Virus record (IMG/VR): IMGVR_UViG_3300046837_000062
Span: 1 to 41,382 of that record
DNA length: 41,382 nucleotides
Direction: 5' to 3' (one strand)
Origin: a virus
In this document: positions 1-41,382 of the stretch, in pieces
Layout: the number at the start of each line of letters is the position of its first letter
Position numbering within the stretch: the first letter of the stretch is position 1
Position numbers and translations under genes: made by a program
The notes under the pieces: generated by a model
The model's input: the letters and a program-made list of their open reading frames with translations, nothing else
Database searches by the model: none
Told to the model about the DNA's origin: nothing

Positions 1-127
1 GACCGCTACGTCAAGCTGACCTCAGTGACGGGCATCGCGAACAAGATGCTCGTCTACTGCGAAGGCGAATACATGCGCATCACCGACACCTCGCAGACCG
101 GGGCATCGGTGGTGGGCGTGGTGCCTG
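1..127. repeat. Terminal direct repeat, left copy (contig closure overlap)
   Basis: The first 127 bases are identical to 41256-41382. The repeat lies inside an open reading frame that continues without a break when the ends are joined, so the two copies represent the same locus. A length of exactly 127 is a common assembler k-mer size, so this is more likely an assembly overlap of a circular or circularly permuted genome than a physical terminal repeat. Confidence 0.95.
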
Positions 128-744
128 GCGTGAACGGCACGCAGGCCATCTGGCATGAAACGGGGGCACCGGCCTATTTCGGCCTCCCCGCCGATTTCCC
201 GAATGGGCCGAATGGACCGGCATTCAACGATCTGCTGGCCTCGGCGGCCAGTGTGTCGACGGCTTCGGCTGGCTATGCCGCGGATACCTACCTCGTGGGG
301 TCCGCGGTGCCTGTGCCGCAAGCCGGTTTCACGTCGGGGATGCGCTATGTCTGCAAATTCGACATGGTGAAGACGGCGGCCGGCACCGCCACACCAGCGG
401 TGGTGCTGCGCATCGGCACGGCTGGCACGACGGCGGATGCGGCGATTCTCACGTTCACATTTGCGGCTGGCACCGCGGCCGTCGACACCGGCACGTTTGA
501 AATCAACGCGCACTTCAGACTGGCCGGCACGGCCGCCGTCATGGCGGGCACCTGCGAATGTCGGCACGCGCTCGCGGCCACCGGCCTCATCGCGACCGGC
601 GCGTCGGGACAGGGGCAGATCGCGGTCGTGTCGTCGGCCTTCGATGCCACGCCGGCCTTGACGTTCATTGGTGTCTCCTTCAATGGCGGCGCCTCATTCT
701 CTGGGACCAACACGCTGGTCGAAGCCGAGTTGAAAGGATACTGA
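1..744 (+). CDS. Head/decoration-type virion protein, domains A'+B (3' part; 5' end is at 41211)
   Basis: This is the downstream part of a 262-residue protein whose ATG lies at 41211 and which crosses the contig join; the internal GTG at 25 is not the true start. The N-terminal ~80 residues (most encoded at the far end) resemble the N-terminus of the 40623-41210 protein (shared LT.TTL...KA, YMRIT/WMRIT and VVPG.NG patterns). The C-terminal ~155 residues (from about base 286) are a close paralogue of the next gene's product, sharing GMRYVC, FDMVKTAAGTA and GVSFNGG. The gene is two genes downstream of the coat protein, which suggests a capsid decoration or head-fibre role. Function is inferred from position; the repeated domains are seen directly. 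Confidence 0.8.
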   Translation, partial: DRYVKLTSVTGIANKMLVYCEGEYMRITDTSQTGASVVGVVPGVNGTQAIWHETGAPAYFGLPADFPNGPNGPAFNDLLASAASVSTASAGYAADTYLVGSAVPVPQAGFTSGMRYVCKFDMVKTAAGTATPAVVLRIGTAGTTADAAILTFTFAAGTAAVDTGTFEINAHFRLAGTAAVMAGTCECRHALAATGLIATGASGQGQIAVVSSAFDATPALTFIGVSFNGGASFSGTNTLVEAELKGY

Positions 745-745
745 T

Positions 746-1375
746 ATGTCAGGCAGTCCACAGGCTGGCGGATCGTTTCTGCCCTCGTCCGATTACGACC
801 TCACCGGACAGATTCGGCTCGTGCCACCGCAGGCGGTCAACGCCCCAGTGATTGCGACGTTGAAATCGAACGTCAGCACCGCCGACGTGACGACCGGCTA
901 CGCCACCGACACCTATCTGGCCGGCTCGAGCATCGCGGCGCCGGCGATGGGCTTCACGGCCGGGATGCGCTACGTCTGCACGTTTGACATGGTGAAAACA
1001 GCGGCCGGCACGGCGGCGGCCACGGTCATCGTGCGCATCGGCACGGCGGGTGCCGTCGGCGACACCGCCATCCTGACGTTCACCTGGGGCGCTGGCACGG
1101 CGGCGGTCGACACCGGCACGTTCACGGTCACGTGTCACTTCCGCACGGTCGGGAGTGGCACGGTGGCGGTCGTGGCGGGCACCTGCGTCTGCACCCATGC
1201 GCTGGCGGCGACGGGGCTGGTGGCGACGGGCGCATCCGGCAATGGCCAGCTGCAAGTGACCTCGAGCGGCTTCGATTCGACGCCGGCCGGTTCCTTCATC
1301 GGCGTGTCGTTCAACGGCGGAACGTCCTTCAGCGGCACGAACAAGCTGGTGCAGGCCGAACTGCGGAGTTTCTGA
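746..1375 (+). CDS. Virion protein, domain B paralogue
   Basis: This 209-residue protein starts with ATG two bases after the upstream stop. After a short unique N-terminus (about 50 residues) it repeats the ~155-residue C-terminal domain of the preceding gene: DTYLAGSS, GMRYVCTFDMVKTAAGTA, DTGTF, HALAATGL.ATGASG and GVSFNGG.SFSGTN. The composition (Gly, Ala, Thr, Val) and alternating pattern suggest an all-beta virion domain. The pair probably arose by duplication of the B domain. Location just after coat and decoration-type genes suggests a head or head-tail surface protein. No enzymatic motif was seen. Confidence 0.8.
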   Translation: MSGSPQAGGSFLPSSDYDLTGQIRLVPPQAVNAPVIATLKSNVSTADVTTGYATDTYLAGSSIAAPAMGFTAGMRYVCTFDMVKTAAGTAAATVIVRIGTAGAVGDTAILTFTWGAGTAAVDTGTFTVTCHFRTVGSGTVAVVAGTCVCTHALAATGLVATGASGNGQLQVTSSGFDSTPAGSFIGVSFNGGTSFSGTNKLVQAELRSF

Positions 1376-1902
1376 TGAATCTGTCTCCTGATCTCCTCGC
1401 GCAAATCCAAGCGGCGATTGCCAGTGGGCAGTTGCAGGTGCCGCAGACCGGTGCCACGAACAACGCCGGCCGCTCGCCCTTCCGGCCACGGCAACTGCAT
1501 GACCTGACGCTGCTGCCCACTAAAGACGATCCGCGGCCGACGTTCAACTGGAGCGCCGACCCTCCGCGCGATGATGGCGGCGAATCGCGGCGCACGTTTC
1601 CCTATCCGCGGCTGCTCTGGACGGCCGACGGCACGGAAATCACCGTCCACAGCGAAGCGGAGCACCGCGGGATGGTGGCGCAGGGCTATCTCGAGCAGGC
1701 GCCAGGCGACGTGGTGATCGACCAGGCCGAACAGCTGCGGCAGATGCTCGAGGCGCTCTCGCCGGCCGACCGTGCGCTGGTAGTCGACGGGCAGCGACAG
1801 GCCCGTATCAAGGCGGCGCTCTCCGCGCTCGAGGAGCTGCCCCGCGGCGAAGCCGACACCATGCTGGAATCACTGGCGGCGAAGGCGAAGCGGAGCGCCT
1901 AA
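1375..1902 (+). CDS. Head-proximal conserved phage protein, unknown function
   Basis: The ATG at 1375 overlaps the previous stop (TGATG) and gives 175 residues. The N-terminus is helical and polar (NLSPDLLAQIQAAIASGQ). A central section has a short PRLLW.ADG..ITV motif followed by GYLE, as in small proteins often encoded just after phage coat genes. The C-terminus is a charged helix ending in KAKRSA. No catalytic motif or membrane segment is visible. Its place in the head gene cluster suggests a structural or assembly role, but the function is unknown. Confidence 0.7.
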   Translation: MNLSPDLLAQIQAAIASGQLQVPQTGATNNAGRSPFRPRQLHDLTLLPTKDDPRPTFNWSADPPRDDGGESRRTFPYPRLLWTADGTEITVHSEAEHRGMVAQGYLEQAPGDVVIDQAEQLRQMLEALSPADRALVVDGQRQARIKAALSALEELPRGEADTMLESLAAKAKRSA

Positions 1903-1903
1903 C

Positions 1904-3427
1904 GTGAAGATCCACGGCCATCCGCAGAAGACGGATTACGCCTCGCCGGCCGAATGGCCGACCGTCTCATTCCAAGGGCATTGGGTGGCGCCGGGGCTCA
2001 CGCCAATGCCGATGGCGGGCTTGCCGGGAATCTGCCACACCCACATCGACATCAAGTTTCCCATCTATGCGGAACTGAACGCGCCGGTCGTCTGCACGTT
2101 CACGGTGAAACTGTTTCATACACAGGGACGATTCGGCGGGTTCTACACCTCGTTGATTCGGGACATCGTGTGGGACGAGACGGGCAGCGCGACGGTGCCG
2201 CCGTTTGTCGGCGATCCGATGGGGCTGGTCGTGAAGACAGGTCGGTTCACGGTCGATCTGGCGATGCCGACGTATTACCCGAACGTGCTGCATGGATGGG
2301 CATCGCCAGTGCTGACCGGCGGCACCTCGTATGACAACGGGGATTCCACGCTGCTCGCGGCGCAGCTTCCCTTCTTCTCTGTGCTCGATCCCGCTGTGCC
2401 GGAACCGTCGATGGCGAACGGCGGCGGGCCGGTGCTGCGGTCGATGGTGGAAGTGGCGAATACGACGGTCTTCGCGTCGAATACGGTGCCGATCAGTTAC
2501 GGAGAGACGCTCGCGGAATACAGCAACGAAGTGGTCGAGTTCATTCCGCTGGCGCCAATTACTGCGCCGTGGGTGCTCTCGGGCGGCACGGACGGCTACG
2601 GATCGGTCGACCTGCCTCCCGGCATGTTGGAAGTGCGGCTTGATCTCGACTTCCACAACAACGTGCCTGGCACGGTGCTGCATAGTCAGACGGGCATTTC
2701 GCATCAGAACGCGACTGTGGTGTTTGATCCGGCCGTGCTGGCCGCCTCAACGCCTCCGGTCGGGGTAGCGCCAGGCACGCACAAAGTCGCCCTCATTCGC
2801 CGGCAGACGGATGGGCCAGAAGCGGTCTGGGCGCTGGTCGTGATCGATGTGCCGGTCGGGGCGTTCGTGCCGCCCACGCCTGTGGTCGTGCCGAACGTGA
2901 TGGGGCAGACCCAAGCCGCCGCCACAGACATCTTGAGCGCCGCGGGATTCTTGGTGCAGGTGCTGACGGAGAGCAATGCGCTGGTGCCGGCAGGGCTCGT
3001 CAGTGCGCAAGATCCGGTCATGGGTGTGACCGCCAACAGCGGCAGTCTGGTCAGGCTCACCATCTCGGCAGGACCGATGGCGATGCCGGTTGTGGTGCCC
3101 AACGTCATGGGTCTGACGCAGATGGTCGGGTCGAACAGTTTGCTGGCGGTTGGGCTCTCGCCGGTCATCGTGATGGCGAGTGATGCCGCGGCAGCCGGCA
3201 CGATCATCGCGCAGCAGCCGATGATGGGCGTCTCGGTGCCGGTCGGGAGTCCGGTCACGCTGACCGTCTCGAGTGGGCCGGTCGTGACGCCCTCGCAGTG
3301 GGTGGTGGTGACGCCGATCATCAAGAAACTCACCGTGCCTGGCGGGCTGGATCGGTTCTGTCTTTGCGTCGAAGGAACGACTGAGTGCGTCGAGCTCGTC
3401 GTCAAACCTGATCCGGGCAGCGTCTGA
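1904..3427 (+). CDS. Virion-associated protein with two C-terminal PASTA repeats
   Basis: GTG start one base after the upstream stop; 507 residues. Residues 1-~310 form a beta-rich region without a family I recognise. Residues ~327-391 and ~396-461 are two tandem repeats, each opening with VVVPNVMG.TQ, with an internal (A)GL/F..V, then Q.P..G and a final GS.V.LT(V/I)S.GP. This is the PASTA signature, known from penicillin-binding proteins and PknB-type kinases, where it binds peptidoglycan or muropeptides. A ~45-residue tail follows. In a virion gene cluster this suggests a particle protein that contacts cell-wall material during adsorption or entry. PASTA identity is well supported by motif; the role is inferred. 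Confidence 0.8.
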   Translation: MKIHGHPQKTDYASPAEWPTVSFQGHWVAPGLTPMPMAGLPGICHTHIDIKFPIYAELNAPVVCTFTVKLFHTQGRFGGFYTSLIRDIVWDETGSATVPPFVGDPMGLVVKTGRFTVDLAMPTYYPNVLHGWASPVLTGGTSYDNGDSTLLAAQLPFFSVLDPAVPEPSMANGGGPVLRSMVEVANTTVFASNTVPISYGETLAEYSNEVVEFIPLAPITAPWVLSGGTDGYGSVDLPPGMLEVRLDLDFHNNVPGTVLHSQTGISHQNATVVFDPAVLAASTPPVGVAPGTHKVALIRRQTDGPEAVWALVVIDVPVGAFVPPTPVVVPNVMGQTQAAATDILSAAGFLVQVLTESNALVPAGLVSAQDPVMGVTANSGSLVRLTISAGPMAMPVVVPNVMGLTQMVGSNSLLAVGLSPVIVMASDAAAAGTIIAQQPMMGVSVPVGSPVTLTVSSGPVVTPSQWVVVTPIIKKLTVPGGLDRFCLCVEGTTECVELVVKPDPGSV

Positions 3428-4110
3428 TGGCGTATGCCCTCATCGCGCAAGTCGGGGCCGTCGGGACGAATCCCACGACCAGCAGTATCAACACGACAGG
3501 AGCGGATCTCCTGCTGGTGTTCTCCGGGGCGATCAATGCCTCGGAAACGATTTCCGACAGCAAAAGTAATAGCTGGACGGATTTGACCGTGGCGGGATCG
3601 ACGCTGACCGGCCGCATTTCGTATTCCCGCGGCGGCACCGTCGGGAGTGGGCATACGTTCACGGCCACCAGTGGCGTGAATGGCGGGCTGATCGTGATGG
3701 CGTTTAGTGGCAGTGTCGCCAGTCCTGTGGCGGCTGGCACGGATACGGTCGGCAATACCGCGTCAGGCACCTCGCAAGGGTCCGGATCGATCACGCCCCC
3801 GGAAACGGACTGTCTCGTCGTCAGCGGGATGACCTACAACGTGGCACCCAACGGGGTGGGGGTGCCGAGTGGGTTTACGGTGCCGAGTGGGGCGAGTATT
3901 GACGCCGTGAACGCCGTCTCGTTCGGCTATTACTTCGCCTACGAGATTCAGACCGCGATTGTCACGCGGTCCCCGACGTGGACACTCGACACCTCGGCCT
4001 CGTTTATGAGTGTCGCGTCGGTGATTTTCAAAGACACCGGGACGGGTGGCGGCGGCTCGAATTGGGGGCCGATGCTCGGCCAACAACTGAATCGGATCGT
4101 GCAGGGCTAA
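3427..4110 (+). CDS. Minor virion protein, beta-sandwich-like
   Basis: ATG overlaps the previous stop (TGATG); 227 residues. The sequence is Gly/Ser/Thr/Val rich with alternating hydrophobics, typical of beta-sandwich phage surface proteins. Visible patterns include an N-terminal hydrophobic strand, SNSWT, and FSGSVASP. It ends with a GTGGGGSNWGP linker and a short tail (QQLNRIVQG). No catalytic motif is evident. It lies between the PASTA protein and a conserved minor structural protein, so a tail or surface-fibre component is the best guess. Confidence 0.65.
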   Translation: MAYALIAQVGAVGTNPTTSSINTTGADLLLVFSGAINASETISDSKSNSWTDLTVAGSTLTGRISYSRGGTVGSGHTFTATSGVNGGLIVMAFSGSVASPVAAGTDTVGNTASGTSQGSGSITPPETDCLVVSGMTYNVAPNGVGVPSGFTVPSGASIDAVNAVSFGYYFAYEIQTAIVTRSPTWTLDTSASFMSVASVIFKDTGTGGGGSNWGPMLGQQLNRIVQG

Positions 4111-4113
4111 TGT

Positions 4114-4776
4114 ATGTCTTATTTGGGCGATTTTCGTCTCGGCGACACGCTGGATTTCAAGTTCACGACCGTGCAGACGACGGGGGCGCCGTTCACGCTC
4201 GCCGGCGGTCCCGTCGTCTCCGCATATCCTGGTAACAGCCTCACGGAATTAACCGCTGGCATTACGTTGACTCAGGATTTTGATGGCCGCACCGGTCTGA
4301 ACAACGTGCGCGTCGTCGCGTCCGGTGGCAACGGTTACGCCACAGCGACGAACTACGAGTTGGTGATCACGACTGGCACCGTGAACAGTGTCTCGGTCGT
4401 AGGCTACGTGGTCGGCACGTTCTCCATTGAGAACCGCTCGGCCCTGATGCCGACGACCAGCGGGCGCACGTTGGTGGTCGATGCATCGGGCCTTGCAGAT
4501 GCGAATACGGTCAAGGTTGGCCCCACCGGCTCGGGCACGGCCCAGACCGCCTCTAATTTGTCGGCGCTCCTCACGACCGCGCTGACGGAGAGCTACAACA
4601 CCGACGGCTCGACGGGCACGGCGGCGCAGTTGCTCTACCTGATCGTCTCGCGTCTGATGGAGTTTGACATTTCAGGCACATCGATCACGATGCGTAAACT
4701 GGATGGCACCACGCAATCAGCGATTTTGACGTTGAACGACGCGACGAATCCGACGACGTGTCATCGGACGACGTAA
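4114..4776 (+). CDS. Conserved minor structural protein (MSYLGDF type)
   Basis: 220 residues. The N-terminus MSYLGDFRLGDTLDFKFTTV and the following ~100 residues resemble the beta-domain found at the start of many phage minor structural proteins (baseplate/fibre-attached, BppU-like). The C-terminus has the family's usual ending: LLYLIVSRLMEF, a KLDGTT segment, and LNDATNPTTCHRTT. A short hinge with SGRTLVVDASGLAD separates the two. Neighbours on both sides are structural. Exact location in the particle is not known; a tail appendage or adaptor is likely. Confidence 0.7.
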   Translation: MSYLGDFRLGDTLDFKFTTVQTTGAPFTLAGGPVVSAYPGNSLTELTAGITLTQDFDGRTGLNNVRVVASGGNGYATATNYELVITTGTVNSVSVVGYVVGTFSIENRSALMPTTSGRTLVVDASGLADANTVKVGPTGSGTAQTASNLSALLTTALTESYNTDGSTGTAAQLLYLIVSRLMEFDISGTSITMRKLDGTTQSAILTLNDATNPTTCHRTT

Positions 4777-5007
4777 GTGGCTGATACCGGCAAAATTGCC
4801 GTCGAAGGCTTCAGTGCTGGCGCGATCAAATATGTCGTGCTGCAGGGGTTTGTGCCGAATCCATCAGGCACCGTCAATGCCTGTCTGGTCACGTTGGGGT
4901 TCGGCGCGGCGAACAGTCACAAAGTGGCGTTACTTGGATTTGTCGGCGTGACGGCCCCGACCACGACGGGCGCCTATCCGGTCTTTGGTGGCACGGTGAT
5001 CGGATGA
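4777..5007 (+). CDS. Small virion-cluster protein
   Basis: GTG start directly after the upstream TAA; 76 residues. It is hydrophobic and Gly/Ala/Val rich (MADTGKIAVEGF, then KVALLGFVGV) with two Cys-free beta-like halves. It overlaps the next gene by four bases (ATGA), so translation of the two is probably coupled. It has no motif I can assign; context implies a small structural component of the particle. Confidence 0.6.
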   Translation: MADTGKIAVEGFSAGAIKYVVLQGFVPNPSGTVNACLVTLGFGAANSHKVALLGFVGVTAPTTTGAYPVFGGTVIG

Positions 5008-5657
5008 GTCAAAAGGATGTCTGCGATGGCAATAGCCTGACGCGCGGCGCGGGGGCGACAGCGGGCCATGACTATCCGACCATCCTCGGGACGCTTCGCG
5101 CGGGTGAAACGATTGTCAATCTCGGTGTGGACGGGGCGACAACCACAGATCGATCAGCCGCGTATCCGGCGGGTGCCGCCACCATCTTCACGGCTGGCGC
5201 GTTCTATGTGCCATGGGAAGTAATCAATGCGGTGTATTTCAATGTCGATGCGCCGACGGCCTATAGTGACTACGCGGCGTGGTGCAATTTGGCGCGTGCG
5301 ACGGGTTACAAAGTGATTGCGGTGACCGGTTCGCCGGCGCGTGGGGATTTTCCTGGCACCTCGACGTTGCCAGCCCCGCAGGAAACGAATTGGAATAGTC
5401 GGATCGCGACGGTCAATGCGAACATCCGCGCGAATTGGCGCCTCTTCTCACATGGCCTTTACGATCTGGCGCTGGACACACGCTTTCAGAACTATAACGA
5501 TACGACCTATTTCCAAACAGACAAGGTGCATTACACGGATCTCGGCTATGCCATCGTCGCCGCTGGCGTCAGTGCCGCCATCACGACCGTGCTGACAGCG
5601 ACGACAGGACATTTCGGCAGCGTGATGGCGGGTATCGCACGGGGGCCGCGTCGATGA
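5004..5657 (+). CDS. SGNH/GDSL-hydrolase-like protein
   Basis: 217 residues; ATG overlaps the previous stop (ATGA). Block I of the SGNH fold is recognisable as CDGNSLTRG with the predicted nucleophile Ser11. Block V is DKVHYTDLGY with Asp173 and His176, matching the family's DxxH catalytic pair. A VNLGVDGATT segment near residue 37 corresponds to the block II region; a clean block III GxND is not evident. Family members are esterases or lipases, and in phages such domains deacetylate or trim surface polysaccharides. Sitting among tail genes, it may be a virion-borne esterase acting on the host envelope. Fold call is good; activity and substrate are inferred. Confidence 0.75.
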   Translation: MSQKDVCDGNSLTRGAGATAGHDYPTILGTLRAGETIVNLGVDGATTTDRSAAYPAGAATIFTAGAFYVPWEVINAVYFNVDAPTAYSDYAAWCNLARATGYKVIAVTGSPARGDFPGTSTLPAPQETNWNSRIATVNANIRANWRLFSHGLYDLALDTRFQNYNDTTYFQTDKVHYTDLGYAIVAAGVSAAITTVLTATTGHFGSVMAGIARGPRR

Positions 5658-6319
5658 GTTTTAATTACGTCGCGCTGGATAGCTCACCGAAGACCTTTGA
5701 TGCGGTCTTCCATGATCCGGATACCGCGAACAAACATAACGCCGATAGCACGCCCGTCTTCAACGTCTTCGAAGATGCGAATGACACGCCGATTCTGCTA
5801 AATCAGTCCATGACGCAGCGCGGCGGCTTCGTGGGCTGTTATCGCGGCACGTTTGCGCCCTCGACGGCGAACGGTTTTGAAGTGGGGAAGAGCTACAACG
5901 TGCATGTCTACGGCACCGTGACCGGCACGGTCAGTGGCAACGCCATCTCGGATGATTGGGTCGCCTCGACCTTCTGTGTGAGCGTGGCGGAAGTGGTGCA
6001 GGGGTCCGTGCCGGCCACCGTGGCAGGGTCGGTCGCGAGTGTCGTGGGTGATGTCGGCGGCAATGTGATTGGGTCCGTGGGCAGCGTCATCACGATCACG
6101 AACATCATTGCGGGCGTGTTCGCCCATGCCTTCAGCGCGGCGTATCGTTCCTTCACGTTTGAACAGATGATCGGCGCGATGGCCGCCTCGCTGCTCGGCA
6201 AGTTGTCCGGCGCGGCGACATCGGCCGTGGTGATTCGGAATCTGCAGGATTCGGGTGATGTGGTGACGGCCACGGTGGATGCCAACGGCAACAGGACCGC
6301 GGTCACGGTGACGCCGTAA
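5654..6319 (+). CDS. Minor structural protein with GNVxGSVGSV-type hinge
   Basis: ATGA overlap with the SGNH gene; 221 residues. The N-terminal ~110 residues form a beta-domain (FDAVFHDPDT, GKSYNVHVYGTVTG). A Val/Gly hinge (DVGGNVIGSVGSV) follows. The C-terminus ends in a conserved phage pattern, LLGKLSGAATSAVVIRNLQDSGD then TVDANGNR.AVTV. This architecture parallels the 4114 gene: an N-terminal recognition-type domain with a shared C-terminal attachment block. It is likely a tail or appendage component. No catalytic residues seen. Confidence 0.7.
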   Translation: MSFNYVALDSSPKTFDAVFHDPDTANKHNADSTPVFNVFEDANDTPILLNQSMTQRGGFVGCYRGTFAPSTANGFEVGKSYNVHVYGTVTGTVSGNAISDDWVASTFCVSVAEVVQGSVPATVAGSVASVVGDVGGNVIGSVGSVITITNIIAGVFAHAFSAAYRSFTFEQMIGAMAASLLGKLSGAATSAVVIRNLQDSGDVVTATVDANGNRTAVTVTP

Positions 6320-6465
6320 TGTTTCCCGGTCATTTCTTTTGCGCGCGCTTTTTCGCCCCTCGGTATTTCCCGAAAGTGGGCGCGGCGCCGCCGCCGTTTC
6401 TGGCACAGTGGCAGAATGCCGCCAATGCCTATCTCGGCCCGTTAGGTCGCACGGTGATGGACTAG
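6319..6465 (+). CDS. Tiny conserved-type peptide (FPGHFF...APRYFPKVG)
   Basis: A 48-residue ORF whose ATG at 6319 overlaps the upstream TAA (TAATG) and whose TAG overlaps the next GTG. The sequence begins MFPGHFFCARFFAPRYFP, an aromatic, Phe/Tyr-rich motif I associate with very small proteins found in many phage tail clusters. A Pro-rich link and a short helix (FLAQWQNAANAYLGPLG) follow. The tight overlap at both ends supports translation. Function unknown. Confidence 0.65.
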   Translation: MFPGHFFCARFFAPRYFPKVGAAPPPFLAQWQNAANAYLGPLGRTVMD

Positions 6466-6752
6466 TGGCGATTCCGGTGAAGAATACGACCGGCTGGGTG
6501 GTGGGCGGCCAGATGATCCATGCCACTGATGGCGCGCCGTTTGTCGGCGCCGTCACGGCCTATGTGAGCAAAGACGGCGCGACCGAAGTGCTGGGCACGG
6601 TCGGCGGGGGCGTCTGCACCTCCGCGGGCAGCAATGGCTTCTACGTGTATTTCCCCTCGCAGGCGGAAACCAACGCGAATCTGGTCGCGGTGACGATGAT
6701 CGGGGTGAACGCCGTGCCGCATACCGTGCAGATTCCGACGGTGGTGCTCTAA
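6465..6752 (+). CDS. Stand-alone NTTGW domain protein
   Basis: GTG at 6465 overlaps the upstream TAG; the product is 95 residues. It opens MAIPVKNTTGWVVGGQM and contains GFYVYFPSQAETN. It is a clear paralogue of the first ~92 residues of the next gene (MAMPVRNTTGWVVGAQM, GFYVYHPTQAETN). The domain is probably a small beta-sandwich of the kind appended to phage tail proteins. Its stop overlaps the next ATG by one base (TAATG). It likely binds the same site in the particle as the paralogous domain, or is a duplicate. Confidence 0.7.
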   Translation: MAIPVKNTTGWVVGGQMIHATDGAPFVGAVTAYVSKDGATEVLGTVGGGVCTSAGSNGFYVYFPSQAETNANLVAVTMIGVNAVPHTVQIPTVVL

Positions 6753-7810
6753 TGGCGATGCCCGTCAGGAATACCACTGGCTGGGTCGTCGGCGCGCAGA
6801 TGGTCAACGTGACCGACGGCGCGGCCTATGTGGGCACCGTCACCTGCCATCTGACGAAGGATGGCGTGCTGCCGTCGGTGCTCGGCACGTTCAATAGCGG
6901 CCTCTGCACGGCGCTCGGCAACGGCTTCTACGTCTACCATCCGACGCAGGCCGAAACCAATTACGGCGTCATCGATTTCACGTTCAGCGGCACCGGGGCG
7001 ATTCCGAATACACGCCAAGTGCCGACGATGACCGCCGCGCAAGCCGCCGCGATTCAGGTCGCCAGCGGCGCCAACATCTACACCGTGCGCGCGGTCATCA
7101 CCGATGCGCTGATGGAGATTGGCGTGCTCGAGCCGGGGGAATCGCCGTCCGCGGCACAGGCGAGTATCGGGCTGCGCCGCACGCAGGGCATGATCGACAG
7201 TTGGGCGGCTGACCGCCTGACGCTCTCGCTGCAGTTGCGCACGCCGTTCACCTGGCCGGCGAATACGAGCTCAGTGCAGGTCGGGCGTGGGCAGACCGTC
7301 GACATGGACCGGCCGGTCTGGGTCAACAATCTCACGTTCGTGGTGCCTGGGACCAATCCCGGCGTCGAAGTGCCGATGGGGCTGATGGATGAAGACGCCT
7401 ATGCGTCCTTGACCATCAAGAATCTCACTTCACAGTTGCCGCAGCAGGCGTTCTACCAGACCAACGTGAACGATCCGAACGGCACGCTGTTCATCTGGCC
7501 GACCCCACCCAGCCTCACGCTGGTGCTCTACACGCCACAAGCGGTCAGTGTGCCGGCGAACTTGAACAGCCTCATGCAGGGGCCGCCTGGCTATCAGGAT
7601 GCGTTCCTCTACCAGTTGGCGCTGCGGCTCTGCACGCCCTTCGGGGTGGCGGTGCCGCCTCTGCTGCCGCGGATGGCGGCGAGCGCGTTTGAAAACATGA
7701 AGAAACCGAATGTGGAACCGGGGTCGATGGGCCTCGATCCGGCGCTGGTGCCAAGTTACGGCGCCGGCTATAACGTGCTCACCGACAGCACGACCTTCAG
7801 CGGGAGATAA
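6752..7810 (+). CDS. P22 gp4-like head-tail adaptor with N-terminal NTTGW domain
   Basis: 352 residues. Residues 1-~92 repeat the domain encoded by the preceding gene. From about residue 108 the sequence matches the pattern of P22 gp4-type packaged-DNA-stabilisation factors: a helical VRAVITDALMEIGVLEPGE start, then IGLRRTQGMIDSWAADRL, a central beta-insertion and an ending with PPGYQDAFLYQLALRLCTPFG. P22 gp4 is the first tail accessory factor, sits under the portal and is normally about 166 residues. This protein is twice that size because of the added N-terminal domain and a longer insertion. The gp10-like gene follows closely, as in P22. Confidence 0.75.
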   Translation: MAMPVRNTTGWVVGAQMVNVTDGAAYVGTVTCHLTKDGVLPSVLGTFNSGLCTALGNGFYVYHPTQAETNYGVIDFTFSGTGAIPNTRQVPTMTAAQAAAIQVASGANIYTVRAVITDALMEIGVLEPGESPSAAQASIGLRRTQGMIDSWAADRLTLSLQLRTPFTWPANTSSVQVGRGQTVDMDRPVWVNNLTFVVPGTNPGVEVPMGLMDEDAYASLTIKNLTSQLPQQAFYQTNVNDPNGTLFIWPTPPSLTLVLYTPQAVSVPANLNSLMQGPPGYQDAFLYQLALRLCTPFGVAVPPLLPRMAASAFENMKKPNVEPGSMGLDPALVPSYGAGYNVLTDSTTFSGR

Positions 7811-7812
7811 CG

Positions 7813-8145
7813 ATGGCGCAACCAGTGCTCGTCAATGGCATGTCCGGCGTGCTCGCCACGCCCATCTTTGTCAGTGGGCCGTGCAAGCTCTCGGACTACA
7901 GCATCTACAATGCAGCGGCGGCGGCCTCCTATGTCAGCTTCTACGATACCCAGCTGGCGCCGACCGTCGGCACGACGGTGCCGAAATGGCAGGTGGGCCT
8001 GACCACGCTCGGGAGTGCGCAACTCGCGGACATCGGCCGCGAAGGGCTGCTGTTTCGTGACGGGCTCTGGATTGCGGCGACCACGACGGCGAGTGGCTCG
8101 AGCGCGCCGGCCTCGGCGCTGGCGGTGAGTGTCGGGATCAACTAA
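7813..8145 (+). CDS. Small virion protein between gp4-like and gp10-like genes
   Basis: 110 residues; ATG two bases after the gp4-like stop, and its TAA overlaps the next ATG. Composition is beta-rich (CKLSDYSIYNAAAAASYVSFYD, then GLLFRDGLWIAATTTASG). The pattern matches short phage proteins with a single jelly-roll-like domain encoded near head-tail connector genes. No enzymatic motif. Position in the connector/tail-hub block suggests a structural role. Confidence 0.65.
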   Translation: MAQPVLVNGMSGVLATPIFVSGPCKLSDYSIYNAAAAASYVSFYDTQLAPTVGTTVPKWQVGLTTLGSAQLADIGREGLLFRDGLWIAATTTASGSSAPASALAVSVGIN

Positions 8146-9569
8146 TGCCCTCGTATCCGGGGTTCATTGGTCCGTCCTATCAAAGCCAGTCCTATCTGGC
8201 GGATAGCGAACAGTTGATCAATCGGTTCCCTGAAAAGAATGAATCAGAATCGGCGCCGACGCCGTGGGTGCTGTTGCAGTGTCCCGGGTTTGAGCTCATC
8301 GTCGCGCCCACGGCGAATTTTGGCGCTGGGATGTTTTCGGAAGGGGGCCGCACGTTTTTCGTGACCGGCTTCACGCTCTATGAATTGACCACCACGAATC
8401 TCGCCATTGTGCGTGGCGTCGTGCAGCGTGACGCGAATCCCGTCACGTTTATGAGCAACGGCGATGCCGGGCATCAACTCGGGCTCACCTCTGGGGATCA
8501 GTTCTATGTGATGGACCTGAACACCAACGTGATGACCACGGTGCTGAGCCACGGCGCGACGATGTGCGCGTTCCTCGATGGCTTCGGCTTTATCCTCGAT
8601 GCCAGCATCTCCACGCTGCAAGTGACCGCGTTTGAAGATTTCACCGCGATTGACCCCGGCAACATCCAGCAGCGCACGGCGGGCAGTGACCCGTGGGTGG
8701 CGATGTATGTGGTCAACCGACTGGTCTATCTGCTCGGCGAGCACACCTCGGAAGTCTGGTATGACGCGGGCACATCGCCGTTTCCGCTCGCGCCGATTCA
8801 GGAAGCCTTCATGCAGCAGGGCTGTGCGGCGCCCTTTTCTGGCGCACGGCTCGGCACCGCCCTGGTCTGGCTGAGTCACAACGAACAGGGGCGCGGGCAA
8901 ATCGTCAGCGCCACCGGCTACACACCGGGACGGGTCAGCACCCATGCGGTCGAAGGCAAAATCTCCACCTACGACACCCTGTCTGATGCGGTGGCGTTCA
9001 GTTATCAGGAGAATGGGCACACCTTCTATGTGCTGACCTTTCCGACGCCAGGGCGCACGTGGTGCTATGACCAGGCGACAGGGCTCTTCCATGAGCGTCT
9101 CTATTGGGATACGACTACGGCCGACTGGCTGGCCTATCGACCGATGTTCTATGCCCATCCTGAACGGAGTCTGGTGCAGGACCGGTTGACCGGCGCCATC
9201 TATCGCATTGGCACCGATCTGTTCACGGATGTGGATGGCGCCAAAATTCGTCGGGTGCGACAACCGCCGCGGCTCAGTTTCGACCAGAAGCGCTTTGTCA
9301 CGCACGCCATTCAACTGGTGTCCGACAATGGCTTGGGCGGGCCGGTGGGCGATGATGCCGTGGTGATTCGGCAGACCTCGAAAGATGGCGGCAAGACGTG
9401 GGGCGATGAGCAGTGGGCATCGATGGGCGCGCAGGGCGAATATGCCTATCGGACCCGCTGGACGCAGTGTGGGCAGGCACGTAACCGTGTCGACCGGTTC
9501 ATCGATACGTTTGCGGGACCGTCACGCTGGGTCGATGCGTTGATTGATGTCACGGTGGGGCCGTCCTGA
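8145..9569 (+). CDS. P22 gp10-like packaged-DNA stabilisation (tail hub) protein
   Basis: 474 residues, close to the P22 gp10 length (~472). The N-terminus carries the family's usual opening, with YPGFIGPSYQSQSYLADSEQ and a nearby NRFPE. The middle is a beta-propeller-like series with DGFGFILD, FEDFTAIDPGN and VWYDAGTSPFPL. The C-terminal part has RQTSKDGGKTW and a DRF(I/V)DTFAGPSRWVDALI segment. In P22, gp10 hexamers bind gp4 below the portal and prevent DNA leakage. The neighbouring gp4-like gene supports the same role here. Confidence 0.82.
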   Translation: MPSYPGFIGPSYQSQSYLADSEQLINRFPEKNESESAPTPWVLLQCPGFELIVAPTANFGAGMFSEGGRTFFVTGFTLYELTTTNLAIVRGVVQRDANPVTFMSNGDAGHQLGLTSGDQFYVMDLNTNVMTTVLSHGATMCAFLDGFGFILDASISTLQVTAFEDFTAIDPGNIQQRTAGSDPWVAMYVVNRLVYLLGEHTSEVWYDAGTSPFPLAPIQEAFMQQGCAAPFSGARLGTALVWLSHNEQGRGQIVSATGYTPGRVSTHAVEGKISTYDTLSDAVAFSYQENGHTFYVLTFPTPGRTWCYDQATGLFHERLYWDTTTADWLAYRPMFYAHPERSLVQDRLTGAIYRIGTDLFTDVDGAKIRRVRQPPRLSFDQKRFVTHAIQLVSDNGLGGPVGDDAVVIRQTSKDGGKTWGDEQWASMGAQGEYAYRTRWTQCGQARNRVDRFIDTFAGPSRWVDALIDVTVGPS

Positions 9570-9856
9570 TGGCGCTGACGCCCTATCCGGCGAAAACCCC
9601 GCTCGTTGGCCCTGATCAGTTGATCAATCAGCCGCATTGGTCACAATGGCTCAATGCGCTGCGGGCGGTGGTGAATGGCACGCCTGGCAATGCGATGCCG
9701 GTGGCGTTTGCGAATCTGCCGCAGCCGGTGACGGGGATGATCGTGGTGGTCACGGACGCGATGACGAATGCGTGGGGCGACGTGGTGGCGGGGGGCGGCC
9801 TGCTCACAGTGGCGGCCTTTTACAACGGCAGCACTTGGACGGTGATGGGGAAATGA
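9569..9856 (+). CDS. Small tail-associated protein (EGM.V.VTD...WG type)
   Basis: 95 residues; ATG overlaps the gp10-like stop (TGATG). It has the ending seen in many phage tail proteins: FANLPQPVTGMIVVVTDA, NAWGDVVAGGG, then AAFYNGSTWTVMGK. This block is usually a compact beta-domain at the C-terminus of fibres or a stand-alone subunit. Its stop overlaps the acetyltransferase ATG (ATGA). A tail or appendage component is likely. Confidence 0.65.
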   Translation: MALTPYPAKTPLVGPDQLINQPHWSQWLNALRAVVNGTPGNAMPVAFANLPQPVTGMIVVVTDAMTNAWGDVVAGGGLLTVAAFYNGSTWTVMGK

Positions 9857-10326
9857 CCACGGCGCTCGAGCCGCGCACGATGATTCGGTTTCGGCAGGCG
9901 GATGCCTATGATGTGCCGCGGCTGGTCGAGATGCTGCGGCAGTTTGTCACGTCGACCAAGTATCGCAAATTCATAGGCGAGAGCCCTGAGGCGCTGCGCA
10001 TCTTCCTAGAGGGGCTCCTAGCCAATCCTGATGCCGCCATCTTTGTGGCGCATCGCGATGAGCAGGTGATCGGGATGCTCGGCATCCTCGGCTATGTGCA
10101 TCCGATGAGCGGCGAGCGCTGCGCCGGCGAATTGTTCTGGTGGCTGGACCCGGAGAATAGAGGCTCTGGGGGCTGGCTCTTGCGACGAGCGGAGAAATGG
10201 GCGGTCGCATATGGCGCGACGAACATCCAGATGATTCAGCCCGTCGATAAACCGCACGTTGGGACGATGTATGAGACACTCGGCTACGAAGCGGTCGAGG
10301 TGGCGTTCCATAAGAGGCTGACATGA
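9853..10326 (+). CDS. GNAT-family N-acetyltransferase
   Basis: 157 residues from the ATG at 9853, which overlaps the upstream stop (ATGA); longer readings start without support. GNAT features are visible: an N-terminal RFRQADAYDVPRLVEML, a beta-strand pair IFVAHRDEQVIGMLGI, the acetyl-CoA loop region ENRGSGGWLLRRAEKWA, and a C-terminal GTMYETLGYEAVEVAFHKRL. GNAT enzymes transfer acetyl groups from acetyl-CoA. In podovirus-type genomes such a gene often sits next to ejection-protein genes, as here. Target unknown; it may modify a virion or host protein. Confidence 0.85.
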   Translation: MTTALEPRTMIRFRQADAYDVPRLVEMLRQFVTSTKYRKFIGESPEALRIFLEGLLANPDAAIFVAHRDEQVIGMLGILGYVHPMSGERCAGELFWWLDPENRGSGGWLLRRAEKWAVAYGATNIQMIQPVDKPHVGTMYETLGYEAVEVAFHKRLT

Positions 10327-10862
10327 GTGCATTGACCACCGCAGCGATCATCGGACTGGCAGTCGGGGCGGGCTCACAAGTGGCCTCGAGCGCCATTCAG
10401 GCGCATCAGACGGGCAAAGCGGTGGATGCGCAGACAGAAGCCGCCAACAAGGCGCTGGCGCTGCAGCAGCAGCAATACCAGCAGGCGCGCACGGATGCGG
10501 CGCCCTATCAGCAGCTGGGGCAGTCGACGCTTGGCCGACTCGGGCAGATGGCGGCACAGCCACAGGCGCAGTTCAATCCGTCGAACTACAGCGGCGGGGT
10601 GCCTACTGCCGCTTTTCAGTCGCAGCAGATGCCGCAATCTGGCATCGGGCTTGGTGGCGCAAGTGGTGCGCTACAGGGACTCGGCGGGATGGCCGCGCCG
10701 GGGCAGACACAGAGTGGGCCGATGCCCGGTCAGCAGCAGATTGCGGCTGGCGCGCAGGGCGATACCGTGACGATTCAGACGCCGGATGGACGCACGTTGC
10801 AGGGGTTCCCGCGGGCGAAGGTGCAAGAGGCGATGCAGCGTGGCGCGCGCGTGGTGGGCTAA
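10323..10862 (+). CDS. Ejection-protein-like virion protein (P22 gp7 class candidate)
   Basis: 179 residues; ATGA overlap with the acetyltransferase gene. The N-terminus has a hydrophobic Ala/Gly helix (ALTTAAIIGLAVGAGSQVAS) followed by a Gln-rich helix with NKALALQQQQYQQARTDAAP and YQQLGQSTLGRLGQM. This pattern is common in phage internal or DNA-transfer proteins. The rest is Gln/Gly/Pro rich with a final helix. It is followed directly by two more Gln-rich genes, which fits a three-gene ejection-protein block. Exact P22 counterpart is uncertain. Confidence 0.65.
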   Translation: MSALTTAAIIGLAVGAGSQVASSAIQAHQTGKAVDAQTEAANKALALQQQQYQQARTDAAPYQQLGQSTLGRLGQMAAQPQAQFNPSNYSGGVPTAAFQSQQMPQSGIGLGGASGALQGLGGMAAPGQTQSGPMPGQQQIAAGAQGDTVTIQTPDGRTLQGFPRAKVQEAMQRGARVVG

Positions 10863-12743
10863 ATGGCTGATTGGTTTGACGAACAGGTGCAGGCCGGCGG
10901 CAGTCCTGATCCTGCTGCGGGAATCGGGATGGGCGGCGCGGCCGCGGCGCTGCAAGGGGCAGGCGGAGCGGCCGCGGCTGGCAGCACGACGCAGGCACCA
11001 GCAGCCGCACCGGACCAGTCAGGTGGCGACCCGCTGCGCGCGCAGATTGCGCAGTGGGCCTCGATGCCGGGGGCCGATCCGAGTCTTGCCAACGACCCGG
11101 AATATTGGGTCAACGCCATCAACAGCCGCGGCGGGCTGAACGCCGGAAACACGCAGTATTGGCAGAATGCGTCGGTAGGGCCATCGGCATTTTTCAACAA
11201 TCCGAATCGCGAGAGCAGCAGCGCGCAATCGACGCTGGCGAATCCCACGCCACAGGTGCAAGGCAACGCGCCCTACACGCCCTACACCGGGGAAACGAAC
11301 TACACGCCGGCCGCGATCAATGCGCCGGCGGCGCTCCAGGCGCAACAGGTGGCAGCGCAGCCGGTGGCGGCCTCGGGCCAGATTCAGACGGAACGCGCCG
11401 CGGCGCCTGGCACCATCACGCCGGAACGGAGCGCAGCCGCTGGCACGATCACGCCCGAACGCACCGCCACGCCGGATCAGGTGCAGGGACCGCAGGCGCT
11501 CAATGCGACCACGCTGGCCAATCCAAGCGGCTTCCAAGGTGTGTCGCAGGCCGACCTCGAGGCCGATCCCGGCTATCAGTATCGGCTGAAACAAGCGCAA
11601 CAGGCGGTCGAGCAGAGTGCGGCGGCCAAGGGCGTGGCGCGTGGGTCGAATACGTGGAAAGCGTTGATGCAGCAGGCGGCCGACATGGCGAGCCAGCAGT
11701 ATCAGCAGACCTACGCGAACAAGTTTGGCGAGTATCAGGCGAACACCGCGAATCAGCTGAACTACACCAACGCCAACAACCAGAACACGGCACAAGCCTA
11801 CGGGCTGACCAATCAATACCAGCAGCAGGCGGCGCTCGCCAATCAGAGTGCCAATCAGCAGGCCGGGATGTTCAATGCCACGCAAGGCAACACGGCGCAA
11901 GCGCAGAACATCGCCAACCAGCTGCAGAATCAGCAGTTCAATGCGGGGCAGGGCAACACGGCGCAGGCGACCAACATCGCGAATGCGATGCAGAACCAGC
12001 AATTCAACGCCGGTCAGGGGAATCAGGCGCAGGCGCAGAACATCGGCTACACGAACCAAACGAATCAGTTCAACGCCGGTCAGAATCTGCAAGGGCAACT
12101 GGCGAACCAGGGCGCGAATCTGCAGGCGGGGCAGTTCAACAATACGATGAACTACAACGTGCAGGCGCAGAACATCGCGAATCAGTTTGCGGCGAGTCAG
12201 GCGAACAATCAGAACAGCCTGGCCGCCTACACCGGCAATGCGTCGGCCGGTGTGAATGCCTACAACGCGAGTGTGCAAAATGCGCTGGGGCAGGGACAAC
12301 TTGGGCTGGGTTATCAGCAGGCTGCGAATCAGTATGCGCTCGGCATGGGCAATCTCGGGCTGGGCTATGCCAATTACGGGCTGAACGCGCAGGGGCAGCA
12401 ATACGGGCAGGGGCTGTCGACGTTCCAAGCGAATCAGGGCGCCAACCAGCAGGCGTTCAACCAGAACTATTCGCTGGCGCAGTTGGGGCTCGGGGCGAAT
12501 GGGCAGGTGAACAACGCCGGCCAGAACTACGCGAATCAGGGCAGCAATGCCTATGAAGGCATCGGCAACGCGCAGGCCGGGGGCAGCATCGCGCAGGGGA
12601 ACAATGCGGCGAGCACGCTGGGCAATATTGGCAACACCGCGCAGCAGTGGGGGCTCTACAACCAGTATTTCGGCGGCGGTCAACAGCAGCAGCCCTATGA
12701 TTGGTCGACCTCGCCGTTAATGAGTGGCGGCGGAACGCGGTAA
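10863..12743 (+). CDS. Gln/Asn/Ala-rich ejection-protein candidate with 22-residue repeats
   Basis: 626 residues starting directly after the upstream TAA. Composition is dominated by Gln, Asn, Ala and Gly. Residues ~175-200 hold three TITPER/ERAAAP-type short repeats. A helical segment follows (GYQYRLKQAQQAVEQ, then a long Q-rich region). Residues ~342-407 carry three 22-residue repeats ending QFNAGQ, with more divergent copies after them. No transmembrane segment or enzyme motif. Phage proteins of this kind in the ejection cluster are thought to leave the capsid with the DNA; that role is inferred from position and composition. Confidence 0.6.
   Translation: MADWFDEQVQAGGSPDPAAGIGMGGAAAALQGAGGAAAAGSTTQAPAAAPDQSGGDPLRAQIAQWASMPGADPSLANDPEYWVNAINSRGGLNAGNTQYWQNASVGPSAFFNNPNRESSSAQSTLANPTPQVQGNAPYTPYTGETNYTPAAINAPAALQAQQVAAQPVAASGQIQTERAAAPGTITPERSAAAGTITPERTATPDQVQGPQALNATTLANPSGFQGVSQADLEADPGYQYRLKQAQQAVEQSAAAKGVARGSNTWKALMQQAADMASQQYQQTYANKFGEYQANTANQLNYTNANNQNTAQAYGLTNQYQQQAALANQSANQQAGMFNATQGNTAQAQNIANQLQNQQFNAGQGNTAQATNIANAMQNQQFNAGQGNQAQAQNIGYTNQTNQFNAGQNLQGQLANQGANLQAGQFNNTMNYNVQAQNIANQFAASQANNQNSLAAYTGNASAGVNAYNASVQNALGQGQLGLGYQQAANQYALGMGNLGLGYANYGLNAQGQQYGQGLSTFQANQGANQQAFNQNYSLAQLGLGANGQVNNAGQNYANQGSNAYEGIGNAQAGGSIAQGNNAASTLGNIGNTAQQWGLYNQYFGGGQQQQPYDWSTSPLMSGGGTR
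11886..12083 (+). repeat. Three 66-bp (22-codon) tandem repeats
   Basis: Units at 11886-11951, 11952-12017 and 12018-12083 encode GNTAQAQNIANQLQNQ, GNTAQATNIANAMQNQ and GNQAQAQNIGYTNQTN, each followed by QFNAGQ. A more divergent fourth unit spans 12084-12149. The 22-residue period is two hendecads (11-residue turns), which fits an extended helical or right-handed coiled-coil rod. Confidence 0.8.
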
Positions 12744-12746
12744 GCC

Positions 12747-14171
12747 ATGCCCATCGATAGTTCCATCTACGCGCAGCAACAGCCCTTCCGGCTCAACACG
12801 CCCTTTGAGACGCTCGGGCAGATTGCGCAACTGCAACAGCACCAGCAGGTGCTGCAGTCGGCCAAGACGCTCGATCAGGAGCGACAGGCGAAGCTCGCTG
12901 AAGATGCGAAGAAGCAGCAAGAAGCCGATCGCTTCAATGCGATCATCGGCAATCCGAATCTGACGCCGGAGAACTTTCTCGAGCAGGTGCGCATCAACGC
13001 GCCAGAGCATTACCTCTCGACGCAAAAGAGCTTTCAGGAAGCACAAAAAGCGGCTGAAGACCTGAAGAAAATCAAGGCGGATGCCGATCAGGCCAATGCC
13101 AACGTGCAAGTCAAATCGCAGGAATACACGGCGAATCTCGCACGACAGGTCGCCGCGCATGGCAATACGCCGGAAGCCTTTGAGTTGGCGATGAAGCTGC
13201 ACGAGCAAGCGTTTCCGGGCTCGCAGACGCCTTCTCAGCTCAGAGATTACGTGAAGCAGAAAGGGCCGGATGCGATTGCGCAGTTAACCAGTGCGCTGAC
13301 GCGCTCGGCGCCGCAGACCTCGGAAGCCGAAGACAAAACACAGACCACGGCGGTGGAGCTTCCCAAGAAGCAGGCAGATGCGGTCGTCGCGCAACAGGTC
13401 GCGGCTGGCACGGTCGGCGGGCTGACGCCGGAGCAGCAAGTGCAGAAGACGCAGGGTGAACAGCGTCTGAAACTGGAAGGGCTACGGCTCTCGCAGGAAG
13501 ATGTGGCGCCGAACCTGACGCCGGAAGCGAAAGACATCGTGGCGCATCAATTCGCCATGACGGGCCAGTTGCCGCCGATGGGCATGGGCAAGGCTGGCGC
13601 GAAGGTGCGCACGGACATCATCAACCGTTCCGCGGAGCTCTACAAAGGCCTTGACCTTCCCTCGCAGCAGGCCGCCTTTAAAGCGAATCAGGGCTCACTC
13701 GTCAAGATGCAGGGGCAGCGCGATGCCATCGGGTCGTTTGAAGAGACGGCGCTGAAGAATCTGGATCAGTTCTTGGCGACGGCTCAGAAGGTGGTCGATA
13801 CGGGATCGCCGATGATTAACAAGCCGCTGCGCGGTATTTCCGCAGCCGTGCTCGGCACGCCAGAGCTCGCCGCTTACAATGCGGCACGGCAAACAGTCAT
13901 TCCCGAGTTCGCGAAGATTTTGAGCAATCCGACACTGGCAGGACAACTAACGGACAGCGCACGCAAAGAAGTAGAGAGTCTGATCGGGCCAGATGCCACA
14001 CTTGCGCAAGCGGTGGCGGTGGCGAAGATTCTCAAGACCGACAGCGCGAATCGGCGACAGTCGCTGGATGATCAGATCGCCGCTATTCAGAAGCGCATCG
14101 CCACGCCTCCGGCCGGCGTGGGGTCCACGTCGACAACGGACGCGAAAGACCCGATGGGGATTCGGCGCTGA
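12747..14171 (+). CDS. Coiled-coil ejection-protein candidate
   Basis: 474 residues, ATG three bases after the previous stop. Residues ~25-130 are strongly helical and charged (LQQHQQVLQSAKTLDQERQA, KSFQEAQKAAEDLKKIKADAD), predicted coiled coil. The C-terminal half is helical too, ending in ANRRQSLDDQIAAIQKRIA. No enzyme motif. Gene order (short hydrophobic-start protein, N/Q-rich repeat protein, large helical protein) fits the internal/ejection block of P22-like phages. Overlaps the next gene by one base (TGATG). Confidence 0.6.
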   Translation: MPIDSSIYAQQQPFRLNTPFETLGQIAQLQQHQQVLQSAKTLDQERQAKLAEDAKKQQEADRFNAIIGNPNLTPENFLEQVRINAPEHYLSTQKSFQEAQKAAEDLKKIKADADQANANVQVKSQEYTANLARQVAAHGNTPEAFELAMKLHEQAFPGSQTPSQLRDYVKQKGPDAIAQLTSALTRSAPQTSEAEDKTQTTAVELPKKQADAVVAQQVAAGTVGGLTPEQQVQKTQGEQRLKLEGLRLSQEDVAPNLTPEAKDIVAHQFAMTGQLPPMGMGKAGAKVRTDIINRSAELYKGLDLPSQQAAFKANQGSLVKMQGQRDAIGSFEETALKNLDQFLATAQKVVDTGSPMINKPLRGISAAVLGTPELAAYNAARQTVIPEFAKILSNPTLAGQLTDSARKEVESLIGPDATLAQAVAVAKILKTDSANRRQSLDDQIAAIQKRIATPPAGVGSTSTTDAKDPMGIRR

Positions 14172-15154
14172 TGCCTGACCAGACGCTCGCGGCGATGGTC
14201 CGCGCGAAATATCCAGGCGCCTATGATGACCTGTCAGACGTGGCGCTTGAGGCCAAGGTCAAGGCGAAATTTCCCGGCGTCTATGATGACCTGCCATCGT
14301 CAAGCGCCACTGGTGCGCATCCTGAAGCCAAGATGAGCGCCGGTGCCCATGTGCTGGGCGTGCCGCAGCAGACGCTGCCGGCAGATGCGGTCGATGAGAA
14401 CGGACAGAAGCGTCTTGTGAGCCCTAAAGTGGCGCAGTTTATGACGACGCCGTTGGCGCGTCCGACGGGCATTGATGCGGTCGATTCGTTCCTCTCGCCA
14501 TCCAGTTTGGCGCTCATGGCGGCGCAAGGCGGGATGGCAGCAGCGACCGCGGCACGGAGCGCGGTCACGAATTTGACCGATACCGTAGGCGAGAAATTGG
14601 CCGGCAAACTGCTCAAGTTCGTCATGCCCAGCATGTTGAAGAAGCCGGCCGAAGCGGCCAGTATTCTCAGCGACATCGTGGAGGCTTATAAATCTCAAGG
14701 TAAGCCTGCTGGCGGCGCGGCACCGGCGTCACCCGTCACGGTGGCCCCTGCTGCATCAAGTGCACCGCCCGCAGCCGCGCCACAGACAGCAAGTGCACCG
14801 CCGATGCCAGCACAGGCTCAGAGTGCCCCTGTGGCGGCACCAGCGCCTGCCCCTGCCACTCCGGCCGGGGTGCCCATGTCACGGCCTGCCGCGATGCAGG
14901 CGGCCTTAAAAGCCTTCTCAGAGGCACAGGAGACACCTCGGCCGGCCGAAGTGTCCAATACCGCATCACTCATCGCCAAAGGGACCGCGCCGGAGCAAGC
15001 CTTAAAGGTGGTGCTCGGGAATCGGGCGCCGATGACGCCTGCGGAAGAGTTCGCCGCTAAAATGGGCACGCCGAATGACGCCGCGATGACGGCCGACATG
15101 CGCAACCGCTATCAGCGTGGGCAGAAGTCGCTCCGCGCTTACGGAAAGGACTGA
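14171..15154 (+). CDS. Virion protein with tandem AKYPGAYDDL repeats and Pro/Ala linker
   Basis: 327 residues. The N-terminus is a short tandem duplication: LAAMVRAKYPGAYDDLSD then LEAKVKAKFPGVYDDLP. I associate this motif with internal or ejected phage proteins. Residues ~115-155 are Ala-rich and amphipathic or hydrophobic (LALMAAQGGMAAATAARSA). A long Pro/Ala linker (residues ~175-235) leads to a helical C-terminus. It is the fourth gene in the putative ejection block and precedes the tail-fibre genes. Function unknown. Confidence 0.6.
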   Translation: MPDQTLAAMVRAKYPGAYDDLSDVALEAKVKAKFPGVYDDLPSSSATGAHPEAKMSAGAHVLGVPQQTLPADAVDENGQKRLVSPKVAQFMTTPLARPTGIDAVDSFLSPSSLALMAAQGGMAAATAARSAVTNLTDTVGEKLAGKLLKFVMPSMLKKPAEAASILSDIVEAYKSQGKPAGGAAPASPVTVAPAASSAPPAAAPQTASAPPMPAQAQSAPVAAPAPAPATPAGVPMSRPAAMQAALKAFSEAQETPRPAEVSNTASLIAKGTAPEQALKVVLGNRAPMTPAEEFAAKMGTPNDAAMTADMRNRYQRGQKSLRAYGKD

Positions 15155-15157
15155 CCC

Positions 15158-15841
15158 TTGTCTGCTGGGACTCTTGCGCCCTACGCCTTTCCGCAAGCCT
15201 TCGATGATGATGGCGATCCGCTCGACGGCGGCCTGCTCTTCACCTATCAGGCCGGCACCACGACGCCGGCGACGACCTACACCGATGCCGATCTACTGGT
15301 GCCGAACACCAATCCGATCATCCTGACGGCCGGTGGCCGCTACAAGATTTACCTGGGGCCGCTGAGCTACAAGTTTGTGCTACAGGATGCCGGGGGCGTC
15401 GTGGTCGACACCACCGATCCGGTGGGCAGCGTCGGCCTCATCACCTCGGGCGTGGTGACAGAATTCTCGTTCTTTGGCGATCCGACCTCGCCCATTACGG
15501 CTACCACGTATCCGAGCGGCGCGACGTTTACCAGCTGCCACGCCGGCACGGCCATCTTCTCGCTCGATAGCGCCACACTCGCCACGGGCACCTATGCCCT
15601 GAAGGGGATGCTGCTGAGCACGGCCGGCGATCTCGTCTCGGCCGCCTTCGTCAATCTCAGCGATGGCAGTCCAGACACGCCGATTGCGGCGATGACGAGC
15701 ACCAGCACGACGGGCGCGTCCGTCACCTCGGGTGTGATTCCGTTTGCGCCCGGTGGCGCCGTCAAAAGCTACGGCATCAAAACCAAAGTCGCCGCCGGCT
15801 CGGGCTTCGCCTGGGCCTTTCAATTGGTCCGACTGACATGA
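15158..15841 (+). CDS. Tail fibre/spike protein with P22-like head-binding opening
   Basis: TTG start at 15158 (4 bases after the previous stop); 227 residues. The N-terminus has the typical phage fibre-base pattern PYAFPQAFDDDGDPLDGG, then YQAGTTTPATTYTDAD, NTNPIILTAGGR and YKFVLQDAGG. In P22-like and many other phages this block is the virion-proximal domain of the tailspike or fibre. A second beta-domain follows. The stop overlaps the next ATG (ATGA). The short length implies that receptor binding is completed by another subunit, perhaps the next gene's product. Confidence 0.75.
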   Translation: MSAGTLAPYAFPQAFDDDGDPLDGGLLFTYQAGTTTPATTYTDADLLVPNTNPIILTAGGRYKIYLGPLSYKFVLQDAGGVVVDTTDPVGSVGLITSGVVTEFSFFGDPTSPITATTYPSGATFTSCHAGTAIFSLDSATLATGTYALKGMLLSTAGDLVSAAFVNLSDGSPDTPIAAMTSTSTTGASVTSGVIPFAPGGAVKSYGIKTKVAAGSGFAWAFQLVRLT

Positions 15842-17088
15842 AGCACATCTGGCTCTCGCTGATCCTCGTGTTCATTGCTGCGTCGGCCGTGCAGGCACAA
15901 CCACGCCCCGGCGCCTTTACCACCATCGTCGCGACCGACACGTCACCGACCGCGGTCTGTGTCGGCTGCCCGATTGGCGTGGCGACACCAGCCGTGAATA
16001 GTGGTCTGATTGCGCAGAGCATCACCCTGCCCACGGGTGCGCCGACCGTGACCACCAACAAGCTGTATTCGGTGAGCGGATCGCTGTTCTTCAACGGCGT
16101 TGGCTTGGCGTCAGGCTCGAGCGTGTCCGGCACCACGGGGAAACTGAGCAAGTTCACCAGTGCTACCTCGCTGGGCGATAGTTTGCTCTCGGAATCCGGC
16201 ACGGCCGTCACGGTCGGCGGCACCACATTGGCGCTCTCCGGCCTGATCACGGACACGGCCTTTGGTGCGCATCTCTTCAGTGCCGCGGGCACGGGCGGCC
16301 AGACGCTCACCCTGCGGAATACCACGGCCGGCACAGCCAATGGCTCGGGCCTGAATCTGGGCAGCGATGTCATCAATCAGACGTTGGTCGAAGCCTACTC
16401 CTCCACCTACACACCCGCGGCCTATCGTGTGGCGAGCGGATCATCGTTGATTGGGCAGGGCACCGGCGGGCTCTCGCTCGTGACGACGGATGGCGCGGCC
16501 GTCATGCGGTTCTACACGTCGGCCGCGGAACGGATGCGGCTGTCGGCCGCCGGCGGGCTCAGCATCGGCAACACCGTGGACCCTGGCGCCGGCTCCCTGC
16601 GGCTGACGGGCAATAACACGGTGCTCGGCAATGAGGCGATCACGGGCAATCTGTCGGTGACGGGCACGTCCACGCTGGGCGCCACCACGACCGGCGCCAT
16701 CAATGCCACGACCGTGACCACCAGCGGCGCCGCCACGATTGGCACCAGTGTGAGCTCGGCCACCTTGACCACGACGGGCGCGGCCATCATTGGCACGACG
16801 CTGAATGTGGGAGGCTTGGCGACCGTCCCGCTGCGCTTCGCCATCGTCTCGGCTGGTGCCGGGGTCACGGCCGTGGCGGGGCAGATGGTGCTGGCCAATG
16901 GCACGTTCAACGTGACGCTACCAGCGGCCACCTCGGGCGCCGTCGTGGATGTAAAGAATGTCGGCACCGGCGTGATCACGGTGGCGCCGGCGAGTGGCAC
17001 GCTCGATGGTGCGGCGAATTATTCGCTGAGCGTGCAATACCAGTCCGTCACGGTGGTCGCGGACGGCACGAACTGGTTTATTCGTTAG
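15838..17088 (+). CDS. Tail-fibre-like protein with an N-terminal signal peptide
   Basis: 416 residues; ATGA overlap with the fibre gene. Residues 1-20 look like a Sec signal peptide: Lys2, hydrophobic LSLILVFIAASAV and a VQA|Q cleavage-like site. The mature part is Gly/Thr/Ser rich with a fibre-like repeat texture, including GTTGKLSKFTSATSLGDS and a series of S/T-G.ATIGTSV-type strands. It ends in a compact C-terminal beta-domain (VVDVKNVGTGVITVAP, TVVADGTNWFIR). A signal peptide is unexpected on a particle protein. It may be an exported fibre-like protein or a leader removed during assembly. The stop codon overlaps the convergent gene. Confidence 0.7.
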   Translation: MKHIWLSLILVFIAASAVQAQPRPGAFTTIVATDTSPTAVCVGCPIGVATPAVNSGLIAQSITLPTGAPTVTTNKLYSVSGSLFFNGVGLASGSSVSGTTGKLSKFTSATSLGDSLLSESGTAVTVGGTTLALSGLITDTAFGAHLFSAAGTGGQTLTLRNTTAGTANGSGLNLGSDVINQTLVEAYSSTYTPAAYRVASGSSLIGQGTGGLSLVTTDGAAVMRFYTSAAERMRLSAAGGLSIGNTVDPGAGSLRLTGNNTVLGNEAITGNLSVTGTSTLGATTTGAINATTVTTSGAATIGTSVSSATLTTTGAAIIGTTLNVGGLATVPLRFAIVSAGAGVTAVAGQMVLANGTFNVTLPAATSGAVVDVKNVGTGVITVAPASGTLDGAANYSLSVQYQSVTVVADGTNWFIR

Positions 17089-17171
17089 CGCGTCAGCAAC
17101 CAGACCACGCCTGCGAAGATCGCCAGCGCATAGGCGAAGTCGTGCAGCCACTCGAGCGCGTGCGCCGTCAT
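17085..17171 (-). CDS. 28-residue membrane peptide, last gene of leftward operon
   Basis: ATG at 17171 overlaps the upstream gene's TGA (ATGA), and the TAA at 17085-17087 overlaps the fibre gene's TAG on the other strand. The product, beginning MTAHALEWLHDFAYALAIF and ending in GVVWLLTR, is one hydrophobic helix with a charged end, about the length of a single membrane span. Too small for a family call; a tiny regulator of a membrane process is possible. Support comes from the overlap and the hydrophobic pattern. Confidence 0.5.
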   Translation of the reverse strand: MTAHALEWLHDFAYALAIFAGVVWLLTR

Positions 17172-17512
17172 GCGAGCTTCGCGGCAATGCCGTCGACCAC
17201 GGCGCCTTCGGCCTGCACCTTGGTGCCCTGCGCCTGCAGCGCGGCGACAATAGCAGCGTTGTCAGCAGCGGACGAGCCCTGATGCGAAGCGATGAAGGCG
17301 TCGACCTTCGCGGAGAGGTCGGCGAGTTTGGCATCCTGCGCTGCAATGTTGGCGTCCTGGGCGGAGAGGGCATCGGTGACAGTCTGGTCTACGGCCATGA
17401 TCATAATCTCCAGTTCGAGTAGTAAGACGATGACGTGCTCGAGAGTCTTAATCTCGCGCCCATCGTGGCAGCGGAACGGCGGTTTCTTCTTCGTGGGCGT
17501 GCGTTTCGCCAT
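17168..17512 (-). CDS. Small helical protein with possible internal start
   Basis: ATG at 17512 with an upstream AAGG Shine-Dalgarno-like site gives 114 residues. Residues 1-38 are basic then hydrophobic (CHDGREIKTLEHVIVLLLELE). An internal ATG at 17398, nine bases after GGAG, would give a 76-residue product starting MAVDQTVTDALSAQDANIAA, a pattern common to short phage helical proteins. The C-terminal part is a coiled-coil-like Ala-rich helix. Two products from one frame are possible. Function unknown. Confidence 0.6.
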   Translation of the reverse strand: MAKRTPTKKKPPFRCHDGREIKTLEHVIVLLLELEIMIMAVDQTVTDALSAQDANIAAQDAKLADLSAKVDAFIASHQGSSAADNAAIVAALQAQGTKVQAEGAVVDGIAAKLA

Positions 17513-17519
17513 CTGCGCT

Positions 17520-17657
17520 TTACCTTAACACGGGCACCGGTAGTTCTTCTCTGAGAATTGCGCGGGTCGTCTCGATGAAATAGCCGGAGGGCGGCATCGG
17601 GCATTCCGTGATGATGCGGGTCAGGATACGGTCGATCAGCGCCTCTTTTTTGGTCAT
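17520..17657 (-). CDS. 45-residue hypothetical peptide
   Basis: ATG at 17657 overlaps the previous TGA (CTATGA), and the TAA lies seven bases before the next gene's ATG. The product begins MTKKEALIDRILTRIITE and ends REELPVPVLR; it is amphipathic and charged, with no Cys pairs or membrane span. Coupled overlap and placement in the operon support it as a gene. No family recognised. Confidence 0.5.
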   Translation of the reverse strand: MTKKEALIDRILTRIITECPMPPSGYFIETTRAILREELPVPVLR

Positions 17658-17836
17658 AGTGTCACCGCCGCGTGCTCCGCATCAATCTCCTGAAACGCTT
17701 CCCGTGTCTCGAGTAATTCACCTTCCGCCCGGTAGAGCCGTTTCTTCAGCAGCAGAAAGAAATCGTCGTCGGGTAGCGAGAGCTCTGTTGGGCTGAAGAC
17801 GAGGTAGTAGCGCAGGTAGTCGCTGTGTTCGTTCAC
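17654..17836 (-). CDS. 60-residue acidic hypothetical protein
   Basis: The GTG at 17836 has a strong upstream GGAGG nine bases away; it overlaps the previous stop (GTGA). The upstream in-frame extension is not favoured. The product begins MNEHSDYLRYYLVFSPTELS (GTG read as Met) and continues DDDFFLLLKKRLYRAEGE, then an acidic helix. No motif assigned. Likely a small early protein of unknown role. Confidence 0.6.
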   Translation of the reverse strand: MNEHSDYLRYYLVFSPTELSLPDDDFFLLLKKRLYRAEGELLETREAFQEIDAEHAAVTL

Positions 17837-17904
17837 GGCTTGTTTCCTCCGTAGTTGTGCCACCACTTCCAGCTGCCCCAGCGGTTGCCGTGCATCTTCT
17901 TCAT
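17833..17904 (-). CDS. 23-residue Trp/His-rich peptide
   Basis: ATG at 17904 overlaps the preceding TGA (ATGA) and its own TGA overlaps the next GTG (GTGA). The sequence begins MKKMHGNRWGSWKWWHNY, unusually rich in Trp, His and Lys. It also carries the GGAGG that serves the next gene. It could be a real micro-peptide or a short coupling reading frame. Evidence is limited to the overlaps and skewed composition. Confidence 0.4.
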   Translation of the reverse strand: MKKMHGNRWGSWKWWHNYGGNKP

Positions 17905-18026
17905 GGGTAAAGCTTCTCAATCTTCCCGCAGCGCGGGCAGTTGATGATGTAATACCAGCGTCCATCGGTCTCATCTCCACTGCCGATACAGATCCATGTG
18001 TGCCAGAACCAGCAGAGGAATCTCAT
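17901..18026 (-). CDS. 41-residue aromatic, Cys-pair miniprotein
   Basis: ATG at 18026 overlaps the previous TGA (ATGA), with AGGA upstream; the stop overlaps the next ATG. The product begins MRFLCWFWHTWICIGSGDET and ends YIINCPRCGKIEKLYP. It has a Trp/Phe-rich start with Cys5 and Cys13, and a C-terminal CPRC pair. This resembles a minimal zinc-ribbon-like phage protein. Function unknown. Confidence 0.6.
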   Translation of the reverse strand: MRFLCWFWHTWICIGSGDETDGRWYYIINCPRCGKIEKLYP

Positions 18027-18235
18027 TGGGGCGTCCTGTCCTGCTCAGCGGCACGCACGGCCGCCACCAGTTCGCCAATCATCTCTTCGGCTTCATATTC
18101 AATTGCACAGATTGGGCTCATACAGGGCACGGCACCGAGGCCGCGTTCTTCGCAGCAATCAGCATGCGCGTTAAAGCGACTCGCCCGTAGCCGCGCTTTC
18201 AAGTCCAACGCTCTGGCTCGGAGGTCTTCGGTCAT
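18023..18235 (-). CDS. 70-residue Cys-containing early protein
   Basis: ATG at 18235 preceded by GGAGAGGA; overlaps the 18-residue ORF's stop and the next ATG (both ATGA). A basic helical start (LRARALDLKARLRASRFNAH) leads into a Cys-bearing middle (ADCCEER, PCMSPIC) and an acidic helix (EYEAEEMIGELVAAVRAAE). The four Cys could bind a metal. No family recognised. Confidence 0.6.
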   Translation of the reverse strand: MTEDLRARALDLKARLRASRFNAHADCCEERGLGAVPCMSPICAIEYEAEEMIGELVAAVRAAEQDRTPQ

Positions 18236-18288
18236 GTCCTCTCCGTGTCTACGGGGTCCGCAGGGGGAAGCGGTTGCCAGTCACTCAT
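18232..18288 (-). CDS. 18-residue coupled micro-ORF
   Basis: ATG at 18288 overlaps the previous gene's TGA, and its TGA overlaps the next gene's ATG (ATGA on both sides). The peptide begins MSDWQPLPPADPVD. It also spans the GGAGAGG Shine-Dalgarno of the next gene. It may act only to pass ribosomes between genes. Confidence is low because of its size. Confidence 0.35.
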   Translation of the reverse strand: MSDWQPLPPADPVDTERT

Positions 18289-18455
18289 TCTGTGTGCTCC
18301 TTCGCGTGAGCGGGGGAGGGCGATGGTTTGCGCGGCGGTGAGGGCCACGGAGCCAGCGTCTTGATGCCAAGCGCCTGACGCATCATCTTCGCGGCTTTCT
18401 TGAAGCCGACCAGTCGAATGGCTTCACCGAAGGTAATGAAATCAGTCTGCATCAT
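18285..18455 (-). CDS. 56-residue early protein
   Basis: ATG at 18455 with AAGGAG five bases upstream; ATGA overlap with the upstream gene. It begins MMQTDFITFGEAIRLVGFKK, a short helical segment that resembles the start of small phage HTH-like or helical proteins. The C-terminus is Pro/Ser rich. The longer reading from 18548 has no ribosome-binding support. Function unknown. Confidence 0.55.
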   Translation of the reverse strand: MMQTDFITFGEAIRLVGFKKAAKMMRQALGIKTLAPWPSPPRKPSPSPAHAKEHTE

Positions 18456-18691
18456 GGCCGCTCCTTGTCCGGTGGGGGAGCCGGGGAGGGAGAGGACAGA
18501 GCCATGAAGTCGTGAGCCCAATTCTGTCGATAGATGCAGGCTGGACAATGCCAGCCGTCATGGTGAGCCACCAGCACTGGATGCGTGCCGCTATCGCCCG
18601 CGCCACAGGTGAACGGATGCACGTCGCCCCGCTCCTGCCACTGGTTCAACGCCACGACCTGTTCAACCGACCACGGAGCTTCGATCATCAT
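18452..18691 (-). CDS. Zinc-ribbon-type phage protein (WSVEQV...HPFTCG...RQNWAHDFM)
   Basis: 79 residues; ATGA overlap with the gene upstream. The pattern WSVEQVVALNQWQERG, HPFTCG, LVAHHDGWHCPAC and YRQNWAHDFM matches a small protein family I recognise from many phage early regions. A CPAC pair with an earlier Cys and several His could bind zinc. The product tail is Pro-rich. Biochemical role is unknown. Confidence 0.7.
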   Translation of the reverse strand: MMIEAPWSVEQVVALNQWQERGDVHPFTCGAGDSGTHPVLVAHHDGWHCPACIYRQNWAHDFMALSSPSPAPPPDKERP

Positions 18692-19137
18692 GGCTGTTCC
18701 TTAGCAGGCGCTGCCGACGCACGTGGAGAGGCCAACCGAGCGCGGAGATATTCGATTTCGTGTTGGCAAGAGCGCCAGTTCTGCTCCAGCTTCGCAATGC
18801 GCTTCTCAGCGTCGGCTTTGTAGGCATCGGCATCGTCACAGGCTTGGTGATAACTGACTTTCCAGTTCACAGCCTCGGTGTCCCTCTCTGGGGCGTCGGA
18901 GGAGGCACGCAGGCGCTCGACCCCTTCACGCACCATCTTGCAGTCAGGATGCACGCAGTTCTCGAAGGCTTCGTAGGAGCCGTCATCAACGTCCGGCCAG
19001 TCGATGCCAGCGTTATGCTTCCAATGCTCCACCGAGAACAGCGCGTTCGCGCCGACTGCTTCGTAATGGACCTTTTCCGCGAACTTGAGAAGCTGATCCA
19101 GCGGTTGGGCTTCCCCGGCGCGGACAGGATCAGTCAT
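18688..19137 (-). CDS. Coiled-coil early protein with Cys/His middle
   Basis: 149 residues; ATGA overlap with the neighbour on each side. Residues ~25-70 hold aromatic and Cys/His residues (HYEAVGANALFSVEHWKH, CVHPDC). Residues ~95-135 form a helix (YKADAEKRIAKLEQNW, EIEYLRARLA) predicted to be coiled coil. Tail is Ala/Pro rich. No enzyme motif. It might be a scaffold or inhibitor protein; function not assigned. Confidence 0.6.
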   Translation of the reverse strand: MTDPVRAGEAQPLDQLLKFAEKVHYEAVGANALFSVEHWKHNAGIDWPDVDDGSYEAFENCVHPDCKMVREGVERLRASSDAPERDTEAVNWKVSYHQACDDADAYKADAEKRIAKLEQNWRSCQHEIEYLRARLASPRASAAPAKEQP

Positions 19138-19235
19138 GGCTTCACCTCAATGAACCTGGCGCACACGAGCCGTGGGACACAACTCGCCGGGATGGAACGG
19201 CTCCCAGCCGTCAGTGCGCCAGATTCAACTCGCAT
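19134..19235 (-). CDS. 33-residue ORF, possibly a frameshifted small gene
   Basis: ATG at 19235 overlaps the end of the previous gene by 11 bases, and its TGA overlaps the next ATG (ATGA). It ends RLVCARFIEVKP. The frame that continues past the previous gene's stop (19147-19224) encodes DGWEPFHPGELCPTARV, which looks more protein-like than the N-terminal part of this ORF. A small gene with compensating indels is one explanation. Listed for completeness. Confidence 0.35.
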   Translation of the reverse strand: MRVESGALTAGSRSIPASCVPRLVCARFIEVKP

Positions 19236-19440
19236 CAGCGTCATAGCCTGCCACGGCCAGCAGCTGAAACTTCATCCCGCGAATCGCCGCAATCTGTGCC
19301 GGTGTCAAGGCGCTGGCCGGTGACGCGACGAGCACGCCATCCTTCGCGGTCAGCGTCACGCCGGCATTCTCGAGCTCGAGTGCCAGCGCAATCGCCTCTT
19401 CCTGCACGATGAGGCCGCCCTTGAGTTCAACGGCGCTCAC
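19225..19440 (-). CDS. TubC-N-like small protein
   Basis: GTG at 19440 gives 71 residues (a TTG at 19458 would add six). The sequence has IALALELENAGVTLTAKDG, ASALTPAQIAAIR, then KFQLLAVAGYD. This matches the short helix-hairpin domain (TubC docking-domain-like) often seen as a stand-alone phage protein or fused to replication proteins. The 5' end overlaps the HNH gene by 14 bases, unlike the usual 4-base overlaps in this operon, as if the start was re-made after insertion of the HNH gene. Confidence 0.65.
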   Translation of the reverse strand: MSAVELKGGLIVQEEAIALALELENAGVTLTAKDGVLVASPASALTPAQIAAIRGMKFQLLAVAGYDADAS

Positions 19441-19762
19441 GATATGCCTGTTGCGCAAGATTACGGCAAGCCTTACATCGAAATCGTGACTGCTTGTTCA
19501 TCTGTTCAATCAACTTCCATTCGTTGCATTGGGAACAGAGCCGATGTGTGGGTGTCTCTCTGCCGATCCTTAACTGCTGTAAATGAAAAGCAGTGTGCTC
19601 GCCGTGCGTCATCACCTCTAAATTATCTGGATGATTATTGCGAACATTTCCATCGATGTGATGCACCACTTCATCAGCGGCAAGCTTCCGTCCTAGTTTT
19701 TGCGCGGCAATCTGTCGATATTTCAAGATGTAGCGGCCAGTTAGTCGCCGACTTGGCTGCAT
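19427..19762 (-). CDS. HNH endonuclease (homing type)
   Basis: 111 residues. The HNH motif is clear: EVVHHIDGNVRNNHPDNLEV with His34-His35, Asp37, Asn43/His44 and Asn47, then HGEHTAFH. A C-terminal zinc ribbon has Cys76-x2-Cys79 and Cys96-x2-Cys99. HNH enzymes cut DNA and in phages are often mobile. The gene is visibly poorer in GC than its neighbours and interrupts an otherwise tightly overlapped operon, which fits recent insertion. A GGATTTTAGCC stretch precedes its ATG, echoing the junction before the 20619 start. Confidence 0.88.
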   Translation of the reverse strand: MQPSRRLTGRYILKYRQIAAQKLGRKLAADEVVHHIDGNVRNNHPDNLEVMTHGEHTAFHLQQLRIGRETPTHRLCSQCNEWKLIEQMNKQSRFRCKACRNLAQQAYRERR

Positions 19763-19764
19763 GG

Positions 19765-20619
19765 CTAAAATCCGATGTCGTCGGCGGTGAGCAGCGGCGT
19801 AGCTTCCGGCACCGGCTGCGGAATCGGCGCAGCGACCACGGCTTCAGGTGACATGAACTCGCGCACAAATGTGCGGCCATTCTTCGACGCAGTTACCGCC
19901 ACCATAGGCTGTCCGCTCGTCACAAGTCCCTGTGCCACGGCAGTCAAGTCGTCCTTAGTGATGTAGAACTCTTCGCCCCGATGCGTGACGATAATCGACT
20001 TCACCGGACCAGTGCCAGGCCGGATGGCTTTCAAGATATGCTGATCTAAAGGCAGGGCGTCTCCGATGGCCTGTTCCGCTGGCGAGGCTGGCGCAGGAAG
20101 CGGCAACTGGAGACGGGCGACCGGAAGTGGCTCGACCACCACCGCGCCAGGAATGGACGCCACCTCCGTCTCGTCCAGCATCCCGAGCCCGCAGATCGCC
20201 AGCGTGACGCGCCGCTTCGCTTTCGTCTCCGCTTTCATCATCGCGTTGGCGCGCGCCTCACCTTTCAATGTGGCAATCGGCACGGCTCCGATATTCTCAT
20301 CGGTGCGACCGGATGGCAGCGTGGCGCGGGCGGTGACGATGTAGCAATCCTCCATCACTTCGCGGGCCATAATCTGCACGCTCACGCTATGCAACTGGCG
20401 CAACTGCTCCGTCGCTTCCCGGCGCGCATAGAGCACTTCCTTGCCGTTCAGCACGATGTATTGGAAGGGCTGCGTGAGCGGGTTCAGTCCGACTGATTCA
20501 CAGACGGCGTTGTAATAGCTCACCTTCTGCTGTGGCGTGAGCTGGCGCAAGTCGCCATGAATCAGCACGCGCTCGATCAAGGCAGGGTCGATGGCCGCAG
20601 TCGTCAAGGCAGTCGTCAT
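19765..20619 (-). CDS. RecT/Bet-like DNA-annealing protein candidate
   Basis: ATG at 20619 with GGAGG eight bases upstream gives 284 residues; the longer frame to 20760 covers another small gene. Residues ~15-130 contain YYNAVCESVGLNPLTQPFQY, a LNGKEVLYA segment, then a Thr/Arg region and MKAETKAKRRVTLAICGLGM. The CxxxGLNPL and ETKAKRR elements recall RecT/Bet/Erf single-strand annealing families. A variable Pro-rich linker leads to a separate C-terminal domain (about residues 200-260). Likely a recombination or ssDNA-binding function. The family assignment is moderate. Confidence 0.55.
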   Translation of the reverse strand: MTTALTTAAIDPALIERVLIHGDLRQLTPQQKVSYYNAVCESVGLNPLTQPFQYIVLNGKEVLYARREATEQLRQLHSVSVQIMAREVMEDCYIVTARATLPSGRTDENIGAVPIATLKGEARANAMMKAETKAKRRVTLAICGLGMLDETEVASIPGAVVVEPLPVARLQLPLPAPASPAEQAIGDALPLDQHILKAIRPGTGPVKSIIVTHRGEEFYITKDDLTAVAQGLVTSGQPMVAVTASKNGRTFVREFMSPEAVVAAPIPQPVPEATPLLTADDIGF

Positions 20620-20621
20620 GG

Positions 20622-20726
20622 CTAAAACCTCCACAGAGTCGGGTGAACGGCATCGTAGCGGCGACGCGCGCGCCATTCCTGCCAGCGGCGCACAATCGCC
20701 TCGATCAGAATCAGCAGCATCGTCAT
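20622..20726 (-). CDS. 34-residue small basic peptide
   Basis: ATG at 20726 overlaps the previous TGA (ATGA), and the TAG sits two bases before the next ATG. The product starts MTMLLILIEAIVRRWQEW and ends RRRYDAVHPTLWRF: a short hydrophobic segment followed by an Arg/Trp-rich tail. It could be an amphipathic membrane-associated peptide. Its 3' end includes the GGAGG of the RecT-like gene, so it may also couple translation. Confidence 0.55.
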   Translation of the reverse strand: MTMLLILIEAIVRRWQEWRARRRYDAVHPTLWRF

Positions 20727-21301
20727 CGGCGCTGCTCCACGATGTCGGGATTGAATTCAATCGCCAGCGCCAGGATGGGCTGGACGCTGCTCATGCTCAA
20801 CTCGGCGAAGTAGAACGTCTTCAGCACCGCCGCGATGTGCTCCAGCCGCTCAAGCAGTGCCTCGGCATCGGCGCGGATACGGTCATGGTCGGCGGCGAGC
20901 TTCTTCGCGGTGGCGTTCCAATCCGCCAAGTCTTCCACGCGCACACCGATTCGGTTCGCGACGATGGTCATCACACGTTGCACCTGCTGCTCTTCGCTGA
21001 ACTGCGTCAAGTTCACCGGCTCGGTGTTCTTCACCGATTCCAGTTCATCGATGCGATTGTTGAGCACCGACAGACTGCGGCGCAGCAGGGCGTTCTCGGC
21101 GCGTGATTCCTTCAGACGGTCGATGATGTTCTCGACCAAGCCATCAGCCCTGTCCATTTCTTCGGCCAATTTGATGGCCTCGTCAGCCAACTTCGTCGCC
21201 ACTTTCACCGTGTCCTTCATGGCGTCCTCATGCTCTTGGCGCTGCTGAAACTGCTGTAACTCATCACGGTGGTCGTTCGGCGACCAGCCAAATGTGCTCA
21301 T
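20723..21301 (-). CDS. Coiled-coil early protein
   Basis: ATG at 21301 with GGAGG five bases upstream gives 192 residues; the start overlaps the previous stop (ATGA). The sequence is long and charged, with heptad-like stretches (DELQQFQQRQEHEDAMKD, LLRRSLSVLNNRIDELES and AADHDRIRADAEALLERLEH). No catalytic motif. Its position just upstream of the RecT-like gene would fit a partner or inhibitor in recombination, but that is a guess. Confidence 0.6.
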   Translation of the reverse strand: MSTFGWSPNDHRDELQQFQQRQEHEDAMKDTVKVATKLADEAIKLAEEMDRADGLVENIIDRLKESRAENALLRRSLSVLNNRIDELESVKNTEPVNLTQFSEEQQVQRVMTIVANRIGVRVEDLADWNATAKKLAADHDRIRADAEALLERLEHIAAVLKTFYFAELSMSSVQPILALAIEFNPDIVEQRR

Positions 21302-21513
21302 CGCAGCCTCCATAGAATGCGTCGGCATTTCGCGCAGCTGCCGTCTCCGTCATCGAGCGGATCGGCGGACCAATCGATGTCGTAGGGAAACTCAGGCACG
21401 GACAACCCGCAGATCGTCTTCGTGTCATCGGTCGGATTCAGCGAATGAATCTTCGTCGGGCGATAGCGCTCTTCTATCGGCTCGTTCAGTCGCCACGTCA
21501 CGAAGCCAGTCAT
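21298..21513 (-). CDS. Cys-motif early protein (KIHSLNPTDDTKTICGL)
   Basis: ATG at 21513, AAGGA six bases upstream, ATGA overlap; 71 residues. The N-terminus has a WRLNEP segment, then KIHSLNPTDDTKTICGL and a C-terminal CAKCRRILWRLR. A single Cys plus the CxxC could form a small zinc site. The KIHS...TxCGL...CxKC pattern is one I recognise from several phage and actinobacterial small proteins. Function unknown. Confidence 0.65.
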   Translation of the reverse strand: MTGFVTWRLNEPIEERYRPTKIHSLNPTDDTKTICGLSVPEFPYDIDWSADPLDDGDGSCAKCRRILWRLR

Positions 21514-21785
21514 CGCCAATCCTTCCCTTCACCGTCGTAGCGTGCCGCGGCACGCTCGTAGGCTTCGTCGTAGTCTGGGTCGTTGCGCGGGTCGGTATCG
21601 ATGATCGTGGCGTCCACCACTTCGATGTCCGTCACCTCGCCGTAGAGCTTCTTCTTGAGGTGCTTGAGCACTTCCTTCTCCAGTTGCGTCTTCTGCTGCT
21701 GCGTCACCCAATCGCGCGGGTCGTCGCCTGCGTCCACCGGCACGTCAATCTCCAGCCGCAGTTCAAAGCGAATCGTGGCGCTCAT
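21510..21785 (-). CDS. 91-residue early protein
   Basis: ATG at 21785 preceded by GGAGAGC; ATGA overlaps on both sides. It opens with a beta-like stretch (MSATIRFELRLEIDVPVDAG), continues with a charged helix (QLEKEVLKHLKKKLYGE) and ends in an acidic region (DPRNDPDYDEAYERAA). No Cys motif. Unknown function. Confidence 0.55.
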   Translation of the reverse strand: MSATIRFELRLEIDVPVDAGDDPRDWVTQQQKTQLEKEVLKHLKKKLYGEVTDIEVVDATIIDTDPRNDPDYDEAYERAAARYDGEGKDWR

Positions 21786-21934
21786 TTGCTCTCCTTCACT
21801 TGGTCGTCATCGTCTACTTCTGGTGGCCGCTGCTCGATCACGTTCGCGCCGTTCCACCGGCACGCAGGGCAGCGGAAGATGTCGTCCGTGACGTGCTTCA
21901 CAGCACCTTCGCACAGGGGGCAGTGGTAACTCAT
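21782..21934 (-). CDS. Zinc-ribbon miniprotein
   Basis: ATG at 21934 overlaps the previous stop (ATGA); 50 residues. Four Cys form a compact ribbon: Cys5-x2-Cys8 (CPLC) and Cys22-x2-Cys25 (CPAC), separated by a short beta-turn. The tail is acidic (PPEVDDDDQVKESK). Such ribbons are common in phage early regions and may bind RNA polymerase or nucleic acid. Role not known. Confidence 0.65.
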   Translation of the reverse strand: MSYHCPLCEGAVKHVTDDIFRCPACRWNGANVIEQRPPEVDDDDQVKESK

Positions 21935-22260
21935 CGCGTCACCGCCTTCGTCTTCGAGGGGCAATCGTCATCGCAGGTGCCGACCACTTCGCCGCAGTCG
22001 TCGCACGTCTCCGGGTGCTCCCGCAGATACTGCGCCTGCTCCTGCGCCAGCCATTCGCTGTAGCGCTCCTGCAGCCGGCCGTCTTCGTAGCGGCGCGCGT
22101 CCTGCGGCAACCACCGCAGGAACGCTTCCGCGCGTTCGGAGGCATCCTCGTAGTTGGGCGCGCCACCGTCTGTGAACACCGGCCCGAAGGCGACGTCGCT
22201 GCTGGAGCAGTAGAGCGCAGCCATCGACTGCAGACCGTCGTGAAGAATGCGAACACCCAT
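21931..22260 (-). CDS. YCSSSD...AFGPVF-type protein with C-terminal zinc site
   Basis: ATG at 22260, GGAGG nine bases upstream; 109 residues. It has the pattern LYCSSSDVAFGPVF, then EAFLRWLPQDARRYEDGRL, YSEWLAQEQAQYLREHPE and a Cys cluster CDDCGEVVGTCDDDC. This matches a small conserved protein seen in phages and bacteria. The Cys cluster likely binds zinc. Biochemical activity unknown. Confidence 0.65.
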   Translation of the reverse strand: MGVRILHDGLQSMAALYCSSSDVAFGPVFTDGGAPNYEDASERAEAFLRWLPQDARRYEDGRLQERYSEWLAQEQAQYLREHPETCDDCGEVVGTCDDDCPSKTKAVTR

Positions 22261-22261
22261 G

Positions 22262-22489
22262 TTAGTAACCCTCCGTCACGGTGAAGCCGTCAGCCCACAA
22301 CTGCTCGGACAGGTCCACGATGTAGCGCGGCTCCACCACTAGCGCGCCGGCAAACCATTGCGCCTCATCGCCGACATGCGCCTCGAGGTGGTGGCGCGCG
22401 TTGTCTGTGGTCGGACGCAGCAGCCAGAGACTGCCGTGGTCGGTGACGATGTAGTCAGCCAGTTCGCGTGCGATATCGTTGGTGGTCAT
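22262..22489 (-). CDS. 75-residue early protein
   Basis: ATG at 22489 with AGGAGG upstream; overlaps the first gene's stop (ATGA). The product begins MTTNDIARELADYIVTDHGS and has WLLRPTTDNARHHLEAH, then AQWFAGALVVEPRYI. A mixed alpha/beta fold is likely. No metal motif. No family I can name. Confidence 0.55.
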   Translation of the reverse strand: MTTNDIARELADYIVTDHGSLWLLRPTTDNARHHLEAHVGDEAQWFAGALVVEPRYIVDLSEQLWADGFTVTEGY

Positions 22490-22719
22490 CGGTCCTCCTG
22501 ATTGTCGGCCGCCGCGTTGATGGCGCACTGCAACGTGCAGTAGTCGCCGTCCCAGCTATCCGTGTTTGGCTCGCCGCAGTAGATGCAGGTGTCTGGCTCT
22601 TCAGCCTTCGCGCACGCATCGCACAGTTCGATGTCCTGTGGCGGGAACAGGCGCGGCGTCGGCGTGCCGCAATGGTCGCACTTGGTTTCGTCGGCGGTGA
22701 ACGTGTTCGTGATGTCCAT
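22486..22719 (-). CDS. Double zinc-ribbon protein, first gene of main leftward operon
   Basis: 77 residues from ATG 22719. Four Cys pairs are visible: Cys14-x2-Cys17, Cys33-x2-Cys36, Cys45-x2-Cys48 and Cys61-x3-Cys65, enough for two zinc sites. No Shine-Dalgarno is present; the ATG lies six bases after a -10 box, so this gene appears to be read from a leaderless transcript. As the first product of the early operon it may act on host transcription or DNA. That role is a guess. Confidence 0.65.
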   Translation of the reverse strand: MDITNTFTADETKCDHCGTPTPRLFPPQDIELCDACAKAEEPDTCIYCGEPNTDSWDGDYCTLQCAINAAADNQEDR

Positions 22720-22725
22720 ACAGAG

Positions 22726-22754
22726 ATTAGAACACAGGAAGCGCTACGTGTCAA
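22726..22754 (-). promoter_or_regulatory. Sigma70-like promoter of leftward operon, possibly leaderless
   Basis: On the minus strand TTGACA (22749-22754), a 17-base spacer, an extended TG and TCTAAT (22726-22731) are followed six bases later by the ATG at 22719. The -35 is consensus and the -10 has one mismatch. Transcription would start at or next to the ATG. The spacer contains TTCCTGT. Confidence 0.75.
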
Positions 22755-22894
22755 CAGGCAATTTTCGAGTGTTTTTCCCAGCGTTTCTTGCGATTTTCGG
22801 CCAGGGTGCGGCGCGCGGCCTCGCTCTTCTTCTTCGATTTCACCGAGCCGCCCTTGCGGCCGAGTGCGACGGCGTGTGGATTTTTGCGTGGCAT
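22751..22894 (-). CDS. Small basic GRKGG protein, candidate DNA-binding regulator
   Basis: 47 residues from the ATG at 22894, ending over the -35 of the next promoter. The sequence begins MPRKNPHAVALGRKGGSVKS and continues with KKKSEAARRTLAEN and RKKRWEKHSK. The GRKGG..KS block and strong positive charge are typical of tiny phage proteins thought to bind DNA. It is the first leftward gene and sits inside the control region, so it may autoregulate. It has its own -35 (TTGACA) but a weaker -10. Confidence 0.65.
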   Translation of the reverse strand: MPRKNPHAVALGRKGGSVKSKKKSEAARRTLAENRKKRWEKHSKIAC

Positions 22895-22901
22895 AGCCTG
22901 A

Positions 22902-22931
22902 ACACTAATCGTTTCCTGTTGCATCTGTCAA
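22902..22931 (-). promoter_or_regulatory. Leftward promoter for the GRKGG gene
   Basis: Minus strand: TTGACA at 22926-22931, an 18-base spacer, TAGTGT (22902-22907; fits TANNNT) and seven bases to the ATG at 22894. The -35 is perfect, the -10 weak. No Shine-Dalgarno. It overlaps the rightward promoter. Confidence 0.5.
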
Positions 22932-22942
22932 GCGGTTCCTGT
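22913..22942 (+). promoter_or_regulatory. Candidate operator pair TTCCTGT
   Basis: TTCCTGT occurs at 22913-22919 and 22936-22942, 23 bases apart, and in inverted orientation at 22734-22740 inside the leftward operon promoter. Each of the three promoters in this region has a copy over or between its -35 and -10. The motif also occurs singly elsewhere (near 27324 and 31437), so significance rests on clustering. Confidence 0.45.
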
Positions 22943-22947
22943 ATCGT
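22919..22947 (+). promoter_or_regulatory. Rightward promoter, possibly leaderless
   Basis: TTGCAT (22919-22924), 17-base spacer, TATCGT (22942-22947), then six bases to the ATG at 22954. The same TATCGT -10 hexamer is used upstream of the helicase gene. No Shine-Dalgarno lies before 22954, which suggests a leaderless message. Confidence 0.5.
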
Positions 22948-22953
22948 GCGCGC

Positions 22954-23160
22954 ATGACGACCGAAATGAAAATCAAGATCCGACACGATGGCGGCACGAC
23001 GCTTGTTCTGTCGCTGGACGAAGCGCGTCGATTACGCAATTGGCTGATCCGAGAAAAGAGCGTGACGAACTCAATGGCAATGCTTCAGCGTGACCTACTG
23101 AGCTATGACAAGGAGACCGACTACGCGCAGGCGTTTGGCGCAGAAGTGATGCCGAAATGA
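22954..23160 (+). CDS. First rightward early gene, 68 residues
   Basis: ATG at 22954 directly after the putative start site. The product begins MTTEMKIKIRHDGGTTLVLS and continues with a helix (DEARRLRNWLIREKSVTNSM). The short beta-hairpin plus helix is compatible with a small regulator, but no family is recognised. Its stop overlaps the next ATG (ATGA). Confidence 0.6.
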   Translation: MTTEMKIKIRHDGGTTLVLSLDEARRLRNWLIREKSVTNSMAMLQRDLLSYDKETDYAQAFGAEVMPK

Positions 23161-23399
23161 CTGATACCCAACTCACGCTGGAGATGTTGGCGACAAGTGA
23201 AGCCGAATTGCTGGAACGCTGCGCCTACCTCGAGACGGTGGTGTGCGACCTCAGCATCGTCTGTGCGGACTTGGCTGTCGACCATGCGCACTTCGAGACG
23301 CTGGCGCGCGGCTGGATTAGCGAGTGTGCGCTGCAGCGGATCGTGAATCAGCGGCTGCGGGATGAGCTCGCGCGCTACACGGCGGCGCAGGTGGTCTAA
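23157..23399 (+). CDS. 80-residue early protein
   Basis: ATGA overlap with the previous gene and one-base overlap (TAATG) with the next. Mostly helical (LTLEMLATSEAELLERCAYL, LQRIVNQRLRDELARYTAAQ), with four Cys distributed singly. No motif assigned. The tight operon arrangement supports it as a gene. Confidence 0.6.
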   Translation: MTDTQLTLEMLATSEAELLERCAYLETVVCDLSIVCADLAVDHAHFETLARGWISECALQRIVNQRLRDELARYTAAQVV

Positions 23400-23617
23400 T
23401 GGGAGAAATCGTGGCGGATTGTGTCGATCATATCGCCGGGGAACGCGAGCTTGTGGATTGGGATCGTCTCGTCGATGGGCAGGTGGTGACCTTCCGTAAT
23501 ATCCCAGTGATGTATCTTCGACGTGCCACTGTTGAGGAATACTACGCCCAACATCCGACTGCACGCGGCAGATTCAATCCGTCAGAGCGATTCTTCTGGT
23601 TAGTGAGTATCGATTGA
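23399..23617 (+). CDS. 72-residue early protein
   Basis: ATG overlaps the upstream TAA. The product begins MGEIVADCVDHIAGERELVD and carries WDRLVDGQVVTFRNIPVMYL and ARGRFNPSERFFWLVSID. Mixed alpha/beta, no recognised family. Its stop overlaps the TTG start of the nuclease gene (TTGA). Confidence 0.55.
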   Translation: MGEIVADCVDHIAGERELVDWDRLVDGQVVTFRNIPVMYLRRATVEEYYAQHPTARGRFNPSERFFWLVSID

Positions 23618-23961
23618 ATCTGCGCCGGCCGAACATCAGCGCGAATAAAACGGACCTCGCGGACCTGCTCGCGCTCCAGATTCGCGCGATGCACCTGCCG
23701 GCGCCCGTGCGCGAATATCAGGCGCTCGAGGGCCGCAAGTTTCGCTGCGATCTGGCGTGGCTCGAGGCGAAGGTGTTTGCTGAGGTCCAGGGAGGCGAAT
23801 ACATGCAAGGGCGTCACTCGCGTGCGAATGGCATGGCGGCCGATTATGAGAAGTGGAATCTGCTGACGCTCGCCGGTTGGCGCGGGTTCTATTTCACTGG
23901 CAGTCAAGTTCGCAGCGGCGCCGCGATTGACTTTCTCACGAAGGTGTTTCATGCCCTCTGA
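23614..23961 (+). CDS. PD-(D/E)XK-type endonuclease (VRR/Vsr-like)
   Basis: TTG at 23614 overlapping the upstream TGA gives 115 residues. Visible motif order: VREYQALEGRKFRCDLAWLE with Asp46, then VFAEVQGGEYMQGRHSR with Glu57-Val-Gln59 and His68, then a helix ADYEKWNLLTLAGWRGFYFT. This matches small phage nucleases with a D...ExQ/ExE core. Such enzymes may resolve or trim recombination or replication intermediates, or degrade host DNA. The helicase gene lies nearby downstream. Fold call is good, substrate unknown. Confidence 0.75.
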   Translation: MNLRRPNISANKTDLADLLALQIRAMHLPAPVREYQALEGRKFRCDLAWLEAKVFAEVQGGEYMQGRHSRANGMAADYEKWNLLTLAGWRGFYFTGSQVRSGAAIDFLTKVFHAL

Positions 23962-24202
23962 TTTCGAGACGCACATCAGCGACCTCTGCGACCAGATGAA
24001 CAAATTGTGCGAGCACGAAACCTACGCCGCCGCCATCACGGCGCATCTCCTGGTGGCGATGACGATGCTCACCGATGCGGAAGAGAGCGGCGCGCCGTGG
24101 CCGATAGAAGTGCAGCTGATGCTGGCGCTGATGGGGAAGTTCTGCGCCACGATGCGGGTCACGGCCAACGAGGACGAGGGCACGTCGACCCAGGTGCATT
24201 AG
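23951..24202 (+). CDS. 83-residue early protein
   Basis: ATG at 23951 preceded by AAGGTG; overlaps the nuclease gene by 11 bases. Mostly helical (FETHISDLCDQMNKLCEHET, then AAAITAHLLVAMTMLTDAEE). Could be a small helical bundle. Unknown function; last gene before the helicase promoter. Confidence 0.55.
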   Translation: MPSDFETHISDLCDQMNKLCEHETYAAAITAHLLVAMTMLTDAEESGAPWPIEVQLMLALMGKFCATMRVTANEDEGTSTQVH

Positions 24203-24219
24203 GTTCCATTTCTGACACA

Positions 24220-24235
24220 CCGCTATATGTAGCGG
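24220..24235. promoter_or_regulatory. Perfect palindrome CCGCTA-TATG-TAGCGG
   Basis: A 6-bp inverted repeat with a 4-base centre ends one base before the -35 of the helicase promoter. It has no following T-run, so it looks more like a regulator site than an intrinsic terminator. Confidence 0.5.
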
Positions 24236-24236
24236 C

Positions 24237-24265
24237 TTGTCACCTCGATGGGATGGGCGTATCGT
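24237..24265 (+). promoter_or_regulatory. Promoter of helicase gene
   Basis: TTGTCA (24237-24242), 17-base spacer, TATCGT (24260-24265). Five of six -35 bases match, and the -10 hexamer is the same as in the 22942 promoter. It would give a ~97-base leader before the ATG at 24369, which has a GAGAGGGG Shine-Dalgarno. Confidence 0.5.
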
Positions 24266-24368
24266 ATGCTCGTTCCTGCATCGGCTCACGCTGGCCGGCG
24301 TGCTCGCCACTGTCGTGCTCTCTCACGGCGGTGGGGCCGATGCTCTTTCACCCAGAGAGGGGTGTTTG

Positions 24369-25556
24369 ATGTCCGATTGGTCGTCTGTGCTCGACTGCAC
24401 GCAAGCCGGTCCTCGTTCCACGCTCGCCAACGCCGTCTCTGTTCTCCAACACGATCCGCAATGGGCCGATACCACCTTCTGGTATGACGCCTTCCTCGAC
24501 CGCGTGCTGCTCGCGAATAGCCCCGTGCGTGAATGGCGCGATGATGACGATACCCGCCTGACGGTCTACCTCCAGCAATCGGTGCCGATGGCGACGATGA
24601 GCGAAGCCCACACCGCCTCTGCGGTGCGCTACGTGGCCCGCCAGCGCACGAAGCACTGCGTGCGCGACTGGTTAGCCACCTTGCGCCATGACGGCACGCC
24701 GCGGCTGGAGAACGCCCTGGAGCGCTATTGGGGCGCCACGGCCACCGAGCGGCAGCCTGCGGAGTATTTACAGGCCGTCAGCGCCAACTTCCTGCTCGGC
24801 ATCGTGGCGCGCGTGATGCTCCCCGGCTGCCAACTCGACACGATGGTGATTCTGGAAGGCGCTCAAGGCATCGGCAAATCGCGTTCCCTGCGGGCGCTCG
24901 GCGGTGCCTGGTATATGCTCGCCTCCGAATCCGTCACGCACAAAGATTTCTTCCAATCCCTGCCCGGCAAGCTCATCGTGGAAATCGGCGAAATGGATTC
25001 CTTCACCCGCGCGGAGCGCGAGCGCGTCAAACTGGCCATCAGCACGCCCGTCGACCGCTGGCGCTCGAGCTATGGTCGACGGGCCGAAGACCATCCACGA
25101 CAGTGCGTGTTCGTCGGCACCACCAATCGCGACGACTACGGCAACGATGATACGGGCCTGCGCCGGTTCCTGCCCGTGCTCTGTGGGGCCATTGATGTGC
25201 TGGGCCTGACGCGCGACCGTGACCAGTTGTTCGCCGAAGCCTATCGGCGCGTGCAAGCCGGCGAGCCGTGGTGGCTGACACCTGAGCAGCCCACACTCGC
25301 CGTGCAGCGTGACCGCCAGGCCGATGACGTGTGGACCACGGAGGTGCTCGAGTGGCTCATCGGCAAATCCGACGTGACGAGCGCAGAGGTGCTGAGCGGT
25401 GCGCTGAAAATTCGCACGGGCGATATGACCCGCACGGAGCAACTCCGCGTCGGCAGCATCCTACGTCTCGCCGGCTGGAAACGGCAGACCATTCGCCGTG
25501 CCGGCCTCCCCATCAAGGCGTGGGTGACTCCTGTAACCGATGAAATGGTCGTGTAA
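24369..25556 (+). CDS. VapE/D5-like replication helicase
   Basis: ATG at 24369 gives 395 residues; an upstream in-frame extension has no ribosome-binding support. The ATPase core has Walker A GAQGIGKS (164-171), Walker B KLIVEIGEMD (201-210), sensor-1 VGTTNRDDY (249-257) and an arginine-finger-like TGLRRF (262-267). This order fits virulence-associated E/D5-type helicases. The ~155-residue N-terminus lacks an obvious primase motif, and no polymerase gene is in the genome. It probably opens or unwinds viral DNA and recruits host enzymes. The repeat array that starts in its last codons may be its target. Confidence 0.82.
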   Translation: MSDWSSVLDCTQAGPRSTLANAVSVLQHDPQWADTTFWYDAFLDRVLLANSPVREWRDDDDTRLTVYLQQSVPMATMSEAHTASAVRYVARQRTKHCVRDWLATLRHDGTPRLENALERYWGATATERQPAEYLQAVSANFLLGIVARVMLPGCQLDTMVILEGAQGIGKSRSLRALGGAWYMLASESVTHKDFFQSLPGKLIVEIGEMDSFTRAERERVKLAISTPVDRWRSSYGRRAEDHPRQCVFVGTTNRDDYGNDDTGLRRFLPVLCGAIDVLGLTRDRDQLFAEAYRRVQAGEPWWLTPEQPTLAVQRDRQADDVWTTEVLEWLIGKSDVTSAEVLSGALKIRTGDMTRTEQLRVGSILRLAGWKRQTIRRAGLPIKAWVTPVTDEMVV

Positions 25557-25702
25557 CCCGTTGAATAACCATAAACGGTTACACGCAAATTGTTGATTCT
25601 AAACACTTGTAACCATGTAACCTATGTAACCTATATATGCCTATACACATGCGCGCGCGCACGGGAGTCCACAAAACCCCGGTTACGAACGGTTACGGTT
25701 AC
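25533..25702. repeat. Array of nine GGTTAC/GTAACC repeats, candidate replication origin
   Basis: GTAACC occurs at 25533, 25553, 25609, 25617 and 25626; GGTTAC at 25577, 25681, 25691 and 25697. Three GTAACC copies 8-9 bases apart face three GGTTAC copies 6-10 bases apart across an AT-rich (ctatatatgcctatacac) and alternating (gcgcgcgcgc) centre. 25553-25582 can also fold (GTAACC-C-GTT / AACGGTTAC). The array lies between the helicase gene's last codons and the packaging genes. An origin with iterons, or an operator array, are both possible. Confidence 0.65.
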
Positions 25703-25722
25703 AAGATGAGCTACGGAATCAC

Positions 25723-25751
25723 TTGACACCTGTGCCATCATTTCGTAGCTA
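25723..25751 (+). promoter_or_regulatory. Possible promoter for packaging/late genes
   Basis: A consensus TTGACA at 25723-25728 is followed after 17 bases by TAGCTA (25746-25751), a poor -10, and then 19 bases to the ATG at 25771. The weak -10 next to a repeat array suggests activation by a phage factor if it is used. Confidence 0.4.
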
Positions 25752-25770
25752 AACCACAATCACAACCTGA

Positions 25771-26214
25771 ATGGCACGTAAAGGCGGCACGCCCGAAAAC
25801 CTCATCCCTGGCCATCGGCCTGGCCGCGGACGTCCTAAAGGCTCTCCGAACAAGATCACGCGAGAATCGTGGGACAACGAGGTGCGCTACCTTGCCCATT
25901 CCAATCTCATCGATGCCTTTGAGGCCGTCCATGGCAACAAACGCTCGTTCACGCTCCGCGAACTCCGTGCGATGCCTGAACGGATTCAGCGTGCTATCTC
26001 GAGCGTCAAGGTGCGCACTGAAAACCTTACACCAGGCGATGACGCGCAAGACACGACTATCGAAATCAAACTTTGGGACAAGACGAAGGCGCTCGAGCTC
26101 GGCGCGCGGGCGAACGGCTGGCTGAAGGACAAGGTTGAAGTGACGCTGCCCGAAGAGCAGCTGTCACGATTGGACCGCGCGAAGATCCGCGCACGGAAGG
26201 ACGGCAGCGAATGA
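25771..26214 (+). CDS. Terminase small-subunit-like protein
   Basis: 147 residues. The start GHRPGRGRPKGSPNKI is a basic, DNA-binding-like segment. It is followed by helical regions (RELRAMPERIQRAISSVKVR) and the pattern ENLTPGDDAQDTTIEIKLWD then KALELGARANGWLKDKVEV, which resembles small terminase subunits. Located two genes before TerL. It would recognise packaging DNA. Its C-terminus (AKIRARKDGSE) echoes the next protein's end (AKIRARKQDE). Confidence 0.6.
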   Translation: MARKGGTPENLIPGHRPGRGRPKGSPNKITRESWDNEVRYLAHSNLIDAFEAVHGNKRSFTLRELRAMPERIQRAISSVKVRTENLTPGDDAQDTTIEIKLWDKTKALELGARANGWLKDKVEVTLPEEQLSRLDRAKIRARKDGSE

Positions 26215-26456
26215 AGACCGCTGTGCAATGCGAAGCGAGCGACCTTGTGCGGGCGCTGCAAGACATGGCCGACCGCACGAAGCCGTTCACCGTGTCAAAG
26301 GCTGCCGACTGCGTAGGCATGAGCATCGTCACGCTGCAAAATTGGATTGCCTGCGGGAAGGTGCAGACGCTGCCACCGCTGCATGGCCGCTGTTATGGCA
26401 AGCGCGTGCCGCGCACAGAACTCGCGAAGATCCGCGCGAGGAAGCAGGACGAATGA
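26211..26456 (+). CDS. Excisionase/MerR-like HTH protein
   Basis: 81 residues, ATGA overlap with the gene before. Residues ~26-70 form a winged-helix/HTH pattern FTVSKAADCVGMSIVTLQNW followed by ACGKVQTLPPLHG and a wing-like YGKRVPRTELAKI. Excisionase-like or small packaging regulators have this shape. No integrase gene is present, so a role in packaging or transcription is more likely than excision. Confidence 0.65.
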   Translation: MKTAVQCEASDLVRALQDMADRTKPFTVSKAADCVGMSIVTLQNWIACGKVQTLPPLHGRCYGKRVPRTELAKIRARKQDE

Positions 26457-26692
26457 GGCGCCATAAGGTTCTCATCAGCCGTGCGCGTCTGCAACGTGTC
26501 GAGCGTGAACCTGACATGAAGATAGGCTGGCGCTACCGACTCCCGCAGCGCTTTGAAGTAAATCTGACGAGCGTATTCCAGCCGCAAAACATCGCCTCTC
26601 TGTCAGGTGAAATTGTGTTCATGGATTCAACTCACGCGACCGTCCGTGTCGAGCTTGAATCTACACTTATTAGACCCGGACGATTCGCATGA
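26453..26692 (+). CDS. 79-residue packaging-cluster protein
   Basis: ATG at 26453 overlaps the previous stop (ATGA), and the stop overlaps TerL (ATGA). The sequence has basic starts (MRRHKVLISRARLQRVER) and a beta-rich middle (WRYRLPQRFEVNLTSVFQ). No recognised motif. It may be a small accessory of packaging. Confidence 0.55.
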   Translation: MRRHKVLISRARLQRVEREPDMKIGWRYRLPQRFEVNLTSVFQPQNIASLSGEIVFMDSTHATVRVELESTLIRPGRFA

Positions 26693-28197
26693 TGCCGCTG
26701 CCGGCGTCCGACGCGCGCCACTTCGAGAACGAACTCCACGACTGGTGCGGCGAGCTCTACGCCGATCCACTGGCCTGGGTCCGCGGCGCCTTCCCATGGG
26801 GCGAGCCTGGCCCGCTCGAGCCCTACTCCGAACCCGACATCTGGCAGTGCGAATTCCTCGAATGGCTCGGACATGAAATTGCTCAACGTCGATTTGATGG
26901 CGTCCACCCTGTTATGCCAATTCGCGCAGCTGTTGCGAGCGGCCACGGCATCGGAAAGGGCGCTCTCACGGGCATGGTCGTCGCGTTCATCATGTCGACC
27001 AGGCGCAACGCGAAGGGCGTCATCACCGCCAACACGGGTCCGCAGCTCCAAGACAAGACGTGGCCGAGCATCACGACCTGGGCCAAACGCGCCATCACCG
27101 CGCACTGGTTTGAAATCAATACGTCCATCATGTATCGCAAGGGCTACCGCTCCGAGTGGAAGGTCAGCCCGCAGACCTGCGACCCCGATAACAGCGAATC
27201 GTTCGCCGGCCAGCACAACGCGGCGTCGACCAGCTTCTATGTGAACGACGAAGACAGCAACGTGCCCGAAGTGATTCACGAAGTGCAGGAAGGCGGCTTA
27301 ACCGATGGCGAGCCGATGCAATTCCTGTTCGGCAACCCGACGCGGCGCCGTGGCAGCTTCCATGACATCGTGTTCGCCGGCAAGTCACGCGGCTGGAAGA
27401 CGTGGATTATCGATGCGCGGGATTGCAAGTTCCCGAACAAGGCGCTGATTGACGAGCAGTTGGCCGAGTGGGGCGAGGACAGCGACCGCTTCAGAGTGCG
27501 TGTGCGCGGCTTGCCGCCGAATGCGGAAGATGCGCAGTTTATTGATTTCATGCGGGTGCGCGAGGCGCAGAAGCGCAAAGTGGAGGTGCTGGATGACGAG
27601 CCGTTGGTCGCCGGATGTGACCTCGCATGGGGAGGGAAGGATTCCAATGTCATCCGCTTCAGAAGAGGCCGCGATGCTCGGTCGATTCCTGCTATTCGCA
27701 TTGCGGGAGAACTTACACGAGACCCGTCCGTGCTCACCAACCGCCTCGCCGACGTGCTTGCCGGTAGCTATGGTGGACGTCGAGTGGCCATGCTCTTCCT
27801 CGACTCCGCGGGTATTGCGGGTAGCGTGGGAACCAGGCTTAGAGAACTCGGTCACACTAACCTTCTCGAAGTGAACTTCGGCGCCGACAGTCCCGACAAG
27901 AAATACCGCTACATGCGGGACATGATGTGGGGCCGCATGAAGGACTGGCTGCTCAACGGGGCCATCGACATCAGCCCTCGGCTCGAGTCGGACCTGACGG
28001 CGCCAGGACTGCGCGAGGATTTGCAGCAGCGGGTGTGGCTGGAATCGAAGAAGGAAATGGAGGCGCGCGACGTGCCGAGTCCCGACGAAGGCGACGCGCT
28101 GGCGCTCACGTTTGCGCAGACGGTGGCGCGGAAGGTGCCGGAACCGCCGGCGCCCACGCCACAGTTTAGCGGACAAAACTTAGGGTGGATGGGCTAG
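26689..28197 (+). CDS. terL: Terminase large subunit
   Basis: 502 residues, ATGA overlap with the upstream gene. ATPase motifs: Walker A-like SGHGIGKG (84-91), Walker B VNDED with Asp187-Glu188, and a downstream LFGNPTRRRGSF coupling-type region. RNase H-like nuclease motifs: AGCDLAWGGKDSN with Asp311, LFLDSAG with Asp372, and a late SPDEGDALALTFA. This is the expected two-domain packaging motor. The particle would be filled through the P22-like portal encoded three genes downstream. The ATPase loop is a non-classical Walker A. Confidence 0.93.
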   Translation: MMPLPASDARHFENELHDWCGELYADPLAWVRGAFPWGEPGPLEPYSEPDIWQCEFLEWLGHEIAQRRFDGVHPVMPIRAAVASGHGIGKGALTGMVVAFIMSTRRNAKGVITANTGPQLQDKTWPSITTWAKRAITAHWFEINTSIMYRKGYRSEWKVSPQTCDPDNSESFAGQHNAASTSFYVNDEDSNVPEVIHEVQEGGLTDGEPMQFLFGNPTRRRGSFHDIVFAGKSRGWKTWIIDARDCKFPNKALIDEQLAEWGEDSDRFRVRVRGLPPNAEDAQFIDFMRVREAQKRKVEVLDDEPLVAGCDLAWGGKDSNVIRFRRGRDARSIPAIRIAGELTRDPSVLTNRLADVLAGSYGGRRVAMLFLDSAGIAGSVGTRLRELGHTNLLEVNFGADSPDKKYRYMRDMMWGRMKDWLLNGAIDISPRLESDLTAPGLREDLQQRVWLESKKEMEARDVPSPDEGDALALTFAQTVARKVPEPPAPTPQFSGQNLGWMG

Positions 28198-28227
28198 GCC
28201 GTGCTACCCTTTGCAGCCATCTAAGCC

Positions 28228-28605
28228 ATGATTCTCCGATTGCCTGACCTCCCAACCGCTGGCTACTCCACGCATCGAGAGCGGCAGCTGACCGACGCGA
28301 TCATGTGCTTCATGCGAGAGATTGAGCGTGACCGGCTGCGGCTGCTCAGCATCGTGTGCGACGGGCGCGAGAAGTGGGTCAAGGTGGCGGGCAGTCTGTG
28401 GCGCGGCCTGCGCATCGGCGAAGACTCAGGCCTACTCAATCGCATCTACGACTACTTCTGCCTGCAGGCGTGTTCGCCGGCGATTCAGTATCAGATGCTG
28501 GCGGCGCCGACCAATCAGTTGAAGTGGCGCGAGTTGATTCGGCGCGCGATGCCCGACATCGAAGTGGAACGCGAGTTGCTGCGGTCACGAAGGGACCAGC
28601 GATGA
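28228..28605 (+). CDS. 125-residue hypothetical protein between TerL and portal
   Basis: ATG 30 bases after TerL's stop. Largely helical and charged (MREIERDRLRLLSIVCDG, LNRIYDYFCLQACSPAIQ, KWRELIRRAMPDIEVERELL). No catalytic motif. Overlaps the next gene by four bases (ATGA). Position suggests a portal- or packaging-associated helper. Confidence 0.6.
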   Translation: MILRLPDLPTAGYSTHRERQLTDAIMCFMREIERDRLRLLSIVCDGREKWVKVAGSLWRGLRIGEDSGLLNRIYDYFCLQACSPAIQYQMLAAPTNQLKWRELIRRAMPDIEVERELLRSRRDQR

Positions 28606-28814
28606 TCTTCGGTGACGACCTCTCGGCTGGCATGATGCAACGCGAGGACGATGATCGTCGGCGTCGACTGGCGCGGTATGCATTGCAATCCCTGAGTGCT
28701 GAACAAGCGCTTGCCCTTACGAATTTTATATTGGCGCATCGGGAAGACATCGAATCAGACATCAACGACTATGGCGACCTCCGCAGCCTTCTAAGCCTTC
28801 TGTATGGCCGATAG
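28602..28814 (+). CDS. 70-residue hypothetical protein
   Basis: ATGA overlap with the previous gene; extends 11 bases into the portal gene. Helical and acidic (MMQREDDDRRRRLARYALQS, LTNFILAHREDIESDIND). No family recognised. Likely a small accessory of the packaging/portal block. Confidence 0.55.
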   Translation: MIFGDDLSAGMMQREDDDRRRRLARYALQSLSAEQALALTNFILAHREDIESDINDYGDLRSLLSLLYGR

Positions 28815-31164
28815 AGAATCGCCCAGCGACCTGATTGTCGAAGCGCGTAAGCGCTGGGTCCGCGCGATGGAAGCGGAAGAGCAACAGCGCAAGCGCATCG
28901 TGCTCGCCAAGAAGTTCCGCATCGGCGACCAGTGGCCTGACGCCATCAAACTCGCCCGTCAAGGTGGCAATGCCATCCAAGGGCAAGCCCCGCAACCGCC
29001 GCGGCCCTGCCTCGTGGTCGACCGCCTCTCCCAGCCCGTGCGCCAGGTGTCGAACACCATCAAGAATGCGGCCTTCGGGTTCGATGTGCTGCCGGCCGGC
29101 GGCGGCAGCGATTCCGACACCGCGGACATCTTCAAGGGCTATCTGCGCTGGATGCAGAACAACTCCCGCGGGGAGTCGCCGATTGAGTGGGCGGCGGATG
29201 GCGCGATTGAGAGCGGCATCGGCTGGTTTCGGCTGCGCACGGATTACGTGAACGAGACGTGGGACGGCGCGCTGACCGATGAGGTGATGTGGCAAGCGCT
29301 GTTCCTCGAGCGCATCACGAACAGCCTGACGGTCTACTGCGACCCGGCCGCGGTGAAGCCGACCCGCAGTGATGCACAGTTCATGTTCATCACCGAAGAC
29401 ATTTCCAAGGACGAATTTAAGAGGCTCTTCCCGAAGGCGGATGTGCGTGGGCTGGAGAACTTCATTGCGACCGGCGACCGCGGCAAGATGGGCACGTGGG
29501 CCACGGAAGACATGGTGCGCATTGCGGAGTATTGGCGCATCGTCTATCAGAACCGCACACTGTCCCTGATGCCGGATGGGTCCGTAGTCGAGGGCAAGCA
29601 GAAAGGCGCGGAGCAGACGCGCGTGATGCGGGTGCCGACGGTCAAGTGCGACAAGATCAACGCCATCCAATCCCTCGAGCAATACGAGTGGGTGGGCTCG
29701 CGCATTCCGATCATTCCCATCCTCGGCGAAGAGCTCAACATCGACGGCAAGGTGTGGCTGCGCGGCATCATCGAGGAGGGCATGGACGCGCAGCGGATGG
29801 TGAACTACACCTACAGCGGCGCCGTGGAAATCTTTGCCTTGGCGCCAAAGAATGCGCCGATGGTGGCGGCGCAGAGTGTGGCGAACTACAAGAGCACCTG
29901 GCAGACCCGCAATACGGTCAACCACGCCTATCTGCCCTACGACCCGTTCGGGCCGGACGGGCAGCAGTATCCGCCGCCGGTGCTCGACACGACAGAGCCA
30001 CCGATTCAGGCCGCCGTCGAACTGATGCGCGTCTCGGAAGACGCCATCAAGGCCACGACGTCGACCGGCGATGCCTCGCTGGGCAACACGAACCCGAATG
30101 AGCGCAGCGGCCGTGCCTTGCAGGCGCTGCAGTCGCAATCGGACCTCGCCAACAGCAACTATCCCGACAACGTGCGGCGGGCGCTCATCTATGCCGCGGA
30201 GCTCGCGCTGGAGGTGATTCCGAAGATTACGAAGCCCGGGCAGGTGATTCACATCTTGGGCATGGATGACGAGCCGCAACAGGTGATTGTCGGGCAGCCG
30301 TTCATGCCAGGCGAGAAGGGCCAGCCGCCCACGCCTCGGCCCGACATCGACCCAGAGATTGCGAAGCTGAAGGACACGCTGCCGAAATTCTATGACCTGA
30401 ACAACGGGAAGTATGCGGTGACGGTGAGCGTGGGCAAGGCGACCGCCACGAAGCGCGAAGAGGGCGCTGCCGCGCTCGGGGAACTGATTCCGCATCTGCC
30501 GCCGCCGATGGCCGCCGTGCTGACGCCGGAATACATCGAACAGCTGTCGATGCCGAACGCGCACAAGATGGCCGAGATTGCGCGCAATGCGCTGCCGCCG
30601 GAACTGCGGGCGGCGACGGACCAGAACGGGCAGCAGGGCCAGATCCCGCCGCAGGTGATGGCGCAAGTGCAGCAGATGCAGCAGCAACTGCAGCAGGCGC
30701 AGCAGATCATCCAGACGAAGCAGGTCGAGCAGCAGGGCAGCCTCGAAGAGACGAAGATTAAAGCGCAGTCGGACCAGGCGATTGCGGCGCACAAGGCCTC
30801 GAGCGATGCCGACCTCCAGATGGCGCTGCAGGTGATGAAGGACGCGACCACTATTTCAGTCGCGCATATCAACGCACGCACGAAGGGTGTCGATATGGCG
30901 GCGCACGCGCAGGAAGAAGCGCAAGCGCTCGGGCACGAACAGACGCAGAACGCCTTCGACCGCCAGCACGACGTGAACATGGCGCAGCTGGGGCATCAGC
31001 AGGCGATGCAGCAGGGTGACCAGGGCCACCAGCAGGCGCTCGAGCAGGGCGACCAGTCGGCGCAGAACGCGCAAGAGCAGCAGCAGAGTGACCAGCAGCA
31101 CCAGGCCGAGATGGCGCAGCAGGCGCAGGAAGCGGCCGCGCAGCAGCCAGAGGCGAGCGCCTGA
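28804..31164 (+). CDS. P22-like portal protein with Gln-rich C-terminal tail
   Basis: 786 residues. The start has the portal pattern RKRIVLAKKFRIGDQWPDAI, then PCLVVDRLSQPVRQVSNTIK and FDVLPAGG.SDSDTADIFKG. Later IGWFRLRTDY, PIIPILGEELNIDGK and NPNERSGRALQALQSQSDLAN fit P22-type portals (~725 residues). From about residue 612 the sequence becomes a long Gln-rich, coiled-coil-like tail with GHQQAMQQGDQ and GHQQALEQGDQ copies. P22 also has a helical barrel at this end. Here the tail is low-complexity and may form a longer barrel or bind ejection proteins. Confidence 0.85.
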   Translation: MADRESPSDLIVEARKRWVRAMEAEEQQRKRIVLAKKFRIGDQWPDAIKLARQGGNAIQGQAPQPPRPCLVVDRLSQPVRQVSNTIKNAAFGFDVLPAGGGSDSDTADIFKGYLRWMQNNSRGESPIEWAADGAIESGIGWFRLRTDYVNETWDGALTDEVMWQALFLERITNSLTVYCDPAAVKPTRSDAQFMFITEDISKDEFKRLFPKADVRGLENFIATGDRGKMGTWATEDMVRIAEYWRIVYQNRTLSLMPDGSVVEGKQKGAEQTRVMRVPTVKCDKINAIQSLEQYEWVGSRIPIIPILGEELNIDGKVWLRGIIEEGMDAQRMVNYTYSGAVEIFALAPKNAPMVAAQSVANYKSTWQTRNTVNHAYLPYDPFGPDGQQYPPPVLDTTEPPIQAAVELMRVSEDAIKATTSTGDASLGNTNPNERSGRALQALQSQSDLANSNYPDNVRRALIYAAELALEVIPKITKPGQVIHILGMDDEPQQVIVGQPFMPGEKGQPPTPRPDIDPEIAKLKDTLPKFYDLNNGKYAVTVSVGKATATKREEGAAALGELIPHLPPPMAAVLTPEYIEQLSMPNAHKMAEIARNALPPELRAATDQNGQQGQIPPQVMAQVQQMQQQLQQAQQIIQTKQVEQQGSLEETKIKAQSDQAIAAHKASSDADLQMALQVMKDATTISVAHINARTKGVDMAAHAQEEAQALGHEQTQNAFDRQHDVNMAQLGHQQAMQQGDQGHQQALEQGDQSAQNAQEQQQSDQQHQAEMAQQAQEAAAQQPEASA

Positions 31165-33953
31165 TGCCTGGTCCGCTGCAGAGCCTCGTCAGCGCGCTGG
31201 GGCTGGATGGCTCGCAGACGGCGCCGCTCGAGCCTGACACGCTCGGTGTGCTCTCGCAGCAGTATCCGCGGTTCGCGCAAGCGCTCGAGCAGGCGCAGCG
31301 GAACACCATCCGGCTGAACCTCGAGGGACCGACGGTGACGGGTGGTCCCGAGCCGCCGCAGCTGTCACCGGACCAAATGCAGCAGCAGTTGCCTGGCGCG
31401 CCGCCGGCGCCCTCGTTGTTGGACCGCGCTGGCGCGTTCCTGTCGACGGGTCAGTTACCGGATACGCTCAAGCAGTTGTATCTCCAGCATGGGCCTGAGG
31501 CCTTCGCGCAGGGACTGCGCCATCTGAACAGGGCGGTCTATCAGCACGCGCCGCAGGGACGGCTGACGATGGCGCAGTTGGCGCCGGCGCTGAACGAGAC
31601 ACTGACGGGCGCCGGCACCACGTTGGCCCCGCTGGCGGCGCCGGCGGCCGTCCTGCACCCCCTCGGCGCGCTGATCGGGGGCATCGCCGGCACCGCACTG
31701 GCCGGCGGCGGTGAACACGTCGCGACGTCGCTCGGTGCGGACCCGGACACCGCAAAACTGGTGGGCAACATCGCGGGGTTCCTGCCACCGGAGCACCTCG
31801 CGATGGCGGCGCTGCCGTTTGCGCCGTATGCGCGCAACGCGCTGATGAAAACACTTGAGGAGGCCTCGGCGTCGAAGGTGAAGGCGCTGCTGCAGGAGAG
31901 CCCTGCGCTGGCGCCGATGGTGAAGTGGCTGCACCCGTCAGAAACCGTGGCGCTCGCGAAGATGTCGCCGGCCGCGCAGGCCGAATTCCTGCAGGTGCAT
32001 CAGGCGCTACCCAGCAATGACCTCCTCGGGGCGCTCGGACGCGCCGGTGGCGAGAAGTTGGGCTGGTATGAGCACTCGCGCGCGGCCATCCAACACGTCT
32101 ACGGCGACGATGCGGACCTGTTCGCCGGTGTGCTGGCCGCGACCTCGCCGCAGAACAGCGTCGAGATGAACCTGAAGAACGCGACGAAGATCTACCGCGG
32201 CTGGGTGCAAGCGGGACGTCCGACCGACCGCGAGAGCATCATCAAGATCATGGGCGAGAACGTCCAAGGCACCAAGGGCGACGAGAGCGTGCTGTCGTCA
32301 TGGAAGAACAACACGGTATCGGTGCTGCAGGGCGGTCAGGCGATCAGTGGCCCGAAGGTCGATAGCTTCTGGCGCAACCTGCGCAACCGCGCGGTGGAGA
32401 CGCCGTATGGCACGATGCGGCCGCAGGACGCCGTGACGCTCGATGCGTGGATGTCGAACGTGCTCGGCATCAAGCAGACGTATTTCGCTGGCAAGGGCGC
32501 CAACCTCGAGGCGCGCAATCCCGGCTACGGCCCAGGCTACCTCGCCTCGACCGCGAAGCTGCGTGAGGCGGCCACCGCGAGCGGGATGACGCCGGAACAG
32601 CTGCAGGAAACGATCTGGTCGTGGGGCAAGGCGCTCTACGAGCAATCGGAGAAGACGAAAGTGCCCGCGGTCGACATCGTGAAGAGCGGCACGCTCGACC
32701 ACTCCGCGATTGCCGGCACACCGGACTTCTCGACGCTGTTCCATCAGGGCGACTATCACGACGCGATCATCGGGACGAGCCCGACGCACGCGGCGCAACT
32801 CGCGACGCTGAAGCCCTCGACGTTCCCGACGGTTGAGACGCCGTCGCCGCGCGACCTGAAGTGGCAGCTGCAAGCTGCGGAGACGCTCGACAAACTGCGC
32901 CAGAGTCGCGACATCGCGTCAGACCTCCGCACCGGCGCGAACGTGCCTGGCACGGTGGGTATTTCGATTCCGCAGGAAGGGATGCCTGGCGGCGCCTCGC
33001 GTGTCGCGCCAGAGCTCGCGACGTCGGCGTTCAGCCAGGAGCAGCGTGACCGCTTCGCGCGGCAGCTGCTGAAGCCGAACACGGACGTGCGCGGCGAGAA
33101 CGTGTTACTCAAAGCGATGAGCCTGCCGACCGCGGAAACGACCGTCGGCCTCGGCCAGTGGACGCCGCCGGAAGGCGGCCCGACGCAATACAACACGCTC
33201 GATGCCGCCGGCGCGCGTGTGCGGTTGCGTGGTCGCGAGGTGCATCCGGCCGATGCGAAGCGGATTGTGACCGCGGCGCGGCTACAGGGGCTCTTCGACG
33301 CGCAGGATGCGGTGGCGACGACCGGCGTCGTTTACGATCAGGCGCACAAGGACACGCTGCACGTCTTCACGCAGAACAAAGTGAAGCAGGACGTGTTCGA
33401 GGGGCTCACGAAGCTGCTGCCGAAGGATTACGCGCTGGTGAACAAGGGCGGCGGCACGCCAGGGCATGTGATCGACATCGTGCGGCTCGACGGCGCGCCG
33501 GTCGGCGACACCGAGTCAGAGCTCGTCCGCGGCTACCTGTCGAAATATACGAACGCCGGCGCGCGCGAGATTGCGATCACGCCTGGCACCAACGTCGCCG
33601 GCAGCTATCTCGATTTGCCGTGGCACACGGGCCCGGGCAGCGGCCGCGTGAGTGCGACCGCGCTCGAGCACTACGACCAGCTGCCGAAATCGGTGCAGGC
33701 CGGACTCGACAGTCCCGCTGTGAAACGCCTGGCCGCGGCCAAACTCAAGGTTTGGGAGACGGAGGGCGCGAAGCGGGGTCTGACGGTGCCGGCGGACTAC
33801 CGTCAGATGCTGCAGATTGTGGCCGACGGAGGAATTTCTGCGCTGCATCGTGTAGTGGCCAGCGCCGAGCAGCTCGTGCCTGTGCTGCTGATGCTTGGCC
33901 TGGCGCGATCCGCGTCAGAAACCCCGCAAACACGGGGAGATAGTTCTTCATAA
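31164..33953 (+). CDS. 929-residue virion-associated protein with WYEHS..ATSPQ domain
   Basis: ATG overlaps the portal stop (TGATG). Residues ~150-200 are hydrophobic (LAPLAAPAAVLHPLGALIGG). Residues ~285-500 carry a conserved block: GWYEHSRAAIQHVYGDDADL, VLAATSPQNSV, KIMGENVQGTKGDESVLSSW, DAWMSNVLG and WSWGKALYE. I associate this block with large internal phage proteins of uncertain function. The C-terminus has a beta-rich module and a hydrophobic end. Position between portal and the membrane cluster fits an internal or ejected protein; an enzyme cannot be excluded. Confidence 0.65.
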   Translation: MPGPLQSLVSALGLDGSQTAPLEPDTLGVLSQQYPRFAQALEQAQRNTIRLNLEGPTVTGGPEPPQLSPDQMQQQLPGAPPAPSLLDRAGAFLSTGQLPDTLKQLYLQHGPEAFAQGLRHLNRAVYQHAPQGRLTMAQLAPALNETLTGAGTTLAPLAAPAAVLHPLGALIGGIAGTALAGGGEHVATSLGADPDTAKLVGNIAGFLPPEHLAMAALPFAPYARNALMKTLEEASASKVKALLQESPALAPMVKWLHPSETVALAKMSPAAQAEFLQVHQALPSNDLLGALGRAGGEKLGWYEHSRAAIQHVYGDDADLFAGVLAATSPQNSVEMNLKNATKIYRGWVQAGRPTDRESIIKIMGENVQGTKGDESVLSSWKNNTVSVLQGGQAISGPKVDSFWRNLRNRAVETPYGTMRPQDAVTLDAWMSNVLGIKQTYFAGKGANLEARNPGYGPGYLASTAKLREAATASGMTPEQLQETIWSWGKALYEQSEKTKVPAVDIVKSGTLDHSAIAGTPDFSTLFHQGDYHDAIIGTSPTHAAQLATLKPSTFPTVETPSPRDLKWQLQAAETLDKLRQSRDIASDLRTGANVPGTVGISIPQEGMPGGASRVAPELATSAFSQEQRDRFARQLLKPNTDVRGENVLLKAMSLPTAETTVGLGQWTPPEGGPTQYNTLDAAGARVRLRGREVHPADAKRIVTAARLQGLFDAQDAVATTGVVYDQAHKDTLHVFTQNKVKQDVFEGLTKLLPKDYALVNKGGGTPGHVIDIVRLDGAPVGDTESELVRGYLSKYTNAGAREIAITPGTNVAGSYLDLPWHTGPGSGRVSATALEHYDQLPKSVQAGLDSPAVKRLAAAKLKVWETEGAKRGLTVPADYRQMLQIVADGGISALHRVVASAEQLVPVLLMLGLARSASETPQTRGDSSS

Positions 33954-34001
33954 CATGGCTCCTATAGTAAGCGCTTCCTTATCATACCGCGAAAGGCGGT
34001 A
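33922..34001 (+). promoter_or_regulatory. Two hairpins and a TATAGT box before the membrane-protein cluster
   Basis: CCCCG-caaaca-CGGGG (33922-33937) lies at the end of the upstream gene. TATAGT (33963-33968) has a -10-like match but no good -35. TACCGC-gaaag-GCGGTA (33985-34001) places the AAGG ribosome-binding site of the GTG at 34003 in its loop and stem. Possible partial terminator, promoter and translational control, each weak. Confidence 0.35.
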
Positions 34002-34002
34002 A

Positions 34003-34425
34003 GTGACAACGAGTGCTGCACGCTTCTACGCTTCACCAGACGCTGGGATCAGCGAGAGGGACGTTCGTCACGATGGCGAAGTGACCCCGGCGAGGGCCGA
34101 GAGCCGACGCGCGACCGATGCGTCCAAGCTCACGTTCCCTCTGCAATTGGTGCTCGTGATCATTACGGGCATTATCGCCACGACGGGCGCCTTTTGGGTG
34201 GCGACCTCGCAGCTGCGCACGGATATGGCCGTCGTGCGGCAATTGCAGCTGGATCAGGTGAAGCTGGACGAGATGAAGGGCAAGCTCGAGGAAGCGAATC
34301 GCAATCTCCTACAACAGAGCCTCGACCAAGTGAAGAGTGACGTGAACGCCGTGCGCGGCCAGGTGCAGTTAGCGAACATCGAAATCGGCAACGTCCGACG
34401 TGAAATGAACGAGAGGAAGAAATGA
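34003..34425 (+). CDS. Single-span membrane protein with coiled-coil tail
   Basis: GTG at 34003 gives 140 residues. Residues 45-67 are a hydrophobic span (PLQLVLVIITGIIATTGAFW), preceded by a charged N-terminus. Residues ~72-138 are a helical, Lys/Asp/Gln-rich stretch (RQLQLDQVKLDEMKGKLEE and further heptads). The form fits membrane-anchored phage lysis helpers or tail-associated membrane proteins. No enzyme motif. Next genes are also membrane or small proteins. Confidence 0.6.
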   Translation: MTTSAARFYASPDAGISERDVRHDGEVTPARAESRRATDASKLTFPLQLVLVIITGIIATTGAFWVATSQLRTDMAVVRQLQLDQVKLDEMKGKLEEANRNLLQQSLDQVKSDVNAVRGQVQLANIEIGNVRREMNERKK

Positions 34426-34646
34426 GCAACGGCGCCGAATGTTGTGCGTTGATGATCTGCTGCCCGCCGGACGCGCAACGGGCCGCGCTGATCAAGATTT
34501 TCTGTAAGGACGGCTGCGACGATGCGAGTGCAGCGATTGCGGCCGATGCGATTCAGCGGCGCTTTGCGCTGGCGCCGAAGTCGTTTGCGGACGTGCTGGT
34601 GGAAATCGTTCACATGGCCAAGGCCGACGCGAAGGAGCACCCATGA
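34422..34646 (+). CDS. Cys-rich 74-residue protein
   Basis: ATGA overlap with the membrane protein. The N-terminus has ECCALMICCPPDAQRAALIK and CKDGCDDASAAIAADAIQRR: six Cys in the first ~32 residues. The pattern (CCALMICCPP) is one I recognise from small phage proteins near membrane genes. Could bind metal or be oxidised. Function unknown. Confidence 0.6.
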   Translation: MSNGAECCALMICCPPDAQRAALIKIFCKDGCDDASAAIAADAIQRRFALAPKSFADVLVEIVHMAKADAKEHP

Positions 34647-34828
34647 TTGGTCTGATTGTCTTCCTGATTCTGGTCGGCGTCGGCCTGTATCTCATCGAAC
34701 AGATTCCGATGGACCCGGCGCTACGCACGATCATCCGCGTGGTGGTGATTCTGTGCGTGGTGCTGTATCTGATTAGCGCCTTCGGGCTGCTCGACATTCC
34801 CATTCCGCGGCTCGGTGCGCGCCGATGA
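34643..34828 (+). CDS. Two-span small membrane protein (holin candidate)
   Basis: ATGA overlap; 61 residues. Residues 2-20 (IGLIVFLILVGVGLYLIEQI) and 28-47 (RTIIRVVVILCVVLYLISAF) are membrane spans with a PMDPAL link. It resembles a widespread short phage membrane protein that ends in P.PRL-type residues. Holins are often this size, but no endolysin is identified next to it, so the role is unproven. Confidence 0.6.
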   Translation: MIGLIVFLILVGVGLYLIEQIPMDPALRTIIRVVVILCVVLYLISAFGLLDIPIPRLGARR

Positions 34829-35118
34829 CCCTCGCTGATTGTTTCGATCTGGTGGCGTATGAAGCCTCAGTCATGGTGGACGATGACTTTCCGACGCTAC
34901 AACGGCGTCCCCTGATTGCACGGGCGCCAGGCCGCCGCTATACCGTGACGCACAAAGACACGCCAGCCACGGCGCCGGCGGTCGAAATTACATTCAGCCA
35001 TGAAGAGTTATCGAAGAGATTCGATGGCACGGAGCGCACCGCCGCTCAATCGCAGCGGCTCCGTGCGCTGCTGCGACACAAACTAAACGCGGTCGTCAAA
35101 GACGGGGCACACCGATGA
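34825..35118 (+). CDS. 97-residue hypothetical protein
   Basis: ATGA overlap on both sides. Mixed alpha/beta with charged C-terminal helix (QSQRLRALLRHKLNAVVKDG). No signal, membrane span or metal motif. Unknown. Confidence 0.55.
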   Translation: MTLADCFDLVAYEASVMVDDDFPTLQRRPLIARAPGRRYTVTHKDTPATAPAVEITFSHEELSKRFDGTERTAAQSQRLRALLRHKLNAVVKDGAHR

Positions 35119-35387
35119 TCTGCATCAAGCGCGACGTGACCGACCCTGCCGCGTCACCACTGCTGATGGCGCAGGCGTTTCAGACCAACGCCGACGGCTC
35201 GACCTCGATTCGGATGCCCGATGGCACGTTCGCCTATCAGGAGCCGAATCAATACGGCGTGTTCCACTTCACGTCCGACCCGATAGGCGCCTATCAGCGC
35301 TGCAAAGTGCAGGGTCAGCTGGTGGCGTTCTGGACGCGCCCGCAGGATGCGCCGTTTGCGTATTCGTGGGTGGAGTTGCCGAATTGA
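35115..35387 (+). CDS. 90-residue hypothetical protein
   Basis: ATGA overlap with the previous gene; its stop overlaps the TTG at 35384. Beta-rich with aromatic residues (MPDGTFAYQEPNQYGVFHFT, VAFWTRPQDAPFAYSWVELP). May be a small structural or accessory protein. No family recognised. Confidence 0.55.
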   Translation: MICIKRDVTDPAASPLLMAQAFQTNADGSTSIRMPDGTFAYQEPNQYGVFHFTSDPIGAYQRCKVQGQLVAFWTRPQDAPFAYSWVELPN

Positions 35388-36304
35388 ACATTGCGCTGTT
35401 CGGTGGCGGGCACGGCTCGAGTCGGGCACCGGTGGCGCCACGGGTGTATCGCGGCGACATGGGTGTGTTCATCAACGGCGCGCCGGATGTCGGTGCCGGC
35501 GGCGATCAGAACCTCGTCATGTCGTTCATGTATCCGCGCTATCCCTTCGAATGGCGCGCGAAGATTCTCAGCGTGTGGCAGGAGCGGCAATCGCTGGACG
35601 TGCTGTTGTCGTGGCAGGACGATGCGGCGTATGGGATTCCGCTCGGTCAGATCGTGGCGATTCGGCAAGAGTTGTGCGCGGAAGGCTTCCGCCCGTGCGA
35701 GTGGATGGCGTCGAAGACCTACATGGAAGAAGCTGGTGCGCGCGACAATGCCGCGCGCACGCTCGCCATCATGGAGCCGACGCTAGCTGCGTTCCTCTCG
35801 GCTGATTGCATCTCGCGCTATTGCGTCGGCGGCGAGCTCGACCTCTGGAATAGCTACGATTCGCTACAAGCGATCACGGATGCGATGGCGCCGAGAGTCA
35901 ACGCCATCGGGCGCACGCTCTCGGTGCATTTCTCGACGGATCGCGCCGATTGGCGACCGGATCATCCGGGGAGCACATTCGCGGAGTATTGGAATCCGAA
36001 TGTCGGCAAACTCTCAGGCGGGCTTTGGTTCCAGTCGTGGTCCTACGACAGTGACGCCAACTTGCAAGCCGAGATGATTCCCATCCTCGAGCGCTTCGCT
36101 GGCAATGCGGGCGTGGCACCTGATAGCGGCTTCGGGCATCCGTTCGACTGTCATGCGGTCGAAATCAGCCTACAGGCGATGTTTGACGGCAACATGGGTC
36201 AGGCGGAGTGCGACCGGCGCGGCAGCGTGCTCCTCGCCACGCCCCCGCAGGGTGGACCGGCGGGCCTCGTCAACGTGATGGGATCAGGGAACGGGCAACT
36301 CTGA
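35384..36304 (+). CDS. TIM-barrel glycoside-hydrolase-like protein
   Basis: TTG at 35384 (GGAG eight bases upstream, TTGA overlap) gives 306 residues. Recognisable segments include FMYPRYPFEWRAKILSVWQE, RPCEWMASKTYMEE, RYCVGGELDLWNSYDSLQAI, RTLSVHFSTDRADWRPD and GFGHPFDCHAVEISLQAMFD. The pattern GELDLWN and the spacing of aromatic/acidic residues suggest a TIM-barrel glycosidase-like fold as seen in some phage proteins. It may degrade wall or capsule polysaccharide. Sitting among membrane proteins, it is the best candidate for a lysis or entry hydrolase. Catalytic residues are not certain. Confidence 0.6.
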   Translation: MNIALFGGGHGSSRAPVAPRVYRGDMGVFINGAPDVGAGGDQNLVMSFMYPRYPFEWRAKILSVWQERQSLDVLLSWQDDAAYGIPLGQIVAIRQELCAEGFRPCEWMASKTYMEEAGARDNAARTLAIMEPTLAAFLSADCISRYCVGGELDLWNSYDSLQAITDAMAPRVNAIGRTLSVHFSTDRADWRPDHPGSTFAEYWNPNVGKLSGGLWFQSWSYDSDANLQAEMIPILERFAGNAGVAPDSGFGHPFDCHAVEISLQAMFDGNMGQAECDRRGSVLLATPPQGGPAGLVNVMGSGNGQL

Positions 36305-36564
36305 TGAAAACCTTTTGGCAAACGGAACCGACGCTGATTCTGGCGATGATTCAGGCAGGGCTCGCACTCGGGATGGGCTTCGGGCTGCACATCACCGCGC
36401 AGCAGATGGCGCTGATTCTCACCTTCACCGGCACCGTGCTCGCGGTCGTGAATCGCGCCGTCGTCACCGCGCCGGCCGCCCTGCAAGCGATGTCGCCCAA
36501 GACGCTCGAAACGGCGCAAGACACCACGAAACCCGTGGCGGATGTGGTGAAAAAACTGCCATGA
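36304..36564 (+). CDS. Two-span membrane protein, holin-like
   Basis: ATG at 36304 overlaps the upstream stop (TGATG); 86 residues. After MKTFWQTEP, residues ~9-28 and ~35-50 are hydrophobic (LILAMIQAGLALGMGFGL; MALILTFTGTVLAVV). The tail is Ala/Lys rich. The pattern F(W)xTEP..IxALIQAxLAL is common in small phage holin-like or superinfection-type membrane proteins. Function inferred from topology only. Confidence 0.6.
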   Translation: MKTFWQTEPTLILAMIQAGLALGMGFGLHITAQQMALILTFTGTVLAVVNRAVVTAPAALQAMSPKTLETAQDTTKPVADVVKKLP

Positions 36565-36580
36565 ATGAGGAGAACACGCG

Positions 36581-36913
36581 ATGAAGTGGTATCAGGTCTT
36601 TCAATTCGTGCTGCCGTTGGTCGCGCAGTTCTTCCCGAAGATCATTCCGCTTGTGCCCTACATCCAGCAGGGCGTGACGGAAGCGCAAGCCATTGCCGGC
36701 GCGAGCAATGCGGACAAACTGGAGCATCTCACAAACGTCGTGAAGGACGGCGCCGCGGCAATCAGTCTGACGGGCACGGTCACGATTGATCCGAACGAAG
36801 CGGCGAACGTATTGAACAGCGCAGTGAGTGTCGTGGACAGTTTCCACGCGATTCTGAAGGCGAACCAGGCGCCGGCCGTGGTGCCAGCGCCGACCGTGCC
36901 GCCCGCGGCTTGA
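36581..36913 (+). CDS. 110-residue membrane-associated hypothetical protein
   Basis: GAGGAG upstream of ATG 36581. The N-terminus MKWYQVFQFVLPLVAQFFPK is hydrophobic and aromatic, followed by a helical region (EAQAIAGASNADKLEHLTNV) and a Pro/Ala end. May associate with membrane. No known domain. Confidence 0.5.
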   Translation: MKWYQVFQFVLPLVAQFFPKIIPLVPYIQQGVTEAQAIAGASNADKLEHLTNVVKDGAAAISLTGTVTIDPNEAANVLNSAVSVVDSFHAILKANQAPAVVPAPTVPPAA

Positions 36914-36925
36914 TGTGAGGGTCCG

Positions 36926-37615
36926 ATGAAAAGGTTTTCGCATCTCCTCCTCTTCGCGGTCCTCTTATTGGCGTGGTCAGGCGTGATTGCGAGTATCAAG
37001 AAGCGACCTGACGGGATGGTCTGGCGCGACCTGTCGCCGGCTGCGTGGTTTCTGCAGGGCGTGCCGCTCGAGGCGACCTATACGCCATCCTCGGTGATCT
37101 CGATTCAGTCTGGCTCAATTACGATCACGGACACGAACACGTCGAACACCGCGACGATCACGTCGGTGGGCACGACGACATCAGCCGTGACGTTCACAGG
37201 ACAGTGGGGCACCGATAGCTCCAATATCATCGCCTATTTTGGGCGTGTAGACCTGACGAATGCGACAACGGTGACGGCGACCAGGGCTGATGGCACGGCA
37301 GGTGGCACACTGACGGTCGGCTATCAAGTCGTGTCGTTTCTGCCGCAGTTCATCAAGTCGCTGCAGAAAGGCACCATCGTTATGACTAATGGTGGATCGA
37401 CCTCGAACACGGCCACCGTCACATCGGTGAATACGGCGAAGGCGTTCTTGCTCTATGGGGGAACATGTTCATCCGATACCGTGACAAGCGGCAATCAGGT
37501 GAATGCTCTCCAAAACGCGCTCACGCTGACGAATGCGACGACGGTGACGGCGACACGCAACACGTCGGCCGGCACGGGGTCAACGGTGGGATTCACGTTG
37601 GTGGAGTTCAAATGA
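36926..37615 (+). CDS. Exported or virion protein with duplicated beta-domain
   Basis: 229 residues. Residues 1-22 resemble a signal peptide (MKRFSHLLLFAVLLLAW, then SGVIA|S). The rest is two tandem beta-repeats: GSITITDTNTSNTATITSV...VDLTNATTVTATR and GTIVMTNGGSTSNTATVTSV...LTLTNATTVTATR, each ending near VGYQVVSF/VGFTLVEF. Family is common in phage genomes. A signal on such a protein is odd; it could be exported or removed during assembly. The stop overlaps the next ATG (ATGA). Confidence 0.65.
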   Translation: MKRFSHLLLFAVLLLAWSGVIASIKKRPDGMVWRDLSPAAWFLQGVPLEATYTPSSVISIQSGSITITDTNTSNTATITSVGTTTSAVTFTGQWGTDSSNIIAYFGRVDLTNATTVTATRADGTAGGTLTVGYQVVSFLPQFIKSLQKGTIVMTNGGSTSNTATVTSVNTAKAFLLYGGTCSSDTVTSGNQVNALQNALTLTNATTVTATRNTSAGTGSTVGFTLVEFK

Positions 37616-37806
37616 AGTTCTGTCTCGCCCTCATCGGCATCAGCGCGTCTCTCGTTAGCATCGCGGCGGCCGGTTCCGAAATGTGCTTTCTGAAGAGCGA
37701 GAAGCTTGCGGAAGGTAACAAGATCTGCTACTACAGCTGCCCGAGTGGGCCGGCGGCCTTCACGGTGAAAAGCTACGAACTCTGCCCACTTTCTATCAAG
37801 AGGTAA
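37612..37806 (+). CDS. Small secreted Cys-rich protein
   Basis: 64 residues, ATGA overlap. Residues 1-20 form a signal peptide (MKFCLALIGISASLVSIAAA). The mature part begins GSEMCFLKSEKLAEG and contains Cys25, Cys39, Cys43 and Cys58, with KICYYSCPSGPAAFTVKSYE and a final CPLSI. The pattern ICYY.CPSG...LCPLSI occurs in several phages. Disulfides would be formed in the periplasm. Role unknown, possibly envelope or superinfection related. Confidence 0.65.
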   Translation: MKFCLALIGISASLVSIAAAGSEMCFLKSEKLAEGNKICYYSCPSGPAAFTVKSYELCPLSIKR

Positions 37807-37808
37807 TC

Positions 37809-38024
37809 ATGCCTGCCAAGTCGAAAGCGCAACAGCATCTCATGCAGGCCGCCGAGCACGGGGCGTCGTTTCCGATGGCGCAGAAGGTGCGCGGCAGCAT
37901 GTCGATGAAGCAGCTGCACGACTTCGCCAAGGGCAGCGAGAAAGGGAAGCCGACCCATGTGTCGAAGGCGAGCGGGCATCCACACGCCAACCTCGGAAAA
38001 TATCTGCACCCGAAGAAAGGCTGA
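37809..38024 (+). CDS. DUF3008-like small protein
   Basis: 71 residues, ATG two bases after the upstream stop. It opens MPAKSKAQQHLMQAAEHGA and carries MSMKQLHDFAKGSEKGKPTH, matching a small conserved protein family (MPAKSKAQQ..., MS..KL.EFA...KG.P). Basic and Lys/His rich. Function is unknown; often found near capsid genes in phages. Confidence 0.7.
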   Translation: MPAKSKAQQHLMQAAEHGASFPMAQKVRGSMSMKQLHDFAKGSEKGKPTHVSKASGHPHANLGKYLHPKKG

Positions 38025-38025
38025 T

Positions 38026-38316
38026 ATGAGTCACACGAAGAGCGACCTCCTTGAAGCGAAGACGCAACTCATCGCCTACGTGGTGAGCAAGATCAAATCA
38101 GGCGACTGGCACGCGGTGCAGGACGGCGCCAGCGACATCCGCGAGATTGACGCGAAGCTGCAAGTGCTCAGCGAGGTGACACCACAAGGATTACCGGTGC
38201 CATCAGGGTATATGCCGCCCGCCACCGCTGAACAGATGCCGAACCAGTATCAGCAGTATCAAGGTTCGCAGCCACCATCCACGACACAAAGCCCATGGAC
38301 GAAAAGGATCGGCTGA
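38026..38316 (+). CDS. 96-residue hypothetical protein before scaffold
   Basis: ATG at 38026 gives 96 residues. Helical N-terminus (SDLLEAKTQLIAYVVSKIKS), then a Pro/Gln-rich tail (PNQYQQYQGSQPPSTTQS). Its stop overlaps the scaffold ATG. Possible scaffold-associated or capsid-assembly helper. Confidence 0.5.
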   Translation: MSHTKSDLLEAKTQLIAYVVSKIKSGDWHAVQDGASDIREIDAKLQVLSEVTPQGLPVPSGYMPPATAEQMPNQYQQYQGSQPPSTTQSPWTKRIG

Positions 38317-39302
38317 TGGACACGCAAGTCGCTGCGCCTGACGCGCACACCATCGTCACCTCGACCGACGACACCGGCCGCACGCTCTCAGGCGTCGGCG
38401 TTACAACTGAAGCCCTCGCCGAGGTGATGGAGCGGCGCTCACCGGCGGAAGAGGCGGTTGGAACGTCGGCGCCTGACGCCGAAACGCAGCAGCAGGCAAC
38501 CCCGGCTGCCGCGCCCGTCAAGCAGACCCGTGGCCGCGAACGCTTCTCGGAACTCGCCCATCAGCGCGACGAAGCCAAGCAGCGGGCCGAGACGCTCGAG
38601 CGTGAACTGACGGAATGGAAAGCCAAAGCTTCCCAAGCTCCTGCGGCGCCTGCGGTTGCTTCGCCACCGGCTCCGTCTTCCCCGTCGGTCCCGAACGGGG
38701 GAGATTCGGGACACTCTTCGACGCGCCCACAGCCCTCCGAAGACGAAGTGGGCACGAAATACAAGACCTACGCGGAATTCGTGGTAGACTCCGCGCGTTG
38801 GGTAGCTGAGCAATCAGCCACCGACATCGACGCCCGCGTCCGGCAGAGCATCGAAGCGGACCGGGCCTCTCGCGACTTTCTTGCACACGCCGAAAGCACC
38901 TGGGCGAAAGGGCGGAAAGTCTACGCGGACTTCGATGCGCTTCGCACAAGCGGACCAGGATCGCAGGTGCCGATGGATCACGCGAAGATCCAAGCCATTC
39001 TGCACCATCCGCAAAGCGAACATGTGCAGTATGCCATCGTCAAAGATGGCGCCCTGGCACAGCGGTTGGCCTCGATGGGGCCGATTGAATTCGGATACGC
39101 GCTCGCTTCGTTAGTGCCGACTGCAGCCGCCGCTCCGCTGGCCTCGACGGCTCGGCCGGGATCACAGACGCCACCCGCCCCTGTGCAGCCAGTGGGGTCC
39201 GGTAGCCCAACGACCGCTCCGTCGATCAGCGACCTCGCGCGCCAAGGCGATTACCAAGCCTACAAAGCGCAGCGAGCGGCCGACCGACAGCGCCGTCGAT
39301 AA
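38316..39302 (+). CDS. Capsid scaffolding protein
   Basis: ATG at 38316 (AAGGA seven bases upstream, TGATG overlap) gives 328 residues; a longer reading starts at 38295. Acidic and Ala/Thr/Pro rich N-terminus, then charged helices (SELAHQRDEAKQRAETLERE) and a Pro/Ser linker. The C-terminal helix (SISDLARQGDYQAYKAQRAA) ends in a basic tail (ADRQRRR), as in coat-binding ends of scaffold proteins. Location just before the P22-like coat gene supports the call. Confidence 0.75.
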   Translation: MDTQVAAPDAHTIVTSTDDTGRTLSGVGVTTEALAEVMERRSPAEEAVGTSAPDAETQQQATPAAAPVKQTRGRERFSELAHQRDEAKQRAETLERELTEWKAKASQAPAAPAVASPPAPSSPSVPNGGDSGHSSTRPQPSEDEVGTKYKTYAEFVVDSARWVAEQSATDIDARVRQSIEADRASRDFLAHAESTWAKGRKVYADFDALRTSGPGSQVPMDHAKIQAILHHPQSEHVQYAIVKDGALAQRLASMGPIEFGYALASLVPTAAAAPLASTARPGSQTPPAPVQPVGSGSPTTAPSISDLARQGDYQAYKAQRAADRQRRR

Positions 39303-39318
39303 AGAGTAGGGCCGCCTC

Positions 39319-40563
39319 ATGGCGAATACGTTCATCACCAACGACATCACCACATTCGAAGCCCTCGACGTGCTCGAGAACACCTGCGACACGATGGTGG
39401 GCATCAACAGCGAATACGACGACAGCTTCGAGTTTGGCGGCACGGTCCTCGGCCAGACGCTGAACATCAGAAAGCCACCGCGCTACATCGGTCGTCTCGG
39501 CCAGGCGGCGCAGATCGAAGCCATCACCGAGACGTTCGTGCCGCTCACCCTGTCCTACCAGCGCGGCATCGACACGCAGGTCAGTTCGCAGAACCTCACC
39601 CTCGACATCGACAACTACCGCGACCGCGTGCTGAAGCCGCAGATCGTGCGTCTGGTCAACTTGATCGACCAGGATGTCTGCAACTTGGCGCAGGGGCTCA
39701 ACAACTTCGTTGGCACGCCGGGCGTGACGCCTTCGACGCTGACCACCTACGGGCTCGCAAAGGTGAAACTCGACAACAACGCCTGCCCGCCGGAAGATCG
39801 CTATGCGTGGATGAACCCGATTGCGGACTTCACGCTGATGGACGCGCTGAAGGGGCTGCTGAATCCTGGCAAGGAAATCGGGGCGCAATACGAGAGCGGC
39901 TCGATGACCAAGACCGGTACGCTGGGGATGGACTGGCGCATGGACCAGAACATCTACGTGCAGACGGTCGGCACGCTCGGCGCCGCCACCCCGGTCGTCG
40001 GCACGGCGCCGGCCAACGGTGCGGTGACGATCAGCACCACCGGCTGGAGCACCTCAACGCTGAACGCGGGCGACAAGTTCTCGTTTGTGTCGACCAGCAC
40101 ACCGGTCAACGGCGTCAATCCGCAGAGCTACCAGAGCACCGGCCAGCCGATGCAGTTCGTCGTCACAGCCACCACCACCGACTCGGGCGGCACGCTGGTG
40201 ATTCCCTTCGCGCCGGCCATCTATGGTCCCGGCACGCAGCTGCAGAACGTGACCAACCTGCCGGCCGTCAGCACGGCGCTGTATGTCTACGACACGCCCG
40301 CGGCGAACTTCTCGCTCATCACCGGCAAGGCGTGCCCGTTCAACATCGTGGGCAACAAGAACTTCGGCACGCTCGCGATGGTCGACATGCCGCTGCCGGG
40401 TGGCACGGATCGCGCCTTCCGTGCGGCGTCGAAGAAATCGGGGAAGTCGATCCGCGCCATTCGCGATTACGTCGCCACCACTGACCAGTGGATACAGAGG
40501 TTGGACGTATTGTATGGCACGGCCGTGCTGCGTCAGGAGCTCGCCTGCGTCGTCGGTGGGTAG
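39319..40563 (+). CDS. Major capsid (coat) protein, P22 type
   Basis: 414 residues. N-arm ANTFITNDITTFEALDVLEN; then FGGTVLGQTLNIRKPPRYIG and TFVPLTLSYQRGIDTQVSSQ match P22-family coats (~430 residues). The middle (~residues 210-330) contains an insertion-domain-like beta region with TLNAGDKFSFVS, VNGVNPQSYQSTGQPMQFVV and PAIYGPGTQLQNV, as in P22 coat. The fold is HK97-like. The portal and scaffold genes are close by, completing the head module. Confidence 0.9.
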   Translation: MANTFITNDITTFEALDVLENTCDTMVGINSEYDDSFEFGGTVLGQTLNIRKPPRYIGRLGQAAQIEAITETFVPLTLSYQRGIDTQVSSQNLTLDIDNYRDRVLKPQIVRLVNLIDQDVCNLAQGLNNFVGTPGVTPSTLTTYGLAKVKLDNNACPPEDRYAWMNPIADFTLMDALKGLLNPGKEIGAQYESGSMTKTGTLGMDWRMDQNIYVQTVGTLGAATPVVGTAPANGAVTISTTGWSTSTLNAGDKFSFVSTSTPVNGVNPQSYQSTGQPMQFVVTATTTDSGGTLVIPFAPAIYGPGTQLQNVTNLPAVSTALYVYDTPAANFSLITGKACPFNIVGNKNFGTLAMVDMPLPGGTDRAFRAASKKSGKSIRAIRDYVATTDQWIQRLDVLYGTAVLRQELACVVGG

Positions 40564-40622
40564 TCAAGGCTGAGAGGTCTTGTGAGAACGTGCCCGTTAC
40601 CTCTGATTAGGAGATGTGATTC

Positions 40623-41210
40623 ATGGCTTTGACTGCAACGACACTCGCGAGTGCGAAAGCGAAAGACGACGTGGTGATCAACCTCACCTCGGCCACCGGC
40701 GCGCTGCCGAAATGGCTCGCCCTCGTGGACGCGGAATGGATGCGCATCACCAGCAACGCCCTGACACCCGTGCTTGGCGTCGTCCCGGGCTACAACGGCT
40801 CGACGGCGGGACCGCACGGCATTCTGGCGCCGGTCATCTTCGGCGCCCAGAGTGATTTCGTCAACGTCGGCGTCGTGCCCAAGGGCGTCGTCACCTCGCA
40901 GAGCTTCGGGGTGGATGGCGCCATCACCGGCCCTGGCGGCGCTGGCACCGTGCCGGTGTCGGATGTGTCCGTGGTCTATCTGACGAAGGCGACGGCCGGG
41001 GCTTACACCTTGGCAGCCGCGGCGAAGGATCAGCAGAACACGATTCTGTTCATCAGCACCACGGCGGCCGCGCACACCATCACGATGGCGGGCAACGCTT
41101 CGGCGACGGACGTGGCCACCTTCGGCGGTGCCGTCGGCAACAGCTGCACGCTGAAAGCCGAGAACACGATCTGGGCCTGCGTGGCGCAGAACGGCGTCAC
41201 GGTCGCATAA
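40623..41210 (+). CDS. Head/decoration-type protein, domain A
   Basis: 195 residues following the coat gene, with AGGAG upstream. The N-terminal ~80 residues (LTATTLASAKAKDDVVINLT, WMRITSN, GVVPGYNGSTAGPHG) match the N-terminus of the next protein. The C-terminus is a separate beta-domain (TLAAAAKDQQNTILFISTTA, ACVAQNGVTVA). Position directly after the coat gene suggests a capsid decoration or minor head protein. Role is inferred. Confidence 0.75.
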   Translation: MALTATTLASAKAKDDVVINLTSATGALPKWLALVDAEWMRITSNALTPVLGVVPGYNGSTAGPHGILAPVIFGAQSDFVNVGVVPKGVVTSQSFGVDGAITGPGGAGTVPVSDVSVVYLTKATAGAYTLAAAAKDQQNTILFISTTAAAHTITMAGNASATDVATFGGAVGNSCTLKAENTIWACVAQNGVTVA

Positions 41211-41382
41211 ATGTCGCTCACTTCAACGACGCTCTCGTTGACAAAAGCGCGACATGACCGCTACGTCAAGCTGACCTCAGTGACGGGCATCGCGAACAAG
41301 ATGCTCGTCTACTGCGAAGGCGAATACATGCGCATCACCGACACCTCGCAGACCGGGGCATCGGTGGTGGGCGTGGTGCCTG
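41211..41382 (+). CDS. 5' end of the A'+B head/decoration gene (continues at 1)
   Basis: ATG at 41211 directly follows the upstream TAA. The first 15 codons (MSLTSTTLSLTKARH) are found only here; from 41256 the sequence repeats the window start in the same frame. The full protein would be 262 residues when joined to base 744. Domain A is shared with the preceding gene. Confidence 0.85.
   Translation, partial: MSLTSTTLSLTKARHDRYVKLTSVTGIANKMLVYCEGEYMRITDTSQTGASVVGVVP
41256..41382. repeat. Terminal direct repeat, right copy
   Basis: Exact copy of 1-127, in frame with the 41211 ORF. Joining the copies yields an uninterrupted gene, which supports circular closure of a 41,255-base genome. Confidence 0.95.

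Follow-up and report, generated by a model that had tools for sequence, protein, structure and literature searches.

A tandem of PASTA repeats encoded in a variable slot between the coat and head–tail adaptor genes of a P22-like phage

PASTA domains are best known from bacterial cell-wall sensors, and to our knowledge they are normally discussed only as the extracytoplasmic sensors of bacterial kinases and penicillin-binding proteins (PBPs). What, then, do two such repeats do in a late gene of a phage? The question arose from the first-pass annotation of IMG/VR virus record IMGVR_UViG_3300046837_000062, which located a PASTA pair in a virion protein and proposed that the particle uses it to bind cell wall or lipid II-like material at entry. 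The entire record of 41,382 nucleotides (the window) was analyzed here. The gene in question occupies positions 1904..3427 on the + strand, with a GTG start and a product of 507 residues.

Both repeats were found where they had been placed. In a search with the Pfam profile PF03793 (curated cut-off 23.2 bits), PASTA repeat 1 (2882..3076, +, residues 327–391) scored 42.1 bits (E 3.3e-12, matched over 2882–3067) and PASTA repeat 2 (3089..3280, +, residues 396–459) scored 32.3 bits (E 3.9e-9, matched over 3089–3274), while the whole 507-residue protein gave 62.4 bits (E 3.8e-17). The two repeats contain no stop codons and are 48% identical to each other at the protein level. When repeat 2 was shuffled, none of 2000 shuffles matched the real alignment score. 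AlphaFold2, supplied with a 40-row viral PASTA alignment, predicted a PASTA tandem of two β-α-β-β-β units with a pLDDT of 95.5. The top PDB matches of this model in Foldseek were the PASTA arrays of Mtb PknB and S. aureus PrkC (E about 1e-9), and the PASTA structures of PBP1 and PBP2x were also matched; for a single PASTA domain, 3ouv, the rmsd was 1.1 Å. Two of the checks that the first-pass annotation had called for, a PF03793 search and a structure prediction, thus excluded both a score under the threshold and a fold other than PASTA. The PASTA tandem in the 1904–3427 protein is genuine, and a chance repeat was ruled out by the profile scores together with the fold.

No other Pfam family was found in the protein, so that it has neither a kinase nor a transpeptidase domain. 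The NF033483 model (Stk1/PknB PASTA kinase) reached 63.3 bits against a cut-off of 450, with the match confined to the PASTA part. A fragment of a kinase or PBP was ruled out by the absence of such domains. The phage protein resembles the PASTA regions of Mtb PknB, S. aureus PrkC, PBP2x and PBP1 in its profile scores above cut-off, its fold and its tandem arrangement, but differs from these proteins in lacking a kinase, a transpeptidase and a membrane anchor, and in not keeping the published PknB ligand residues (see below).

The first and last 127 bases of the window are identical (1–127 and 41256–41382 of the 41,382-base record), indicating that this genome is complete and circularly closed, with a length of 41,255 bp. 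One gene crosses the sequence junction (41211 to 744). Host contamination was ruled out by the completeness of the phage genome with its terminal repeat. PHROG profiles identified TerL, a portal (phrog_156), a scaffold (phrog_8865), a P22-type coat protein (phrog_283), Ad3 and Hc3, a set that defines the phage as a P22-like podovirus; the earlier description as P22-like was borne out by the portal, scaffold, coat and Hc3 genes, all of which are present. The coat protein (39319..40563, +; phrog_283, E 4.7e-45) had matches covering at least 80% in 37 phage records, and the best matches among named phages were at 30–39%. A host search found no coat relative in the genome collection and no tRNA. 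Elsewhere in the genome, the interval between portal and scaffold holds a 929-residue gene product with a DUF7178 domain (31164–33953; 29.3 bits, cut-off 27), for which no homolog was found in the fetched stretches of coat relatives, and a protein with a VapE-like domain (24237–25556; PF05272, 219 bits) is probably a replication protein.

Three proteins follow the coat protein in a row, at 40623–41210, 41211–744 (across the junction) and 746–1375. They have features in common pairwise (LTSTTLS..K.R.D together with VVGVVPG.NGT, or CKFDMVKTAAGTA-type stretches), are conserved in relatives, and are candidate capsid decoration or fibre proteins. A small conserved protein (1375..1902, +) comes next and forms the left border of what is a variable slot in the relatives. 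The slot opens with the PASTA gene, followed by genes for proteins of 227 residues (3427..4110, +) and 220 residues (4114..4776, +), an ORF at 4777–5007, and a GDSL-type esterase/lipase (5004..5657, +; PF13472, 33.7 bits, cut-off 32.9) that is a possible deacetylase of host surface glycans. Two more small proteins lie between the esterase and the head–tail adaptor (Ad3-like, gp4-type; 6752..7810, +; phrog_637/phrog_12985), which forms the right border, and the head closure protein Hc3 (P22 gp10-type) is encoded at 8145..9569 (+; phrog_578, E 1.1e-76). The PASTA gene is part of a tight same-strand late operon, with junctions at 1902/1904 and 3427/3427. Its location between the coat and decoration genes and the adaptor gene agrees with the earlier assignment to the structural block of the phage.

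The coat search returned 80 loci at 61–99% identity, and the Ad3 protein was present in 43 relatives. In loci with both borders, the distance from the small conserved protein to Ad3 ranged between about 1 kb and 9 kb. No PASTA was found in the fetched stretches of the 80 coat relatives. The contents of the slot were read in six loci, and the relatives fill it with glycan-active or adhesive proteins: Beta_helix and TIG proteins in L183 (15187–19027), a GH30 protein in L201 (9397–10638), Apiosidase and Collagen_bind_2 in L257 (14708–16126), and a Sortilin/BNR protein in L186 (6984–8045). L183 is the nearest relative with a complete slot (coat 89%, homolog of the 746–1375 protein 91%), and its slot set differs from that of the window. 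Because the contents differ among relatives, this region is a slot in which genes for accessory surface proteins are exchanged, and the PASTA gene is one of its contents. Phages that are otherwise very similar carry a rich set of alleles for such proteins here.

The 507-residue protein has a pI of 4.8. As would be expected of a virion protein, it lacks a signal peptide and any transmembrane segment; a lipobox is likewise absent. Its N-terminus (VKIHGHPQKTDY...) is low in hydrophobicity over the first 40 residues and is not that of an Ltp-type lipoprotein. The N-terminal domain of about 321 residues (1904..2866, +) matched no Pfam, PHROG or NCBIfam family and had no meaningful match in the PDB. 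A two-sequence structure prediction of the full protein gave a pLDDT of 29 and did not model this domain usefully. The only full-length ortholog found, and the sole relative of the N-terminal domain, was in record IMGVR_UViG_3300046714_000614 (L003); viral scans, a genome scan and tblastn searches of phages and plasmids returned no other ortholog of this domain. The L003 protein is 45% identical to that of the window throughout the N-terminal domain, PASTA and C-terminus, with 40% identity over residues 1–319, and its ATG opens the same MKIHGHPQKTDY, which supports the GTG start at 1904. The two orthologs, the only ones found, differ in PASTA copy number, with one copy in L003 and two in the window. 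The protein ends in a tail of about 48 residues with three Cys (3281..3424, +), for which the L003 C-terminus showed weak similarity. No part of the PASTA protein was recognized as a docking element for the virion. The L003 phage is unrelated, having no other tested gene in common with the window, and its ortholog adjoins TerL; the L003 block is therefore no proof of a structural role.

Links between the slot genes and PASTA in other phages had not been sought in advance. In L120, a single open frame of 1323 residues (5456–9424, −) joins a domain of the 3427 type to two PASTAs, additional domains and a C-terminus that matches the solved phage connector protein 8ck1 (E 5.8e-8). The domain encoded at 3427..4110 is located N-terminal to PASTA in both L120 and L103 (tblastn E 2e-12; profile search E 9e-63 for L120 and 2e-28 for L103). 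A homolog of the 4114..4776 product (47% identity over 116 residues) is encoded directly upstream of the PASTA ORF of L032, and L022, a distant P22-like phage (coat 28%, Hc3 32%), has a 187-residue ORF with two PASTAs between its adaptor and Hc3 genes. The links in L120, L103, L032 and L022 connect PASTA with structural proteins of short-tailed phages, and also with the genes that are its neighbors in the window. The short PASTA proteins of L022 (7846–8406, −) and L032 (2119–3027, −) both follow a Trp-rich tag (W..GSW..TTW..YSW / AW..GAW..GAW..TAW), which might serve for docking to the virion.

A degenerate DNA pattern for the start of PASTA, scanned over IMG/VR, gave at least 119 stretches. 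PASTA was present at E ≤ 0.001 in 64 of the 81 viral records examined and above cut-off in at least 47 of them (L003 included), counts from a biased sample that do not represent a frequency. With a local profile, 89 distinct PASTA ORFs were collected, and PF03793 matched 69 of the 82 that were scanned. Among the 25 listed of the 26 Pfam families in these 82 ORFs there was no kinase and no PBP/transpeptidase family; the families that accompany PASTA include DUF2612, fn3, LamG, Lipoprotein_Ltp and RHS. The PHROGs matched included a structural protein, a baseplate wedge, a minor tail protein, a virion structural protein and superinfection exclusion, and among the neighboring ORFs were those for TerL, major head protein, baseplate hub, tape measure, endolysin and integrase. 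(Two of the viral PASTA proteins are superinfection exclusion lipoproteins of the Ltp type, and thus not virion proteins.) The use of this domain in a phage particle had been called unusual, which is only half right: PASTA recurs in many viral contigs, and the proteins that carry it include structural, baseplate and minor-tail ones.

Uncultured phage proteins already carry the name “PASTA_pknB domain containing protein” in UniProt/BFVD, for example A0A6J5NDH4. Proteins of this type are likewise phage PASTA proteins without a kinase (Foldseek E 1.7e-9 to the window tandem), but neither the N-terminal domain of the window protein nor a P22-like slot context is known for them. The “Phages” collection gave three weak PASTA matches (best E 0.3), and no paper on PASTA in phage virions was found among the open papers searched. 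More than 20 viral proteins have in common a degenerate, apparently truncated PASTA (VPNVLG.TTALALD.L.DAGYEAANITTA.AATNAA) after a FTVTNAANAGLITGQ domain or a shorter leader, as in L094 (10160–11140), L040 (2135–2890) and L059 (21–1070). The family adjoining the truncated PASTA may be E1_FCCH (PF16190), for which 7 of the 82 pooled PASTA ORFs had a match.

We lean towards the view that the 1904–3427 product is an accessory surface protein of the particle, encoded as an exchangeable cassette, in which the N-terminal domain does the specific job and PASTA serves for spacing or adhesion. From the position of the gene and from the relatives, we infer that the protein is present in the virion and faces outwards. 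The cassette in the variable slot between the coat and decoration genes and the gp4-type head–tail adaptor gene would encode an accessory virion adhesin, the N-terminal domain of which (about 320 residues) could bind glycans or a receptor, or act as an enzyme. The two PASTAs would form a stiff tandem, exposed at the surface, that sets the distance and orientation of the N-terminal domain; they may in addition bind the cell surface weakly and possibly without specificity. Ig-like, fn3 and TIG repeats have a general role as accessory domains in phage virion proteins, and by analogy PASTA might take the part that Ig-like or fn3 repeats play elsewhere. Like those domains, PASTAs are small, β-rich repeats of variable copy number that are attached to structural proteins, and TIG and fn3 were themselves found in the slot or in viral PASTA proteins. 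However, the PASTA fold is a different one, and for the PASTAs of some bacterial proteins the binding of wall ligands is documented.

Such binding is at the core of the first alternative, that the PASTA pair is a specific wall- or lipid II-binding module at entry, acting for example past the outer membrane or on nascent wall. Some PASTA arrays do bind muropeptides or lipid II (PMC3145798, PMC6428115), the closest relative of the tandem in a PDB sequence comparison was the PASTA region of Mtb PknB (E 1.2e-12), and the slot neighbors and alleles are glycan-active. However, muropeptide binding is not intrinsic to PASTA domains: of the three in B. subtilis PrkC, a single one binds, by way of Arg500 (PMC3601408). 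The putative ligand residues of Mtb PknB lie in the linker that follows PASTA3, as the pairs Ser556-Lys557 and Asn559-Gln560 (PMC6428115). The S-K-(G)-N-Q of this PASTA3–4 linker aligned with S-A-(G)-P-M in the window protein (PDB sequence alignment), such that only one of the four ligand residues is kept and the published PknB determinants of DAP-muropeptide binding are absent. Arg occurs once in repeat 1, which contains no Lys, and repeat 2 has no basic residue. The binding to wall or lipid II that had been proposed for this pair is therefore not supported, and we consider a specific module of this kind unlikely, although weak binding or other ligands are conceivable. The broader proposition, that phage particles have repeatedly recruited PASTA for wall recognition and that the bacteria's own sensing module leads virions to nascent peptidoglycan or lipid II (for example, at the division site), is quite improbable.

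We are similarly doubtful that the N-terminal domain is a surface-glycan enzyme and that the PASTA pair targets its substrate, like a carbohydrate-binding module on a glycosidase. The slot alleles of the relatives include GH30, apiosidase-like and BNR-repeat proteins, the GDSL esterase resides in the same slot, and the two orthologs agree in numerous residues of His, Asp and Glu and in an unchanged YDNGD, all of which would suit an enzyme. However, the N-terminal domain matches no enzyme family, and a GH-like gene upstream of the L003 ortholog, recognized by hand reading, was confirmed by neither Pfam nor the PDB and was set aside. Very unlikely is a non-virion late protein, serving for example in superinfection exclusion at the host surface or in release at lysis: two viral PASTA proteins do belong to the Ltp-type exclusion families, and the L003 gene adjoins TerL outside any evident tail block, but the window protein has none of the secretion or membrane signals searched for, and its gene shares a late operon with the coat and adaptor genes, between which it lies.

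This case and the survey indicate that phage structural proteins with no kinase or PBP make use of PASTA recurrently. If any phage PASTAs bind wall material, phages would be a source of ready-made wall probes. If none of them bind, PASTA would also be a plain structural repeat, and a PASTA annotation alone would not signify peptidoglycan binding.
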